The notes under the pieces are model-generated. The model was not told the origin of the DNA. It saw nothing but the letters and a program-made list of their open reading frames with translations, and searched no databases. 64,000 nucleotides of DNA, taken from NCBI RefSeq assembly GCF_012290005.1, contig NZ_JAAXMS010000002.1, positions 558,001-622,000 on the forward strand, written 5' to 3'. The first letter of the stretch is position 1. Every line of letters starts with the position of its first letter. Of the stretch, positions 1 through 64,000 are shown one piece after another. This stretch comes from Crateriforma spongiae (lineage in GTDB: Bacteria; Planctomycetota; Planctomycetia; Pirellulales; Pirellulaceae). A program made the position numbers and the translations under genes.

Positions 1-44
1 GTCGCTGTGTGAAGGTTCCATCCCAATAGACGCCATCGGCTGGA

Positions 45-1796
45 TCAGACGGCGCTCAAAAGTATCACGGCGACGTCGGCGTTCAAATTCGGGTCGTCAT
101 CATCGCTGACTTTGGTTCCGCGTGTGGTGTCCAAATAAACCGCGTCGTTCACCGTCACGCCGCGACGCTGACAAAATTCCAGCACGTCCGCGATGCTAGG
201 GAATCGTCGATTGGGCGTGTTGAACCAGTCGTGGTTGAATTCGCCCTGCGATTTTGGCGAACGCCCTTGGCGGACGTAATGGTCACGCAGTTCGCGAAAC
301 GCAAAGTTTGGAAAACTTAACACGGCGTGACGCCCGACACGCATCATTTCGTCGAACAGTGATTCGACGTTCTCCACCGCTTGCAGCGTTGAATTCAACA
401 CCACGAAGTCGAACTGGTTGTCGATGAACGCAGGCAAACCTTTGTTCAGGTCGTAATCGATCACGTCCAAACCACGCGCGGCCGCCGCCAAGATTTTCGC
501 CTGGGCGACTTCCACTCCCATCAATCTTCGGCGACCGCGGGTCGCCAGCGCGGACAACAATCGCCCGCTGCCGCAACCCAAATCCAACACCGAAGCGTCA
601 TCGGGAATCAATTCCAAGATGGCTTCGTCGGCCGGTTTGAGCGGCGGACGACTGGTATCGATGTCACCAAGCTTCGCACGCACCAATGGACCATATTGGT
701 CGATATCCGATTCGATCAAAAACGCATCGTGCCCGGCGTCGGTGGTGATCTCGGCGTAGGTGACCTCGTGATCCAGCGCCGTCAACGCGTTGACGATGTC
801 CCGTGACTGTTGTGGCGTGAACAACCAATCGCTGCTGAAACTGACGACCAGATAGTTGCAATCCGAATCGTCAAACCGCTCCATCAGCTTCAATCGCGTG
901 TCGCCCAAATCAAACAGATCCATCGCCATGGTCAGCGTGATGTAACTGTTGGCGTCAAACCGGGTGACAAATTTTTGGCCTTGATGGGCCAAGTAAGAAC
1001 CGACGCTGAAACGCTGCTCAAAATCCGACGCAATCTGACGCGGGTCATGGCGATCCGGATCAAACTTGGCGTCCATCGCTTGGCTGGACAAATATGTGAT
1101 GTGGCCCAACATCCGTGCGATTGCCAACCCCGTGTCGGGACGACTGGGGCGGTCGTAGTATTGGCCGTCGGCGAAATGGGGATCCGATTGGATCGCATTG
1201 CGTCCGACCACGTCGAACCCCAGCGCCTGGGACGTCAATCGTGGCGACGTGGCGATCGCAATGCAGGTTTCAGCCGAATCGGGATACCGTGTCACCCAGG
1301 TCAATACTTGGTGGCCGCCCAGGGATCCGCCCACCACGGCTTTCCATCGGTTGATCCCCAAATGATCGGCCAAGCGTCGCTGCACCGCCACCATGTCCCC
1401 GATGGTGATGCGTGGAAAGTCGGCGCCGTAGGGGCGTTTGGTGGCGGGATCCAGATCCCCCGGACCGGTCGTCCCGCGACAGCCGCCCAGAACGTTCGGA
1501 CAAACGACAAAGAAACGATCGGTATCGATCGGTTTTCCCGGTCCGATCAAAGCGTCCCACCAACCCGGCGCGTCGTCATCGTCATGCCGCGCCGCGTGCG
1601 AATCACCGCTGATCGCGTGACAGACCAGAATCGCGTTGGAGGCATCGTCGTTCAGCATGCCCCACGTTTCATAGGCACAACGGACATGCGGAAGCGAACC
1701 ACCGAGCTCCAGCGCCAGTGGTTGATCAAAGTCGACCGATTGGGCGTACCGCAGCGGGCCGTCGCTGCGGAGATCATCGGTGCTTTGAAATCGCAT
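45..1796 (-). CDS. metX: Homoserine O-acetyltransferase fused to MetW methyltransferase-like domain
   Basis: 583 residues. Residues 1-385 are an alpha/beta-hydrolase of the MetX type. The nucleophile elbow GGSLGG puts the catalytic serine at residue 158, and the later SDWLFTP and DAGHD segments supply Asp and His. Residues about 395-583 are a MetW-type SAM-binding domain (VLDLGCGSGRLL). MetX acylates homoserine for methionine synthesis, and MetW is its usual partner, normally encoded by the next gene. Here both are one chain. The gene lies 101 bases downstream of metY on the same strand, so an operon is likely. Whether the acyl donor is acetyl- or succinyl-CoA cannot be read with certainty. 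The ATG at 1796 is supported by the conserved N-terminal region starting directly after it. Confidence 0.92.
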   Translation of the reverse strand: MRFQSTDDLRSDGPLRYAQSVDFDQPLALELGGSLPHVRCAYETWGMLNDDASNAILVCHAISGDSHAARHDDDDAPGWWDALIGPGKPIDTDRFFVVCPNVLGGCRGTTGPGDLDPATKRPYGADFPRITIGDMVAVQRRLADHLGINRWKAVVGGSLGGHQVLTWVTRYPDSAETCIAIATSPRLTSQALGFDVVGRNAIQSDPHFADGQYYDRPSRPDTGLAIARMLGHITYLSSQAMDAKFDPDRHDPRQIASDFEQRFSVGSYLAHQGQKFVTRFDANSYITLTMAMDLFDLGDTRLKLMERFDDSDCNYLVVSFSSDWLFTPQQSRDIVNALTALDHEVTYAEITTDAGHDAFLIESDIDQYGPLVRAKLGDIDTSRPPLKPADEAILELIPDDASVLDLGCGSGRLLSALATRGRRRLMGVEVAQAKILAAAARGLDVIDYDLNKGLPAFIDNQFDFVVLNSTLQAVENVESLFDEMMRVGRHAVLSFPNFAFRELRDHYVRQGRSPKSQGEFNHDWFNTPNRRFPSIADVLEFCQRRGVTVNDAVYLDTTRGTKVSDDDDPNLNADVAVILLSAV

Positions 1797-1897
1797 GGGC
1801 TTGAAACGCTATGGGAATTCGGTCGGACGGTCGTCACCGGACGGGCGGTCGTTGCCACACATCCGGCGAAGGATCATCCGACGAAAAACGTCATCGA

Positions 1898-3208
1898 TCA
1901 AGCCGTCGCGACGGCCAAAGCTTGCTTCAAGTCGTCGATGATGTCCTGGGCATCCTCGATCCCCACGCTGACCCGGATGTACTCCGGCGTCACGCCCGCG
2001 CTGGACTGTTCGCTTTCGGACAGCTGTTGGTGAGTCGTGCTGGCGGGGTGAATGACCAGCGTTTTTGCATCGCCGATATTGGCCAAGTGCGAACACAGCT
2101 TGCACGCATTGATGAACTTCTTGCCCGCTTCCAGTCCGCCCTTGATGCCGAAGCCCAGGATCGCGCCTTGGCCATCGGCCAAGTACTTTTGAGCGTTGGC
2201 GTGGTGGGGACTGGATTCCAGTCCCGGGTAATTGACCCAATCGACCCCGTCGTGGGATTCCAAGAACTTGGCAACAGCCAAGGCGTTTTCGCAGTGCCGC
2301 GGCATTCGCAGGTGCAGCGTTTCCAAACCTTGCAAGAACAAGAAAGCCGCGAACGGGTTCATCGCCGCCCCGGTGTCTCGCAACCAGTGGGTGCGAATAT
2401 GCAAGTTGTAGGCGATGTTGCCCATCGGACGCAGGTGTTCTTCGAAAACCGCGCCGTGGTACGACGGGGACGGGCCACAGAATTCCGGCCATTTGTCGGG
2501 CTGGTCGGCCCATTTGAAGTTTCCGCTGTCGACGATCGCACCGCCGATACTGGTGCCATGGCCGCCGATGAACTTGGTCGTGCTGTAGACGACGATGTCG
2601 ATGCCGTGCTGAATCGGCTTGAGCAACATCGGTGTCATCACGGTGTTGTCACAGATGACCGGAATCGCGCCGTGCGGTGCGGTGTGGGCCGCATCGGCGA
2701 TCGCTTTGAAATCGGGGACATCGTTCTTGGGGTTGCCCAGCGATTCCATGTAAACCAGTCGCGTGTTTTCATCGACCAGGCCGTGAATGGTTTCCGGTTT
2801 GCCCGGATCAAAGAAACGGACTTCGACGCCCAGATTCTTCAACGTTTGCGTGAACAACGTCCAGGTGCCGCCGTACAGCGACGTGCTGCTGACGATGTTT
2901 TGACCGCTGTGGGCGATCGTCAAAATCGCAGCCGTGATCGCCGCTTGGCCGCTGGCAAAACACAGGCCCGTGACGCCGCCGTCCAAAGCCGCCAGACGCT
3001 TCTCCAAAACGTCGACGGTCGGGTTCATCAACCGGCTGTAGATGTTTCCGAACTCGGTCAATCCGAACAACGCCGCGGCGTGTTCGGTGTCATTGAACGT
3101 GTAACTGGTCGTCGCATAGATCGGCACCGCGCGGCTGTTGGTGGCGGGGTCGGGCTGTTGACCGGCGTGCAGCGCCAACGTCGCATCGCGATATTGCGGT
3201 TCGGACAT
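1898..3208 (-). CDS. metY: O-acetylhomoserine sulfhydrylase (aminocarboxypropyltransferase)
   Basis: 436 residues, the usual length for the MetY branch of the Cys/Met PLP enzymes. It joins O-acetylhomoserine and sulfide to form homocysteine. The PLP lysine is Lys212 in [11 protein letters not shown]. The substrate and phosphate loops ([22 protein letters not shown], shortened here) near residues 57-78 and the SGQAAI segment match the family. It is the first gene of a metY-metXW unit, so the product of the second gene (acylhomoserine) feeds this enzyme. I looked for a SAM riboswitch in the 225 bases upstream and found none. Start ATG at 3208. Confidence 0.93.
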
Positions 3209-3433
3209 ATTCGAAGCTGGGTCTGGAGGCGTTGGGGATAAAAGAGAGCGAACGTTTGGCCGTCGGTTCCGGCATCAATCACCGGACCGTTTTTCGGGGC
3301 GGACGGTTCGTCGCAGGTGATGATACCAGCAACGAACCGATGTGAGAGGTAGCTATATCCAGCCGCCGCCGGGATGAAAACCGGCCGGCGCGATGACCAG
3401 ACCGGTGACTCCGTCCGGGCAGACGACGGCGGA

Positions 3434-4801
3434 TCAGCCCATTTGAATTTCGTAGCCTTCGCGATACGGGCGGGCCAGCATCGCATTGGCTTCGTCGTCA
3501 CCGACGATCTGTTCAGCCGAATCGTCCCATTTCAGGTCGCGTCCCAAGCGGGCCGAAATCCCCGCCAAGTGACAAATATTCAGCATCTGCATGTGGCTGT
3601 GTACGTCGCTGATGGGTTCCAAGCCTTCGCGATGGCAATGAATGAAGTTCGCCCAGTGGGCTTGGCGTTCATTGCGTTCCATGGGCAGGTTCTTGTAAAC
3701 CTTGGCGATCGTGTCGTCTGCCAGCGGGTTTTCCTTGAGCGCTTCGACGGGAGCCCCGTCCAAGTTGCGGCGGCTGACGAAGATGCGTCCTTTTTCGCCT
3801 TCGATCAGGACCCCGTTGCGGGTATTGCTGCGGATCACCATTTCTGCCCCATCGGGATAGCTGACGGTGAACTCGAACTTGGTCGCCGTGTTGTATCGGT
3901 CGTCCTGTTGGGGAACGCCATCGGCGAAATCGACCGGGTGATCGGCCGAACCGCTGATGCCGGTCGGTCCGGCGGTCTGGCCGTTCAGCTTCAATGCCCA
4001 ATTGGCGATGTCGACGTGGTGGGCGCCCCAATCGGTCAACTTGCCGCCGCTGTACTGGTACCACCACCGGAACTCGTAATGGCAGTTCGTGTTCGGACGC
4101 CCCTTGCCGGTGGACAGGAACCGATAGTCGGTTTCCGGCGCAGGTCCCAACCAGCGATCCCAATCCAAATTGGCGGGCACATCGGCAACGGGAATTGATG
4201 GGCTGGACGGTGCCCCGCCGATGCCGCACTCCAGACGTTTGATTTTGCCCAACCGGCCTTCGGCCACGATCGCCATTGCTTTGACGAACAGGTTGAACGT
4301 GCTGCGTTGCTGTGTGCCGACCTGGACGATACGCCCCGTTTCTTTCTGGACTTTGCGAATTTGTTTGCCTTCGTCGATGGTCAACGTCAGCGGTTTTTCG
4401 CAGTAGACGTCTTTGCCGGCCAACATCGCTTCGATCAGCGGTTTGGTGTGCCAGTGGTCCGGTGTGGCCACGTGAATCAGCGGAATACTGTCGTCGGCCA
4501 GGATGTCGTGATAATCGGTGTAAATCTTGGCTTTTCCACCGCTGTGACTTTCATTGAACTTTGCCGCACGATCGCTGTCAGCGTCACAAATCGCGACGAC
4601 GTCCAGCCAGTCCTTGGCGGCTTTCATGTTGCCACCCGCCATCCCGCCGCTGCCGATCACACCGATCGGTATCCGACTGTTGGCCGATGCCGTCTCATCG
4701 GCCAACGACCGCGGTTGCGAATAGAAGTAGGGCGTCGTCACCGCGGTGGTCGCGGCGGAAGCTTTCAAGAAATCACGTCGGGTGGGACGAAGGCGTGTCA
4801 C
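3434..4801 (-). CDS. Tat-exported Gfo/Idh/MocA family oxidoreductase
   Basis: 455 residues. The N-terminus has a twin-arginine signal (PTRRDFLKASAA), so the protein is predicted to be exported folded. It is followed by an NAD(P)-binding Rossmann fold (IGVIGSGGMAGGN, about residues 46-58) and the family EKPL motif in VYCEKPLTLT. The C-terminal alpha/beta domain contains the WGAHHVDIANW segment typical of planctomycete members. These enzymes oxidise or isomerise sugars and are strongly expanded in planctomycetes. The substrate cannot be told. The gene is monocistronic, with about 225 bases to metY and a 447-base gap on the other side. Confidence 0.88.
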   Translation of the reverse strand: MTRLRPTRRDFLKASAATTAVTTPYFYSQPRSLADETASANSRIPIGVIGSGGMAGGNMKAAKDWLDVVAICDADSDRAAKFNESHSGGKAKIYTDYHDILADDSIPLIHVATPDHWHTKPLIEAMLAGKDVYCEKPLTLTIDEGKQIRKVQKETGRIVQVGTQQRSTFNLFVKAMAIVAEGRLGKIKRLECGIGGAPSSPSIPVADVPANLDWDRWLGPAPETDYRFLSTGKGRPNTNCHYEFRWWYQYSGGKLTDWGAHHVDIANWALKLNGQTAGPTGISGSADHPVDFADGVPQQDDRYNTATKFEFTVSYPDGAEMVIRSNTRNGVLIEGEKGRIFVSRRNLDGAPVEALKENPLADDTIAKVYKNLPMERNERQAHWANFIHCHREGLEPISDVHSHMQMLNICHLAGISARLGRDLKWDDSAEQIVGDDEANAMLARPYREGYEIQMG

Positions 4802-5248
4802 GGGCGATGCACCTGTGTCAGGAGGGAAGGGATGACGAAATCAGATCGGACGGGAACGTCCGGCGGAGCCTTTGGAATCGAGCGGTTTGACGACAAAGCC
4901 GGCGATCGAGTCAGGCAAGGAATTCGAAATCGAACCGGCCGAGCCGCCCGGGACGAACGCGCCCCATCATGATTCGAACAGACCGCCGCGACGTCGACAT
5001 GATGTGACAAAACGGACAACACCATCGAATTATCGAAACGCCCGACACGGGTTTCCGCGGGGGCAGCGTGAAGTTTTGCTGTCGCAACGGCAATGATCTT
5101 GCCGCAAATGTCCGTCACGGCCGACACTAAACACTAACTTCGGCGCGCCCCAACCGAATGGCGGATCCGCCTTGGTTGGTTTGGCACAGTCGTTTCAGCC
5201 GACACGATCGACCACCCATCCTACCTTCTTTGCCCCCTTGAAGTGACC
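4802..5248. other. Intergenic region without a supported gene
   Basis: These 447 bases separate the divergently transcribed Tat oxidoreductase and AIM24-like genes. They should hold both promoters. Short reading frames here have no family signal or planctomycete protein-like composition. I could not see a convincing terminator, riboswitch or RNA gene. Confidence 0.5.
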
Positions 5249-6304
5249 ATGAATTGCAACTGTCCCCAATGCGGCAACCAATACCAAGTCGACGAATCGT
5301 TTATCGGCCGAACGGTCAAATGTCGTTCATGCGGTGCGACCTTTCAGGTCCAGAGTCCGGGGTCGGGCGCGGGAACCGAGCCCGTTCCGGCGGTCGTCGC
5401 CGGCCCGATGTCCAATTCGACGACCGACGGCGATGACGAATTCCGCGCCGGCTCGGTCGAGATCGGATCGGCCGAAGCAACCATGCGTGGGGGCCAAGCC
5501 AACGGGTCGCGAAACGCCGACGCGATTGACTACGAAATCTTCGGTCACGAAACGCAGTACGTAGAAATCACCTTGGACCCGGGCGAACAAACGATCGCCG
5601 AAGCCGGCGCGTTGATGTTCATGTCCGACGGCATCACGATGGAAACCGTCTTTGGTGACCCCGGCCAGCAAGGCGGCGGATTCTGGGCCAAGGCCATGTC
5701 CGCCGGCAAACGAGTGCTGACCGGCGAATCCCTGTTCATGACCACCTTTACCAACCATGGACGCGGGCGAGCGGTGGTTGCCTTTGGCGCCCCCTACCCC
5801 GGTCGCATGATTCCGATGCACCTGGACCAATTGGGCGGCGAACTGATTTGCCAAAAGGACGCGTTTCTGTGCGGGGCCCGAGGGATTCAAATCGACATCG
5901 CGTTCCAAAAGAAGATCGGTGCCGGGCTGTTCGGCGGCGAAGGATTCATCATGCAACGGTTGCGGGGCGACGGCATCGCAATCGTCCATGCCGGTGGGAC
6001 CATGATGTATCGCGAACTGGCGGCCGGAGAAAAACTGCGGCTGGATACCGGTTGCTTGATGGCGATCGGCCCAACCGTCCAGTACGACATCGAGTTCGTC
6101 GGTGGCCTGAAAAACGCGTTTTTGGGCGGCGAAGGCCTATTCATGGCCACCGTGGTCGGGCCGGGCCCGGTGTGGCTGCAATCGTTGCCGTTTTCGCGTC
6201 TGGCCGGACGCGTCGCATCGGCGATCCCCCGCGCCGGAAGCGGCAGCAGCAAGGGCGAAGGCACCGTGCTGGGCGGCCTGGGTGAAATGTTCATGGGCGA
6301 CTAA
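5249..6304 (+). CDS. AIM24/TIGR00266-type protein with N-terminal zinc ribbon
   Basis: 351 residues. The first about 35 residues are an MJ0042-type zinc ribbon with two CxxC pairs (CPQCGNQY...VKCRSCGATFQV). After a low-complexity linker, residues about 85-340 form the beta-rich AIM24/TIGR00266 domain, recognisable by YEIFGHETQYVEITLDPGE, glycine-rich FGGEGFIMQRLRG and GGLKNAFLGGEGLF. The molecular role of this family is unsettled. A GTG two codons upstream (5243) could also start translation. The ATG at 5249 directly precedes the zinc ribbon and is preferred. Confidence 0.8.
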   Translation: MNCNCPQCGNQYQVDESFIGRTVKCRSCGATFQVQSPGSGAGTEPVPAVVAGPMSNSTTDGDDEFRAGSVEIGSAEATMRGGQANGSRNADAIDYEIFGHETQYVEITLDPGEQTIAEAGALMFMSDGITMETVFGDPGQQGGGFWAKAMSAGKRVLTGESLFMTTFTNHGRGRAVVAFGAPYPGRMIPMHLDQLGGELICQKDAFLCGARGIQIDIAFQKKIGAGLFGGEGFIMQRLRGDGIAIVHAGGTMMYRELAAGEKLRLDTGCLMAIGPTVQYDIEFVGGLKNAFLGGEGLFMATVVGPGPVWLQSLPFSRLAGRVASAIPRAGSGSSKGEGTVLGGLGEMFMGD

Positions 6305-6384
6305 GCAAGCAGCCGTGTCGACGGCGACGAATGTTCATTTCGCCCTGATTGATCGGTTCCCGGCGCCAGCCTAATCTGGCGTTT

Positions 6385-6804
6385 ATGGTTGCACCACTAT
6401 CCGACGATGCCTACGCCGATTTCGTCGCGGCGATCGCTGACAGCGATGTCCAACGGATCCAATCGATCCTGTCTGGCACCGAATTCATTTTGATCAGCGT
6501 GGAAGATCCGGATGAACCGGAGGATTCCGAGGAGATCGGCGCGCTGACCGCGGAACTGGAGGACCAAGATGTTTTGGTCGTCTTCAGCAGCGAAAGCCAC
6601 GCCGAACAATTCGTCAACGCACAAGCCGATGTCTTCGAGGATATCGAAGAGGTCCAGGGCTTCACCGTGGGCGGCGAATTGCTGATGGATTACCTGCCCG
6701 ACGACTATGGGATCCTGATCAACCCGGAAACCGACGATGTGCAGCTGATCGACGCCGACATCGCGGACCAGATGCGACCACCGGTCGACGAAGACGCATC
6801 CTAG
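6385..6804 (+). CDS. SseB-like N-terminal domain protein
   Basis: 139 residues, very acidic (net Asp/Glu-rich, ending VDEDAS). The pattern of a short strand giving VLVVFSSESHAEQF, then LLMDYLPDDYGILINP, resembles the SseB N-terminal domain (VFTSEE... and GIVINP). Its function is unknown. A TTG at 6349 would add 12 residues without any conserved feature, so the ATG at 6385 is preferred. It lies 80 bases downstream of the AIM24-like gene on the same strand and may be cotranscribed. Confidence 0.6.
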   Translation: MVAPLSDDAYADFVAAIADSDVQRIQSILSGTEFILISVEDPDEPEDSEEIGALTAELEDQDVLVVFSSESHAEQFVNAQADVFEDIEEVQGFTVGGELLMDYLPDDYGILINPETDDVQLIDADIADQMRPPVDEDAS

Positions 6805-6839
6805 CCGATGGCCGGTCCGGTAGCAGGTCGGATTGGCGG

Positions 6840-7274
6840 CTAAGCCCCGACGTGTTTCTGCATCGCCTGGTGCGGGATCCCGACTTCGACGAAGGAGGCA
6901 TCGACGTTTTGATAGCCCAGCTTTTCATAAAAGCCCGTTGCTTCTTCGCGGGCGTGAAGCCGGAACGATCGCACACCAGAATCCCCCAACAACTCCTCAG
7001 CATTCCGCATCAAGAACGCGCCGATGCCCTTGTTCTGATGCTCCGGGGCGACCGCCATTTGACGAAACTTGACCGCTCCACCGTCCAACGGTCGGGCCGA
7101 CAAGGTGGCAACCAGGACGCCGTCGACGGTCACACCGAAATGCCGATCGGAATGCTCGGCATCCAAATCTTCCGGGGAAAAACTGATCCCCAGCGGCTTG
7201 CGTAGGACTTCGTGGCGCAGGTCCAACGCTTCTTGATAAAGCGGCGTGCACCATTGGATCGTCACGAATTCCAT
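6840..7274 (-). CDS. GNAT family N-acetyltransferase
   Basis: 144 residues. The GNAT core is clear: KFRQMAVAPEHQNKGIGAFLMRNAEELL holds the acetyl-CoA pyrophosphate loop (Q/RxxGxG/A type, here QNKGIG), and LHAREEATGFYEKLGYQ is the C-terminal motif. The acceptor substrate cannot be predicted. A longer frame extends upstream to 7670 but its first 130 residues look like noncoding translation (Arg/Pro-rich). The ATG at 7274 begins right before the first conserved strand. It converges on the SseB-like gene. Confidence 0.82.
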   Translation of the reverse strand: MEFVTIQWCTPLYQEALDLRHEVLRKPLGISFSPEDLDAEHSDRHFGVTVDGVLVATLSARPLDGGAVKFRQMAVAPEHQNKGIGAFLMRNAEELLGDSGVRSFRLHAREEATGFYEKLGYQNVDASFVEVGIPHQAMQKHVGA

Positions 7275-7691
7275 CGGACCGGTTCCACAATGCGTCAAGA
7301 GGCGAGCGTTCGGAAAGACGTGCTCAATTCCAGGAGGCCCCGGCCTAAGACCCGGCCGCTGACGACGCCAGTGCCTGACCAGGCGGCGGCCGCATGACCA
7401 GGGCGACCGATCTGCATCGAGCGCAGCGGATTGTAACGGCTGGCTGTGGCCACGTGACCCGGCGGTCCGTCTGGGCATCAGTCCCGTCGGCCCAAAATGA
7501 CAACGCCGGCAATGTGCCACTGGCCTCGACGATTCGGATATCCGGTTGCTACATTGCCAGACTTTCCGTTTTGCCAAGGATTTTCGGCCTTTCCCAAGTC
7601 CCGAGCGGTCGACGCCGGCAACCACGCGACTAGCCTGACGCCGCGGATTGTTTTGCCGCCCCCGTATCAACCCTAGCCGGTCTGTCCAAAC
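7275..7691. other. Intergenic region between divergent genes
   Basis: 417 bases between the GNAT gene (minus) and aroF (plus). They probably hold both promoters. No reading frame is believable as a gene, and I did not recognise a T-box, tryptophan/tyrosine-type attenuator or other leader RNA in front of aroF. Confidence 0.5.
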
Positions 7692-8729
7692 GTGATCCTG
7701 ATTTTACAAAGCAAAGCCACCGACGATCAGGTCGACCATGTGATCGAAAAGGTGGAATCGCTCGGCCTGAAAGCCCACCTGAGCCGCGGAACGTACCGCA
7801 CAATCGTCGGCATCATCGGCGACGAATCCAAGCTTAGCGAAGAACGATTGCGATCGATCCCGGGCGTCAGCGAAGTCGTCCCGGTGTTGCCGCCGTACAA
7901 GTTGGCTTCCCTGGAAGCCCATCCCGAACCCAGCGTCGTCAATGTTTCGGGCGTCCAAATCGGTGGCGGCCATTTGGGCATGATCGCCGGCCCATGCAGC
8001 GTCGAAGACGCCGACCGGATGCACCGCATCGCCAAATCCGTCCGTGACGCCGGTGCGAACCTGTTTCGCGGCGGTGCCTACAAGCCCCGCACCAGCCCCT
8101 ACGCGTTCCAGGGCTTGGGCGAAGACGGACTGAAGATCCTTCGCGAAGTCGGCGACGAATACGGCATGCCGATCGTCACCGAGGTGACCGATCCCCGCAA
8201 CGTCGAATTGGTCGCCAAGTATGCCGACATGCTGCAGGTCGGTGCCCGCAACATGCAGAATTTTGTGCTGTTGACCGAGGTCGGCAGGACGTCGCGTCCG
8301 GTCCTGTTGAAACGCGGTATGAGCGCGACAATCAAAGACCTGTTGATGAGCGCCGAATACGTATTGTCGCAGGGCAACCCGAACGTCGTGCTTTGCGAAC
8401 GCGGCATCAAAGGCTTCGATACGATCACCCGAAACTTGTTCGACGTGGCGGCCGTCCCGGCGGTCAAAGCCCTGACGCACCTGCCCATCATTGTCGACCC
8501 GTCGCACGCGACCGGACGGCCAGACCTGATCCCGCCGTGTGCTTTGGCTGGCATCGCGGCCGGCGCCGATGGCGTCCACGTCGAAGTGCATGACTGTCCC
8601 GAAGAAGCCAAAAGCGACGGGCCTCAAGCACTGCTTCCCGACCAATACCAAGAACTGGCCAAGCAAATGCGACAGCTGGCCGAACTGTTTCAAAAGACCA
8701 TTTCACCGCTCCCGGAGGCCCTGGCATGA
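7692..8729 (+). CDS. aroF: 3-deoxy-7-phosphoheptulonate synthase (DAHP synthase, AroF-type)
   Basis: 345 residues, first step of the shikimate pathway: phosphoenolpyruvate plus erythrose 4-phosphate. Residues 1-75 are the ferredoxin-like regulatory domain of the type I-beta subfamily. The TIM barrel follows, with [33 protein letters not shown] and DPSHATGR motifs for PEP, metal and phosphate binding. The start is GTG at 7692, since the ferredoxin-like domain begins with MILILQSKA. The stop overlaps the start of tpiA by four bases (ATGA), so the two are probably translationally coupled. Confidence 0.95.
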
Positions 8730-9481
8730 CTCGCCGCACCCTGATCGCTGGCAACTGGAAAATGAACATGCGGGCCGAATCGGCCGCCGCACTGGCCAAA
8801 GGCATCGTCGACGCTGTCGGCAATACGCCGCCGGTGGATGTGGCGGTTTGCCCGCCGTCGGTCTACTTGGCCCCCGTCGCCGGCGTCGTCGCCGGATCCT
8901 CGGTCGGCCTTGGCGCTCAAAACCTGTATCCGGAATCCGACGGCGCTTTTACCGGGGAAGTCAACGCGGCCATGTTGACCGACATCGGCTGCCGTTACTG
9001 CATTCTGGGCCACAGTGAACGTCGCCAATTGATGGGCGAAACTGACAAGGACGTTTCCACCAAGCTGCATGCCGCCTTGGCGGGCAATCTGATCCCGATC
9101 GTCTGCGTCGGTGAAACCTTGGAACAACGTGAATCGGGAACGACCGAAGACGTCATTGCCAAGCAAATCGAAGGCTCGTTGGCCGGACTGGACGAAGCCC
9201 GTGCCGCGGGAATCGTGATCGCCTATGAACCGGTTTGGGCCATCGGCACCGGCAAGACGGCCAGCAAGGAACAGGCCGAAGAAGTCCACGTCTTCATTCG
9301 CGGGTTGTTGACCAAGCAATTCGGGGGCGAAGTCGCCGAACAAATTCGCATCCAGTACGGCGGAAGCGTCAAACCGGGCAACGCCGCCGAATTGCTGGCC
9401 CAGCCGAACATCGACGGTGCACTGGTCGGCGGAGCCAGCCTGAAGGTCGACGATTTTCTGGCGATCATCAACGCTTCCTGA
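8726..9481 (+). CDS. tpiA: Triosephosphate isomerase
   Basis: 251 residues, the standard length. It interconverts dihydroxyacetone phosphate and glyceraldehyde 3-phosphate in the cytoplasm. Catalytic residues are visible: Lys12 in GNWKMNM, His96 in ILGHSERR and Glu168 in [11 protein letters not shown]. The phosphate loop is [10 protein letters not shown], followed by VGGASLK. The start overlaps the aroF stop (ATGA). secG follows after 144 bases. The tpiA-secG order is common in bacteria, while aroF in front is less usual. Confidence 0.97.
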
Positions 9482-9625
9482 CCCCCAACCAAGCTGACCG
9501 GGCCGGCTTGCAACGTTTGACCAACGCGGCGTCGAAACACGGGCCGCCCTCCTGCATCAATCGCGTCGCCGCCCCCCGGGCCGTCGACGCTTTGCACGCA
9601 ATCAGAATCGAAACGGATTGAACCC

Positions 9626-10222
9626 ATGAACCTGATGATCCTTGGAAGCTTCGCCGGCGTCGTGCTGGGTACCCTGATGGCTTTCCTTTCGCTGTTCCTG
9701 ATCCTGCTGGTCCTGGTCCAGCGTGGCCGTGGCGGCGGATTGACCGGCGCCCTGGGTGGACCGGGCGGTCAAAGTGCATTTGGCAGCAAAGCGGGCGACA
9801 CGTTTACCGTGATCACCGTCGTTGTGGCCGCCGTCTGGGCTTTCACTTGTGCGTTCACGATGTGGTTGCTGGGCACCCACACATTGCCGGTCGCCGAAAA
9901 CACACCGGCGGTTTCCAGCGGACCGGGCGATGATGCGGACGAAACGACCGACGGATTGAACATCCCCACCGGCGATTCGCTGGGACTCGGTGGCCTGTCG
10001 GTCGGCGACGATGCCGGCGATTCGGCCAACGAGAACGTGCAACTGACGCCCGCCGACGGCGGTGACGCGCCGGCCGATGCCGATGACCAAGCGACGGAAT
10101 CAAACGCCGAGACCGCGGCGGACGACGAAGCCGCCTCCGACGACGCGACAACCGGCGACGACGCGGGATCCCAAGACGGCGACGAATCGACCGAGACGGA
10201 CGAAACCACGTCCGCCGAATAA
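9626..10222 (+). CDS. secG: Preprotein translocase subunit SecG with acidic C-terminal tail
   Basis: 198 residues, much longer than the usual 75-120 of SecG. Residues 1-85 are the SecG core: two membrane helices around the conserved loop [22 protein letters not shown]. Residues about 88-198 are a low-complexity tail rich in Asp, Glu, Ala and Thr. SecG assists SecYE in protein translocation across the inner membrane. The acidic tail is an addition of unknown role. It sits downstream of tpiA. Confidence 0.9.
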
Positions 10223-10264
10223 GCCTCCACCCGCCCGATTGGTCCACGACGGCAATTGCGATTG

Positions 10265-11275
10265 ATGACGACAGCCCAGTCCGACGGTCTCGCCCCCACC
10301 GCTAACGCCGCGGACACGCCCGGCGCCGGAATCCGCAGCATGACCGGGCAGGGTCGCGCCCAATGCTCGGCCGACTGTGGGACGGTGACCGTCGAAATCC
10401 GTTCGGTCAACAATCGCGGCATCAAAATCAGTGTGCGAACCCCCGATTCGTTGGCGGATTTGGCCGCGACGGTCGAAACAACCGTTCGCAAATGGGTCCA
10501 CCGTGGATCCTTCACCGTCAATTTGACGTGGCGTCCCAAAGAAACGTCGACCGCGGTGAAGGTCAACACCGACGTCGTGTCGTCGTACTTTCGACAAATT
10601 AAGGACGCGCAAACCCATTGCGGTGTGGACCAAGACATCGACTGGGTGGGGTTGATGCAGTTGCCCGGCGTCCTGATATCCGACGGCCCGACCGACCGGG
10701 TCGATCACACACTTCGGGATTTGGTCAACACCACGCTTCGGCATGCGGTCGACGCATTGGATCAAATGCGTCAGCGTGAGGGGGCCGAAATGGCAGCCAG
10801 CCTGACGTCGGACCTCGGCCGGATCGCCGGACACGTCGAAACCATCAAAGGCTTTGTCCCCGACACGGTTCAGCGGTACCGGGATCGTTTGGAATCGAAG
10901 GTACGGTCGGCCATCGATGCGTATGACCTAAAAATCGATTCAATCGATTTGCTACGCGAGATCCAGATCTATGCGGACCGCGTCGACATCAGCGAAGAAA
11001 TCACCCGACTGGAAAGCCACCTAAAGTTGTTTGGACAGGTGTTGGGCGGTGATTCACTAGCAGACCAAAATCCATCCACGTCATCGTCGACCGCCGGCCC
11101 AGATTCACCCACCCATTCACCGGCAGGACGCCGTTTGGATTTCGTCATCCAGGAAATGGTGCGGGAAACCAACACGATCGGCAGCAAGGCGTCCAATGCG
11201 GACGTGTCCGCTCAAGTGGTTGAGGTGAAGTGTGCTTTGGAACGAATGCGAGAAATGGTTCAAAATCTCGAATGA
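10265..11275 (+). CDS. yicC: YicC/YloC family endoribonuclease
   Basis: 336 residues, slightly longer than typical (about 290) because of an insert near residues 258-285 (SSSTAGPDSPTHSPAG). The N-terminal domain begins with SMTGQGRA and EIRSVNNRG, and the C-terminal DUF1732 part is RRLDFVIQEMVRETNTIGSK. The family degrades RNA. It heads a conserved yicC-gmk-rpoZ-coaC order. TTG at 10256 is a possible earlier start, but the ATG at 10265 is preferred. Its stop overlaps the gmk ATG by four bases. Confidence 0.9.
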   Translation: MTTAQSDGLAPTANAADTPGAGIRSMTGQGRAQCSADCGTVTVEIRSVNNRGIKISVRTPDSLADLAATVETTVRKWVHRGSFTVNLTWRPKETSTAVKVNTDVVSSYFRQIKDAQTHCGVDQDIDWVGLMQLPGVLISDGPTDRVDHTLRDLVNTTLRHAVDALDQMRQREGAEMAASLTSDLGRIAGHVETIKGFVPDTVQRYRDRLESKVRSAIDAYDLKIDSIDLLREIQIYADRVDISEEITRLESHLKLFGQVLGGDSLADQNPSTSSSTAGPDSPTHSPAGRRLDFVIQEMVRETNTIGSKASNADVSAQVVEVKCALERMREMVQNLE

Positions 11276-11931
11276 CGCAGACTGAAATCATGTGCCACGG
11301 CGAACGCCAATCGATCGAATCGGGCAAGCGGCAACAACGACCGCCTGGAAACCCGACCGATCCCGTGGCACGTTTGGTGGTCATCTCGGGCCCCAGCGGC
11401 GCCGGCAAATCGACCGTTCTCCGCCGATTGATGCGGGAATGCGACCTGCCGCTGGCGATGAGCGTCTCGGCGACCACCCGACCGCCGCGGCCGGGCGAAG
11501 TGGACGGGGTCGACTATCACTTCTTGGATCGCGACGAATTTCGACGTCGAATTGACGCCGGCGATTTCCTGGAATGGAAGGAAGTCTTCGGCCTGGGACA
11601 CTACTATGGGACGCTTCGGTCGGAAGTAACGACTGGCCTAAAACACGGTCGCTGGGTAATTTTAGAAATCGACGTCCAGGGCGCTTTGGCCGTTTTCCAG
11701 GATTCCCGGTGGGACCCGGTCAGCTTTTTCATTCATCCCGGCGACATGAATGAGCTGGAACGACGGCTCCGGTCGCGCGGAACCGAAGACGAAACAAAGG
11801 TCGTCGCTCGGCTGAAGACGGCCGCCCGCGAAATGAAATTTAGCGACCACTATCGGCATGAAATCATCAACGAGTCGGTCGATCACTCGGTCCAAGAAAT
11901 CTGTGAGATCCTAAAGGAATACTGTAGCTAA
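11272..11931 (+). CDS. gmk: Guanylate kinase
   Basis: 219 residues from the ATG that overlaps the yicC stop (ATGA). An in-frame ATG at 11230 would create a 46-base overlap and adds nothing conserved. The P-loop is ISGPSGAGKST; the GMP-binding region is SVSATTRPPRPGEVDGVDYHF and the later DFLEWKEVFG. It converts GMP to GDP with ATP. Placement with yicC and rpoZ is the classical arrangement. Confidence 0.95.
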   Translation: MTQTEIMCHGERQSIESGKRQQRPPGNPTDPVARLVVISGPSGAGKSTVLRRLMRECDLPLAMSVSATTRPPRPGEVDGVDYHFLDRDEFRRRIDAGDFLEWKEVFGLGHYYGTLRSEVTTGLKHGRWVILEIDVQGALAVFQDSRWDPVSFFIHPGDMNELERRLRSRGTEDETKVVARLKTAAREMKFSDHYRHEIINESVDHSVQEICEILKEYCS

Positions 11932-11934
11932 ACG

Positions 11935-12207
11935 ATGCTTGAAGAACTGAAAGAAGAAGAGATCGTCAACAAGGTCGGTGGCCGATTCAAACTCAGCACC
12001 CTGATCCAAAAACGCCTGGTCCAACTGAACCAGGGAAGCCGCGCTCTGGTCAGCGTGGACACTCACGACAAAATGTCGATCGTCTTGCAGGAAATCATGC
12101 AAGACAAGATCGTTCTGAACACGGAAAACGAAGTTCAGGCTGTCGACGATTTGAACGCGGCGATCGCAGCGGCCGAAGGCCCGGATCTGGAAGCGTCTGA
12201 CCTATGA
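11935..12207 (+). CDS. rpoZ: DNA-directed RNA polymerase omega subunit
   Basis: 90 residues. The omega signature is [27 protein letters not shown], corresponding to the family pattern of N/R-F-x-L...A-x-R-A-R-Q-L. Omega helps assemble beta-prime into RNA polymerase. It starts three bases after the gmk stop and overlaps coaC by four bases (ATGA), so expression is coupled. Confidence 0.88.
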
Positions 12208-12767
12208 CCCCTGCGTCGTCACGGACGGTACTGTTGGCCGTCGGTGGCGGTATCGCCGCATACAAGGTCGCGACCGTCTGCAGCCGTCTGTCCCAGGCCG
12301 GCCATCAGGTTCGGGTCGCCATGACCGAATCGGCCACCCGGTTCGTGGGTCCGGCAACCTTCGCCGCCCTATCGGGATCCGCCGTCGCCGGCGATACGAT
12401 CGATCCGCACTCCCGACCGCTGGGTCCCCACATCGAATTGGCCGATGGGATCGACTTGATGTTGGTCGCACCGGCCACTGCTAATTTGATGGCCAAGTTT
12501 GCCGTCGGGGTCGCCGACGATTTGATTTCCACGACCTATCTGCAAGTCACCGCACCGGTACTGCTGGCGCCGGCGATGAGCGACATCATGTGGGAAAAAC
12601 CCGCTGTCCAACGTAACGTTCAGCGTTTGCGGGACGACGGCTGTCATTTCGTAGGCCCCGAAACCGGATGGCTCAGTTGCCGTGCGTCGGGCACCGGACG
12701 AATGTCCGAACCAGAAACCATCGTCCAAGCCGCCCAAGACCTGTTGGCACAAACGAACACAAACTGA
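12204..12767 (+). CDS. coaC: Phosphopantothenoylcysteine decarboxylase (CoaC/Dfp flavoprotein domain only)
   Basis: 187 residues, matching only the N-terminal flavoprotein half of the usual CoaBC fusion. The CoaB ligase half is absent. It decarboxylates 4'-phosphopantothenoylcysteine in coenzyme A synthesis using FMN. Visible motifs: [28 protein letters not shown], and [13 protein letters not shown] with Cys159, equivalent to Cys158 of E. coli. The usually invariant PxMNxxMW motif reads PAMSDIMW, with Ser126 in place of the Asn125 of E. coli. It overlaps rpoZ by four bases and ends one base before the pyrophosphatase gene. Confidence 0.86.
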
Positions 12768-12768
12768 C

Positions 12769-14427
12769 ATGACACTGCACGTCTTTGGGCACCGCAACCC
12801 GGACACCGATGCGATCTGCAGCGCGATCGCTTATGCCGATTTTCTTCAACGGACGACGCGTCCCGACGCGGTCGCCGGCAGCTGCGGCCCGCCAAATGAA
12901 CGGACCGAATTTGCACTTCGCAAAGCCGGACTTCAGCCTCCTCGCATCACGATGGACGTTCGTCCGGAACTGCGCGACATCTGTAAACGCGATGTCATCT
13001 GCGCCCGTTCCGACGAGGTGTTCTACGAAGTCTATCAGCGGATGAACCATCACGGCATCCGTTCGATACCGGTGCTGGACGATTCGAAACACCTGATCGG
13101 CTTGGTCACGTTGTTGGACCTTTTGGAGCTGGTGTTCCAAGGCGGTGTCGACCCGATCCAATCGCGACAGGTCCGAACCAACTTGGATAAGGTCGTCAGC
13201 GTTCTTGGCGGCAGTTTCCAGCACTCGATTGATACCGGTCGAAACGACGAATTGATCGTCACCGTCGGTGCGATGAGCGCCGAAGGTTTTACCCATCGGA
13301 TGAAACAGTTCCCCGCCGAGCGTTTGCTGGTCGTCAGCGGCGACCGTCCGACCATTCAATTGCCCGCTCTGGAAATGGGCGTCCGTGGCTTGGTGGTCAC
13401 CGGCGGCTATGAATTGTCCAGCGGCTTGCTGCACTTGGCCCAGGCACGTGGCGTGACGGTGATTTGCAGCCCGTTCGATACCGCCACCACCACCATGCGG
13501 ATCAAAGCGGCGCGTCTGATTGATGAAGTGGTCGATCGTGATTTCATGTCGCTGCCGGGCAAATTGCCCGTGACGACGGCGCGTAACCAGATCTATCGGT
13601 CACCCCAAAGCGTGTTCCCGGTCTTGGAAGGCCCCGAACTGATCGGTGTGCTTAGTAAAAGCGACCTGGTGAACCCGCCCCAGCCGGAATTGGTCTTGGT
13701 GGACCATAACGAACTTTCTCAAGCGGTCGCCGGCGCGGAAGAGGCGGATATCGTCGAAGTCTTGGACCACCACCGCCTGGGCGGATCTCTTAAATCCAGT
13801 GGCCCGATGCGTTTCTTTATGGAACCGGTCGGATCGACTTGCACCTTGGTTGCCCAGAAGTTTCGCACCGCCCAAATCGATCCAACCCCCGGTGTCGCGC
13901 TTTGCATGGCGTCGGGCATCATCAGCGACACGCTGTTCCTCAGGTCTCCGACCGCGACCGAAGCCGATCGCGAAATCTTGGATTGGCTGCAATCCTTGTG
14001 TGATGTGGACTTGAAAGAATTCGCCGATGAATTCTTTCAAGTCGGTTCCGCACTGCGCACATGCACGCCGGAGAAAGTCGTCCGCGAAGACTGCAAGGAA
14101 TTCGAAGAAGCCGGGCGTCAGTTTTCGATTTCCCAAATCGAAGAAATCGGCTTCGACCTGTTCTGGCAACGACAAGATGAATTGGCGGACGCGTTGGAAG
14201 CCATGGCGGCGGAAAATGGCTACGAATTTTCGGCTCTGTTGGTCACGGACATCGCCAGCAACGGTTCGCTCCTGTTGCTAAGCAATGAACCGGAGGGATG
14301 GGACGAAATCAATTATCCGCAACTGGAAGACAACTTGTACGAACTGAAGAACGTCGTCAGCCGAAAGAAACAGTTACTACCGTTGATCATCAGCTTGCTG
14401 GAAACGGCTCCCGCCACCCCGAACTGA
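12769..14427 (+). CDS. Manganese-dependent family II inorganic pyrophosphatase with CBS/DRTGG insert
   Basis: 552 residues. The DHH domain opens with FGHRNPDTDAICSA, giving the metal ligands His8-x3-Asp-x-Asp. Two CBS motifs (about residues 63-125 and 260-305) flank a DRTGG-like domain (about 135-245). The DHH part resumes with VDHNE, VLDHHRLGG and GSTCTL, and the DHHA2 domain ends with SRKKQLLPLI. This is the CBS-PPase architecture, in which adenine nucleotides tune hydrolysis of PPi. The start is the ATG one base after the coaC stop; a longer frame from 12682 overlaps coaC and is not used. It ends the yicC operon. Confidence 0.88.
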   Translation: MTLHVFGHRNPDTDAICSAIAYADFLQRTTRPDAVAGSCGPPNERTEFALRKAGLQPPRITMDVRPELRDICKRDVICARSDEVFYEVYQRMNHHGIRSIPVLDDSKHLIGLVTLLDLLELVFQGGVDPIQSRQVRTNLDKVVSVLGGSFQHSIDTGRNDELIVTVGAMSAEGFTHRMKQFPAERLLVVSGDRPTIQLPALEMGVRGLVVTGGYELSSGLLHLAQARGVTVICSPFDTATTTMRIKAARLIDEVVDRDFMSLPGKLPVTTARNQIYRSPQSVFPVLEGPELIGVLSKSDLVNPPQPELVLVDHNELSQAVAGAEEADIVEVLDHHRLGGSLKSSGPMRFFMEPVGSTCTLVAQKFRTAQIDPTPGVALCMASGIISDTLFLRSPTATEADREILDWLQSLCDVDLKEFADEFFQVGSALRTCTPEKVVREDCKEFEEAGRQFSISQIEEIGFDLFWQRQDELADALEAMAAENGYEFSALLVTDIASNGSLLLLSNEPEGWDEINYPQLEDNLYELKNVVSRKKQLLPLIISLLETAPATPN

Positions 14428-14454
14428 CCCATGGGCCGCGATGTGGGTCAGTTC
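14421..14454. terminator. Hairpin spanning two convergent stop codons
   Basis: An 11-base perfect inverted repeat (GAACTGACCCA at 14421-14431 and its complement at 14444-14454) with a 12-base loop. It covers the TGA of the pyrophosphatase gene and the stop of the TolC-like gene on the other strand. There is no T-run, so termination would not be classical, but the placement between convergent genes fits a bidirectional transcript end. Confidence 0.5.
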
Positions 14455-16319
14455 GCGGCGATCATTACATGGGTATCCTGCAGCAACGTGCCTGATTCGA
14501 ATTGCACGTTCTTTGCCGCGATCGTGTACTCAGCCATGGACTGATAGTAACGCGTTTGCGATTCGCTTAACCGCCGCTGCGCATCCAACAGTTGCTCCAG
14601 ACTGATCGGCAACCCTGCTTCGCGATTGGCTTCCAGTGCGTCCAATGCATCTTTGGCAGCCAAGTAACGGTTCAGGTTCGTTTCCGTTTGCACAAACGCG
14701 CGATCAGCCTCGGCGACACAAGCCACCAGATCGTGCAGCACCTGACGTTCTTGTTCCTTCAACAACGCTCGTTCGCGTGCGATGTTCAGCTTCGCATTGC
14801 GGACCGCGGCGTGGGCTTGGCGGAATCCCACCGGCATGCGGAATTCCACGCCGGCTTCATATTCCTGATAGTCCATCGATCCAAATTCTTCGAACGCGGA
14901 ATTGTCGCCAGCAAGTTGCTGTCCAAGACCTCGCAAACGGTAGATGGTCACCAGATCCAATTCGGGCAACAAGAAATTCTTCGCCGCCAACAACTCCATT
15001 TGTCGACGGGCGACCAACAGACGCTGCTGCTGCAGTTCGGATCGCAACCGAATCGCTTCCGCCGTCAAGGATTCGACGTCGAAGACGATCGGTGCCGTTA
15101 AAGGGTCATCCACGCAGCGCAACAACTCTTCGTCGCCGATGGAAAGTCCGATCAGCAACCGAAGTCGTCGTTCGGCGGCCAACACACCGCCAATCCCGGC
15201 AAATGTCCCACCGCTGGTGGAATTGTTGACTTGGGTCCGTTGAATCAGCTTCCCTGCAATCGCATCCTGATATTCGCTCAGGAATCGATAGTACTGTTCT
15301 CGGGCAAGTGCTTCGGCAGACCCACCGCGTCGGTTGGATGCCTTTTGCGCTTCATAGCTTCGCCACGTTTGCCGACTGCGTTCCAGTGCCGCCCGTTTGG
15401 CATCCACGTCGCGATAAGCAAACGCCAAATCCCAATAGGCGTTGATCACGTTGCTGACGTAATCGCGTGCGTCTTGGCGAAACTTTGCGGTGCTGATGTC
15501 GTTGTCCGCCTTGGCGATCAGGACACCGTTGTAAACGCCGGGAAGAGCCGCCGGTCCGGCAATCCGGTTGAACGCCATGCCGCCACCCTGCAACAACGGT
15601 TGCCGCAGTTCTGCATGCCACTGCGTCTGCCAGGCGCTGGGCGTCAGGTTACCCGTCGCGTTGTTCGCGTCGTAGTCGGTGACGCTTCGCAAAGCGACTT
15701 CGGCGCCGGTTGCCCCGCGTTTGGAAAGCTGAAAGACATAGTCGTGGGTGTCTTGCTTGAACGCATTGGCTCCCCCGCCGAAAAAACGGTTATTGAACCG
15801 TCGATCATTGTTTTGCCATTTCCCAAACGCATACAACTGAGCATCAAATGCGCTAAGTGCGGCTTCGATACTTTGCTGCGGATCGGTTTGCACCAACTGA
15901 AGCGTCTGATCCGACGCCAACTGCTCAGGCGCTCGTAGCACCGTGGCGTTCAGGTCACGCAGCACCTGCGTGTTGGTCATCGCGATTTGGATCACTTCCA
16001 ACAGAGTCACATCGCGATAGGACGCCGATTCGAAAGCCTCCGGGTCCCGCAGCGTCATCGGCATTGGCGGCGGTTCCGGGTAGACCTCCGGCGGCGCACC
16101 GGCGTCGACGTCGCACATGATCGCATCGGCACAGCGGGTATCGTTGCCGATCGTTTCCGGAACACTGCGACAGGCGCGACAGCCGACGCCCGCGGTGATG
16201 CCAGCGGCAACCACCAGCCACGCAATCCCCGGCCAGCCGGTGACGACGGATCGGCGCTGTTGAGAACCCGCGGAATAGCCCCGGGATCGACGGTCGGATC
16301 GGACGATGAATCGCGTCAT
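14448..16319 (-). CDS. TolC-family outer membrane efflux protein
   Basis: About 623 residues from the ATG at 16319; the open frame continues to 16400 and the start is uncertain. The N-terminus has a hydrophobic stretch (WPGIAWLVVAAGITAGVGC) that could be a signal peptide ending at a Cys, a possible but imperfect lipobox. The remainder shows the two OEP repeats of TolC-like proteins: long helices with many Ala, Gln, Glu and Arg (for example DARDYVSNVINAYWDLAFAYRDVDAKRAALERSRQ region near residues 280-320). It is expected to form an outer-membrane channel. It is divergent from the GAF-HlyD/HlyD/M50 trio across 171 bases and is probably its outer component. Confidence 0.82.
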   Translation of the reverse strand: MTRFIVRSDRRSRGYSAGSQQRRSVVTGWPGIAWLVVAAGITAGVGCRACRSVPETIGNDTRCADAIMCDVDAGAPPEVYPEPPPMPMTLRDPEAFESASYRDVTLLEVIQIAMTNTQVLRDLNATVLRAPEQLASDQTLQLVQTDPQQSIEAALSAFDAQLYAFGKWQNNDRRFNNRFFGGGANAFKQDTHDYVFQLSKRGATGAEVALRSVTDYDANNATGNLTPSAWQTQWHAELRQPLLQGGGMAFNRIAGPAALPGVYNGVLIAKADNDISTAKFRQDARDYVSNVINAYWDLAFAYRDVDAKRAALERSRQTWRSYEAQKASNRRGGSAEALAREQYYRFLSEYQDAIAGKLIQRTQVNNSTSGGTFAGIGGVLAAERRLRLLIGLSIGDEELLRCVDDPLTAPIVFDVESLTAEAIRLRSELQQQRLLVARRQMELLAAKNFLLPELDLVTIYRLRGLGQQLAGDNSAFEEFGSMDYQEYEAGVEFRMPVGFRQAHAAVRNAKLNIARERALLKEQERQVLHDLVACVAEADRAFVQTETNLNRYLAAKDALDALEANREAGLPISLEQLLDAQRRLSESQTRYYQSMAEYTIAAKNVQFESGTLLQDTHVMIAAN

Positions 16320-16422
16320 GGTCTTTTGAATTGGACGCCGGCCAGGCCGGCTGATACGCATCATCGTTATAGTTCGTCCCACCGGTACGACCGTATCCAA
16401 TCATTCCGTCACGAAACGCGCA

Positions 16423-16449
16423 CGTGAAACGGATGTCGGCTGTTTCACG
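16423..16449. promoter_or_regulatory. Dyad between TolC-like gene and export trio
   Basis: CGTGAAAC at 16423-16430 and its exact complement GTTTCACG at 16442-16449, separated by 11 bases. It lies in the divergent intergenic region, 41 bases before the ATG at 16491. It could be an operator for both directions or a leader hairpin. No matching site was seen in front of the second trio. Confidence 0.35.
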
Positions 16450-16490
16450 ACTCACTGCGACTGGATTTCGAAGGCTGTTGGTTAGACTGG

Positions 16491-17876
16491 ATGCCGACCA
16501 TGGCTCCGCAAAACGTCTCTCATACCGCTGGTCGCGACGCCACCCATACTCGCGACACTGCTACCTGGACCGATGTCGCCGCCAACGCGATCGACCAGCT
16601 GGACCTTGCTGCGCAGACCGCCAACGGGCTCCAGCCCTTCATGGACAACGCGCTCGATGTTGTCGCCCAGACCGTCGGCGCGACCCGCTGCACCTTGTCG
16701 CTTTTGGAACAAGGTGCCCCCCGCGTACTGGCCAGCCGTCTCGCGTCCGATCCATCACCGTCGGAATCGCCAGCGACGAGCACCACCACGGCCCGAATCC
16801 GGCGGGTGGACATTTCCCCAGAAACCGCCTTGGAACTGATGACCCAATGGCCACAGGGGCACCGCTTTGCCGCAGCGTCGCAATCGACCATGACGGACGT
16901 CGATCAGCAGCAACCGGTCGACGAGTTTCTCACGTCGGTACTGCAACTGTGTCAAACGGTGTTTCTTAAAGACCAGTACACGCGATACCGGACCTTCACG
17001 CCCGCCGCATTTCCGGACGAATCATCGACATCATCTGGCCGAAAACAGAAAATCCGGCTTGCCACCGTTTTGATCATCGCCTTGGGATTGATCAGCTTCG
17101 TTCCGATACCGTTCCACTTGCCCGTCGTCGGCGTGATCCGGTCCAAAGATCAGTTCGGCATCTATGCCCCCGTTTCTGGCAGGGTCGCCAAGGTTGCGGT
17201 GACTGACGGCCAGAACGTCGACGAAGGCCAAGTCTTGCTGGTTCTGGAAAATGCGGAACTGCAACTGCGCCGCAGCAGCGTGATCGGTGAATTGGCAACC
17301 GCGGAGGCCGAGCTGACCAGTTTGCGCGCGGGATCTTCAAAGGCCTCCGACGAATCCGATCCCAACCAAAGCCTACGGCAATCGGTGCTGCGCACCAGAA
17401 TCGACGCATTGCGAAAACAAGTCGAATTGGCCAATCGAATTCACGAGACATTAACGCTGCGTGCCCCCATCGCAGGACGCGTGAACACCGATTCGACATG
17501 GGACCATCGCACCGGCCAAAACATCGCAGCGGGCCAGTGGTTCATGGACATCGTTTCTGATGACGAAGGTTTTGTCGCGGTCATGTCGTTGCCCGAACGT
17601 CAGTTTGGATACCTTGGCGATGAAAGGATCCCCTGCGATTTTCGATTGCGGTCCGCCCCCGAATCCAGCCTATCGGGAACCGTGCAAACGGTCGCCGAAA
17701 CGGTGTCGGTTCGTCCTGATGGAACGTCAGTCGTTGAGATGACGATACCGGTGGATTCGAACATCGGCCTGCGACACGGCGCCGAAGTCGTTGGTCACAT
17801 CACCCCGGGGCGGCGTCCGCTTGGATTTGTCCTTTTCCGGCCCATCATCGAAGCTTTCAGGAACCAACGATGGTGA
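16491..17876 (+). CDS. GAF-like domain fused to HlyD-type adaptor (cassette 1)
   Basis: 461 residues. Residues about 20-170 resemble a shortened GAF domain (IDQLDLAAQTANGLQPFMDNALDVVAQTVGATRCTL region), predicted cytoplasmic. One membrane helix follows (VLIIALGLISFVPIPFHLP, about 200-218). The rest is a HlyD/membrane-fusion part: lipoyl half-motifs (GIYAPVSGRVAKVAVTDGQ and LRAPIAGRVNTD), a short coiled hairpin and a beta-barrel. It parallels the larger protein encoded at 39602-41650. It is the first gene of a coupled trio; its stop overlaps the next start by seven bases. Sensor-linked export adaptor is an inference. Confidence 0.75.
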   Translation: MPTMAPQNVSHTAGRDATHTRDTATWTDVAANAIDQLDLAAQTANGLQPFMDNALDVVAQTVGATRCTLSLLEQGAPRVLASRLASDPSPSESPATSTTTARIRRVDISPETALELMTQWPQGHRFAAASQSTMTDVDQQQPVDEFLTSVLQLCQTVFLKDQYTRYRTFTPAAFPDESSTSSGRKQKIRLATVLIIALGLISFVPIPFHLPVVGVIRSKDQFGIYAPVSGRVAKVAVTDGQNVDEGQVLLVLENAELQLRRSSVIGELATAEAELTSLRAGSSKASDESDPNQSLRQSVLRTRIDALRKQVELANRIHETLTLRAPIAGRVNTDSTWDHRTGQNIAAGQWFMDIVSDDEGFVAVMSLPERQFGYLGDERIPCDFRLRSAPESSLSGTVQTVAETVSVRPDGTSVVEMTIPVDSNIGLRHGAEVVGHITPGRRPLGFVLFRPIIEAFRNQRW

Positions 17877-18961
17877 AGCAACTTTCGATCCTTGCGTTGG
17901 GTATGTTCACAGCCTGTGTGCTGCTGTCCCGTCCCTGTCCTGCCGAAGATGCACACCGCCGTATCGGCGGCTTGGTCGTCGTCGCGGTGGATTCGGCAAC
18001 GGTGTCGTCATCAATCGAAGGACGCGTGGAATCCGTTCAAGCCGTCGAAGGCGATGACGTTTCGCGGGATCAATGCGTCATTTCGCTGAATGACTCCGAA
18101 GCGGATCTGCGTCATCGATTAGCAAAAAGCAACGTTCAAATCGCTGTTGAACGGTCGGGCGAGAATCGCCAAACCGTGGCCGCCGAAATCGCATTGCGCG
18201 AAGCCAAGCAGTTATTGGATGAATTCCTTTCGACCCAAGAAATCAATCAACGCAAAGCCGAAAACGATCTGTCGATCCGAGCCGCCGAAAAGGCAGAGTC
18301 GGTCGCACAAAACGAACTCGAACGCGCCCAGAAGGCTCGCGCAAACTTTTCAGATTCGATATCTGAATCCGAGATTGATGCGTTGGAATTGGCCTACCAA
18401 AACCGCCAATTGGAAACTCGACAAGCCCGATTCGAGCACAGTCTGGCACAACTGGACGTCGCCGCCGGAAAACGTCGAATCGACACCCTGCGAACCCGCA
18501 TCGATGCGGCAGAACAGGCACGCATCGAATCCGCATCGCTGGATCGAATCCTGCGCTGGCAGGCCGAAATCGAACAACATCAGGAACGCTTGGCGTCGCT
18601 GCATCTGAAGCAACACCGGCTGACATCCCCCATCACCGGTACCCTGGTATCGGTCTCGGTCCAAGCCGGTGATTGGATCGACCAGGGGCAAACCGTAGCA
18701 CGTGTCGTGAATCTGCAGCGTTTGCGGGCCGAAGGATTTATCCCTTTTGCAGATGTCGAATCACTTCGCCGAACTTCCAATCTGAACATCAAGATTCAAG
18801 TGGCAGGCGGCGAAACCGTCACCGTAAAACCAACACGCCAGTTCATTAGTCCGGAAATCGATCCGATCACCCAGGAAACACGTGTCTGGTTTGAATTTCC
18901 GAATCCGGAACGCAGGATCAAACCAGGGCTTTCGGCGATGCTGATGATGGGTGCGCCGTGA
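17870..18961 (+). CDS. HlyD-family periplasmic adaptor (cassette 1)
   Basis: 363 residues with an N-terminal signal peptide (LSILALGMFTACVLLSRPCPAE). The first lipoyl half (VDSATVSSSIEGRVESVQAVEGD) and the second (LTSPITGTLVSVSVQAGDWI) flank a long coiled-coil hairpin (about residues 85-245). A barrel domain follows. Such adaptors bridge inner-membrane transport proteins and a TolC channel. It overlaps the upstream gene by seven bases and the downstream M50 gene by four (GTGA). The counterpart in the second cassette is the protein at 38563-39528. Confidence 0.85.
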   Translation: MVKQLSILALGMFTACVLLSRPCPAEDAHRRIGGLVVVAVDSATVSSSIEGRVESVQAVEGDDVSRDQCVISLNDSEADLRHRLAKSNVQIAVERSGENRQTVAAEIALREAKQLLDEFLSTQEINQRKAENDLSIRAAEKAESVAQNELERAQKARANFSDSISESEIDALELAYQNRQLETRQARFEHSLAQLDVAAGKRRIDTLRTRIDAAEQARIESASLDRILRWQAEIEQHQERLASLHLKQHRLTSPITGTLVSVSVQAGDWIDQGQTVARVVNLQRLRAEGFIPFADVESLRRTSNLNIKIQVAGGETVTVKPTRQFISPEIDPITQETRVWFEFPNPERRIKPGLSAMLMMGAP

Positions 18962-21165
18962 AAGTCCAACCAATCTCTGCTGGGGCAACGCAATTCTCCG
19001 GTGCATCCTATTGTCTGAACCGACAATTGATCCATCGAAAGATTCGGTTTGGTCGCCGATCGACTTGGGTGGTCAAACGAATCGCCGACGAGGCTTTCTT
19101 TTACTTTGATGAAGCGGAACACTGGATCCTTCAACAACTGACAAGTCCAATGACCCTCGGTCAATTGATGGACCGCTGTCGCAACAACATGCGGGATCAC
19201 GCTCCCTCACCAGGCGCACTTTCCGAGTTCGTCCAGATGTTGACCAGCAACAATCTATTGCTGGTCGGAAATGAAAGACGAACAACAGACGCTGGCCGAT
19301 CGCCGGGGCGCCGTCATGACTACTCACTTCATCCATTGGCATTGCGTTTGCCTGGAATTGATGCCAGCCGCTTTTTCGACTGGGCCGCCACATGCTTGCG
19401 ATCCATCCCACGTTCGTTGGCCGTCGGCGTCTATCTGACACTTTTGGCCGTCGCAGGCGGTCTGGCATGGACCGATTTCCCCGCCCTGGTCACCGACATC
19501 CGAGACGCAGCACAGCGTATGCCCACGCAATGGGTTTGGTTCATCTTGGCCCTCGCGTTGGCAAAAGTGTGTCATGAAATTGCACACGCCTTGGCTTGTC
19601 ATTTGGCCGGCGGTCGATGTCGAAACGTCGGCGTCATGTTTCTGTTTGGTGTCCCCTGTTTGTACTGCGATGTCAGCGATGCTTGGCTAATGCCACAGCG
19701 TTGGCATCGTGTTCTGGTGTCTGCCGCGGGCATGATGGCCGAATGGTTCATCGCCGCCATCGGTGTCTTGATATGGTGGACCAGCCAACCAGGAATTCTT
19801 CACGACACCGCGTCACTGTTGATCATGGTTTGCACGGTCAGCACGTTGATTTTCAATGGCAATCCGCTGATGCGTTACGACGGGTACTTCATCTTGTCAG
19901 ACCTTTGGGGAAAGCCAAACCTGGCCCAGCGATCAGCGACCGCATTGCGAAAATTCGCATATCGGATCGTTTACGGCAGTCGCGATGAATCGCTTGCTTG
20001 TGATCATCACGGCGACGAAGACACCAGCACTGCCCTAGTGGCCTATGGACTTGCCAGCGTTTTGTACCGTGCATTGGTCTTATCATTCATCGGCTTCATT
20101 GCGATGCGCTGGGTCACCGGCACGCCATGGTTTTGGCCTGCGACACTGCTGATCATCGCGACCTTCGTACGCGTGCTTTTCGCAAGCATCGGCAAACCGC
20201 ACGATGCCGAAACCGCGCGAGACCGGTCATCGGACGGGAAACGAGTACGACGCCCGGCAATGGTCGCCGCCGCAATCGTGATCCTGGCACTCGCTGTTCT
20301 GATTGTCCCACTGCCACGCACGCTAACGGTCGATGGTGTGGTGCTTCCGGACAAGCACCAGGAGATCCGGCTATCCGGATCGGGCCGGGTCATCGACGCA
20401 GTCCGTCCCGGCGTTGTGCTGGAACAAGATCAAACCATCCTGCAAGCCGACGATTGGGTCAATCGCTGGGAACTGCTACGCTGCGAAGCTGCCACGGATT
20501 CGATTCGAAACCGTATCGACGCGATCCGGTTGATGCGAACTCAGAATCCGGTTCTTTCACAACAGCTTCCGGCGTTGACCGAACAACTGCAGGCATCCAT
20601 CGCCCAATCACAGACCCTGCGATCGCAACTGAAACTGATGCACCTTCGCGCCGAAGCCGGCCAGATGGTTTTTGAAACTCAGAAAGTCACGCCTTCGCGG
20701 GATCAAAAACAACGACTTTGGGTCGGGTCGCCGTTTGCATCGGAAAACCGTGGATGCGTTGTTCCCGCCGGGCAGCGACTTGGCTTGGTGGGTGATGCAA
20801 ACGAACGCATCATCCGATTGGCACTTCCGCAGGAACAGTTGGACCTGGTCCGAATCGGCCAAACCGTCAGAATTCCACTATCGGGGCGAAGCAAGCCTGC
20901 TGCGGGAACGATTCGCTCGATTGCACAATTACCAAGCACCGGTTCCGGAGGTTTGCCACGATCGGCGATCGATTCATTCGATGTCAATTTGCCGGCGGCT
21001 CAAGCACAGGCCTCAAACACTTACGACGTCACCGTAGACTTGAATGCATCGACCTTTCATCGGCCGTTGCCGGTTCACCTGTCCGTGGTTGGCCGAATCG
21101 AATTACCCGATGCGGCAATCTATCAACGTGTGTGGCGATTCTTAATCGAGAACTTTTCGCATTGA
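18958..21165 (+). CDS. PqqD-like/M50 site-2 protease/HlyD fusion membrane protein (cassette 1)
   Basis: 735 residues. Residues about 20-100 look like a PqqD-type winged helix (RRSTWVVKRIADEAFFYFDE and a following LGQLMDRC helix). Several membrane helices carry the M50 metalloprotease motifs: HEIAH at 206-210 and NPLMRYDGY from Asn302. A PCLYCDVSDAW segment with two Cys lies between. The C-terminus (about 440-735) is a HlyD-type part (VDGVVLPDKHQEIRLSGSGRVIDAV and barrel). Start is GTG overlapping the HlyD stop, which leaves no room for a better site. Protease activity toward any substrate is unproven, though both metal motifs are intact. Confidence 0.8.
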   Translation: MKVQPISAGATQFSGASYCLNRQLIHRKIRFGRRSTWVVKRIADEAFFYFDEAEHWILQQLTSPMTLGQLMDRCRNNMRDHAPSPGALSEFVQMLTSNNLLLVGNERRTTDAGRSPGRRHDYSLHPLALRLPGIDASRFFDWAATCLRSIPRSLAVGVYLTLLAVAGGLAWTDFPALVTDIRDAAQRMPTQWVWFILALALAKVCHEIAHALACHLAGGRCRNVGVMFLFGVPCLYCDVSDAWLMPQRWHRVLVSAAGMMAEWFIAAIGVLIWWTSQPGILHDTASLLIMVCTVSTLIFNGNPLMRYDGYFILSDLWGKPNLAQRSATALRKFAYRIVYGSRDESLACDHHGDEDTSTALVAYGLASVLYRALVLSFIGFIAMRWVTGTPWFWPATLLIIATFVRVLFASIGKPHDAETARDRSSDGKRVRRPAMVAAAIVILALAVLIVPLPRTLTVDGVVLPDKHQEIRLSGSGRVIDAVRPGVVLEQDQTILQADDWVNRWELLRCEAATDSIRNRIDAIRLMRTQNPVLSQQLPALTEQLQASIAQSQTLRSQLKLMHLRAEAGQMVFETQKVTPSRDQKQRLWVGSPFASENRGCVVPAGQRLGLVGDANERIIRLALPQEQLDLVRIGQTVRIPLSGRSKPAAGTIRSIAQLPSTGSGGLPRSAIDSFDVNLPAAQAQASNTYDVTVDLNASTFHRPLPVHLSVVGRIELPDAAIYQRVWRFLIENFSH

Positions 21166-21204
21166 TCGCGGGATCGCCTGGCGTGATGGCGACACCTTAA
21201 GCGA

Positions 21205-24200
21205 TCAAGGATTCATCGACCAAACCGAAATCCGTCCTTCGCGATCCGTGGTCAAAACGTGCTTCTGATCTGGCGAAATGTCGATGTCGGTCAACGGTTG
21301 GTTATGCCGGCGAATCTCGATCAACTCACGCCCCTCGGTGGACGTCGGGTCCTTGGCGACTGCATCCAACATCGGGTCCCAAATCCGCAATGATTCATCG
21401 TCACTGACCGACAACAGACGTAGATTGGCGTCTTCATTGCCATGAAAAACGACGCCTTCGACAGATTCGGCGTGCCCACGAAACACAATGGGCGCACGCC
21501 ACTGGACGTCATTGATGCCGGGGACCGGCCACATTCGCACCAACCGGTCGGCTCCGCCACAGGCGACCCAACGCCCGTCCGCCGAGAAACGACCACACAA
21601 AACGGCGCCCGCTTGTGGTGTGTCCATCAACACGTCCGTCTTCTTCGAAACAATGTCGCGGACCACCACTTTGCCGCGATCCGTTGTGACCAACAGACGG
21701 CGACCATCGGCCGAGAAGGTTAGTGCCAGGGGGCGGCCCAACGATATCGACCATTGCCCCGCATCAGTCAATTCCAAAGTTTCGTCGCTTTCACGATACT
21801 TCCACCGGCGCACCCGACCGTCATCACCACCGGTAACCAGCACGTCTGGCGACGATGCCGGTCCGAACTGTAGGCAGCGAACGGCACCCTCGTGCGGCGA
21901 TTCCAACTTTGCCACCGCGCGGCCCGTTTCCACATCCCAGATCTTCACGCTGCGACTTGCAGTCGCCACACGAGTGGAATCGGCGGAAAAAGCGACGTCA
22001 GTGATGGCACCGTGCGAACGGTAACTGCGCACATGCTGATACGTGGTGCAGTCCCACAAAAACGCCGCGCTTCCATGCAGCGTCAGAAGCTGATTTGGCG
22101 ATATCGGCAAGACAGCCCCCGGATCGGGCAATCGCATGGGCAACTCGAATCGTTCACGACGCTGGGCGAACGTCGCGTTGTCCACCAACGACTTGGCGTC
22201 ATCGATGCGTTCTGCCTGCACATGCCACAGGTCAACTTGCGAAGGTTCATCGCCGCGGGGCGTCACCAATACCGCCAACCGACCATCCGAATCGTCAAAG
22301 CGGGCATCGACAATTCCAGGGCGTCCATCGTTGACCGATTTTGCATCTCGCGGCGTTTCCAATCGCGTCAGCACCTGTGACGCTCCGGTTACCGAATCCA
22401 CGAGCACTACTTGATGCACCACGGAATCGACTTTGGCCAACTCCGTCACGACCGCCAAGAATCGTTTGTCCGGTGATAACGATAATCCAACGGCGGCACC
22501 GTCTCGGGCGTAGGTCTGCACCACTTGCCGGCTTGCTAAATCCCAGCGACTGATAGCGCCGTCATCGGTCGCGATCCAAGCCGATGTTCCGTTGGTAGCA
22601 AACGCGATGGCGTGAATCCGAAGCCCCAAACGATCGTCCCAGGGTTCACCGACTGGTTTTCCGGAGTCGCAATCCCACTGAATTAACCGACCCGCGCGAT
22701 CGCCGGTCAATAAGGTTTTGCCATCGTCCGATATCGCCACCGCTGAAACGGATTCTTGGTGCCCGCCCAACCGGTGTATCACCCGAGGATAACTGCCCTG
22801 CCCCGGCGGTATTTCCCAGATCAGTGCACGATCATTCTTGGAACTGGACGCAGTCACCATTCGACGTCCGTCACGGGATACAGCGACCACGTTTCCAATG
22901 CCCGTTCCCGACGCCGTGGTCAGTTCTGTTCCCTTCTTCAAGTCCCACAACCGAACCATCGCATCGGCGGCCCCCACAATCAACCGACCATACCGACGAT
23001 CAAACGCCATAGCCATCGCACGAAAATCCGTACCTTCGTCAAGCCGAAGGGTCGTGACCAACGCGGCGTCATCCGATCCGGAAGCGATTCCCATCCTACG
23101 ATCGTCGGTGACCCAAAGGTCACTTTGCTGATCGTAAGAAAGCAACCTTGCGGTACGATCACGTCCCGCTGTCACAATCCGATCCGAAGTCGGTGAAAAC
23201 CGTGCCGCCCAGATCGCATCGTCCTGGACCTGAATCAAACCGGATGATCCGGTGTGATGATTCGAATCACCATCGGAATTGCTTGGCTTCTTTGACACTT
23301 GACTGACCAAGGTCCGAAACGTGCGATTTGACCGCGCGGATGCCTGATCGTCATCCGAATCCCGCATGGGTTGCACGCTAGGCTTTCGCAGATCCCAAAG
23401 CCGAACCGTCATGTCCTGGGACGCGGATATCACCATTCCCTGCCCCTCGTCCCAGTATTCCGCCGCGACCACTGCACCGCCATGACCACGGAACGACCGC
23501 TGAAACTGTCCGACAGGAGGTTGATCAACGTCGGATGCCTGGACCCGCCAAAGCTTGACCAAATAGTCGTCACCGCTGGTCACCAATTGCTGGCCGTCGT
23601 CGGAAAAAGAAACCGACAAAACCTTGGAGTCATGCGCGGCGTCTTGCACACGGTCTTCCCGACCGGAACCTACGTCGGGATCGACCAAACGGGCGGACGG
23701 CACCACTGCCTTGGACTTTGACAGCTTGGGAACGGATGCTATGTCCCCGGCGTTGCCTGCAATCTCCGGTGCAAGCCCCTGCACAGCCTGTTTGATTTCG
23801 GAAGCAAGGTCCGATTCCGCAACAGCTTTCGGGTCCCAAATGAGCACGACACCTGACTGGTCGCCAGACGCCACCAAAGATCCGTCACGCGTCAGACAAA
23901 CGTCGGTCACGGGTGATTCATGTTGATCAAATACCCCCACACGCTCGAACGATGTCCCATCATTGTCAATTGACCACAATACGATTCGTCCCATCGTCTG
24001 ATCGGCGATGGCGGCGGCAACCAACACATCGGATTCCCGTACCACGGCATCAAACGCCACAACCGGCGCCAGGTGCCATAGGACGGACGTTTGATCTTGG
24101 GACGGACCGGATAGCACACGAATGGTTCGGTCAGTCCCCGCTGACAAGATCCATTCGTCACGACGATCGGGAAACGACAACAACATGGATTCCGTCACCG

Positions 24201-27200
24201 GTCCGTTGTGCCTGAGTATTGATCCAGTCGATTTCGGCCGCCCCTGCGATCGATCCATCAGATCGACAGTTCCCAGTTCGGTTCCCACCAACAGACGTTT
24301 TCCGTCCTCCGCGATCGCCACGTCGCTCGCGACATCTCCCTGGGACGTTGCAAAAGCAGGCTGCATACGCAGTTGTTGTCCCTGGCGATCCAAGGTCAAG
24401 ACGCGACCGTCGGCCAGCGCCACGGCAAAATGACTTGCGTTCTTGGACATCGATAGGTCTTCAGCCGGCGAATCCAGTTGCACAGTTTCGGCCGCCTGCT
24501 GAGTCACATCGGACAACCACTGCAGTTCGATCGGCAACTCGCCCGTCTTCCCTTCCCGCCGCCGCTTTTCGATCAATTCGTCAACGATGCGACGAGCCTC
24601 ATCAAATTCATTCTGGTCCACACGAGCTTTGGCAAGCCCGATCTGGGAACGATAATACTCTTGTTCGACCAAACGCCGGGCCTGCTCAGTTTCCCTTCGA
24701 GCCTTGACTGCTTCGTTCTTGAGAATAACTGCTTTGTTCTTTTCCTTGACGGCGATCCTTTTCTGTTCTTCTTCGTTCTGCTTTGCCGTCAAGGCTTCGT
24801 CACGAGCCCTTTCCGCGTCACCACGCGCAATCGCCTCCTTGTCTTTTGCCTTTTCGGCTTGTTCGCGCGCTTCAATGGCCTCTTGTCGTGCTGCTTCTGC
24901 CTCCAGTCTTTTCGTTTCGGCGACTTGAGCATTGGACCGAGCCTCTTCCGCGTTGGCTCGAGCCAACTCTTCGTTTTCTCTGGCCAAGTTCGCGTTGTGT
25001 TCGGCGACGCCGCGTTGTTGATCAATCAAGTAGATCGCCACCGCCCCACCGACCAGGATGAAAGCCAGCATTGCCGCGGCAGCTTTTTTCAACACCGCCA
25101 ACCGAGACGCATTCAGCTCTCGTTCACGAATGCCATCCTTCAGCCGCTTGATCAAGTCGACGTGATCGGGATCGTTCTCACTCAGTAGCGATAACCCCAA
25201 ATCGAAATCGCGGTTGCGATAGGCTGCTTCGGCATGTTCGACGCGTGCCTGAGACAATCCCTCCTTGGCCTGCCGGTTGCCTTCCCACAAAACCAGTGCT
25301 TCTTCGAAACCGAATTCAGCTCTTGCGAACGACGAATAGTCCTCGGTCTGCCCTGCGCGCTGCAAATCATCTTTGGCACGTTTGGCCAAGATGATGCTTT
25401 CGGCGTGATCGCGATACTGTCGAATCGCGTCCTGAAAACTGGGCACATCGGGATATCGGTCAGCCGGATTGGTGGCCATCGCCTTGAGCGCGATGTCCAT
25501 CAATTCGCCACGAAAACGATCATCGAAAGGCCGAATTTCATTCGACGCGACCGCTCGTAAACAAAGGCTGACGTTCGCAGCATTGTGCGGCGGATTGCCG
25601 GTGATGATCATGAACAGCGTCGCACCAAGCAGATAGATATCTGCTGCCGGCCCAATTCGGTCCACCGGCCCGACGGCCAATTCAGGCGCCATGAACGACG
25701 GTGTCCCGCCCAGGCCATGCGATGGCGTGATCGAATCCAATTTTTCAAACTCGGGCTTCGCCAACGCCAAGCCCCAGTCCATCACCAACACGACACCAAA
25801 GTCGCCCAACATGATGTTTTCGGGCTTGATGTCACGGTGCACGACGCCCCGCGTGTGAGCGAAACCGATTGCGTCGGATGCACGCAACAAGATCTCCAGA
25901 TTCTCATCCAAAGTCTTTTCGCCAATCACGTCGGACCAGGGCGTCCCGACGACCCGCTTCATCGCGTAAAAGACCGTGTTGTCACCGGTAACGGCGACAT
26001 CATGAATGGGAACGATGTTCGGGTGATCTAAATCACCGGTCACAACGGCTTCGGACAAGAACTGCTGCCGGCGTGCTTCTTCGACCTGCTTTAGTTTGCC
26101 CTGCTTGCGAAGCTTGGATCGCTTGGCCTTGTCCAACGGACGGATGACTTTTACGGCGAGCAAACGGTCCAACGATCCTTGTCGAGCAACAAAGACATTC
26201 CCCATGCCGCCCTTACCCAGCAAGCGAATCAGACGATAGTCCGATAGCTGGTCGTCATCTTGCATGGGCGTCACCATGTGACGCTTGTTTAAAGCTAGTT
26301 TCTGTTCGCTGATGGACCGGTCGATCGCCGGTTTCATCTTGGTGGGCGCGTCGTCGGCGACGAACTCGGCGGAAATTTGTCCCCAAAAATCCTGTTCTTC
26401 TTCACTCAACTGACGTGGGCTGATCGTCTGCCCAAGATTATCGTCCTCCAAGACGCTCGGTTGCCCATCCGCATCGTCCGCCGGATCCACAACCAACGAA
26501 TCCAGCGTCACATCCATCGTGTGAACATCGTCGGGATCCTGGTACTCCATCGTGGACTGGTCGGAACGCGAATCGTCCACGCCCAGTTCGAAGTCCACGG
26601 TTCCCGAATGCGGATCACCCTTTGAATCCGGTGCGTCCAATTCCGCGGTCACGTCGCTGGACAAATCCACCGTTCGATTTTCGTCACTTGGATCGACGAG
26701 GCCCGAAGCCATGACGGTCTCCGAACCAGCAGTTTCATCCAAGCGTTTGGTCGCATCCAAATCGACCGTTTCATCAATGCGTTTGGTGGCATCCAGATCG
26801 ACGGTTTCGTCCAACCGCTTGGTGGTATTTGGATCCGATTCATCTGTCGAATCCGTAGCCGCGGAAGCGACATCGACAGTTTCATCAATCCGCCGCGTCG
26901 CGTTCAAATCGGTGGTTTCATCCAACGCTTCCATCGGAACCGACAACTTTGCTGGGCTGAAATCGACGGTTTCATCAATCGATTTGGTGGCGTCTAGATC
27001 GTCCTCTTCGCTAGAGGATTCGGTACCCGCATCGGGATCAATCCCCACCGTTTCATCCAGACGTGTGGTCGCATCCAAATCAACGGTTTCATCCAGCTTC
27101 GCGGTGCGATCCAGATCGCTTGCCGGCGAATCGACGGTCGTGCGGTCGCCGGGCTTCGCACCGCTAGAGCCCTTCGCCGAAGCATCCGGCGTGGAAACGT

Positions 27201-27351
27201 CTTGGCCATCAGGACCGGGATGCCCATCGCCATCCGATTGTGTCAGATCAACGGTTTCATCCAATGACTCTGGACGTCGACTGGGATCATCATCTTGTCG
27301 ACCCGGTTCTTTATTCGGATCGTTCGGTGATCGTTGACCGTCACGAGACAT
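21205..27351 (-). CDS. Giant Ser/Thr protein kinase with coiled coil and WD40 repeats
   Basis: 2048 residues. Residues 30-208 hold nine DET[V/T/A] repeats. The kinase domain runs about 365-650: GKGGMGNVF loop, Lys401 (AVKVIRP), His-Arg-Asp with Asp507 (HRDIKPEN), and MDWGLA in place of DFG. Ligand-side elements include GTPSFMAPE. A membrane helix (MLAFILVGGAVAIYLI, about 757-777) leads to an Ala/Glu/Arg coiled coil (about 780-905). Residues about 960-2048 are WD40 repeats, many ending in DxxVRLWDL-like strands. Kinase inside, propellers outside is the predicted topology. It lies 60 bases after the giant beta-repeat gene, on the same strand, and converges on the M50 gene of cassette 1. Confidence 0.9.
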   Translation of the reverse strand: MSRDGQRSPNDPNKEPGRQDDDPSRRPESLDETVDLTQSDGDGHPGPDGQDVSTPDASAKGSSGAKPGDRTTVDSPASDLDRTAKLDETVDLDATTRLDETVGIDPDAGTESSSEEDDLDATKSIDETVDFSPAKLSVPMEALDETTDLNATRRIDETVDVASAATDSTDESDPNTTKRLDETVDLDATKRIDETVDLDATKRLDETAGSETVMASGLVDPSDENRTVDLSSDVTAELDAPDSKGDPHSGTVDFELGVDDSRSDQSTMEYQDPDDVHTMDVTLDSLVVDPADDADGQPSVLEDDNLGQTISPRQLSEEEQDFWGQISAEFVADDAPTKMKPAIDRSISEQKLALNKRHMVTPMQDDDQLSDYRLIRLLGKGGMGNVFVARQGSLDRLLAVKVIRPLDKAKRSKLRKQGKLKQVEEARRQQFLSEAVVTGDLDHPNIVPIHDVAVTGDNTVFYAMKRVVGTPWSDVIGEKTLDENLEILLRASDAIGFAHTRGVVHRDIKPENIMLGDFGVVLVMDWGLALAKPEFEKLDSITPSHGLGGTPSFMAPELAVGPVDRIGPAADIYLLGATLFMIITGNPPHNAANVSLCLRAVASNEIRPFDDRFRGELMDIALKAMATNPADRYPDVPSFQDAIRQYRDHAESIILAKRAKDDLQRAGQTEDYSSFARAEFGFEEALVLWEGNRQAKEGLSQARVEHAEAAYRNRDFDLGLSLLSENDPDHVDLIKRLKDGIRERELNASRLAVLKKAAAAMLAFILVGGAVAIYLIDQQRGVAEHNANLARENEELARANAEEARSNAQVAETKRLEAEAARQEAIEAREQAEKAKDKEAIARGDAERARDEALTAKQNEEEQKRIAVKEKNKAVILKNEAVKARRETEQARRLVEQEYYRSQIGLAKARVDQNEFDEARRIVDELIEKRRREGKTGELPIELQWLSDVTQQAAETVQLDSPAEDLSMSKNASHFAVALADGRVLTLDRQGQQLRMQPAFATSQGDVASDVAIAEDGKRLLVGTELGTVDLMDRSQGRPKSTGSILRHNGPVTESMLLSFPDRRDEWILSAGTDRTIRVLSGPSQDQTSVLWHLAPVVAFDAVVRESDVLVAAAIADQTMGRIVLWSIDNDGTSFERVGVFDQHESPVTDVCLTRDGSLVASGDQSGVVLIWDPKAVAESDLASEIKQAVQGLAPEIAGNAGDIASVPKLSKSKAVVPSARLVDPDVGSGREDRVQDAAHDSKVLSVSFSDDGQQLVTSGDDYLVKLWRVQASDVDQPPVGQFQRSFRGHGGAVVAAEYWDEGQGMVISASQDMTVRLWDLRKPSVQPMRDSDDDQASARSNRTFRTLVSQVSKKPSNSDGDSNHHTGSSGLIQVQDDAIWAARFSPTSDRIVTAGRDRTARLLSYDQQSDLWVTDDRRMGIASGSDDAALVTTLRLDEGTDFRAMAMAFDRRYGRLIVGAADAMVRLWDLKKGTELTTASGTGIGNVVAVSRDGRRMVTASSSKNDRALIWEIPPGQGSYPRVIHRLGGHQESVSAVAISDDGKTLLTGDRAGRLIQWDCDSGKPVGEPWDDRLGLRIHAIAFATNGTSAWIATDDGAISRWDLASRQVVQTYARDGAAVGLSLSPDKRFLAVVTELAKVDSVVHQVVLVDSVTGASQVLTRLETPRDAKSVNDGRPGIVDARFDDSDGRLAVLVTPRGDEPSQVDLWHVQAERIDDAKSLVDNATFAQRRERFELPMRLPDPGAVLPISPNQLLTLHGSAAFLWDCTTYQHVRSYRSHGAITDVAFSADSTRVATASRSVKIWDVETGRAVAKLESPHEGAVRCLQFGPASSPDVLVTGGDDGRVRRWKYRESDETLELTDAGQWSISLGRPLALTFSADGRRLLVTTDRGKVVVRDIVSKKTDVLMDTPQAGAVLCGRFSADGRWVACGGADRLVRMWPVPGINDVQWRAPIVFRGHAESVEGVVFHGNEDANLRLLSVSDDESLRIWDPMLDAVAKDPTSTEGRELIEIRRHNQPLTDIDISPDQKHVLTTDREGRISVWSMNP
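26728..27264 (-). repeat. Degenerate DNA/protein repeat coding for DETV motifs
   Basis: Within the kinase gene, nine copies of DET[V/T/A], at residues 31, 87, 99, 126, 144, 156, 181, 193 and 205. Six of them are preceded by a [LP][DN][AT]T[TKR][RS][LI] stretch, giving a 12-residue unit such as LDATKRLDETVD. On the DNA the units resemble each other closely enough to suggest duplication. Confidence 0.8.
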
Positions 27352-27411
27352 TGGAAACTAACCTAAACAAACAAATGTTCGATGAATTGGGCACGGGTTC
27401 ATGTGATCGCA

Positions 27412-30400
27412 TCATGAACTGCCGGCGTTTTGATCCCCAATCCCTGCGGCGATACGACGCAAAAAGCGGGACGATCGGGAAAACGGTTGAACCGGGGCTT
27501 CATCCGGCGGCAAAGATTCAGCATCCCCGTCTTCAGCCGGCCAAAATGAATCGACCGGTGGCTGATCCGCTGCGGCATCACCCGATTCCCGGTCTTCGCT
27601 TGGGTCAGCCGATGCCTCCTGGGAATTCGATATTTCGTCGCCGTTTCCATCCGAACCGTCGGTGGCGTCCAGCGGCGTCAGCTTCAAGGTACCGCCATCG
27701 AGATCGTCGTTCAAAATCACCGGACGACCGCCACGCAAATCAACGCGCAAAATGGAACGTTCGTCGTCGTCGCCGGCGACGTATTCAATCTCATACGCCC
27801 CATCGGGAAGCTGCTGGAACAACCGCTGCAGCTTCTGGAAATCCAAGATGTCGTCGGGCAAGCGAATCGGTTCGATCAAATCCGGTGACGCGGGATCTGG
27901 CGAAAGCGTTCGCAACTGAAAGTATTCATCACTGATCGAAACATTCAACGATGTACTTTCGGACGTTTGAAAGCTGGCATCTGTGACAAAAGTAGTTTCG
28001 GTCTGTCGCACAATGGTGGGCAATTCCACCGGTTCGGGAATCACATCACGAACAGGAAAAAATGCGACGGGGACGTCGACCTGTGGGATCACGAAAAACG
28101 CTCTTCCGTTTTCCAGAATCGGACCCGCCGGGTCCAGCGTCAACGGATTGTCGGTCGATGTGACCAGTCGACCATCGACTTGCAGCGGCAGGTCGCTGCC
28201 CTGAAACACGCGATCCGCCTGGATCTGAATCGACTCGTGGTGTGACACCGAAAAACGTACCGCCAAAGGGTCGGTTGCACTTTGCCGACCATTCAATGTC
28301 GAACTCAAAATGTCGGATTCAAGATAAACATGACTTACCTGTGCCGTTGCACCGTCACCGGGAAGATTATCGACGCGCTGAAAACGATCCACCGGAGCCC
28401 CCCAGTCGATCGTTAACGTGAAGCCGGTTTCGCCTTCGGTTCCAATGTCAACGCTTAGCGTTCCCTCCGCATCATTCAAGTTCGCTTGAGACAGAATATT
28501 GGTGCTGACGGAATCAAAATCATAAAACGCATCCGCTACGACTCCCTCACCCGGATAGGGCGTGAACTGGCGCGCGATCCCCACGCCCTGCCCCGTCATG
28601 ATTTCAAAATCATCGCCCAGCGAAACGGTGTCCGCTTCGACATCGACCGCTCCGCCGGTGGTTGCATCGGCATGAAGTTGGACCGAATCACCGACAATCC
28701 AGCTGTCCCCCATCCGCAACTGAATCGTCCCCGACGTTCCGCCCGCAACAATCTCTGGATCCGCTTTTCGATCGTTGCCGTCATTCGTCGGGTCAAAGTC
28801 ATCGATCACGATGTCTTCGGCGGCCTGGATGTCGATGCCTCCGTTGCCGGTTCGGATGACGCCCGAATCGTCACGAGAATCACCAGACGCCAAGCGAAGG
28901 GAATCGGTTTCGGCGATCAGCAAATCGCCAGGATTGGTTCCATCAACCGATGCAACCAAATCGCCGATAGCCGTGGTTAGCGAGATCGATTCGGCCTGAT
29001 CCGCGACATCGTTGGCCGCAATCACCACCAAATCATCGGCGACAACCGAAGCCGTTTGTGAATCGACAACACCCACGACAGCATCGATCGACATCACATC
29101 ATCCGCAGACACCAGCCGAACGTCGGCGTTCAAGTCGGCTTGAACCCGACCGACCAATAAATCACTGCCTGCACCGGTGGTTTCCAAGCGGATGTCACGA
29201 CTGTCGGCCGAACCATCGGCACCGTCTGAACCGAATTGGTTTTCTGAATGAACCAGCGTGGCTTCCATTGTGCCCGCCGAACGCACGTCAATCCCGCCAT
29301 CGACGGTCTGCAATCGTTGGATACGAATGGAATCTTGTTCGTCGATCGCAACTGCGCCGGAGGAGGACACAAAGCCATCAAGCGTTTGCACCTGAGTCTC
29401 AATTGCGTCGCCATCGCCAATCCCTGAATGTGACCGAATGACAACGCCGCCCGATTCGGCCACAAGGTCAATGTCGCTGTCGCCTGCATCGCGCACAGCA
29501 CCAGTCACGCTTGTCACTCGTATCGCGTCATCATCGGTTGAACCGCTGACCACGGTGCCCAGCGTCATGTCCGAACTGGCCGACAACCGGACGACGTTCT
29601 CGGTGGAGATGACTGCCGCGCCATCTTCCATGCGAATTTCGCCCAAACTTCCCTGAGCGTCGCCCGCGGTCAGCCGCACTTGCCCCGGCGATTCCACGTT
29701 TGCACCGGCAGGCAAAACAAGGCCCGCTTGGTGATTCACCACATCGATCCCACCGGATGCGTTGACGTCCACCAATCGAAGATCACCCGCACCGTCGCGA
29801 TCTACCATGATCGAACCGCCGTCGGCCCGCAATTGCGAAACTTCCGCATCGGTCGATCCCAACCAATCCAAAGCGATGTCACCATCGGTTGTGACCGCAT
29901 CCAACGTTCGCAAATCGGCCAGACGCATCGGCGTAACACCACCGATGCCCTCGTCGGCACGTAAAATCAATCCGTTGGCGTCGATTCGGGCGTCGGTACC
30001 GTCAATCGCATCGATACGTTGGGCCGAAAGGTCGACGTTCTCGCCGGCGTCCACCGCCCCCACCCGCAGCGCGACATCGCTGTGCAATTGAATCGAGCGA
30101 CCGGCAACAAGTTGGTCCACAATGTCGATTTGGTTGCCGGGCTGCGAAAGATCAATCGCCCCGTCGGCATACACGGATAAGTGATCGATGTCGATCGCCT
30201 GACCGCTCGCCTGCTGAACATCACCCACAATGGGTTGCGCTGGTGCGCCAATGGTCAGTGCTTCGGCCTGCATCGTCCCCAGACGGACGACGGTCGCGTT
30301 TCCCAACACAATTCCAGCGGACTTCAAATGCAACCCCGTCAGGTCCAACGGATCTGACGATGCGTCGACCCAGATTTGGTCCACGGCGTCAATGGTTCCA

Positions 30401-31719
30401 TCGGTCCCCGATATCGGCCCCGTCACGGTCACGTCCCTTGCCGTTAAAGATGAATCCAACAGGGTTTCGGTGGCCTGTAGTTGGACATCGTCCGCGACGC
30501 TGACATCACCTGTCAGTATGATTTGATTCTCCGCCCCGACATCCAAATCACCCTGCACCAACAACGCCTGTTCGATGCGAACGGAATCGCCCGAGCGAAT
30601 CAGCAAGGAATCATTGCCGCCGGTGGATGCCATCTCCGATTCAATGATTAGATCCTGTTCGGTCACCAAATCGACATCCCCTTCGAACGTCGTCGGCACC
30701 GACAGCACAAGATCTTCTGACGTCTTCAACTGCAGGTCGACCAATTCCATCTGACGCGCGTTGACGGTGAACTGATTCGCGGTGATGTCGGAACGGATCG
30801 AGACATTGGAATCAGGCGAGTCAATCGCCAGGCTTCCACTGACATCGATGGTATCGCCCGACAGTTGAATTTGATCGCCGCCTCGGATGGTCACATCGTG
30901 CAACGGTTCCCCGACGGATCGGTCCACATCCCCAAGGTTCAGATCGACGGTGCTTCCCAGTTGAAACGTCAATGAACTTTCGACATTCGTCGCAGCGGTC
31001 GATACACCGGTCAGTTCCACCGGTCCTTGGGTCGCTTGAACAGTCACGTCTCCCGAGACGACCAACATGCCATCGATTCGAATCGATCCGTCGCCCAAAT
31101 CCACCAACGTCGACTGATCGGGCTGGCCAACGTCCGTTCGCCCCGTGATCGTCAGACGATCGCCTTGGGCGTCAAAGGCCCCCGAGCGTGGTGCCAAAAC
31201 GACTTGCTCCGAATCGATGGTCACTTCGTCGGCGGAACTGCCGTTGATGACGGGCGATTCCAAGACCACACGATCCCGGCCGTCGCCGCCCGTCACGTCG
31301 ATGTCCAAACCGTCGATCAAAGGTGTCACCGCGACATCATCACCGGCCCCCAGGTCGATCCGCAACGACCCAGCAGTGATCTCAGACCGCTGGATCGAAT
31401 CAGCGTAGACCGGGTTGCCCACGCCATCGGTCCCGACTTGGATCGGAATCAACGACGCGTCGGCATCGAACAGACGCACATCATCAGTCGCGGCATGCTG
31501 GACTTGAACAAAGTCGTTACCGACGTCTCCCTGGATCACCAATTCACCCAAGGCGGTCAATTCCGCAGTCGCGTTGAGAACCAAACGACGTTCCAGCACT
31601 CGGACCCGTGGCTTCCACCCCGTCATCGCTGCGGCCGGATGCTTCGCGGCATCGGCCACCACCCGCCGGCGTCGCCACCATTTCGCCAAGCGTCCCGGAT
31701 TCCGTCGGCTTGGTTGCAT
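27412..31719 (-). CDS. Giant repetitive extracellular protein, LEPR-XLL-like N-terminus
   Basis: 1435 residues, with no cysteine and rich in Asp, Val, Ser and Gly. The N-terminus is strongly basic (KWWRRRR), lacks a hydrophobic signal core, and carries LERRLVLNA near residues 42-50, similar to the LEPR-XLL motif of planctomycete secreted giants. Most of the chain is short beta-strand repeats (DxxDVxxx, GxIxLxx), as in right-handed beta-helix or filament proteins. The C-terminus has an acidic linker followed by a basic tail (PFSRSSRFLRRIAAGI). Function is unknown; a surface or matrix protein is likely. It is upstream of the kinase gene, probably in one operon. Confidence 0.72.
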   Translation of the reverse strand: MQPSRRNPGRLAKWWRRRRVVADAAKHPAAAMTGWKPRVRVLERRLVLNATAELTALGELVIQGDVGNDFVQVQHAATDDVRLFDADASLIPIQVGTDGVGNPVYADSIQRSEITAGSLRIDLGAGDDVAVTPLIDGLDIDVTGGDGRDRVVLESPVINGSSADEVTIDSEQVVLAPRSGAFDAQGDRLTITGRTDVGQPDQSTLVDLGDGSIRIDGMLVVSGDVTVQATQGPVELTGVSTAATNVESSLTFQLGSTVDLNLGDVDRSVGEPLHDVTIRGGDQIQLSGDTIDVSGSLAIDSPDSNVSIRSDITANQFTVNARQMELVDLQLKTSEDLVLSVPTTFEGDVDLVTEQDLIIESEMASTGGNDSLLIRSGDSVRIEQALLVQGDLDVGAENQIILTGDVSVADDVQLQATETLLDSSLTARDVTVTGPISGTDGTIDAVDQIWVDASSDPLDLTGLHLKSAGIVLGNATVVRLGTMQAEALTIGAPAQPIVGDVQQASGQAIDIDHLSVYADGAIDLSQPGNQIDIVDQLVAGRSIQLHSDVALRVGAVDAGENVDLSAQRIDAIDGTDARIDANGLILRADEGIGGVTPMRLADLRTLDAVTTDGDIALDWLGSTDAEVSQLRADGGSIMVDRDGAGDLRLVDVNASGGIDVVNHQAGLVLPAGANVESPGQVRLTAGDAQGSLGEIRMEDGAAVISTENVVRLSASSDMTLGTVVSGSTDDDAIRVTSVTGAVRDAGDSDIDLVAESGGVVIRSHSGIGDGDAIETQVQTLDGFVSSSGAVAIDEQDSIRIQRLQTVDGGIDVRSAGTMEATLVHSENQFGSDGADGSADSRDIRLETTGAGSDLLVGRVQADLNADVRLVSADDVMSIDAVVGVVDSQTASVVADDLVVIAANDVADQAESISLTTAIGDLVASVDGTNPGDLLIAETDSLRLASGDSRDDSGVIRTGNGGIDIQAAEDIVIDDFDPTNDGNDRKADPEIVAGGTSGTIQLRMGDSWIVGDSVQLHADATTGGAVDVEADTVSLGDDFEIMTGQGVGIARQFTPYPGEGVVADAFYDFDSVSTNILSQANLNDAEGTLSVDIGTEGETGFTLTIDWGAPVDRFQRVDNLPGDGATAQVSHVYLESDILSSTLNGRQSATDPLAVRFSVSHHESIQIQADRVFQGSDLPLQVDGRLVTSTDNPLTLDPAGPILENGRAFFVIPQVDVPVAFFPVRDVIPEPVELPTIVRQTETTFVTDASFQTSESTSLNVSISDEYFQLRTLSPDPASPDLIEPIRLPDDILDFQKLQRLFQQLPDGAYEIEYVAGDDDERSILRVDLRGGRPVILNDDLDGGTLKLTPLDATDGSDGNGDEISNSQEASADPSEDRESGDAAADQPPVDSFWPAEDGDAESLPPDEAPVQPFSRSSRFLRRIAAGIGDQNAGSS

Positions 31720-32184
31720 CGGATGGCCTGTGAATGAAACGGGTATTCGGAAATGAGCGGCTGTGGGCGGACGAAAATCACGTCGTTGAAAGCCCAGTCA
31801 TCATAATTGGCGGGGCCGAAAAATACGAAAACCGTCTGGCCGGTTCATGCCAGAAAGGCCCATGAAACGGCTCGCAACAGCCCGTTCCAATCCCCTCAAG
31901 CCTGTCTGTGAAACCGAATTCGCAACCCGGACACGTCGGCGGGCCACTTTCGCAACCGAGAAGGTTCCCCGGCATGCCGCTGCTCGTCGTGAACGCTGCT
32001 GCCACCCCCCGCCAGCGAATCACCCGCTGAGGCCGGCCGAAACCGTCGCAGTGGTAAACCTTGCCGGCTGAATCGAATGTTCTGGATTCAACGACGTCCT
32101 CACACCGATGGTTCGGGGTGAAGGTCCCGCCATGTTTGCCGGTGGGACGAAAACACCCAGGCTAGCGTCGTGTGCACCATTCGT
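31720..32184. other. Intergenic region between divergent genes
   Basis: 465 bases between the giant protein gene (minus) and a small secreted-protein gene (plus). They should carry both promoters. I see no supported reading frame, tRNA or riboswitch. A GC-rich central part could fold, but nothing distinctive was recognised. Confidence 0.5.
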
Positions 32185-32880
32185 ATGACGGCAATCAATC
32201 CAACGTCCGATCGCTGGCGGTTCGCAACGGTCATCTTTTTGATGGTGACGATCGTGTCAGGGGCCAGCGGCGACCCGCCCAGCAGCGGTTTCGCACCGGT
32301 CAACGTTTCCAGCAATTGGACGACGATGACTGACGACAAAGAATTTGTGGCCACTGAAGCCGCACCCGAAACCAAAGAATCGTTGGCGGATTCCGACCGA
32401 CTGCAACAACGATTGGCCGAGCTTCGCAAACCGGCCCAAGACATACGCTTGGACAGTCGGCCGATCCTGGAAGATGTGCCGACCAACGTTGCCGCCCTTC
32501 AGCAAGATCAAGAACCGGAACGATATTGGGCCAGTCCGCACTATCCCACGCCGATTGCTTCCCGGGTCCACGAACCGTTCTGCCATCAACCGCTGTACTT
32601 CCAAGAAGTCGCTTTGGAACGTTGCGGCGACCACTGCGGATACTTCCAAAACGCCGTCAGCACGTGGCGATTCGTCTTCAACACGACCGTCCTGCCCTAC
32701 CGCCTGGCCACGCAACCCCATTGTCGATGTGTCACATCCTGGGGCGACTGTCGTTGCTGCCAACAGGAACGCTTTCCGGCGGTCGAACCATTGCAGCGTC
32801 GCGACGATGGCCATCTTCAATGCCGGGGCGTAGCAGCGGAAGCCGCGGTGGCCGGCTTTACGTTTCTGTTGTTGATGTAA
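32185..32880 (+). CDS. Planctomycete secreted protein of unknown function
   Basis: 231 residues. An N-terminal hydrophobic segment (FATVIFLMVTIVSGASG) is a likely signal peptide. The middle carries FCHQPLYFQEVALERCG, a pattern I recognise from uncharacterised planctomycete proteins with a PLYFEE-like stretch followed by LER. Several Cys pairs appear near the C-terminus (CRCVTSWGDCRCCQQE), so it may be disulfide-bonded. The ATG at 32185 is preferred over the GTG at 32170. It stands alone and converges on the LURP-one-like gene. Confidence 0.62.
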   Translation: MTAINPTSDRWRFATVIFLMVTIVSGASGDPPSSGFAPVNVSSNWTTMTDDKEFVATEAAPETKESLADSDRLQQRLAELRKPAQDIRLDSRPILEDVPTNVAALQQDQEPERYWASPHYPTPIASRVHEPFCHQPLYFQEVALERCGDHCGYFQNAVSTWRFVFNTTVLPYRLATQPHCRCVTSWGDCRCCQQERFPAVEPLQRRDDGHLQCRGVAAEAAVAGFTFLLLM

Positions 32881-32896
32881 ACGACAGGTCAAACAC

Positions 32897-33481
32897 CTAG
32901 CCTCGACGGCGTTCCAACAACACGACCATCATCAGCGCCAACAGCGAACGCAGTTCATCGTCTTCGGGCATCTCCGACAGCTTTTCCAAGGTAAATCGGC
33001 CTTCGAAAATTGCCGGATGCTTGATCAGACGCAGCAATGGTGTGCCATCGGGGCGACGCACGATGTAGCTGGGGTTCAACAAATAGATGAAGATCATCCC
33101 GACGATCGGAATTTCACCCAGCAGGCTTTCGACGAATTTTTTGATCGCACTTTCCTCTTCGACTTCCATGTCGACCTGGCCGTCCTGAATGATCTGATAG
33201 TGCGCCGACCAAAGTGATCGCATGCCGCGACGCCGCACCGATCCCCAATCATTTCCCTGTGGATCGGTAAAGTGGTAATTTGCTGAAAAGTCGATCATGC
33301 GATCCGCGTCGATGCGAAACAATAAGTGTGTCTGCTGTTGATCGGAAAAGATCTCCACTTGTTCCTTGAAGCGAAACATCTTCTGCTTGACGAACATCAA
33401 CAACTTGCCGCTGGCATCGGTCGCGCTGATACGCTGTCCAAACGTCAACAGCTTGAACGACAATTCGATCGGATATTGCAT
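32897..33481 (-). CDS. LURP-one-related (Tubby-like C-terminal) protein
   Basis: 194 residues from the ATG at 33481; a longer frame to 33547 crosses a tandem repeat and is not used. The pattern of beta-strands (MQYPIELSFKLLTFGQRISATDASGKLLMFVKQKMF region, RFKEQVEIF, then YIVRRPDGTPLLRLIK) fits the LURP-one-related fold, which resembles the Tubby C-terminal barrel and phospholipid scramblase. A hydrophobic segment (IPIVGMIFIYLLNPSYIV) sits inside. The role is unknown. Confidence 0.68.
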   Translation of the reverse strand: MQYPIELSFKLLTFGQRISATDASGKLLMFVKQKMFRFKEQVEIFSDQQQTHLLFRIDADRMIDFSANYHFTDPQGNDWGSVRRRGMRSLWSAHYQIIQDGQVDMEVEEESAIKKFVESLLGEIPIVGMIFIYLLNPSYIVRRPDGTPLLRLIKHPAIFEGRFTLEKLSEMPEDDELRSLLALMMVVLLERRRG

Positions 33482-33547
33482 CTCGCACCGTTTGTGAATT
33501 TTCTGTTTCGTTCTCGCGGCCACCGCCGAATGCCCGACGCCCTGCAA

Positions 33548-33590
33548 ATCGCAGTGCCCGCCAATATCGCAGTGCCCGCCAACATCGCAA
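33548..33590. repeat. 18-bp tandem repeat, 2.4 copies
   Basis: The unit ATCGCAGTGCCCGCCAAT is repeated from 33548 and 33566, with a partial third copy from 33584. It lies in the noncoding region upstream of the LURP-one-like gene. No role is evident. Confidence 0.7.
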
Positions 33591-33760
33591 CGCTCATCAA
33601 GTCGCGGCGAATCGGTCGGTGAATCCTATCCAAAGCGTTACAGCGGCGTGGGTCAACGTATCGAAATCTCTTTCCTGCTGCCAAGATGTCCGATCGCCGG
33701 ACGAATGCCTCGGCACCGTTATCCTCCTCCGCCCCTTTCCCATCACAGCGACGTACCGTC

Positions 33761-35563
33761 ATGCCAGATGATTTACAAACTTCGGCGGTGCCCGCCGATG
33801 TGCCATCGCAACCGACCGTCCACCCTTTGCGTTGGTGGCCGGCTGCGGCACTACTATTATTGATGGCGGCCCTGCGATATGGCCTTGGTTCGGCTGAATC
33901 GCCCAGCTTGTCGATGATGATGCTGGCTTTCATGGGGCCGGCGGCGGCCTGTCTGTTGATCCTGATTTGGTGGTGTTTTGGAAGTGCCGCCGCCGTACGT
34001 GAAAAAGCCATCGGACTGATCGGGCTTGTCTTGATCGCTGTCCTTTCGATCGCGTTCATGCACCCATCTTTGCAAGGAATGGCGACCGTCATCATGGTCG
34101 TTCCCACGGGCATCGCCCTATTCACGGCTGCACTGATCCTGTTTTCACGGCAACCGAAATGGCGTCTACCGGTCGCGCTGGTTGCCGCCGCGATCGGTTT
34201 CGGGTTTTGGAACCTGAAGCAAAGCGAAGGCGTCACCGGACAGTTCGAATCTCAACTGCTGTGGCGTTGGCAGCCCACCGCTGAACAATCCTATCTGAAG
34301 GAACTTGCGTCTCGCGAAACGACAAAACCTGTCGATGGCGGCGACGTCATCACGCTGGCCGATGCACAGTGGCCGGCATTCCGCGGCGCCGATCGCAACG
34401 GCGTGGTTCGCGGCGTGGCACTGATGGAAGACTGGGACACGACGCCGCCGGCGCTGGTTTGGAAACACCGAATCGGTCCGGCGTGGTCGTCGTTCGCTGT
34501 TGCCGGTAATCGCATCTACACCCAAGAGCAACGTGGCGACGAAGAAGCCGTGCTGTGCTTGGACGCCGACACGGGCCGGTCGATTTGGACCCACGCGTAT
34601 CCCAGCCGATTCTGGGAAGCCATCGGCGGTGCGGGCCCACGCGCCACCCCAACGTACGCCGACGAAGGACTGTTCGCGCTGGGTGCCGATGGGATCTTGA
34701 TGGCACTGGATCCCACCGACGGTACCCTGCGTTGGGAAAGAGACCTGAAGGACGATGCCAGACGCGATCCGCCACAATGGGGATTTTCGTCTTCACCTTT
34801 GGTCGTCGACGGAAAAGTCATTGTGCATGCCGGCGGTGAAGATGACTTGGGTTTGCTGGCCTATGAAGCCATCGATGGAAGCATCGCTTGGTCCGTCCCT
34901 TCGGGTGACCACAGCTACAGTTCGGCACAACTGGCCGAGTTCTTTGGGACCGCGGGCATCTTGATGATGACCAACCAAGCCCTGCAGTTCGTTAGCATTG
35001 CCGACGGTTCGACCATCTGGCAGCACGATTGGCCCGTGGAAAACTATCGCGCCATCCAGCCGTTGGTTGTTTCCGATATGGTGCTGATCGGGACCAGCCT
35101 GGGCGAAGGCACGCGTAAGATCCAAGTCATCTGGAACGAACCTGACACGACATGGTCCACCATTGAACGTTGGACATCATTGGATTTGAAACCTGATTAC
35201 AACGATTACGTGGTGGCCGATGGATTCCTGTATGGTTTCGACCGAAACATCTTTGCCTGCATCGATCTGAAATCGGGCCAACGTCAATGGAAACGCGGAC
35301 GATACGGTAACGGCCAAGTTCTCCTGCTGGCCGACGCCGACCAACTATTGGTTTCATCCGAAAAAGGCGAAGTCGTCCTGCTGCGGGCCAATCCCGAGCA
35401 GCTACAGGAAACCACACGCTTTCAAGCCCTGGATGGCAAAACGTGGAATCATCCGGTACTGGTGGGCGACCGGCTTTACATCCGTAACGCTCAAGAGGCC
35501 GCCTGTTATCAAATGCCGCTGAAGAAAAACGAAACGCCGGAACAAGACTTGGCGGCAAAGTAG
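33761..35563 (+). CDS. Membrane-anchored PQQ-type beta-propeller protein
   Basis: 600 residues. Four to five N-terminal membrane helices (about residues 20-145, for example PAAALLLLMAALRYGL and ACLLILIWWCFGS) precede a periplasmic propeller. The propeller begins with WPAFRGADRNGVV, the WPxFRG signature of planctomycete PQQ-repeat proteins, and has repeats such as LDADTGRSIWTH, LDPTDGTLRWERD and IDLKSGQRQWKRG. Its partner or cofactor is unknown. The first ATG (33686) gives a longer frame with no conserved feature; 33761 is preferred. A strong terminator follows. Confidence 0.82.
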   Translation: MPDDLQTSAVPADVPSQPTVHPLRWWPAAALLLLMAALRYGLGSAESPSLSMMMLAFMGPAAACLLILIWWCFGSAAAVREKAIGLIGLVLIAVLSIAFMHPSLQGMATVIMVVPTGIALFTAALILFSRQPKWRLPVALVAAAIGFGFWNLKQSEGVTGQFESQLLWRWQPTAEQSYLKELASRETTKPVDGGDVITLADAQWPAFRGADRNGVVRGVALMEDWDTTPPALVWKHRIGPAWSSFAVAGNRIYTQEQRGDEEAVLCLDADTGRSIWTHAYPSRFWEAIGGAGPRATPTYADEGLFALGADGILMALDPTDGTLRWERDLKDDARRDPPQWGFSSSPLVVDGKVIVHAGGEDDLGLLAYEAIDGSIAWSVPSGDHSYSSAQLAEFFGTAGILMMTNQALQFVSIADGSTIWQHDWPVENYRAIQPLVVSDMVLIGTSLGEGTRKIQVIWNEPDTTWSTIERWTSLDLKPDYNDYVVADGFLYGFDRNIFACIDLKSGQRQWKRGRYGNGQVLLLADADQLLVSSEKGEVVLLRANPEQLQETTRFQALDGKTWNHPVLVGDRLYIRNAQEAACYQMPLKKNETPEQDLAAK

Positions 35564-35593
35564 ACGCCACAACTAAGCGTGGAGCCTAAAAAA

Positions 35594-35627
35594 AAAACGC
35601 ACCACCGGAAAACCGATGGTGCGTTTT
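35594..35627. terminator. Bidirectional intrinsic terminator
   Basis: AAAACGCACCA at 35594-35604 pairs perfectly with TGGTGCGTTTT at 35617-35627 (11 bp), with a short inner stem. A-run and T-run flank the hairpin, so it can stop transcription from the propeller gene (plus) and the DUF3467 gene (minus). Confidence 0.9.
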
Positions 35628-35656
35628 GATTGGATTCAATCGAATTTTGCTGGACC

Positions 35657-36055
35657 TCAGTCCTTCTTGGCCTGAGCAGCCTGTTGTTGCAGGCCCGGAC
35701 GAACACGCTTGTTGATGTCCGTCTCCAGAACGCCGAAAACCGACTCGTGGCGGGCGACCGACATTTGCAAGGCGGCCAGAAGACGCTTCGCGGTGAAGAA
35801 GTTCAAAATGATTCGTTGCTTGACTTGAATCGGGTCCTTCGGGACACCGATCGGTTGCGGGTTCAAACCAAAGTCGACGATCAGTTCCTCGGGCGAACCG
35901 GTCACGCGGCAAAAGTTCGCGTAGGTGGCGACCGCGTGATCATCTTCGACTTGGACTTGAACGGGCTGTTGGGTTTGTGCCTTTTCAGCGGCCGGTGCGG
36001 GAGCGGGAGCAGCGGTCTGAGTGTCTTCGGCGGTCTTGGCGGCTTCGTCGGCCAT
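35657..36055 (-). CDS. DUF3467 domain protein
   Basis: 132 residues. A low-complexity Ala/Pro/Gln N-terminus (about 40 residues) leads to the DUF3467 core: TYANFCRVTGSPEELIVDFG and VKQRIILNFFTAKRLLAALQMSVARHE. The function of the domain is unknown. The ATG at 36055 starts directly before MADEAA; the longer frame to 36088 is not supported. It converges on the propeller gene across the bidirectional terminator. Confidence 0.8.
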   Translation of the reverse strand: MADEAAKTAEDTQTAAPAPAPAAEKAQTQQPVQVQVEDDHAVATYANFCRVTGSPEELIVDFGLNPQPIGVPKDPIQVKQRIILNFFTAKRLLAALQMSVARHESVFGVLETDINKRVRPGLQQQAAQAKKD

Positions 36056-36127
36056 TGGGAAAATCTCCAAACATGGGTCTTGGGACAAACATCACATTGG
36101 TGAGGCCGCCCATCCTAACTTGCGGGG

Positions 36128-36152
36128 GGTATGACGCAACGCACGTCATACC
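36128..36152. promoter_or_regulatory. Inverted repeat upstream of DUF3467 gene
   Basis: GGTATGACG at 36128-36136 and its exact complement CGTCATACC at 36144-36152, with a 7-base loop. It is 73 bases before the DUF3467 start and 92 bases after the end of the M50 gene. A T5 run follows on the plus strand, but no plus-strand gene precedes it, so an operator is as likely as a terminator. Confidence 0.35.
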
Positions 36153-36244
36153 TTTTTCCCCCGTGGAAAACAAAAAGTGATCGTCATAAGTGTCAAAAGA
36201 CAAAAACTACGCAAAATGGATCAAACCAACGTTCGGCAAACATT

Positions 36245-38482
36245 CTAAAATTCAAAGTTGAACGTCTTGGCAATGATCCGCCACAAGCGTTGCCCCAGGG
36301 ACATTGGATCCACATGAATCTTGGCCGATCCGCGATAGCCCGCTCTCAACACGGTCTCATCAAAATCAATCGGGACACGCCCTTGGAAAGAAACACTGCG
36401 TGGTTTGATCTGACCTGTCCGCGGATCGATTTCGGTTTGCAAATCGCCCCCGGTTTGGCTGGACATATTGGTCGATGCTGCTTGCATCGGATTGATTGAC
36501 ATCTCGGTCAATTCGCCATGAAAGGTTTCCAATCGTTTGGAATCCAGTTTCAAATCAACCTCTTGGCCGACACGAACAAGCTGAATATCGCCCTGGTCGA
36601 TGATCAGCACTGCCTCATAATCCTTGGGGGTGCCGATCTCACAAATCTTATCATCCGGCGTCATCAATGCACCGACGTTGTGGGGTTGCAGCGGCGTTCC
36701 CGTCCAACCGGGCAAACGACCATCGCCAGCATCTTGTGATGGTTTGTCGGCTGGCGGCAAAACTTGGCCGTCACGAACCGCGCGAACGGTCAATCGCTTG
36801 ACTTCCTCTTCGGTTTTTTCACGCAGCGCGACGATCGATGCCAGGACCTCATCTTGATAATCCTGCTGCACTTTGACCGATTCATCGGTTCGAGCACGAC
36901 GCGTTAGGTTCGCACGCTGGACTCGTGCAAGTTCTTCTTGTCCCTGAAGATCCGCCAAACGAATGATCAGGTCAGGATTCTCCAGCTCGGCAACCGGATC
37001 GCCTTTGGAAACGATGTCGCCCGGCTGTGCAGTCCAGCGGACACGTCCCGTTGTGGCGGCATAGACCGACCCAGCTTCGCTGGGACGAATTTCAAACGCA
37101 CAATCGATATGGTGCGGAAGCGGAATGTACGCCACCGCTGCTAGGATCGCTCCCACGATGCCCAGCGTTGCAAACAGTCGGCCCTTTTTCACTTTTGCCA
37201 ACCTCCCAGGCGTACGAACAAATTTCCAAGTTTGAATAATGGGCTGCATCACAAGGCCGGCGAATCCGGCCACAGCCAACAACCGGCCGACCGCCTGAAG
37301 TCCATAAGGTTCCAACACCTTCATGACGAACCAGACGATCGAAAACACAACCACCCATCGATAAATCACACTGGCGATGGTGAACATCGCAAAGGCAAGT
37401 CGATTTCGCTGGGGCAAGAATGGATCTTCTTGCAATTCCAATCCCAAGCAGGTTTCTTGAAACCATCGCTTGAGAACTTCCGTGGCCTTCTGACGAAGGT
37501 TGGGAATTTCCAGCAAGTCCATCAAAATGTAATAGCCGTCGAACCGCAGCAACGGGTTCCCGTTGACCAGAATCGTGCTGACGGCATTTAGGAACATGAT
37601 ATTCAGCGACAAGTCATTGACGGTCGTTCCAGGTTCGCTGAAGAACCAGACGAAGGCCGCAATCGATGCCAGGATCATCTCCACATAAATCCCAGCCGCG
37701 CCGATCCAAACACGCTGCCATTTATTGGGCAACATCCATGAATCGGAAACATTGCAATACAGACACGGCGTGAACACCAACAGCATGAAACCGATTTCGT
37801 GGCATTCACCACCAAATTTCTTACAACTTAGCCCGTGACCGAATTCATGAATGACTTTCACGACTCCCATCGTCGCCGCAAGAATCAGCCACCGGTCGGC
37901 TGCAAAAAATTGCTGGAACGTGGGCAGCTTTGCATAAACCGTTTCATACTGGGTCGCCAACAACAACGACGCAGTAAGAAACAAACCCACAAAGAACAAC
38001 AACGCCGGGACCGTGAACATCCACCCGAACCACGGCAACAGCCGGTTCAAGATTTTTTCAGGGTCGATACCACGGGTACGGATAGCAAAAATGTTGGAAA
38101 ATTTGCCCAACAGTTCTTTGTTGCGTTTTTTCCGACCGCGTTCGCGAAGCTGTTTTCCCTGACCTGGCGAATTACTGATCACCAGCCCACTGCGGTGCAG
38201 CATTCCGATGAACTGTTGCAGATCCCCGAAGGTGATTTTTTGCGGTGCGAATCGCGCCTCGAATCCGTCTTTGATCTGTTGCAGGCTGACGTGACCGTCC
38301 AGCATGTTCAGGATGAAATATTCTTCATCATGAAAGCGGAAGTATTGCAGCCCGATCGGTTCTTTGACCACCCAATAGGCCGCACCCTGATAATGGTGCC
38401 GACTGCCCGTCAGGTCCGGCCGTTTGCGCACCGTCAGCGGCCGCGACGAGCTGCTTACCAGGGATTCGGCCAAAGTGGTCAT
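36245..38482 (-). CDS. PqqD-like/M50 site-2 protease/HlyD fusion membrane protein (cassette 2)
   Basis: 745 residues, a paralogue of the protein at 18958-21165. Residues about 22-100 form a clear PqqD-like domain (YWVVKEPIGLQYFRFHDEEYF, shortened here, and a DGHVSLQQIKDGF helix). The M50 protease motifs are HEFGH at 212-216 and NPLLRFDGYY, with the shared PCLYCNVSDSW segment. The C-terminal third is HlyD-like (GSVYAATTGRVRWTAQPGD) with a beta-barrel. Up to ten membrane helices lie between. It is last in the minus-strand order GAF-HlyD, HlyD, M50, with an 80-base gap to the HlyD gene. Confidence 0.82.
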   Translation of the reverse strand: MTTLAESLVSSSSRPLTVRKRPDLTGSRHHYQGAAYWVVKEPIGLQYFRFHDEEYFILNMLDGHVSLQQIKDGFEARFAPQKITFGDLQQFIGMLHRSGLVISNSPGQGKQLRERGRKKRNKELLGKFSNIFAIRTRGIDPEKILNRLLPWFGWMFTVPALLFFVGLFLTASLLLATQYETVYAKLPTFQQFFAADRWLILAATMGVVKVIHEFGHGLSCKKFGGECHEIGFMLLVFTPCLYCNVSDSWMLPNKWQRVWIGAAGIYVEMILASIAAFVWFFSEPGTTVNDLSLNIMFLNAVSTILVNGNPLLRFDGYYILMDLLEIPNLRQKATEVLKRWFQETCLGLELQEDPFLPQRNRLAFAMFTIASVIYRWVVVFSIVWFVMKVLEPYGLQAVGRLLAVAGFAGLVMQPIIQTWKFVRTPGRLAKVKKGRLFATLGIVGAILAAVAYIPLPHHIDCAFEIRPSEAGSVYAATTGRVRWTAQPGDIVSKGDPVAELENPDLIIRLADLQGQEELARVQRANLTRRARTDESVKVQQDYQDEVLASIVALREKTEEEVKRLTVRAVRDGQVLPPADKPSQDAGDGRLPGWTGTPLQPHNVGALMTPDDKICEIGTPKDYEAVLIIDQGDIQLVRVGQEVDLKLDSKRLETFHGELTEMSINPMQAASTNMSSQTGGDLQTEIDPRTGQIKPRSVSFQGRVPIDFDETVLRAGYRGSAKIHVDPMSLGQRLWRIIAKTFNFEF

Positions 38483-38562
38483 GACAAACTACGACAAAGA
38501 AAAGGATGCAAGGGAGGCGAACTAGAAGACGAACGGAGCAGTGACGGTGCTTGGACCGCCGA

Positions 38563-39528
38563 TCATTTGATGACGATGTCGGCCGACATGCCGGGCCGGA
38601 TGATCCAGCGTCCATCGACCTGTTGGTTTTTGATCACGGCCCAAGCGCGATAGCTTTCCAGGCTATTGATCCCAGGGCTGACAAAGCCCAACTGGGTGTT
38701 GATGCGGATCGGTTCGCCGTCTTTGCCATCGGCGTAAACCCAAACTTCGCACGGGGCACCGGCGTAAACGCGGTCGCCGGTTCCGATGGCGGGCAAATCG
38801 GCTTCGACCTTCAATTCATCCATCTGCAACAGGCTGGCGATCGGGCTGCCCGGTTGGACCCATTCGCCCTGCTGTGCATCGCGTTCTTCGATTTCGATCA
38901 CGCCGTCAAACGGCGCCTTGATTTGCCGACGATCCAATTCGTGTTCGGCCATCGCCAATTCCACACTGCGGGCGATGAATTTGATTTGGTTGCCCTTGGT
39001 TTCGATGTCCGCAAGTTCGATCTGTAGACCGGCCTTTTCGACTTCGAGTTCCTTCTTTTCTTTTTCAAAACGGCTGGCAGCGTTTTTTCGGAACAGTTCA
39101 CGAAGGGCCTCGGCTTCCTTTTCGGCAAGCTCACGACTGCTGACGGCGAAACGTCGGTTGATGTCGTTTTCGGCGTTCAGCTTGGCTTCCAGCTTTTCAG
39201 CTTTCTTTAGCTCCACGGCCAAGCGTGCGGAACGGTCATCGATCACACCGATGACCTCGCCGGCTTTGACAATGCTGCCTTCTTCGATGTTCAGTTTGGT
39301 CAGCTTGCCTTCCACTTCGGCCGGAATCTTGATGTTTCGACGAAACTTGACAAAGCCGTTTTCCGAACGCAGTTGACCGTCGGCCATGGACCGCTGGCCG
39401 CCAAGCCCGGTATAGGGAGTGGCCAGGCTGCCACGTTCCTGGCCGCTGGCATCGCCGTTGACGACCAACAGGCACGCCATCATGGCCGGCAACAAGAACA
39501 GCAACGATGTTTTGGGTTGGATGGTCAT
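38563..39528 (-). CDS. HlyD-family periplasmic adaptor (cassette 2)
   Basis: 321 residues with a signal peptide (LLFLLPAMMACLLVVNGDASGQ). Lipoyl half-motifs (KIPAEVEGKLTKLNIEEGSIV and APFDGVIEIEERDAQQGEWV) flank a coiled hairpin rich in Lys and Glu (about residues 105-205). The barrel follows and ends GMSADIVIK. It corresponds to the 363-residue protein of cassette 1. It lies 73 bases downstream of the GAF-HlyD gene. Confidence 0.86.
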   Translation of the reverse strand: MTIQPKTSLLFLLPAMMACLLVVNGDASGQERGSLATPYTGLGGQRSMADGQLRSENGFVKFRRNIKIPAEVEGKLTKLNIEEGSIVKAGEVIGVIDDRSARLAVELKKAEKLEAKLNAENDINRRFAVSSRELAEKEAEALRELFRKNAASRFEKEKKELEVEKAGLQIELADIETKGNQIKFIARSVELAMAEHELDRRQIKAPFDGVIEIEERDAQQGEWVQPGSPIASLLQMDELKVEADLPAIGTGDRVYAGAPCEVWVYADGKDGEPIRINTQLGFVSPGINSLESYRAWAVIKNQQVDGRWIIRPGMSADIVIK

Positions 39529-39601
39529 ATCGCTGGGAAAGATTAGGGCGGCGCGGATGAAGGTAGGGGGTGCAGGCGTGTCCGGTGATCGGCAGCGTTG
39601 G

Positions 39602-41650
39602 CTAGAAGAAGAACTTGCAAGCCCACTCGTAGACTTCGTGAAGCAAGACGAACCCGGAGGCGCGTCGGCCGCATTTCACGTCGGCGGTGAAGCGTGTGCC
39701 GGGACTGGGATCAAGCTTTTTCAGATCGTCCTGGTCGGGCGTTGCTTTCATCTTGATGATCGCGCCGTGTTCTTCATCGGCTTCGGCACGCAACGCGATC
39801 TGGCGGGTCGGCAAGACCGCGTGAAGTGTTTCGTCGGGATCGGACGCCAGGATGTATTCAACGTCCAATTGATTCAGACCATTTTCGCGAATGAAATTGT
39901 CCAAATGCCCCTCACGTTTCTCGGGCATCTTCAATTCCAAATACAGCGGCTCGGTCAAGTCGGCGACCTCCATCAAGACTTGCCCGGTGGTCACGGGCCG
40001 AGCCCGCAACATTTTTTCGACTTCCCATGAAACCACGGTACCGTCGATCGGCGATTTGACGTCCAAGTCGGCTTCGCGTTCTTGCTTCAGCTCCAGTTTC
40101 TTTTTCAAGATCTCCAGCTTCGTTCCCAGCTCATACGTCTGGGCTTCCAAAGCGACCGCTTCGCTGCGTTCCATGTTGCGGCGATCCTTCAACTGCATCC
40201 GCAGACGATCGAATTCCGCATAGGTCGTTTGAATCTGTCCCTGAAGATCGGCGATTTCGATGTCCAGATCAGGATTGCGCAAACGTAGCAGCACTTGGCC
40301 GGCTTTGACCTCGTCGTTCTCCTTGACCAAAACATCGATGACTTCACCGTCGATGTTGGCAAAGACTTCGCGCCGGACTTCCGGCAACAGCGTGCCTTCG
40401 GCTTCCAAGTCAAAGTCCAGCGGTACAAAAATGCCTGCCAGAATCAAGCCGATCACGCCGGCCACCACGGCCAAGGTCTTGGGCAGCGTCCGAGCCTTTA
40501 AAACCCAAGTCGCACGCCCCAGAGCCCGCCAAACCGGCATCAGGAAAAGGTTGCTGTGTGATAGCGAGTTGGCGATCGCTCGAGTGCCGTGTTCGTAGAC
40601 CAAGTCACAGCGGGCACGGAACACTTCCGGCGGAAGTTCGCTTTCGATTTGTTCGACGATTAGCGCGCCGATGACTTCGCCACGGTGCGCGTTGTCGCGA
40701 TCCAAGGCACCAGTGGCCGCGTTTTCTTCACTGCTGATGTCGCGTTGCGGTTCACGCAGTGGCAGTACGGCGATGTTTCGGCCGTAGGACTGATCGACGT
40801 ATTCTTCCAACGCGTCTTCGATCTGTGGCGGCAAGTCTTCGGTCTTGCCGTCGTGCCACAACGGTTCGCCGGCGGCGACAACGCGGGTGGCCAAATTGTT
40901 CAGGGCGGCAACGATGTTGGATCGGTTTTCGAACGTGTCTTGACCGCTGATCGCTTCGACCTTGCACTTGCGCCCCGACTTGATCGCCACACTGACGCGG
41001 TCACAACCGATCAACCGCCGTCCTTCGTTGGCAACGATGTTCGCGGTTTCTTTAAGGTCCAATGACTCGTGGGCCGCGCGGGCGAACGAATCCGATTGCT
41101 GCCACAGTGTTTGGCGGTCGCCCAACGTTCGCAGTTTTTGGCTTCGCAACCATTCGGCGGCCAACTGACACATCTGCTGCATGAACCGCAGATAGCCGCG
41201 TTGGGTGTCCGGAGCGGTGTCGGGCCGCTGAAAGACTTCGATCACGCCGTCCTTGTGGCCGTCATGCTCGAGGGCCCCGAGGACCAACAGATATCGCGTC
41301 GGGTTGCCTTCACTTTCGCCGTCGGTGGTTCCAGAGTACGGGGGCACCAGCAACGACTGGCCCGCATTGGCCACACGGGTGATCAAACGATTGTGCCGGG
41401 CGGCGTCTTCGCTGTCGTTGGACAGCACCGATGGTTCGGCGTTGATCTGGTACTGCAGTTTCAATTGGCGGTCTTCGTCCAGCAGCCAAATCGCGCCGCC
41501 GGCGGCCGCCAGGGCCGTGATGATCCGGGTCAAAAGCTCCGGATAGAACTCTTCTGCCGTTGCCCCACTTTTGGACAACGTCGCAATTTCGTTCACCAAA
41601 GCGCGGATCTGTGCCTTGGTTTCTTCGACCGATTGCTGATTGACCGCCAT
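39602..41650 (-). CDS. Double GAF domain fused to HlyD-type adaptor (cassette 2)
   Basis: 682 residues from the ATG at 41650; the frame upstream is noncoding in character. Two GAF-like domains (about residues 25-175 and 195-375) are predicted cytoplasmic. One membrane helix (TLAVVAGVIGLILAGIFVPL) follows. The HlyD part has lipoyl halves (EVFANIDGEVIDVLVKEND and VKSPIDGTVVSWEVEKM), a coiled hairpin and a barrel. The arrangement suggests that a cytoplasmic sensor is physically joined to the export adaptor. The ligand of the GAF domains is unknown. It is the first gene of cassette 2. Confidence 0.8.
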   Translation of the reverse strand: MAVNQQSVEETKAQIRALVNEIATLSKSGATAEEFYPELLTRIITALAAAGGAIWLLDEDRQLKLQYQINAEPSVLSNDSEDAARHNRLITRVANAGQSLLVPPYSGTTDGESEGNPTRYLLVLGALEHDGHKDGVIEVFQRPDTAPDTQRGYLRFMQQMCQLAAEWLRSQKLRTLGDRQTLWQQSDSFARAAHESLDLKETANIVANEGRRLIGCDRVSVAIKSGRKCKVEAISGQDTFENRSNIVAALNNLATRVVAAGEPLWHDGKTEDLPPQIEDALEEYVDQSYGRNIAVLPLREPQRDISSEENAATGALDRDNAHRGEVIGALIVEQIESELPPEVFRARCDLVYEHGTRAIANSLSHSNLFLMPVWRALGRATWVLKARTLPKTLAVVAGVIGLILAGIFVPLDFDLEAEGTLLPEVRREVFANIDGEVIDVLVKENDEVKAGQVLLRLRNPDLDIEIADLQGQIQTTYAEFDRLRMQLKDRRNMERSEAVALEAQTYELGTKLEILKKKLELKQEREADLDVKSPIDGTVVSWEVEKMLRARPVTTGQVLMEVADLTEPLYLELKMPEKREGHLDNFIRENGLNQLDVEYILASDPDETLHAVLPTRQIALRAEADEEHGAIIKMKATPDQDDLKKLDPSPGTRFTADVKCGRRASGFVLLHEVYEWACKFFF

Positions 41651-41848
41651 GGCTGTGCGAACCCGAAAACAGGGAGTGGTGGGAAGCTGGTTGGGGGACC
41701 GATGTCGTCGATTTTGTGACGGTACTGAAACGCGGGCGAAATTGCCACGTTGACAATTTATACAACTTGTATAACTATGTAAAGAGTTGGCTTTTTGGAA
41801 TTTTTCAGCCCCGCCCGGCTGACCGCCTGAATCTTTGGCAGCGTCCCG
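41651..41848. promoter_or_regulatory. Divergent promoter region in front of cassette 2
   Basis: An AT-rich stretch (about 41745-41785) in an otherwise GC-rich window. It contains a TTGACA box at 41750-41755 on the plus strand, and a 17-base palindrome. On the minus strand a TATAAA-like element is also present. It most likely drives cassette 2 leftward and the small gene at 41849 rightward. Confidence 0.5.
41758..41774. promoter_or_regulatory. Operator-like palindrome TTATACAACTTGTATAA
   Basis: Perfect 8-base arms around one central base. It lies 108 bases upstream of the cassette 2 start and 75 bases before the plus-strand gene, overlapping the presumed promoter. It has the size and symmetry of a MarR/GntR/TetR-type dimer site. 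The binding protein is unknown. Confidence 0.5.
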
Positions 41849-42340
41849 ATGCAGACCCCCGACCCTCGCCAGATGACGGCCGCCGCGCAAAGTCGCGGCT
41901 TGACCGGCGGCCAGGAGCAAACGGGGCTGGCCGAGGCGAACGGAAAGGCGGTCTCGTTAGATGTCATCCAGGCCCAGGGGACGATCACCGAGCTGCGGAT
42001 GGAACTGAACCGCATGCAGCGGACGATCCGGCTGACGATCCAGGCCCGGCTGCGCCATCTACAGGGGCAATCCTGCGATACTTTGGAGGCGAACCAGGCC
42101 CTGGCGACCGAGTTGCACGAATTACTGGACAGCCAGGGCTTGCGTGTGCAGTGCAGCGAATGCGGTCACCCGGCGATCCTGCGGGTGTCGCCTCGCAAAG
42201 GGTCCCCGCGCGGCGCGTTCGTGTTTGACCACACGATCAACGGGCGGCGAACTTTTCATGGCGGCGCCGGCACGATTCCCGAATTGCGACTGGTCGCCAA
42301 ACCGAAGCGTGCCAAGGCAGCTCGCCGCGAACCCAGGTAG
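41849..42340 (+). CDS. Hypothetical protein with short zinc-ribbon-like segment
   Basis: 163 residues, not assigned to a family. A helical centre rich in Arg, Gln and Leu (about residues 45-90) is followed by CSECGHPAILRV, a single CxxC pair that could bind metal only with a partner, and a basic tail ending KRAKAARREPR. It may bind nucleic acid. It is divergent from cassette 2 and could share its operator. Start ATG at 41849; a later Met is possible. Confidence 0.5.
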   Translation: MQTPDPRQMTAAAQSRGLTGGQEQTGLAEANGKAVSLDVIQAQGTITELRMELNRMQRTIRLTIQARLRHLQGQSCDTLEANQALATELHELLDSQGLRVQCSECGHPAILRVSPRKGSPRGAFVFDHTINGRRTFHGGAGTIPELRLVAKPKRAKAARREPR

Positions 42341-42477
42341 CGACACGGGCGATTTCTGTATCGGGCGAAGATGGTACGATCCGCACCTGCGTGCATCGCG
42401 GTGCGGCCGATCCCGCGGGCCGACGACGCACCGATCCGCCTTACCCGACCTGGCCCCCACGGACGCCGACCTGATTG

Positions 42478-43035
42478 ATGACCGACGCAGCCCCCGATCT
42501 GCCTTCGCCCGATGACGTCCCACCGATGCTGCGATCCGCACTGGGCCAGATCGATTTCGCCAGGAATTACACCGTCGCCTTGCTGGACGCGACGCCGAAG
42601 GACCGGTGGCACGAAGTCCCGGCGAATTCGCCGACGTCAATCGCTTGGCAGATCGGACACCTGACGGTCAGCCAGTACGGGCTGTTGATGTTTCGGGTCC
42701 GTGGACGCCAGCCCGACGACCTCGATTTGATCCCGGGCAAGTTTCGCAAAGCTTTCGGCCGCGGCTCAGACCCTGCAGCGATCGGCGAACAGACCGCATC
42801 GCCCGACGAACTTTTGGAACGTTTTGGCCGCGTTCACCGGCAAGCGATGACGGAATTGCATGCGTTGCTGGACACACCGGACGTCGCCGAACAGTTACTG
42901 GAACCTGTGGACATGCCGTACGCCGCGTATCCCGTGAAACTGGGCGCGATTCTGTTTTGTCCGCTACACGAACAAATCCACAGCGGACAGATCGGCCTGA
43001 CCCGTCGATTGTTGGGCTTGGATCCGGTCCGCTGA
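42478..43035 (+). CDS. DinB-like putative metal-dependent hydrolase/transferase
   Basis: 185 residues. It has the DinB four-helix pattern: WQIGHLTVSQYGLLMF and PLHEQIHSGQIGLTRRLLG supply metal-ligand histidines. Such proteins include bacillithiol transferases and others of unknown role. The preceding TTG at 42475 is the recorded frame start, but the ATG at 42478 is the natural one. A methyltransferase gene follows on the same strand. Confidence 0.72.
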   Translation: MTDAAPDLPSPDDVPPMLRSALGQIDFARNYTVALLDATPKDRWHEVPANSPTSIAWQIGHLTVSQYGLLMFRVRGRQPDDLDLIPGKFRKAFGRGSDPAAIGEQTASPDELLERFGRVHRQAMTELHALLDTPDVAEQLLEPVDMPYAAYPVKLGAILFCPLHEQIHSGQIGLTRRLLGLDPVR

Positions 43036-43169
43036 ATGATCCGATCAGCAGGCGCGACTCAAGCGGTGCCCATCGCGTTTCACGACGTTCGCCTTCCTGA
43101 AGGGTGTCCGTCGGTGACCTGCACGACACAACACCCACCGGGCCAGAAACCCGCACAACGCAATTGCCG

Positions 43170-43979
43170 ATGGAAACCTTAGACGAATCGATCTACGACC
43201 ACCCGAAATACTACGACTTGGTTTTCGGCGCCGACTGCGCCTCGGAAACTCGCTTCATCATGGAGTGCGGGCACTGGTATGCCGACGGCGCGGTGGGAAA
43301 GAAATCACCTTCGAAGTGGCGGATGCTTGAACCAGCGTGCGGGACCGGGCGATTGCTGAACGCCTTCGCCCGCAAAGGACACACGGTGGCCGGGCTGGAC
43401 CTGAATCCCAAAGCGGTTGAATTCTGTAACGCTCGATTTGCACGCGGCGGTTTTCCTTCGTCGGCGTTTGTTGCCGACATGAGCGACTTTACCGTTAACA
43501 AGCCGTACGACATCGCTTTCAACACGATCAACAGCTTTCGACACGTTGCCAGCGAACGGGCCGCCAAAGCCCATTTGGATTGCATGGCCGATGCGATTCG
43601 CCCGGGCGGCTTGTATTTGCTGGGCATTCACCTGACCCCGACCATGGGCGTGCCCAGCGAAACCGAATCATGGTCGGCACGCCGCGGACACCTCGCGATC
43701 AACACGCACATGTGGACGATTTCGCGTGAACCGAAAAAGCGGATCGAACGGTTCGGCATTCGGTTCGACGTGCACACGCCACAGCGATCGTTCCGCATCA
43801 ATGATGTGCTGGTGCTGCGCAGCTACACCAAGCCGCAAATGGAACGGCTGATCAAAAGCAGCCCGGCTTGGGAAATCGCCGACACATTCGACTTTGCCTA
43901 TGACATCGACGAACCGATTGATGTCGACGCGTCGACCGAAGACGTCGTCTATGTGCTGCGGCGAAAACCGCAAGCATAA
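43170..43979 (+). CDS. Class I SAM-dependent methyltransferase
   Basis: 269 residues. The SAM motif is MLEPACGTGRLLNAFARKGH, followed by VAGLDLNPKAVEFC and ADMSDFTVNKPYDIAFNTINSF. The acceptor is unknown. A GTG at 43104 would add 22 residues lacking conservation, so the ATG at 43170 is preferred. It is 134 bases downstream of the DinB-like gene. Confidence 0.82.
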   Translation: METLDESIYDHPKYYDLVFGADCASETRFIMECGHWYADGAVGKKSPSKWRMLEPACGTGRLLNAFARKGHTVAGLDLNPKAVEFCNARFARGGFPSSAFVADMSDFTVNKPYDIAFNTINSFRHVASERAAKAHLDCMADAIRPGGLYLLGIHLTPTMGVPSETESWSARRGHLAINTHMWTISREPKKRIERFGIRFDVHTPQRSFRINDVLVLRSYTKPQMERLIKSSPAWEIADTFDFAYDIDEPIDVDASTEDVVYVLRRKPQA

Positions 43980-44096
43980 CGCTCCGCCTGGTGGCTTCCG
44001 CCGTCGCGACAGCGGGGCACCGCGACACCATTGCCAAAGTGTCCCGCACGGTGGACCAACTGATCGGTGTCCGATCGCCGTGCACGGACGCCAGGC

Positions 44097-44645
44097 TTAC
44101 CCGGACGCCGCCGGTGATTTGGATCGGCCCAGCGACAGCGAAAGGAACGCGCCGAACAAACAGGCCACGGCGACACCGCCGGACGCCAGCGTGTACGTCC
44201 CCATCGACTGTTTCTTCATCTCGGCAACCCGGTAATCGGTCGGCGCGGTGGCCGCGATGCCAAATTCTTCGATGTCTTCCCAGACACGAATCAATTCCGC
44301 GGGGCTCAGCTTTTTGAACTCGTCACGCAACTGCTGTGCGTGCATTTCGGTAGTCATCGGCACATCGATCACGGCCCAGCGAAGCCCGCAAAAACCGGCC
44401 ACCAGCAGAAAAACCAAGCCGACCAAGCCCAACACGACGAACAGGCCACGCCCCACCGCATTGACCTCGGATTTGGGGGCATCCCCCACCGGCCGGGCAT
44501 CATCAACGCGTGGCAACTGACGCAACTGCCCCAACTTGGGCACATCCACCACCGCGTTGCAGGACGGACAGGGTGTCGTGCCGCCGGCTTGAGCCGGACT
44601 GACCTCGATTGCCGCTTCACAATGGGGACACGTCAACAGGTGCAT
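44097..44645 (-). CDS. Zinc-ribbon membrane protein of unknown function
   Basis: 182 residues. It starts with an MJ0042-like zinc ribbon (CPHCEAAIEVSPAQAGGTTPCPSC), followed by a linker, a membrane helix (GLFVVLGLVGLVFLLVAGFCG) and a second near the C-terminus (GGVAVACLFGAFLSLSL). No catalytic motif is visible. The ATG at 44645 is chosen because the ribbon starts there. It converges on the methyltransferase gene. Confidence 0.6.
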   Translation of the reverse strand: MHLLTCPHCEAAIEVSPAQAGGTTPCPSCNAVVDVPKLGQLRQLPRVDDARPVGDAPKSEVNAVGRGLFVVLGLVGLVFLLVAGFCGLRWAVIDVPMTTEMHAQQLRDEFKKLSPAELIRVWEDIEEFGIAATAPTDYRVAEMKKQSMGTYTLASGGVAVACLFGAFLSLSLGRSKSPAASG

Positions 44646-45898
44646 CTGCGGGCGACTTTCGCGAAGTGGAAACTGACAAACATACAAATCCGACCGGTGA
44701 ATAAAACCACCCAGACCTGGACCCGGCCGTTGGTCGGACTAAAATCCAGGTGTGCAAACGGTACCACCGCCACAGCACCACCGCTTCCCGCCTGAATTCC
44801 TTCCGAAACGCCGACGCACGGCCGCCCGTTGATTCGATTTCCCCACGCCAGTGATCCTGGCAAATGGAACGGTCAACGTTCGCCTGCAGTGACGATTCGA
44901 ATCGGGTTCAGGTACCAGGGAACGTCCCAGACGAATCGCGGGGGGAAACAATGAACTGTTTTGTTCGTCTTCGCGTCCCAACGGAGTTGGGTTCGCTTTC
45001 GAGTGGTCAAATTTGCCGAATGTCTCACGGATGTGAACGGTCGAACCCATGGGGCACACCGAAACCGTCGCCGGGCGAAGGTTTTCGTTGTGACCGAGCC
45101 GATCTTTCGTGCCGCGAAAAACTGGCTCCCTAAACGTCCGACCCGAAAGCGTATTCGGATCTCGTGCTGACGCACTCGTCCACCCCGGTCATTTGTGTTT
45201 TTGCCCAAACGGTTTCATGACGTCCTGTGTCATGTTGCGCCGTCGCAAAACACGGGACCGTGGCGAACCATTGCGGGGCCAAGATCGGATTCGCCGCGAT
45301 GAACGAATGTCGATGGCGTGACGGTACGTGATGCACTGGTTTGGCGGTCAATTGGGTCCGCCATCCCGGCGCGACACAGATCGCAGGTCACGGACATCGG
45401 CCGTCAGCGAACATTGTGGAAAGACGATTGTACCGGATTTCAATTTTCATACCCCGAACATTGCATACCTCGAACAGTTCGACGCCCTAGCGATTCAGCA
45501 ACCAAAGTGGCACAGCGTCCGCGTTTGGTGCCCACAGTGGTCCCTCCCGATTGACTTCGCCAACAAAGGAAACCCAGTCCGCGCAGCCCGATCAAAACGA
45601 AAGTCTTTCCAATTCCATGGCCGCCGCAAACCGTTGGTATGGCGGGTGGTAAAGTTGGAAATGACCGGCTTGACGCACCACCAGATTTCGGCTTTCCACG
45701 CCATCTTTCGCCAAGACGACGTGCCGGAACCAAACGCGTGCTATTGATTAGATTTCGGACGCAAACCGCGCGGCAGCCCTCAGCGAACCAAGCACCACAC
45801 TAGCCACCCGCCCCGTTTCGCAAACCAACCCAAGCCATGGCGGTCGCGGCAACAGCCCGCCGACCCCGACACAACAGACTTTCTAAGGAGTGACACCC
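44646..45898. other. Long region without a supported gene
   Basis: 1.25 kb between the zinc-ribbon gene (minus) and the sigma factor gene (plus). Several short frames exist, the largest at 45328-45747, but they lack family motifs, biased codon use and ribosome-binding sites. A region near 44880-44930 resembles part of a tRNA on first glance but does not fold into one. I did not find tmRNA, RNase P or 6S RNA signatures. The last hundred bases must carry the sigma factor promoter. Confidence 0.5.
45885..45890 (+). promoter_or_regulatory. Ribosome binding site of the sigma factor gene
   Basis: AAGGAG lies eight bases before a TTG at 45899, a standard spacing. This supports TTG as the start rather than the GTG at 45890 (inside the site) or the ATG codons at 45911 and 45914 (spacing 20 or more). 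Confidence 0.55.
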
Positions 45899-47464
45899 TT
45901 GTTCGATACGATGATGGACGAGTTCGACGACGTCAGTGCACAAAGCACCGATGTCGTGACCGGCAATTTTCGCAAACTGCCGGCCGATGACGGCGAAGAC
46001 GACGGCACGGTTGCCGTATCCGCCGGCGAACTGGCCGAAGGTGAAGTCCAATTGGACAGCCCCGACGAACTGCTGCCCATCGACGAGAGTGAATCCTGGT
46101 CCGATGACCCGGTGCGGATGTACTTGACCCAAATGGGCGAGATCCCGCTGCTGACCCGCCGCGAAGAAATCGAATTGGCCAAACGGATCGAGGAAACTCG
46201 TCGACGCTTCCGCACCAAGCTGCTGGAAAACCACTTCGTCTTGGTCGAAGCCTACAAGACGCTGAAGAAGGTCTATCGCGGCCAATTGCCGTTCGATCGT
46301 ACCGTCCAAGTGTCGGTGACCGATCGCCTGGAAAAGGAACAGATCGTCGGACGGCTGCCCCACAACCTGCGGACACTGCAAACCCTGCTGCAGCGAAACC
46401 GCCACGATTGGAAGGTCGCCCTCAGCAAGAGTGCTTCGCAACGGCGTCGTGCCGAAGCTTGGCGTCAATTGGGCCGGCGTCGTCGCCGCGCCGTTCGCTT
46501 GGTCGAAGAACTCGGTCTGCGGACCCAACGAATCGAAACCCGCATCGATCTGCTGGACCGATTCTCGCAACGCCTGACCGAGATCGACGAGCTGATCAAG
46601 CAGCAGAAACGCACCAAGCACGGTCGCGAAGTCCGCGAAAGCTTGTTGCACGAGCGTCGTCAAATCCTGACCGCTTGCCAGGAAACGCCGACGTCCCTGC
46701 GAAACCGCGTCAAGATGCTGCGTCGCGTTTACGGCGAATACCAGCAAGCCAAACGCGAATTGAGCGAAGGTAACCTGCGGCTAGTCGTCAGTATCGCCAA
46801 GAAGTATCGGAACCGTGGCCTGTCTTTCCTGGATCTGATCCAAGAAGGCAATGCGGGCCTGATGCGCGCGGTCGACAAGTTCGAATACCGCCGTGGGTTC
46901 AAGTTCTGTACGTACGCGACCTGGTGGATTCGCCAAGCGATCACCCGCGCCGTGGCCGACCAAAGCCGAACGATTCGTATCCCCGTGCACATGGTCGAAA
47001 CCATGTCTCGCGTGCGAAACGTGGCACGTCAGCTGTTGCAAGAACTTGGCCGTGAACCGACGATCGAAGAAACCGCACGCCGTGCCGACGTCACCGTCGA
47101 AGAAGCCCGCCGCGTGCTGACGATGAGCCGTTTCCCGATCAGCTTGGATCGCCCGGTCGGCAACAGCGAAGACAGCCAATTCGGCGACCTATTGCCCGAC
47201 GGCACCGCGGAAAGCCCGCAAATCGGGGCGACCCAAGAAATGCTGCGTGACCGGATCACCGGTGTGCTGAAATCACTGTCCTACCGTGAACGCGAAATCA
47301 TCAAACTGCGTTACGGTTTGGGTGACGGATACAGCTACACCCTGGAAGAAGTCGGGCACATTTTCAAAGTGACCCGCGAACGGATTCGTCAGATCGAAGC
47401 CAAAGCGGTTCGCAAGCTACAACAGCCCAGTCGCAGTCAAGAACTGGTGGGTTTCCTGGACTGA
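45899..47464 (+). CDS. RNA polymerase sigma-70 factor, RpoD/SigA-like
   Basis: 521 residues from the TTG with a good ribosome-binding site. Region 1.2 is [23 protein letters not shown] non-conserved helical insert (about residues 105-280) precedes region 2 ([20 protein letters not shown] and [13 protein letters not shown]), region 3, and region 4 with [13 protein letters not shown] and [16 protein letters not shown]. Regions 2.4 and 4.2 look like those of a housekeeping sigma, so it recognises -10 and -35 boxes of the common type. Region 1.1 is absent or divergent. An intrinsic terminator follows. Confidence 0.9.
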
Positions 47465-47499
47465 TCCCGACGGTCCCACCTGCGACAGGAATCCAAAAC

Positions 47500-47537
47500 A
47501 AAACGCGGCGTCCCGAAATCGGTTCGCCGCGTTTTTT
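47500..47537. terminator. Intrinsic terminator after the sigma factor gene
   Basis: AAAACGCGGCG at 47500-47510 pairs with CGCCGCGTTTT at 47525-47535, an 11-bp stem with T6. An A-rich left side lets it also work for lipA on the minus strand, which ends at 47599. Confidence 0.92.
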
Positions 47538-47598
47538 CGTTTTTACGTGGCCACCACATCCACCGCCGGCGGAACTTTGCCGCCCAAACACAGCGACA

Positions 47599-48522
47599 TT
47601 AGTTCAGATCGGTTTCCGCCATGTCGCGTGCGTGATAGCTGCTGCGGACAAACGGTCCGCTGGCAACCTTCGCGAAGCCCATCGCCTTGGCCAAATCGGC
47701 CAACTCATCAAATTCCTCGGGCGGAACGTAGCGAACGACGGGCAGATACTTTTCACCCGGCTGCAGATACTGGCCCAGGGTCAAGAAATCGACGCCGTAT
47801 TCCCGGAGGTCCGCCAACGCATCCAACAATTCGCCACGTTCTTCGCCCAGCCCCAGCATCAAACCGCTTTTGGTTTTGACATCGGAGTTGTACCGCTTCA
47901 CCTGGCGCATCATTTCCAGCGTCCAGCGATAGTCACTCTTGGGCCCGCGAACCCGCCGATACAACCGTGGCACGGTTTCCATGTTGTGGTTGAACACGGT
48001 TGGAAATGCATCAATGACGGTTTCCAACGCCGGCTTGCAGTGGACAAAGTCGGGGGTCAGCACCTCGGTCGTCGCTCCCGTTCGCTCCCGCACCGCAATG
48101 ACGCAATCATGAAAATGGCGGGCACCACCGTCGGGCAAATCGTCACGCGTGACGCTGGTGATGACGACATGCTTCAGTCCAAGACGCGCCGCCGCTTCGG
48201 CGACCCGCTGGGGCTCATCCGCCTCGGGCAATTGCGGAGGCCGTCCGCGATTGACCGCACAAAACCCACAGGGCCGGGTGCACACATTGCCCAGGATCAT
48301 GAATGTCGCCGTTTGCTGGCTGTAGCATTCCATGCGGTTGGGACACTTCGCGTTTTCGCAAACCGTCTCCAAATTCAATTCATCCACCAGCGAATCGGTC
48401 AAATGATTGCTGTTGGCACGTGGAATGGGTCGCTTCAGCCACTTCGGCAGCCTGCCCGATCCGCTGGTCAACGTTCCGGCGGGCATCTCGGGTTCGGCAA
48501 CCACGGGAAGACGAAAGGCCAT
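47599..48522 (-). CDS. lipA: Lipoyl synthase
   Basis: 307 residues, a radical-SAM enzyme inserting two sulfurs into the octanoyl group on lipoyl domains. The auxiliary cluster motif is CENAKCPNRMEC, the radical-SAM cluster motif is CTRPCGFC, and the C-terminal RSSYHA serine motif for the second cluster is present. Length and order are typical. It is divergent from smpB and converges on the sigma factor gene across the shared terminator. Confidence 0.96.
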   Translation of the reverse strand: MAFRLPVVAEPEMPAGTLTSGSGRLPKWLKRPIPRANSNHLTDSLVDELNLETVCENAKCPNRMECYSQQTATFMILGNVCTRPCGFCAVNRGRPPQLPEADEPQRVAEAAARLGLKHVVITSVTRDDLPDGGARHFHDCVIAVRERTGATTEVLTPDFVHCKPALETVIDAFPTVFNHNMETVPRLYRRVRGPKSDYRWTLEMMRQVKRYNSDVKTKSGLMLGLGEERGELLDALADLREYGVDFLTLGQYLQPGEKYLPVVRYVPPEEFDELADLAKAMGFAKVASGPFVRSSYHARDMAETDLN

Positions 48523-48645
48523 GTCAGTCCTGGTTCAAGGTCAAACGGTTCAAAGTCCGCTTCATTGTAGTGGCCGCACAAAATTCGACTATCCACAGAT
48601 CCCGGCACGCTACGTCGAATTCGCCGGGCACATTACAATCGCCGC

Positions 48646-49146
48646 ATGCCCAAGAAGAATAAAAAGAAGACCAAGGCCGGGAAAAAGGCCGCTCCGCAGG
48701 TGACGATGGTCGCGGAGAATCGCAAAGCCCGGCACAAGTACGAAATCCTGGACCAGGTCGAATGCGGCATGATGTTGATCGGCAGCGAAGTCAAATCCAT
48801 GCGGGAAGGCAAGCTTTCGCTGGACGAGGCATACATCCGCACCAAGGACAACGAACTGTGGCTGATCGGCGCTGACATCGCCCACTACAACAACGCGGGA
48901 ATGTGGAATCACGATCCGCGGCGACCTCGCAAGCTGCTGGTGCACAGTCGCGAATTCGACAAATTTGCCGGGCGGGCCCACGAAAGAGGGCTGACGCTGA
49001 TCCCGCTGCGGGTGTATTTCAACGCCCGCGGAATTGCCAAATGTGTGATGGGGTTGGTCAAAGGCAAGAAGCTGCACGACAAACGCGAAGCGATCAAGAA
49101 ACGCGAATCCGACCGTGGTCTGCAACGGGCAATGCGACGCCGCTGA
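48646..49146 (+). CDS. smpB: SsrA-binding protein
   Basis: 166 residues. It binds tmRNA and brings it to stalled ribosomes. Motifs: RKARHKYEILDQVECGMMLIGSEVKSMREGK (split, residues about 26-57), YIRTKDNELWLIGADIAHY, and the basic tail KKLHDKREAIKKRESDRG. An extra N-terminal lysine-rich stretch (KKNKKKTKAGKK) precedes the core. The tmRNA gene itself was not found in this window. Confidence 0.95.
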   Translation: MPKKNKKKTKAGKKAAPQVTMVAENRKARHKYEILDQVECGMMLIGSEVKSMREGKLSLDEAYIRTKDNELWLIGADIAHYNNAGMWNHDPRRPRKLLVHSREFDKFAGRAHERGLTLIPLRVYFNARGIAKCVMGLVKGKKLHDKREAIKKRESDRGLQRAMRRR

Positions 49147-49222
49147 TTCCCAATGCCCGTCGAAATGAATTTCCTTTGGAAAGCGGTGAACCAAACCACG
49201 CCGTGAAGCTTATGTGCCGACT

Positions 49223-49897
49223 ATGTTGCTAGAAATACGTGAACTGACCAAGACGTTCGACCAACCCGGTGGTGGACGTCTGACGGTTTTGGATGTCCCC
49301 GAATTCTTGATCGACGATGGCCAACAGATGGCGCTGATCGGGACCAGTGGCGGCGGCAAAACGACGCTGTTGCATTTAATCGCCGGCTTGCTGGCACCGG
49401 ACAACGGATCGATCCGATTGGCCGGGACCGAACTGACCCGACTTAGCGAACAAGGCCGCGATCGTTTCCGCGCCGCGACCGTCGGTTATGTATTTCAGAC
49501 GTTCAACTTACTGCCCGCGTTCACGGCACTGGAAAACGTGCGTCTGGGAATGACCTTCGGTCCGAATCGCGTCGACCCGAAACGCGCGATGGACCTGTTG
49601 GACAAAGTCGGCTTGGCCGATCGTGCGGGCTATCGTCCCGGCCAGTTGTCCGTCGGCCAGCAGCAGCGCGTTGCGATCGCCCGCGCCCTGGCAGGCCGAC
49701 CCAAGATCCTGCTTGCCGATGAACCCACGGCCAACGTCGACCCGTCCAGCGCCCAAACCGTTTTGGATTTGATTCGCGGGTCATGTCGTGACGAAGGCAT
49801 CGCCCTGTTGATGGTGACCCACAGCATGGAAATCGCCGCGATGACAGACACGACCGTTCGATTGGAAGACATCAACCGCGCGCTGACCGGCGTTTGA
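49223..49897 (+). CDS. ABC transporter ATP-binding protein (LolD/MacB type)
   Basis: 224 residues. Walker A is GTSGGGKTT, the Q-loop follows at YVFQTFNLLPAFTALENV, the signature is LSVGQQQRVAIARAL, and Walker B is KILLADEPTANVD. It powers the adjacent permease. A GTG at 49214 could also start the frame; the ATG at 49223 fits the usual N-terminus (LLEIRELTKTF). The substrate cannot be read, but lipoprotein or peptide export is typical of the class. Confidence 0.9.
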   Translation: MLLEIRELTKTFDQPGGGRLTVLDVPEFLIDDGQQMALIGTSGGGKTTLLHLIAGLLAPDNGSIRLAGTELTRLSEQGRDRFRAATVGYVFQTFNLLPAFTALENVRLGMTFGPNRVDPKRAMDLLDKVGLADRAGYRPGQLSVGQQQRVAIARALAGRPKILLADEPTANVDPSSAQTVLDLIRGSCRDEGIALLMVTHSMEIAAMTDTTVRLEDINRALTGV

Positions 49898-49992
49898 CCG
49901 TCACTAGACGCTGTATCCCCGATCGTTCCGAACAGGCGGCCGATTTGTCGGACCGCCCTGCCCGCCCACCTTCCATTTTTCGCAATGCCGTC

Positions 49993-51507
49993 ATGTCGCT
50001 GATTCGAATTGCCTGGCGAAACTTTCGTTTCCGAACGCTGTCCAGTCTGCTGACCACGCTGTCATTGGCGTTGGGGGTCGGCCTGGTGGTGTTGGTATTG
50101 TCGATCTATGGGATCATCAGCGAAGCATTCGTACGCAACGCCTCGGTCGGGCCGAACTTGGTCGTGGGCGCCGCGGGCAGCGGGCTGCAGTTGACGCTGA
50201 ACAGTATTTTTTATCTCAGCCAACCGATCGAGAACCTGGACTACACCGACTACATGGACTTCATGTCCCAGGCTCAAAGGGCCGAACAGGTAGAACGGTT
50301 CGGTGGCGACCCGAGTTTGGCCGAAGACGACGGAAAGTACTATGACTTCCTGGCCGGTGGTTATGCGATTCCACTTGCCCTGGGCGACTACTACGGCACG
50401 TTTCGTTTGGTCGGCACCACACCGGACTTCTTCGAAAAGCTTCGCTTCGGCCCGATGGTGGACCAAGAGTTCACGTTTCGCGATGGGCGTGCCTTCGTCA
50501 CCGAAAGCGAAGACCATGGATACTTCGAAGCCGTCTTGGGGTCCCGTGTCGCGGCTGAAATGGGCATCAATGTCGGCGATGTCATCTATCCCACGCACGG
50601 CGACCCCGAAGGCAAGCAACACGATGAAGCATTCACCGTCGTCGGCGTGATGAACCCGACCGGCACGCCCAATGATCGTGCCGCGTTCATCAACCTGGAA
50701 GGTTTCTATTTGATGAAGGGGCACGCCAAGCCCGTCGACAGCGCAACAGTGTTTGAAAACACCCTGGGCGAATCCGTTAAACAAGCGATTGCATCGGAGT
50801 TCGATGGCGACCTGGACGACGCGTTCGTGGAAACCATGACCGATCAATTGAACAGTGCCGTGCCGGCCGCCGCCCAAACAGCCAAGGATGCGGTCGCCGC
50901 GGCGGAATTGAAACAACAACAAGCCCAGCAGTCTGCCGAAGTCACACCGCTTTCGATCCCCGAACGCGAAATCACGGCGCTTTTGATTCGCAACGGTAAC
51001 CTAATGTTCGCACCGATGATGCAGAACATGATCAAGGAAACCAAAACTCGCCAAGCGGTCGCACCGATTGGTGAAATCAACAAACTGATGGGCGCCATCG
51101 TCGGACCATTATTGACCGCGCTGATGGCCATCACATTACTGACGTGCATCGTCGCCGCTGTGGGCATCTTGGTGGCGATCTACAACAGCATGAATGACCG
51201 ACGCAAAGACATCGCGATCATGCGAGCTTTGGGGGCAAGGCGAGGAACCGTCACAACGATCATCCTGATGGAAAGCCTGATCATCGCACTGATCGGCGGC
51301 ATTGTCGGATGGGTTTCTGCACACGCAGCGATCTTTTTCGCCAGCGGTTACATCGAATCCCAGACCGGAATCCAAGTCGGCTTTCTTTCCACCAGCAAGA
51401 TGGAAATCGCCGTTCTGCCGCTGGTTCTGATCTTGGCATTGCTGGCCGGTCTGTTGCCCGCTTGGTCGGCTTACCGGACGGACGCGGGCAGCAACCTTTC
51501 CGCGTAA
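49993..51507 (+). CDS. ABC transporter permease (FtsX/MacB-like)
   Basis: 504 residues. It has an N-terminal helix (RTLSSLLTTLSLALGVGLVVLVL), a large periplasmic domain (about residues 50-365), and three C-terminal helices in the FtsX/MacB arrangement, with RRKDIAIMRALGARRGTV before the second. It works with the ATPase encoded just upstream. The ATG at 49993 is preferred; a TTG at 49894 would add 33 residues and overlap the ATPase gene. Confidence 0.88.
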   Translation: MSLIRIAWRNFRFRTLSSLLTTLSLALGVGLVVLVLSIYGIISEAFVRNASVGPNLVVGAAGSGLQLTLNSIFYLSQPIENLDYTDYMDFMSQAQRAEQVERFGGDPSLAEDDGKYYDFLAGGYAIPLALGDYYGTFRLVGTTPDFFEKLRFGPMVDQEFTFRDGRAFVTESEDHGYFEAVLGSRVAAEMGINVGDVIYPTHGDPEGKQHDEAFTVVGVMNPTGTPNDRAAFINLEGFYLMKGHAKPVDSATVFENTLGESVKQAIASEFDGDLDDAFVETMTDQLNSAVPAAAQTAKDAVAAAELKQQQAQQSAEVTPLSIPEREITALLIRNGNLMFAPMMQNMIKETKTRQAVAPIGEINKLMGAIVGPLLTALMAITLLTCIVAAVGILVAIYNSMNDRRKDIAIMRALGARRGTVTTIILMESLIIALIGGIVGWVSAHAAIFFASGYIESQTGIQVGFLSTSKMEIAVLPLVLILALLAGLLPAWSAYRTDAGSNLSA

Positions 51508-51643
51508 ATGCCACGGTCGGACCAGATCATCACGCGTCGGAACCGTCACCCGCGTCCACCGCGACGTGACGGGGGAAACTAGAATTGTCCTTTCGACAAC
51601 CCTGCCTTCCCTCCCCTCCCTCCATCGCGACTGGTCCTCTGTC

Positions 51644-53131
51644 ATGTTGATCCATCGATCCGTTTTACCTTTGATCGTGTTGATCGCCGCAGGGGCTTTC
51701 TGCCCTGCCCTTTTGCCGGCCTCCGATCGCCCCAACGTGCTGTTTATCATTTCCGATGACTTGAACACTCGCATCGGTTGCTACGGCGATCCACAAGTCC
51801 AAACACCAAATCTAGACGCATTGGCGCAACGTGGTGTCCGGTTCGAACACGCCTATTGCCAATATCCATTGTGCGGCCCCAGTCGCAATTCAATGCTGAC
51901 CGGTCTGTATCCCAACCAAACCGGCATCCTGGTCAACGCGGCTATCTTTCGACAAAGCATTCCTGAACAAGTCAGTTTGCCGCAAGCGTTTAGACGTGCC
52001 GGATACTTCGCGGCACGCATCGGCAAGCTTTATCACTATCACGTGCCCCGTAGCATGGGCACCAACGGGAACGACGATCCCGCATCCTGGGAAATGGAAA
52101 TCAATCCGGCCGGATGCGATCGATTGATTGAACAACCCGACATCTTTTCGCTACGTGAAGGCAGCTTTGGCGGCACACTTTCCTGGTACGCATCACCTCG
52201 CAGTGACGAACAGCACACCGATGGGATGATGGCGGACGAAGCTTGCTGGGTTCTGGAACGCTGTGCCCGGCGTGACGACCGCCCATTCTTTTTGGCCGTT
52301 GGCATGTACCGCCCTCACACCCCGTACGTTGCGCCAAAGAAGTACTTCGATCTTTACGACGTCGACCAAATGCCGGTCGTGCAGAACGTCCAAGAAGACA
52401 TCCAGGACGTCCCCGAAGCGGCGCTGCTTAGCCAAAAAAAGGAACAAGACAAATTAACCGATTCCCTGCGGCGTGAATGCATCCAAGCCTATTATGCCAG
52501 CACCAGTTTTATGGATGCCCAGGTCGGCAAAATTCTGGCCAAGCTGGACGAACTGGGGTTGGCCGATGACACCATCGTGGTTTTTACCAGTGACCACGGC
52601 TATCACTTGGGCGAAAAGAACCTGTGGCAAAAGATGAGCCTGTTCGAACAGAGCGCCCGGGTCCCATTGATCATTGCCGCCCCCGGTCGACAGTCCGCCG
52701 TCGCCAGCGAAGCTCCGGTGGGCTTGGTGGATTTGTATCCGACCCTAACCGAACTGTGCGACGTGCCCACGCCGTCGCCGATCACCGGCCAATCCCTGGT
52801 ACCGATGCTGAACGATCCGACCGAACCGGGGCGCGGATGGTCGATCACCCAAGTGCGGCGGACACAAAAAAAACAGGCCTACATGGGATACAGTCTGCGG
52901 ACGCCCCGATTTCGGTACACTCGCTGGGACGACGCGAAACGTGGGGTCGAACTTTATGACCACGCCGCCGATCCGCTGGAACACACCAATCTGGCGGACC
53001 AACCGGAATTCGCAAGTGTTTGTCAGGAACTGGAAAACACCCTATCGGATGCGATTTCGGTCGCATCATCCGACGGCGAGACCCCGAAGATCAAGCATCC
53101 TCAATACCTGCCGATCTTGATCGACCCATAA
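51644..53131 (+). CDS. Secreted sulfatase (iduronate-2-sulfatase-like)
   Basis: 495 residues with a signal peptide (LPLIVLIAAGAFCPALLPAS). The catalytic formylglycine precursor is Cys77 in CGPSR, so conversion by an FGE-type enzyme is expected. Metal ligands are in LFIISDDLNTRIGCYGD and in VVFTSDHGYHLGEKNLW. It likely removes sulfate from polysaccharides, as many planctomycete sulfatases do. It converges on the isomerase-like gene, and a Gfo/Idh/MocA gene follows there, a common grouping for sugar use. Confidence 0.9.
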   Translation: MLIHRSVLPLIVLIAAGAFCPALLPASDRPNVLFIISDDLNTRIGCYGDPQVQTPNLDALAQRGVRFEHAYCQYPLCGPSRNSMLTGLYPNQTGILVNAAIFRQSIPEQVSLPQAFRRAGYFAARIGKLYHYHVPRSMGTNGNDDPASWEMEINPAGCDRLIEQPDIFSLREGSFGGTLSWYASPRSDEQHTDGMMADEACWVLERCARRDDRPFFLAVGMYRPHTPYVAPKKYFDLYDVDQMPVVQNVQEDIQDVPEAALLSQKKEQDKLTDSLRRECIQAYYASTSFMDAQVGKILAKLDELGLADDTIVVFTSDHGYHLGEKNLWQKMSLFEQSARVPLIIAAPGRQSAVASEAPVGLVDLYPTLTELCDVPTPSPITGQSLVPMLNDPTEPGRGWSITQVRRTQKKQAYMGYSLRTPRFRYTRWDDAKRGVELYDHAADPLEHTNLADQPEFASVCQELENTLSDAISVASSDGETPKIKHPQYLPILIDP

Positions 53132-53157
53132 ATGGGCCGACGTTGATGCGATACCGT

Positions 53158-54069
53158 TCAAGCGGGATCGACGCTGCGATATGCGTCGATCACCGCTTGT
53201 TCGCCCTCCACACCTGGCTTGGAATTACCGTGTTCCATGCCCACGATCCCGTCGTACCCCGCATCGGCTAGGTGCTGGAAAACGTTTCCATAATGGATCT
53301 CTCCCGTTCCGGGTTCTTTGCGTCCCGGATTATCGCCGCATTGGAAATAGCCGATTTCATCCCAGCAGCGTTCGATATTGGGAATCAGGTTTCCTTCGGT
53401 GATCTGCTGGTGGTAGATATCGAACAAAATTTTGCACGACGGACGCCCCACCGCTTTACAGATTTGATAGGCATGTGGTGATTCGCTCAGAAACATCCCC
53501 GGATGGTTCTTCTTGCTATTCAGCGGTTCCAACACCATCACCAAACCATGTGGTTCGACGACATCACAGCATCGCTTGAGCAAATCAATCGCATTGGCGG
53601 TCTGATAGTCGCGGGGCAGTTTCGGATCGGCCAGACCGCAAACCACCGTCATGTGGGTCGCGTTCACACGCTTTGCAACCGGAACCACGTCGCGTAACGC
53701 CTGGACGATGATGTCACGTTCCCCAGCGTTGTCGCCGGCAAAACTGACCGCCTTCTTGATTCCGCGGAGCGCGGAAATCACTCCCATTTTCATCTCCAAC
53801 TGCTGCATCGCCGCGGCGACCCGCTCTTGATCCGCCACACTTCGGTCGCGCATCAAGTTGTCTTCCCAGGCGGTAAAGCCTTGGTCGGCGGCAAATTTCA
53901 ATTGGTCCACCAGATCGTCACCTGCGGAACTTGCGAACATTCCGAAGTGGGGCGCAAAGGCCATGCGGAACCGCGTGACAGATTCTGAAGCGCGGACCGA
54001 TGGCGTCGTGGTCACAACACCCGCTGATGCCGCAGCGGCAACCTGCAAAAATTCTCGTCGTTTCATCAT
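53158..54069 (-). CDS. Tat-exported hydroxypyruvate isomerase/xylose isomerase-like TIM-barrel protein
   Basis: 303 residues. Twin-arginine-like signal (KRREFLQVAAAA). The TIM-barrel metal ligands appear in VLEPLNSKKNHPG, ILFDIYHQQITEGNL and IVGMEHGNS. The family includes hydroxypyruvate isomerase and sugar epimerases. It starts four bases after the end of the oxidoreductase gene, so both form one operon. Two consecutive ATGs (54069, 54066) make the exact start uncertain. Confidence 0.85.
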   Translation of the reverse strand: MMKRREFLQVAAAASAGVVTTTPSVRASESVTRFRMAFAPHFGMFASSAGDDLVDQLKFAADQGFTAWEDNLMRDRSVADQERVAAAMQQLEMKMGVISALRGIKKAVSFAGDNAGERDIIVQALRDVVPVAKRVNATHMTVVCGLADPKLPRDYQTANAIDLLKRCCDVVEPHGLVMVLEPLNSKKNHPGMFLSESPHAYQICKAVGRPSCKILFDIYHQQITEGNLIPNIERCWDEIGYFQCGDNPGRKEPGTGEIHYGNVFQHLADAGYDGIVGMEHGNSKPGVEGEQAVIDAYRSVDPA

Positions 54070-54073
54070 TAGA

Positions 54074-55459
54074 TCACAGTACTTTGGTGACACCGGGGGT
54101 GGGAATACGATAGGAGCCGTCGGCAAGCGGTTGCACCGGAGCCGGAGACTTCCAATCGACCGAATCGGTGGTGGTCACCTTTTGGCTGGCAAACGCTTCA
54201 TCCCAGCCGATTTCTTTTCCGCTGTAGGTCGCGAATCGTCCCAGAATCGCGGTCATCGTGCTGGTTGCACCATAGTCGACCTCGTCGTAGTCCGTTTCAC
54301 CATGGATGGCATCGATCAAATCATGCCATTCGACCAAATAGGGACTCATGTAGTCGTCGCCACGCCGCCGCGGTGTCTGCCAAATGATCGTTCCGTCGGC
54401 CGCCGTCAGCTTGCAACGCGAGGTACCCAGTTCCGCTGTTCCCTCGCTGCCTTCGATAATCTCACCGACCTGCCGCATGCATCCCAATTGCTGGCGACAG
54501 TAACTGTGCATCGGAACGCCGTCTTCGTAGAAATACAACACGGCATGATGATCAAAGATGTTTCCGAAACGCTTGTCGGTCCGGACCTGACGTCCGCCCA
54601 TGCCTTGGGCTCTGACCGGCAAGCCGCCTTTCACCCAATTGCAAATGTCCAGGTTGTGGATGTGTTGTTCGCAAATATGATCGCCGCTTAGCCAATCGAA
54701 GAAATACCAGTTGCGAACCTGATACTCCAATTCCGTCATCTGTTCCCGGGGAATCGCATTTTTGGCCGGCGGTCCACCATTCCAAAAGCACCGCATGGCG
54801 ACGATACGTCCGATTTGGCCGTCATGAATCCGGCGAATTGCTTCCTGGTAGGTCGCTTGATGGTGTCGTTGCAGGCCGACGCCGACTTTCAGCCCCTTTT
54901 CCTTTGCCTTGTCACCGGCCGCCAGGATGCGGCGCACTCCGGGCGGATCGGTGGCCAACGGTTTTTCCATAAAGACGTGCTTGCCGGCGTCCACAGCCGC
55001 TTCGAAATGCAGCGGGCGATACCCGGGAGGCCCGGTCAGGATGACCAGATCAACATCGCTGTCCATCATGCGTTGATAAGCATCCAAACCGACGAACCGT
55101 TGTTCGCCGGGGACTCGCATCGCGCCGCCGAATCCTTCGCCCTTTTCGACCTTTGATTTGCCCGCCTTGCCGCTCGACAACGACATCATGCTGGAATAAA
55201 GACGATCCTCGAACGCGTCAGCCATTGCGGTCAATGTGACGTTTTTTCCCGTGGTCATGGCATGAGCCGCCGCCCCGCTGCCGCGACCGCCGCATCCGAT
55301 CAAACCCACTTTGATTTCATCCGATCCCGCCGCAAACGCCTTCGTCTGAATCGCAGCGGGAACGGTGGCCGCCCCGGCGGCGAGTGTTTTCTTCAAGCAC
55401 GTGCGGCGATCCAGTTTTGCATTTGATCCAAGCTGGTCCGCGTTCGGTCGCTGATTCAT
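54074..55459 (-). CDS. Tat-exported Gfo/Idh/MocA family oxidoreductase
   Basis: 461 residues. Signal with DRRTCLKKTLAAGAATVPAA. The Rossmann loop is VGLIGCGGRGSGAAAHA, and EKPLATD is the family motif. The segment YQVRNWYFFDWLSGDHICEQHIHNLD, shortened here, is frequent in planctomycete homologues. It is the first gene of a two-gene unit with the isomerase-like protein and adjoins the sulfatase. Confidence 0.9.
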   Translation of the reverse strand: MNQRPNADQLGSNAKLDRRTCLKKTLAAGAATVPAAIQTKAFAAGSDEIKVGLIGCGGRGSGAAAHAMTTGKNVTLTAMADAFEDRLYSSMMSLSSGKAGKSKVEKGEGFGGAMRVPGEQRFVGLDAYQRMMDSDVDLVILTGPPGYRPLHFEAAVDAGKHVFMEKPLATDPPGVRRILAAGDKAKEKGLKVGVGLQRHHQATYQEAIRRIHDGQIGRIVAMRCFWNGGPPAKNAIPREQMTELEYQVRNWYFFDWLSGDHICEQHIHNLDICNWVKGGLPVRAQGMGGRQVRTDKRFGNIFDHHAVLYFYEDGVPMHSYCRQQLGCMRQVGEIIEGSEGTAELGTSRCKLTAADGTIIWQTPRRRGDDYMSPYLVEWHDLIDAIHGETDYDEVDYGATSTMTAILGRFATYSGKEIGWDEAFASQKVTTTDSVDWKSPAPVQPLADGSYRIPTPGVTKVL

Positions 55460-55619
55460 GGTCGGGTCTTCTCACGCCTGTGGAAACAAAGTGGGGAACC
55501 CCCGATTGTATGAGCAGCGGACGTCGCCGTGGGGATTCCCCAGTTGGCTCCAGCAGAAATGGACAGCCGACACCAGTTGCACATCAGCCGCGTCACAGGC
55601 CGTTGGATTCGCACTGAAT

Positions 55620-56111
55620 CTAGGTCGACTTTTTCTTGCCACGCATGCGTTTGGGCCCGTAATTTTCCATCAGCGTTTCATATCGCTGAACGAACTTCTT
55701 GACCGGATAGCGTTTGATGACCTTACCTATCAACGGCAGCGGTAGGTCATCCAGTTTCTTGAACCGGACGCACGATTTTCCCATGTCCAGCTTCTTGCCC
55801 GTCTTGGCCCACTGTTCGGAAAACCATGCCATGTCGTCGCTGTCTTGATAGATGCACAGATACAGCGAGCAATAGTTCTTCTGCGACGCCAGATGGGCGT
55901 ACGGCAAGGGCTGCTTGGGATCGCAGTGGTAACCCGCCGGATACAAGTCATGCGGCACGTAATAGCCGATCATGCCGTACTGCATCCCCTCCTGGTATCC
56001 GACCGGCAAATTCTTTTGGATGACTTGGCGAACCGCCGAAAGAATCTCACGCCGTTCCGGACTTAGCTCCGCCAGATACTGATCGACTGACGTGGCTTTG
56101 CTTTGCACCAT
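55620..56111 (-). CDS. DUF1801 family protein
   Basis: 163 residues. SPERREILSAVRQVIQKNLPVGYQEGMQYGM (shortened) and YLCIYQDSDDMAWFSEQWAKTGKKLDMGKSCVRFKKLDDLPL (shortened) match the DUF1801/YdhG-like fold. The role is unknown. It lies 30 bases downstream of the three-part membrane protein on the same strand and could be the last gene of that unit, although no clear link is known. Confidence 0.75.
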   Translation of the reverse strand: MVQSKATSVDQYLAELSPERREILSAVRQVIQKNLPVGYQEGMQYGMIGYYVPHDLYPAGYHCDPKQPLPYAHLASQKNYCSLYLCIYQDSDDMAWFSEQWAKTGKKLDMGKSCVRFKKLDDLPLPLIGKVIKRYPVKKFVQRYETLMENYGPKRMRGKKKST

Positions 56112-56141
56112 GGCTGCTGCACCGTTGTGACAGGAAAGCCA

Positions 56142-58004
56142 TCAGAATACCCCATCCGCATCAGCAGTGGATTGGTGGCCGGTTCGCTCGCGGTGAACAA
56201 CGATTTCATGCAGAAGAACACACAAGTAAAAAACCGAGTGAATCACCGCCACCCAGAACAGGAATCCACCGACGGGTGCCACCCAAGCAATCCCAGCCAG
56301 CGCCAACAACGTACCGGCGATCATCGGATGTGGGATGTATCCGTAAGGAAACGTGTCGATTCGCTTTGGTGGATCCAAACCCAATTCCGATGAAAAATAC
56401 GTTCGCCGCAGCCCCAACAGATGTGCCGCATAGCCGGACAAAGAAAATCCGATCGTCACCACGGCGATGGCGATCGTCGCGGTCGAGGGCGCCGCGGACA
56501 ACAGCGTCCAGGCGAACAAGCCGATCAGCTGTGCCATTGCCACGGCTTTGAAGAAGATCGCGTCCCGGACAAACAATCCGAATGCCACCCCGCGACGTTC
56601 GCGAAGTGTTCCCAAGTAGATCAAGTAATGCACAAAGCTGGTGGCCAAAACGAACCAGCGATAATCACCCACACATGCGGCAATGATTGCGACCAACGCC
56701 ACGTACGCGACATTGGTCCACCCAACGTACCGCACCGCCCATTCATAAAACTTCGTGGATGCCAAAACCCATTGCGCCTTCCATCGGCTGAACAATGCAT
56801 CGGGCGCGATCGTCTGCAAGAACAGGTTGCGAGCTTTGATGTCGTAGGACGTCGTCCAACGATCCAGCAGCTTTCCATACCAACGCATCACTTTGGGATA
56901 CGCCACGAAGTGCAACTTCAAATTCACGCGTGGCCCGACCTGGTCCGCGGATGCGTCACGCGTGATGTAATGCAATTCGCGATTGAAATCAAAGGCGACC
57001 GTTTGACCGGTCTCCAGTCGAAAGCTTTCCGGCTGGTCATAGGCGGCACCGACCATCGGAAAATGAGTGGTCACCGTTGTGTTTGGACTGGTAGCCACCA
57101 TGCATCGATAAAGCCTGGCGCCCGGAAACACCGAAAACGGCCCGTCGACATGCGACATGTAAAAGACCGTATCGGACGTGCTGCGTTTGGGCGGCCCAGT
57201 GACATACAACTCGTTCATGCCAAAGACCGGGGCCACTTCGTACCCGGCCCCATGGAAACGCCGAATCCGGCGCATCAGGTCTGGCTGGACGGCCAAACGA
57301 TCGAACGCCGCCTTGGGGTCACCCTGCATATCGGCCGGCCAATAGTGCACGCTTTGCGACGGGCTGGGATGCAGTTCGGTTGCCCACTGGCGAATCGATT
57401 GCAAATCCGATTCCGATTGCGAACCTTGCAACCTGTGAAAGTGGATTGCTTTTCGCTGAACCAGCATGCGTAGCGGTGACGTTGTCCGCTGCAAACATGA
57501 CAACACGACCAATGGCACCTGATAAACCAGATGCCAAACGAAGTGCATCCAGCGATTTCCCGTGCGACTGTAACTGCTCTGGTAAGTGCGTTCGCCGGTC
57601 AGCAGGTGAGCCAAGTCTTGGCCAAAGTACCCACCCAAAAACAGTCCCAGAGAAACCCACAAGCCTAACTGCGACGAATACGCGATCGCGGCAGACCCCA
57701 GAACGATGGCGGCGGTCGGAACGAACACGACCGCGGGAATCCAAAACCAAAGGACCGCCAGGTACGGCAGCGTCCACAGCAATAACGATGGATGGGCCAG
57801 AACCAACAAGCCTTGCAACCCGACCAAAGAAACGGGCGTCGTGATCCCGTGCAACAAATTGTTCAAAGGCCGACGATGAAAGCAAAGAAACTCTAGCGAC
57901 AACGTTTGCCAACGCTGGCGCGCGTCGGTTTGGCTGATCAATGTCCACCAACCGATCCAATCAACAGCGTGCTGGGATGCGGTTCGTGTCGTTGCCGTAC
58001 TCAT
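56142..58004 (-). CDS. Three-part membrane protein: Mpo1-like, AspH-like oxygenase core, PEMT-like C-terminus
   Basis: 620 residues from the ATG at 58004, which overlaps the btaB stop. Residues 35-140 are hydrophobic with H43, N49, H52 and LAHLLTGERTY, resembling Mpo1/DUF962. Residues 275-370 have HVD (285-287), GQTVAFDFNRELHYI (His345) and Arg359, the HxD...H pattern of aspartyl/asparaginyl beta-hydroxylase-like enzymes, as in LpxO and OlsC. Residues 430-605 hold five membrane helices and IDTFPYGYIPHPMIAG, as in phospholipid N-methyltransferases. The three identities rest on motif reading. It likely modifies a lipid made by BtaAB. Confidence 0.55.
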   Translation of the reverse strand: MSTATTRTASQHAVDWIGWWTLISQTDARQRWQTLSLEFLCFHRRPLNNLLHGITTPVSLVGLQGLLVLAHPSLLLWTLPYLAVLWFWIPAVVFVPTAAIVLGSAAIAYSSQLGLWVSLGLFLGGYFGQDLAHLLTGERTYQSSYSRTGNRWMHFVWHLVYQVPLVVLSCLQRTTSPLRMLVQRKAIHFHRLQGSQSESDLQSIRQWATELHPSPSQSVHYWPADMQGDPKAAFDRLAVQPDLMRRIRRFHGAGYEVAPVFGMNELYVTGPPKRSTSDTVFYMSHVDGPFSVFPGARLYRCMVATSPNTTVTTHFPMVGAAYDQPESFRLETGQTVAFDFNRELHYITRDASADQVGPRVNLKLHFVAYPKVMRWYGKLLDRWTTSYDIKARNLFLQTIAPDALFSRWKAQWVLASTKFYEWAVRYVGWTNVAYVALVAIIAACVGDYRWFVLATSFVHYLIYLGTLRERRGVAFGLFVRDAIFFKAVAMAQLIGLFAWTLLSAAPSTATIAIAVVTIGFSLSGYAAHLLGLRRTYFSSELGLDPPKRIDTFPYGYIPHPMIAGTLLALAGIAWVAPVGGFLFWVAVIHSVFYLCVLLHEIVVHRERTGHQSTADADGVF

Positions 58005-58729
58005 TTTCGCCCCAAAAAGACGTAGTAAGGTGCCTTCAACAGAGGCAAGTAGGGAACCTTGCCCCGATGTTGGTCCAAGTGAACAACCCGCGTCCGACGT
58101 TTCAACATTGCCAGGTGATCGCCACACAAAAACACGTTGTCCATGGCGAACCACTGTTGCCAAAACGTGCGTTTCAACCAGCCGTGATGAACCAAGTCTT
58201 CATCAGCGTGCTTGCGAGAAACAAAGAAATCCGTGACGCCCAAAATTCCACCGGGTCGTAACATACGCAACGCATTTTCAACCGCGGCGAACCAGTCGGG
58301 AATCATCGTCAACGAATAGCTGAAAGTGGCGACGTCGACCGACTGATCCGGCAGATCAAACAACGTCGCATCAGCCAAATGCGTTTGGATGTTGGTGGAA
58401 CTGTCGGCGACGCGACGCTGCCCCGCCTTTTCCAACAGAGACGGTGAAAGATCAACCAGATGAATGTCTTTCAGCCGTGCCGCCTTTGATCCCGCAAACA
58501 AAACGTTTTCGCCGGTGCCGCATCCCAGGTCGACCCAGGTCCCGCCTGCGGGAAAATCGATCTGATCGATCAACGGTCGACGGCCGTGCAACATGCGACG
58601 TCGAAAGGAATCGTAATCGCCGGCTTGTCGGCCGTAGAAACTTTCCAGCCGTTCTTGGTGCGTATCGCCGGTGGTTCGATGCCACAGCAATTGCCGTAGC
58701 ACTCGCAAATCGCTTGCCCAATCGGTCAT
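58001..58729 (-). CDS. btaB: Betaine lipid N-methyltransferase BtaB
   Basis: 242 residues. The SAM loop is WVDLGCGTGENVL, with FSYSLTMIPDW and FFVSRKHAD matching BtaB, and the C-terminus VPYLPLLKAPYYVFLGRK is characteristic. BtaB trimethylates diacylglyceryl-homoserine to DGTS. Its start overlaps the btaA stop by four bases, and its stop overlaps the next start by four bases. Confidence 0.87.
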   Translation of the reverse strand: MTDWASDLRVLRQLLWHRTTGDTHQERLESFYGRQAGDYDSFRRRMLHGRRPLIDQIDFPAGGTWVDLGCGTGENVLFAGSKAARLKDIHLVDLSPSLLEKAGQRRVADSSTNIQTHLADATLFDLPDQSVDVATFSYSLTMIPDWFAAVENALRMLRPGGILGVTDFFVSRKHADEDLVHHGWLKRTFWQQWFAMDNVFLCGDHLAMLKRRTRVVHLDQHRGKVPYLPLLKAPYYVFLGRK

Positions 58730-59931
58730 GCCGCCAACCCTCGCAAATCTGCGATATAGAAACTTCCGTAGGTGTTGACGCGATCGTCTTGATGAAGTGA
58801 CGCCGCCAATTCGTTTTGATAGGTCAACAAATCACCCACGCGGACTGGCTTGCCATCGATTGTCACTTGCAACGGATCGACGAAATCGACCTGCAACGCG
58901 GCACTGCGCCACAACACACGTGCCTGCGCCGATGCACGATCGACGATCGCCTGCCATTCGCTGACCAACAGATCCGGAAAACGGTCGTACAGCCAATCCA
59001 TGTGGTCCAGCAACACGTAGCGTGAAATCGGCCGATCATGTTGCCGCAAAAAGCCTTCCACCGTCGATGTGTGAACCTTGATGCGATCGACCAATCCCGC
59101 TTTGAGTGCCGAAAAATTGTCGGCCCGCAAATATTCTGGACAGCATTCCGGGGTGTATTCGCCGGTCAGATAGACCCGCCAAAAATAGTTGTCCTTCAGC
59201 GGCATGTTTTGAAACACATGCGCGATCCGGTCTTGGATGAACTTTGCCAAGCCGCCGGGATAGTCACGATCAATCTGATTCCTTTGGCTACGCGGTACAC
59301 CAAGCATCGCCATTGTCGCATCGCGACGCAGCATCCACCGCAGCGGACGAGTCCACAGCAGATGATCGACGTTACGCCGACGATAGATTTCACGCTGCTG
59401 TTCCAGCGAATCGGCTTCCAGCAATTCATCGACGGCGCTTCGCAGTTCGGGCCGCCGACGGACGTACCGGTTGATCAGCCAAGCGAACAGCCCGGACGTG
59501 CCCCGAAAATAGAAACTGCGTCGACGATGGCTGCCGTCAAAGAAGTTGATCCGCTTGTCCCAAGTCCGTTTGGCCACGTCCGACAACTGGTCACGAACGC
59601 GATCGCGATAAATCGATTGCCAGTCCGCGTGGCGTCCATGTCCGAACAGCTGAAAGAAATCATCGAACTCCAACGACCGGATGGCGGCGATTTTCAGCTC
59701 CAGCAGGGCGTTTTGAAGCGGATTGACGTCGATGGCGTGGACTTCCGCCGGGCCTTCCAACGCATAGTCCAGCGAATTGCATCCCGCTGATGTGATCAAA
59801 GCCACTGAATCTTGTGGCCCCAACTGCAACGCCTGGCGATCCAGCAACGGATCTTCCCAGCACGTGTTGTAAATCAGGTTTTGCTTGTGAACGACGTTAA
59901 AGCAACGATTGGCGATACCTTGAAATGCCAT
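58726..59931 (-). CDS. btaA: Diacylglycerol 3-amino-3-carboxypropyltransferase BtaA (DUF3419)
   Basis: 401 residues. Motifs of the DUF3419 family: LIYNTCWEDPLLDRQALQL, ALITSAGCNSLDYAL and VHAIDVNPLQNALLELKIAAI (shortened). The enzyme transfers the aminocarboxypropyl group of SAM to diacylglycerol, the first step in betaine lipid synthesis. TTG at 59940 is the open-frame start, but the ATG at 59931 is preferred. It heads a three-gene unit with ATGA overlaps. Confidence 0.9.
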   Translation of the reverse strand: MAFQGIANRCFNVVHKQNLIYNTCWEDPLLDRQALQLGPQDSVALITSAGCNSLDYALEGPAEVHAIDVNPLQNALLELKIAAIRSLEFDDFFQLFGHGRHADWQSIYRDRVRDQLSDVAKRTWDKRINFFDGSHRRRSFYFRGTSGLFAWLINRYVRRRPELRSAVDELLEADSLEQQREIYRRRNVDHLLWTRPLRWMLRRDATMAMLGVPRSQRNQIDRDYPGGLAKFIQDRIAHVFQNMPLKDNYFWRVYLTGEYTPECCPEYLRADNFSALKAGLVDRIKVHTSTVEGFLRQHDRPISRYVLLDHMDWLYDRFPDLLVSEWQAIVDRASAQARVLWRSAALQVDFVDPLQVTIDGKPVRVGDLLTYQNELAASLHQDDRVNTYGSFYIADLRGLAA

Positions 59932-60230
59932 GGCGGGCAAACGGTCCTATTCGAAAATTCACGCGGGTGGATGGCGGGAAAATACCAGACTGGCCGGCTC
60001 TGGCCACGCGACCACACCCAAACGTTTACACAAACATCACAACAACTTTGCCGATGATGACGTTCCGCCAAGCTTGACGGCGTCCGGCGAAGTTCGGCCT
60101 TTGCTTCAGAGCCCAAAACGGCGACCCGCGGCGCAAAAAAAACGACCGAAACCTGGAAAGGCTGACGGTCGAAGAAGTGTCGCCGGTGAATCAGCCAACG
60201 TGTGCAGGTCCCTGGCCCGTGCGGTGCGAA
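59932..60230. other. Region between btaA and the phosphoesterase gene
   Basis: 299 bases. It contains a terminator for the phosphoesterase gene near 60143-60171 and should hold the btaA promoter. A weak stretch at 60021-60046 has TTGTGAT-like half sites on the minus strand; it was not strong enough to call a Pho box. Confidence 0.5.
60135..60171 (-). terminator. Intrinsic terminator after the phosphoesterase gene
   Basis: On the minus strand a 6-bp stem (CGACCG...CGGTCG, 60143-60171) with an inner CCT/AGG stem is followed by eight T. It lies 60 bases after the stop of the phosphoesterase gene and before btaA, so btaA has its own promoter. Confidence 0.75.
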
Positions 60231-61148
60231 CTAGCCCGCGATCTGACGCACCTTTTCGAATTCCGATTCCACACCGGCGTTTCCATCGAAGCGTTCGGTA
60301 TCGTCGCCGTAGTACCAATCCGATCGATCGTCGGCCGAAGCCGACCGGGTCCGCATCGCCAATCGTTCGTGAGGATTCAATTGCAGGGTTTTGGGGGTTC
60401 CATAGGTCGATTCCAAGCGAATCGTGCCGTCGTGGTGCTCCACCAATCCGGTACAGTTTTCGACCCAATCGCCGGTGTTGAAGTAAATGGAGTCTTTGCG
60501 GCGGACGATCGCCGGGGTGTGAATGTGCCCACACACCACGCCTTCGCAACGTCGCTGTCGTGCGTGCTGCATGATCGATGATTCGAAACTGCTGATGAAC
60601 CGAACGCCTCGTTTGACTCGGTCTTTCAAAAACGCACACGCACCATAGGGATTCGACCCGACGCGTCGTCGATTGACCCACCGATTCAGGCTAAGCACAA
60701 AGTCGTACACGCCGGCGGTCGCGCGAGACACCCATTGTGCCCGGGTTTCAAAGAAGTCGAACAGATCGCCGTGGGTGATCAGCAAGCGCCAGCCCTGCAG
60801 GGTTTCAAACACGAATTCATCGGCGATTTTCACTTGGGAAAATGCTTCCGGAATCATCCGCAGATAGTCGGCGTTTCGCAGAAACGCGTCGTGATTGCCG
60901 GGCACATAAAACACCTCGGTGCCTTCGCGGATTAACTGCTCTAAGTGATTCAGAATCTGGTTGCATTCGTCCGGCCAGTGCCATCCCTTGTTGCACTTCC
61001 AACCGTCGATGAAATCACCCACCAGATAAATCTGTTCTGGTTGATAGGATTGCAAAAAGTCCAAGCAGGCTTTGACTTGTGCGTGCTTGCATCCGAGATG
61101 AACGTCGCTGATCAGAAGGGTCCGGACCGACGTTGCAGCAGAGGCCAT
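60231..61148 (-). CDS. Calcineurin-like phosphoesterase, LpxH-like (UDP-2,3-diacylglucosamine diphosphatase family)
   Basis: 305 residues from the ATG at 61148. Metallophosphatase motifs: ISDVHLG, VGDFIDGW, VPGNHDAF, THGDLFD and CGHIHTPAI. The order and the length match the LpxH-like branch, which cleaves UDP-2,3-diacylglucosamine in lipid A synthesis. That function was not shown for planctomycete homologues. An open frame to 61283 was not used. It is separated from btaA by a terminator. Confidence 0.82.
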   Translation of the reverse strand: MASAATSVRTLLISDVHLGCKHAQVKACLDFLQSYQPEQIYLVGDFIDGWKCNKGWHWPDECNQILNHLEQLIREGTEVFYVPGNHDAFLRNADYLRMIPEAFSQVKIADEFVFETLQGWRLLITHGDLFDFFETRAQWVSRATAGVYDFVLSLNRWVNRRRVGSNPYGACAFLKDRVKRGVRFISSFESSIMQHARQRRCEGVVCGHIHTPAIVRRKDSIYFNTGDWVENCTGLVEHHDGTIRLESTYGTPKTLQLNPHERLAMRTRSASADDRSDWYYGDDTERFDGNAGVESEFEKVRQIAG

Positions 61149-61515
61149 GGGGTGTTCCGTCGTTTCGGGAATCCGCGGCACCGACAGGCGACCGCGATCG
61201 GGATACTTCGCTTCCTGGCGAACGAGTCGAACAATAGCAACTGAGTGTTCAGATTCGATGACGCTGACATACGTGTTGTGCAAAGTTTGTCAGCATCGAA
61301 GGCGAAATTCGTTGATCATCCGGGGTTTTGCAGGCTCCGCCGCCTGACCACCAACGACGCCGCTGGGCGGTATCGATCAAGGCGGTGTGAACGGGGACGA
61401 TCGACTGCGGGATACAGTAAAGGAACGGTGCAATCGCAGGATTTCGCCGGCTTGCCGCTCCGGCGTCCCAGAATGATTGCCTTTTGTCCCTTCCGTCATC
61501 GGTCCGATCCGCGTC
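61149..61515. other. Divergent intergenic region
   Basis: 367 bases between the phosphoesterase (minus) and cytochrome (plus) genes. It contains the large inverted repeat at 61254-61300. No believable reading frame exists. Confidence 0.5.
61254..61300. repeat. 13-bp imperfect inverted repeat
   Basis: TTCGATG-ACG-CTGACA at 61254-61269 is complementary to TGTCAGCATCGAA at 61288-61300, apart from a three-base bulge (ACG). The loop is 18 bases. Operator or structured leader are both possible. Confidence 0.5.
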
Positions 61516-63024
61516 ATGCGTCGCTTTCCTGTCCCGTCGATTGCCTGGATTTATCAAAAAATCATCGTTGTGGGTCTGACCAAACGGTGCCCGCTGAGCG
61601 TCCAGCAATTGGTCGGCTCGTTCGCGCTGGTTCTGACTACGAGCCTGTTGGGTTCCGTCGTTTGCGCCGAAAACTCCGGTTCTTTCGCGTCAGTCGAAGC
61701 GTCTGCCGAGGCAGTCGGCGGCGACGCCCGGCGTGGGCTCCGCCTGCTGCTCGAGACCCCCCTGATCCCCGCCGACTTTGACCAGGAAACGTTTGATGCG
61801 GTCTGGCAAAGCTGGCCGGAACCGTTGCGAAGCCGCGCCAAACAATCCCCACCGGAAATTCGACGACAGATGGCGTTCGAGCGTTATGGCCTGACGCCGC
61901 GTCCGGCGGGACTTCGTGACACCGACGACCGGCCCGATGACCGACCGATGCAGTACGTCGTCGATGATCAGGGACGCTGGACAATGAACTGTCTCACCTG
62001 CCACGGCGGCATGGTCGACGGGCGACCGTACCCCGGCGCCCCCAACAACCGATTTGCACTACAAACGTTGACCGAAGAAATTCGGGCGACCAAGTGGATC
62101 CTGGGCAAACCATTGGCGCGGATGGATCTGGGCGCAATGGTCATTCCGCTGGGCAGCACTCACGGCACCACCAACGCGGTGGTCTTTGGCATGGGCTTGA
62201 TGCATTACCGCGACGCCGACCTGAATTTCCAACCGAAGATTCCGGGCAAGTTCACACACCATGACATGGACGCACCGCCGTGGTGGCACTTCGCAAAGCG
62301 ACCGTACATCTACATCGACGGGTTCGCGGCCAAAGGGCATCGTGGACTGATGCAGTTCATGTTGGTGCCTGAGAACGGCCCGACGTTCTTTTCCGATCAC
62401 GAAGACGACTTCCGCGACGTCTACGCGTACCTGTCTTCGTTGATGCCGCCGAAATTCGAAGGAAAAATTGACACGGCCGTCGCGCGACAAGGCAAAGTTT
62501 TGTTCGAGGAACACTGTGCCAGGTGCCATGGCACTTATGGAACCGACGGGACCTATCCCAACCAGCGGATTCCGATCGATGACATCGGCACCGATCGTGT
62601 GCGTTTCGATGCGTTATCGGTCAGCGGCCGCCAGAAGTACGCCGACAGTTGGTTCGCCAAAACGGAAACTGCGGAACGCCGCAGCATTGCATCTCCCGAT
62701 GGTTACGTCGCACCACCGCTGGACGGCGTCTGGGCCAGCGCGCCGTACTTTCACAACGGCAGCGTGCCCACGTTGTGGGGTGTATTGAATCCCGACCAGC
62801 GGCCGGCGGTTTGGCGTTCGGATCGCCTGGAGTTCGATTCACAGGAAATCGGGCTGTGTCACGAAGTGGTGGATCAAGTCCCCGCCGACGTTTCCGACGC
62901 CGCCGTCCGCCGCACCTATTTCGACACCGGCCTGCCCGGCAAAAGTCGCATCGGCCATGACTATCCCGATGTCCTGACGGAGCCGGAAAAGCGTGCCGTG
63001 CTGGAGTACCTGAAGACGCTGTAG
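61516..63024 (+). CDS. Diheme cytochrome c protein
   Basis: 502 residues. Two heme-binding motifs: CLTCH at 159-163 and CARCH at 334-338. An N-terminal hydrophobic stretch (LVGSFALVLTTSLLGSVVCA) fits a signal peptide. WASAPYFHNGSVPTL is the usual distal motif of diheme oxidase-like cytochromes, with LEYLKTL at the end. It probably carries electrons in the periplasm; its partner is not known. The ATG at 61516 is preferred to the frame start at 61477 (TTG). Confidence 0.85.
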   Translation: MRRFPVPSIAWIYQKIIVVGLTKRCPLSVQQLVGSFALVLTTSLLGSVVCAENSGSFASVEASAEAVGGDARRGLRLLLETPLIPADFDQETFDAVWQSWPEPLRSRAKQSPPEIRRQMAFERYGLTPRPAGLRDTDDRPDDRPMQYVVDDQGRWTMNCLTCHGGMVDGRPYPGAPNNRFALQTLTEEIRATKWILGKPLARMDLGAMVIPLGSTHGTTNAVVFGMGLMHYRDADLNFQPKIPGKFTHHDMDAPPWWHFAKRPYIYIDGFAAKGHRGLMQFMLVPENGPTFFSDHEDDFRDVYAYLSSLMPPKFEGKIDTAVARQGKVLFEEHCARCHGTYGTDGTYPNQRIPIDDIGTDRVRFDALSVSGRQKYADSWFAKTETAERRSIASPDGYVAPPLDGVWASAPYFHNGSVPTLWGVLNPDQRPAVWRSDRLEFDSQEIGLCHEVVDQVPADVSDAAVRRTYFDTGLPGKSRIGHDYPDVLTEPEKRAVLEYLKTL

Positions 63025-63369
63025 CGGCGTCGCCACGTGTCGCTATGGATATGGCGGCACGCGTCTTCTTTGTCGTCACGTTTCGCTATCGAAGTCGATC
63101 GGCTTTCGATTTCTTTCGAACCGTCGTCATCGCTCTCTGAGTGCCGGTACCGCACCGCGGTCGCGAACCGTCACATCGGTCGCCGGCCGGGCGAAAATCG
63201 CCCGTCTACTCGGCAAGGCCGGGCATGCGTATAACGGTGTGTTCGCTCGACGGCGACGCATGGCGGACGCCCAACGACCGCCCATCGTCGCCGCCAACAC
63301 CGACCTATACGGCCGCTGCGTCGAGGAGGCCTCGCGCCGTGGCGACCAGAATTTAAGGAGTTCGATTCG
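63025..63369. other. Region between cytochrome and thiC
   Basis: 345 bases without a supported gene. I searched for a TPP riboswitch (CTGAGA and ACCTGATC segments) before thiC and found neither. A weak hairpin follows the cytochrome stop. AAGGAG at 63355-63360 is the thiC ribosome-binding site. Confidence 0.6.
63036..63061 (+). terminator. Possible weak terminator after the cytochrome gene
   Basis: An 8-bp stem with one wobble pair (CGTGTCGC and GCGGCACG) around a 10-base loop, 12 bases after the stop codon. A short T-rich stretch follows (CGTCTTCTTTG). Confidence 0.35.
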
Positions 63370-64000
63370 ATGACCAGCACACAGATTCTGGCCGCTCGCG
63401 CCGGCGAAGTGACCGCAGAAATGAAATTCGTTGCCGAGCGTGAGGGCTTGGACGCCGAACTGATTCGGGACGAAGTGGCCGCCGGCCGATTGGTCATCCC
63501 TGCCAACAAGGTTCACGCCGCCGGTGCGCTGGAACCAATGGGCATCGGCATCGCCGCAAAGTGCAAGATCAACGCCAACATCGGCAACAGCGCGGTCACC
63601 AGTAACGCCGACGAAGAATTGCAAAAGTTGCGGACCGCCATCCATCATGGCGCCGACACGGTGATGGATCTGTCGACCGGAAAAGACATCGACAACATCC
63701 GCCGCGTCATCATCGACAACAGCCCCGTTCCGATCGGCACAGTGCCGATCTATCAGATGCTGGAAGAACTGGGCGGCAACATCGAAGACATGAACGCCCA
63801 GCACTTTTTGGACATGGTCGAACACCAGGCCAAGCAGGGTGTCGATTACATGACGATTCACTGTGGCGTCAAACTGGAACACCTGCACCTGAGCGTCAAT
63901 CGGGTCACGGGCATCGTCAGCCGCGGCGGATCGTTGATCGCCAAGTGGATGATGGCGCACAACAAACAAAACCCGCTGTACGATGCTTTTGACGATCTGT
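63370..64000 (+). CDS. thiC: Phosphomethylpyrimidine synthase ThiC (5' part)
   Basis: The frame runs off the window; 210 residues are visible. Motifs of Thi[48 protein letters not shown] and [12 protein letters not shown]. ThiC makes the pyrimidine moiety of thiamine from aminoimidazole ribotide. The Cys-cluster motif of the C-terminus is outside the window. The ATG at 63370 is nine bases after AAGGAG. A minus-strand frame covering this region is only its shadow. Confidence 0.93.

Follow-up and report, generated by a model that had tools for sequence, protein, structure and literature searches.

Several described systems resemble, in part, the locus analysed here. Type I secretion (HlyB/HlyD/TolC, LapBCE) combines HlyD-type adaptors and a TolC-type channel with giant adhesin-like cargo, and its substrates carry a C-terminal secretion signal. 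RRE domains bind the leaders of RiPPs, and daptide leaders are removed by MpaP, an RRE-dependent intramembrane peptidase; in MpaP as in the YydH/LiaK epipeptide proteases (NF041824, NF058609), an RRE-type domain occurs together with a site-2 protease. The usual targets of site-2 proteases are membrane proteins. According to parts of PMC8277102, HlyD-type adaptors have pumps as their normal partners, and C39 peptidase-containing ABC exporters couple the cutting of double-glycine leaders to export. The Gram-positive accessory Sec system (SecA2/SecY2), as treated in sections of PMC6973325, dedicates a SecA2-type motor to large surface adhesins.

The locus from the planctomycete Crateriforma spongiae shares with type I secretion the HlyD-type adaptors, the TolC-type channel (Pfam HlyD_3/HlyD_D23 and OEP) and, as candidates, giant adhesin-like cargo proteins. 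With the daptide and epipeptide proteases, it shares the pairing of an RRE-type domain with a site-2 protease. The window, i.e., the whole stretch of 64,000 nucleotides that was analysed, includes two cassettes and a candidate substrate with the following features.

14448-16364, minus strand: TolC-like outer membrane channel protein (Pfam OEP, 2.7e-19; ATG start at 16364, a TTG at 16400 being possible)
16491-17876, plus strand: membrane-anchored HlyD-type adaptor with an N-terminal cytosolic region, P0001 (Pfam HlyD_3, 1.5e-16; one hydrophobic segment)
17870-18961, plus strand: secreted, periplasmic HlyD-type adaptor (RND_mfp, TIGR01730, 96.2 bits for a cut-off of 94.9; single N-terminal hydrophobic segment)
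18958-21165, plus strand: 735-aa RRE (PqqD-like), site-2 protease (M50) and MacA-like adaptor protein (profile matches, AF2 fold, HEIAH and NPLMRYDGY)
27412-31719, minus strand: 1435-aa candidate substrate with a basic N-terminus (LExR pattern match, LERRLVLNA at residues 42-50)
31570-31596, minus strand: putative LExR leader motif LERRLVLNA of this candidate substrate (pattern match)
35657-36055, minus strand: DUF3467 protein, its gene immediately following that of the cassette-2 M50 protein (PF11950, 7.2e-25)
36245-38482, minus strand: RRE/M50/HlyD protein of cassette 2, core type (HEFGH)
38563-39528, minus strand: secreted HlyD adaptor of cassette 2 (Pfam HlyD_3, 2.1e-14)
39602-41650, minus strand: adaptor of cassette 2 with two GAF domains, P0007 (Pfam GAF_3, GAF and HlyD families)

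As the initial annotation described, the three plus-strand genes of cassette 1 are coupled by overlaps of 7 and 4 bases, Pfam places HlyD/lipoyl halves in all three products, and the TolC-like gene is divergent from the trio, its OEP match lying in the ORF 14448-16364/16400. The same architecture is indeed found again at 36-42 kb, entirely on the minus strand; there, the P0007 start at 41650 is taken from the homologue L050, which begins MAVNQ, and the ORF extends to 41920. The GAF domain attributed to the first gene of cassette 1 was not recovered, as P0001 gave no Pfam GAF match even at E up to 1. Pfam likewise found none in the adaptors L049, L042, L204, L208 and L203; it does report GAF for P0007 and L254, with a weak match for L057. 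The DUF3467 gene at 35657-36055 had not been annotated initially. In alphaproteobacteria, DUF3467 also adjoins the M50 operon; fold searches with it gave a best E of 0.45 (Foldseek) and a best Z of 5.8 (VIA), SecB not being among the matches.

The M50 protein of cassette 1 joins a predicted leader-binding RRE domain, an intact set of site-2 protease motifs and a MacA-like adaptor. HEIAH stands at residues 206-210 and NPLMRYDGY starts at residue 302. The PqqD-like part proposed at first has no Pfam match at E 0.01 and is recovered by profile matches to solved PqqD (3g2b, 2e-4) and TfuB1 (0.002), as well as by its predicted fold. In the AF2 model (mean pLDDT 83.4), residues 15 to ~105 match RRE-bearing chains with Z of 9.1-12.3, and residues 428-724 match MacA with Z of 15.1. 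Residues 186-353 match an RseP orthologue weakly (Z 9.3, rmsd 5.5), and since unrelated helical hairpins reach Z 9.4, this match adds little beyond the sequence motifs. Loss of the M50 motifs among homologues, envisaged in the initial annotation, was not found: the catalytic H/E/H/D residues are kept in 77/77 aligned copies, 61 of them chosen by a motif filter and 16 without it, and the motifs at 23/23 proteobacterial loci. The tree and alignment comprise 78 rows, the adaptor L070_6013, included by mistake, being the sole row without catalytic residues; L045, a duplicate, is omitted from the motif table.

The 1435-aa candidate substrate lies two genes from cassette 1, on the opposite strand, and the initial annotation did not tie it to the cassettes. 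This protein has no match to NF012209 or Pfam, and no family was found at E up to 0.1. LEPR-XLL (NF012209) and DUF4347 (PF14252) are taken here to represent the same motif and protein class as the candidate substrates. The motif rule LExRx[LMV][LF]xA was set after the first planctomycete examples were known, and ~1.25 matches are expected by chance over all N-termini scanned together.

Gene neighbourhoods were compared between 57 planctomycete M50 loci and 60 control stretches (20 kb), the latter taken at round-number coordinates from 14 of the 19 genomes yielding M50 loci. L099, L100 and L101, picked for a known nearby LEPR match, were excluded from the counts, whereas L086 was retained despite such a match, its genome having contributed every one of its listed copies; loci from the window's own genome and its sister genome are near duplicates. 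All counts are to be read as "at least" in both groups, the greedy gene caller having missed the intact L065 M50 gene and the DUF3467 gene of the window: TolC-family genes occur at 25/57 M50 loci vs 0/60 controls (p 5e-10), LExR proteins at 20/57 vs 3/60 (p 4e-5) and SecA-like genes at 12/57 vs 0/60 (p 9e-5). Within 20 kb, these three were missing from 32, 37 and 45 of the 57 loci, respectively. The L271 cluster is complete, with a LExR giant, TolC, SecA-like, sHlyD, adaptor and M50 genes, and the association is spread over several separate clades, as judged by eye on a tree without support values. An HMM count independent of the LExR pattern rule points the same way, with 4 of 43 NF012209 matches lying within 10 kb of a listed M50 gene for 0.45 expected (p 0.001). 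A further scan covered the 80 contig loci that matched the cassette-2 protein best, many of them on short contigs, with a pattern that required DGY. Both M50 motifs were read at 72 of them, and the remaining 8 were intact when all frames were read; DUF3467 was found 15 times, SecA-like 8, ABC 7, MFS-like 8, LExR 5, TolC 3 and RND-like 3. All these loci are planctomycete except one labelled only "bacterium", so other phyla were reached via plasmid records. In the proteobacterial operons, cargo-like proteins reach ~16,200 residues. Once the rule also admitted I at position 1 and Y at position 7, the motif was found in 11/12 neighbouring proteins of at least 1000 residues with a readable N-terminus, in one case upstream of the annotated start; the 1412-aa neighbour in Phyllobacterium has no motif.

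The association also holds among 149 planctomycete genomes, in which the best 7 or 8 first-look candidates per genome were scored for both counts, making absences soft: LEPR-model proteins occur in 8/32 M50+ vs 0/117 M50- genomes (p 2e-6; 6/6 when counted by family, p 1e-4), and a short SecA-like protein in 19/32 vs 4/117 (p 4e-12). By the length rule, a short SecA-like protein is missing from 13/32 M50+ genomes; in one of these, G063, the rule excluded an adjacent match, and G046 has an M50 protein with no SecA-like protein among the matches listed. A SecA2-like ATPase with an intact Walker A motif is a recurrent partner of the M50 cassette. Pfam SecA DEAD, preprotein cross-linking and P-loop domains are present in the 4/4 proteins examined, the Walker A G-K-T and AGRG columns are invariant in an alignment of 16, and the best solved match is labelled SecA 2 (6sxh and 6t4h, presumably from C. 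difficile). At least 31/85 SecA-like genes lie within 10 kb of a listed M50 gene, and 0/60 canonical SecA genes do. The genome of the window includes two SecA2-like copies, C4 and C6, both located outside the window.

On these grounds, the trio probably forms the core, in the inner membrane and periplasm, of a TolC-linked system that secretes giant surface proteins of the LEPR type. We infer leader binding, cutting, export and complex formation, which may take place as follows. The giant protein would carry at its N-terminus a leader that is short, basic and non-hydrophobic and closes with LExRx[LMV][LF]xA. This leader would be bound by the RRE domain that the M50 protein exposes to the cytosol, by analogy with RRE domains on RiPP leaders. 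The site-2 protease part of the M50 protein would cleave at or near the motif, as MpaP does on daptide leaders. The SecA2-like ATPase, whose gene adjoins the cassette in many relatives and lies at other sites in the present genome, would push the chain across the inner membrane through either SecYEG or the M50 protein itself. The three HlyD-type adaptors would dock the TolC-like channel, bringing the giant protein to the surface in one step, and DUF3467 may be a chaperone.

The initial annotation had proposed that the system recognises, cuts and exports its cargo, and that the polytopic M50 protein itself takes the place of the pump. The first part gains support from the RRE fold, the intact site-2 protease motifs and the neighbours of homologues, among them TolC genes and giant proteins that share a non-Sec N-terminal motif, whereas the second is weakened by the recurrence of the SecA2-like ATPase. 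In the second version, the M50 protein is the export channel and works with no dedicated ATPase, a proton gradient, folding outside the cell or the housekeeping SecA giving the force. It remains compatible with part of a proteobacterial survey, in which one stretch was counted for each of 23 genera. No SecA-like gene is present in 14/23 of these stretches, including those of E. coli, Azospirillum, Burkholderia, Niveispirillum, Cupriavidus, Kosakonia, Variovorax and Eleftheria, where the gene set comprises the giant, TolC, sHlyD, HlyD and M50. However, a SecA-like ATPase is frequent elsewhere, sometimes directly adjacent, and the M50 part has the motifs of an ordinary site-2 protease, making this version unlikely.

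That the cassette only processes or anchors giants exported by another route, as an envelope protease with sensing domains, is similarly improbable. The membrane proteins usually cleaved by site-2 proteases and the GAF domains of some adaptors, suggestive of sensing, would fit such a role, but the presence of TolC near M50 genes and never in controls speaks against it, as does the leader, since 29/31 motif proteins have no hydrophobic, Sec-like stretch up to the motif.

The fusion protein could also belong to a unit for maturation and export of small peptides of the RiPP type, daptide- or YydH-like. Its RRE fold and its best NCBIfam matches, daptide_HExxH and YydH/LiaK, are in line with this, but the scores of 153.6 and 184.8 bits stay below the curated cut-off of 300 and the recurrent neighbours are large proteins, so that we hold such a unit to be very unlikely. 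Unlike the daptide and YydH proteases, the protein includes a HlyD adaptor in the same chain and is associated with TolC and with giant proteins.

The gene lists bear out the initial statement that no ABC, RND-like or MFS-like gene lies between 14 and 32 kb of the window, the closest ABC/FtsX pair being at 49.2-51.5 kb. A conserved pump partner, also envisaged initially, did not emerge at the 57 sampled loci, since neither ABC genes (5/57 vs 3/60 controls) nor, by a crude rule of length and hydrophobicity, RND-like (1/57 vs 1/60) and MFS-like genes (5/57 vs 8/60) are enriched. The locus thereby differs from tripartite RND/MFS efflux and from type I secretion, compared with which it has no recurrent ABC transporter, three adaptors of which one is fused to a protease, and a putative N-terminal instead of a C-terminal signal. 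It is scarcely credible that the adaptors serve an ABC, RND or MFS pump whose gene lies at another site in the genome, for although HlyD-type adaptors normally pair with pumps (parts of PMC8277102), ABC genes do occur at a few loci and MFS genes are annotated in stretches L206, L261 and L264, no pump class is enriched and ABC genes appear in just 2 of the 23 proteobacterial stretches, 4.8 and 9.5 kb away.

Returning to TolC-linked export of giant LEPR-type proteins, the C39 ABC exporters offer a functional analogy, except that a membrane metalloprotease would here replace C39 with no ABC motor. The likeness to accessory Sec rests on the SecA2-type motor, the Gram-negative setting, HlyD/TolC and leader protease being different. 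No such secretion system is described in the portion of the open-access PMC literature covered by our search, and no export machine is named in the covered part of the LEPR-XLL/DUF4347 literature. A term search found no mention of an M50-HlyD fusion in the searched text of PMC3482391, PMC8277102, PMC4446572, PMC12710340 and PMC7470986; the word "M50" in PMC8277102 and PMC4446572 is a residue number and a DOI. With about even confidence, we propose a new class of one-step trans-envelope secretion, present in planctomycetes and in proteobacteria including some E. coli plasmids, in which a SecA2-like motor, an RRE/site-2-protease/adaptor gate, HlyD-type adaptors and TolC would export giant LEPR proteins, with the LExRxLLxA leader as secretion and cleavage signal.

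If this is true, a machine would be assigned to the LEPR-XLL/DUF4347 proteins, a class that includes very large bacterial proteins, and their common N-terminal motif would be explained as a leader. The pump-less HlyD trios would be explained as parts of this machine, which would constitute an added secretion route relying on RiPP-type leader recognition and on a SecA-type motor instead of an ABC pump.

Cassette 1 consists of three coupled plus-strand genes whose ORFs overlap by 7 and 4 bases, as the initial annotation had described them, and Pfam finds an HlyD-type half in each product and an OEP domain in that of the divergent TolC-type gene.

Genes of cassette 1 and associated genes in the window
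14448-16364, minus strand: TolC-type gene, divergent from cassette 1 (Pfam OEP domain)
16491-17876, plus strand: adaptor ORF of cassette 1 (Pfam HlyD-type half)
17870-18961, plus strand: second ORF of cassette 1 (Pfam HlyD-type half)
18958-21165, plus strand: M50 ORF of cassette 1 (Pfam HlyD-type half; HEIAH and NPLMRYDGY)
35657-36055, minus strand: DUF3467 gene, directly after the M50 gene of cassette 2

The recurrence of this architecture at 36-42 kb was confirmed, cassette 2 being the same gene set on the opposite strand. The GAF domain assigned to the first gene of cassette 1 was not found there by Pfam, which places two GAF domains in the first gene of cassette 2. As had been noted, the window gene lists contain zero ABC, RND-like or MFS-like genes between 14 and 32 kb; the nearest ABC/FtsX pair lies at 49.2-51.5 kb. 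A 1435-residue candidate cargo protein with an N-terminal LExRx[LMV][LF]xA (LExR) motif is encoded on the strand opposite to cassette 1, two genes off, and was found by motif pattern only. For the window itself, the substrate is thus the weakest link of the export reading.

Between cassette 1 and this candidate is a gene (21205-27351, minus strand) for a 2048-residue protein, kept in a sister genome, that was judged by eye to be kinase-like with WD40-like repeats and whose N-terminus carries a run of repeated 'DETVDLDATKRLDETVD'-type segments. Adjoining cassette 2, the gene at 33686-35563 (plus strand) encodes a PQQ-type beta-propeller with N-terminal membrane segments.

The genome (6.87 Mb) encodes six M50/HlyD-type proteins. 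Of the 60 genomes in the relatives set, which includes the own genome, 59 give an M50-protein match, and at phylum scale the protein occurs in 32 of 149 planctomycete genomes (best 7 candidates per genome scored). By sequence, the closest named families are two groups of RiPP proteases, daptide and YydH/LiaK, each matched with a score lower than its curated cut-off. A 56-homologue profile finds PqqD (solved structure; 2e-4), the lasso-peptide RRE TfuB1 (0.002), MJ0392, a site-2 protease from an archaeon (5.6e-4), and numerous adaptors. In the AlphaFold2 model of the cassette-1 protein (18958-21165; mean pLDDT 83.4), residues 15 to ~105 align with RRE-bearing chains, namely TigE (Z 12.3, rmsd 1.9, 91 residues), leader-bound TbiB1 (Z 11.4) and TfuB1 (Z 10.5), and residues 428-724 align with MacA (Z 15.1, rmsd 6.3, 244 residues). 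Residues 186-353 also align with an orthologue of RseP (138 residues at rmsd 5.5, Z 9.3), a match that is weak for a helical region, as unrelated hairpins reach Z 9.4.

It had been proposed that the M50 protein perhaps replaces the pump in a system that recognises, cuts and exports, an idea that general loss of the M50 motifs or a conserved pump partner would contradict. Zinc ligands and catalytic residues are conserved in 77 of 78 alignment rows, the remaining row being an adaptor that was entered in error; 61 of the 77 are planctomycete rows preselected by a motif filter and 16 are unfiltered plasmid rows. An intact copy is found at 57/57 planctomycete loci taken without motif filter, at 23/23 proteobacterial loci and at 80/80 loci of the genome_contigs set, whose scan demanded the DGY motif and not HExxH. 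Since the motifs stay intact across the alignment and all loci sets, the M50 protein is, judged from its sequence, no decayed protease.

The own genome and its relatives, 19 genomes in total, supplied stretches of ~20 kb with an M50 gene, and 14 of these genomes also supplied 60 control stretches, placed at round-number positions; exclusion of three loci picked for a known nearby LEPR match left 57 M50 loci. No pump class is enriched over the controls, be it ABC (5/57 vs 3/60; Fisher p 0.48) or, by crude calls based on length and hydrophobic segments, RND-like (1/57 vs 1/60; p 1) and MFS-like (5/57 vs 8/60; p 0.56). Enriched are TolC-family proteins (25/57 vs 0/60; p 5e-10), proteins of at least 350 residues with the LExR motif at the N-terminus (20/57 vs 3/60; p 4e-5) and SecA-like ATPases (12/57 vs 0/60; p 9e-5). 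One locus (L271) holds a full cluster with a divergent LExR giant (2102 aa), TolC, SecA-like, secreted HlyD, adaptor and M50 genes. Counts from the genome_contigs set weigh against the association (TolC 3, LExR 5, SecA-like 8 and DUF3467 15 of 80 loci); its loci were all selected for similarity to the cassette-2 protein, and many lie on short contigs.

The LExR rule had been drawn from the earliest examples met, so NCBIfam model NF012209 (LEPR-XLL), which does not depend on it, was applied as well. Among relatives, at least 4 of 43 matches lie within 10 kb of an M50 gene (0.45 expected; p 0.001). Across the phylum, 8 of 149 genomes encode NF012209 proteins, and all eight are among the 32 with an M50 protein (p 2e-6); counted by family according to handle labels, 6/6 families with NF012209 are M50-positive, out of ~76 (p 1e-4). 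None was found in the 14 control genomes.

The SecA-like partners are mostly 600-750 residues long. SecA_DEAD, SecA_PP_bind and P-loop_SecA domains were found in 4/4 tested, the Walker A and AGRG columns are invariant across 16 aligned proteins, and the closest solved relatives are labelled SecA 2 (1e-213). Within the 60 relatives, at least 31 of 85 SecA-like genes lie within 10 kb of an M50 gene, as compared with 0/60 canonical SecA genes (M50 genes among the matches listed). Among the matches listed, neither protein turns up in one genome (G022), and another (G046) yields the M50 protein but nothing SecA-like. The own genome has one SecA-like gene within another cassette (C6:250824-252845) and one (C4:556586-558544) around which gene calling gave neither an M50 nor a TolC gene over ~9 kb. 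Across the 149 genomes, a short SecA-like protein accompanies 19/32 M50-positive vs 4/117 M50-negative genomes (p 4e-12), and its gene directly follows the M50 gene in several distant genomes.

For Proteobacteria, tblastn against plasmid records retrieved 83 records with the cassette-2 protein and 63 with its E. coli counterpart; one locus per genus was read (23 genera among the matches listed), near-identical records and matches outside the listings, such as nine Streptomyces records, being left out. In Rhodobacterales and Rhizobiales the order is, with variations, giant - DUF3467 - adaptor - M50 - SecA-like - secreted HlyD - TolC. A second layout, giant DUF4347/Ig/VCBS - TolC - secreted HlyD - adaptor - M50, is seen in Azospirillum, Niveispirillum, Burkholderia, Cupriavidus, Kosakonia, Variovorax and E. 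coli, and Eleftheria has TolC and secreted HlyD ahead of the giant gene. SecA-like genes are present in 9/23 stretches, ABC genes in 2/23 (4.8 and 9.5 kb distant) and annotated MFS genes in at least three (L206, L261, L264). By our own reading, 20/23 stretches encode proteins of at least 1000 residues that lie with the cassette and run in its direction; none is seen in those of Magnetospirillum, Indioceanicola and Rhizobium, the last of which comes from a record that starts beside the cassette.

Two SecA-like plasmid proteins (L205:18029-20053, identified by Pfam; L209:17177-19093, by our own profile) are recorded as 'prepilin peptidase', a label that hides the partner. In three alphaproteobacteria a 273-residue gene separates the M50 and SecA-like genes (L205:17215-18036, SapC by Pfam; L207:17214-18035 and L253:16215-17036, matching in size and place). 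Among 5426 complete E. coli genomes, 24 contain the E. coli M50 version, which in 22 of them spans 80% or more of the query; the giant-TolC-adaptors-M50 operon (L203) occupies 21 places on plasmids and 4 on chromosomes. A Variovorax M50 operon (L263; record CP063167) encodes a ~16,200-residue protein (19413-68132) with LEARYMFDA near its N-terminus.

Of 12 large neighbours with the N-terminus read, 11 carry [LI]ExRx(L/M/V)(L/F/Y)x(A/G): those of Azospirillum, Burkholderia, Thalassospira (by eye, I for L), Kosakonia, Eleftheria, Tistrella, E. coli, Mesorhizobium, Variovorax, Methylosinus and Alisedimentitalea. On the Alisedimentitalea plasmid (L269), an LEPRLLLAAD leader lies in frame upstream of the giant gene's annotated start, which looks too late. 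The motif is absent from the N-terminus of a 1412-residue Phyllobacterium protein (L264:7779-12017; annotated HrpK domain) beside adaptor and M50 genes, which may be a different type of cargo. A tally of 39 motif strings gives L (38) or I (1) at position 1, E (39) at position 2, R (39) at position 4, L/M/V at position 6, L/F/M/Y at position 7 and, at position 9, A (27), G (9) or V (3), although the search rule itself sets the first, second and fourth positions and restricts the rest; the strict rule gives 4 matches in 548,942 residues beyond residue 160. Because 29 of 31 motif proteins (three from control stretches) have no hydrophobic 12-residue stretch ahead of the motif end and the median net charge ahead of it is +5, the leader does not resemble a Sec signal peptide by this simple hydrophobicity measure.

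RRE domains have the leaders of peptides as ligands. In Gram-positive bacteria, SecA2 is reported to power the export of large serine-rich adhesins (PMC6973325). Combining these two precedents with the adaptors and TolC, we infer a route in which the RRE domain of the M50 protein would bind the LExR leader, its protease part would cut it, the SecA-like ATPase would push the giant protein across the inner membrane, and this protein would leave via TolC with the help of the adaptors. What the data show directly is the domain make-up, the conserved residues, the recurrent gene neighbourhood and the co-occurrence across genomes.

LEPR-XLL and DUF4347 are names already in use, and one paper refers to a giant LEPR protein in a Vibrio genome (PMC10868602). 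No description of a secretion machine for such proteins was found in the open-access PMC literature, judged mostly from listings, so that an earlier description elsewhere is possible. Type I secretion is defined by its ABC transporter, which is no recurrent part of the M50 cassette set, and the M50 proteins, at 153.6 and 184.8 bits against a curated cut-off of 300, are by score not members of the daptide family; the set is therefore rated new in kind. On the boldest reading, to which we give about an even chance, it would represent a new class of one-step secretion for giant LEPR proteins, built from a SecA2-like ATPase, an RRE-protease-adaptor and TolC.
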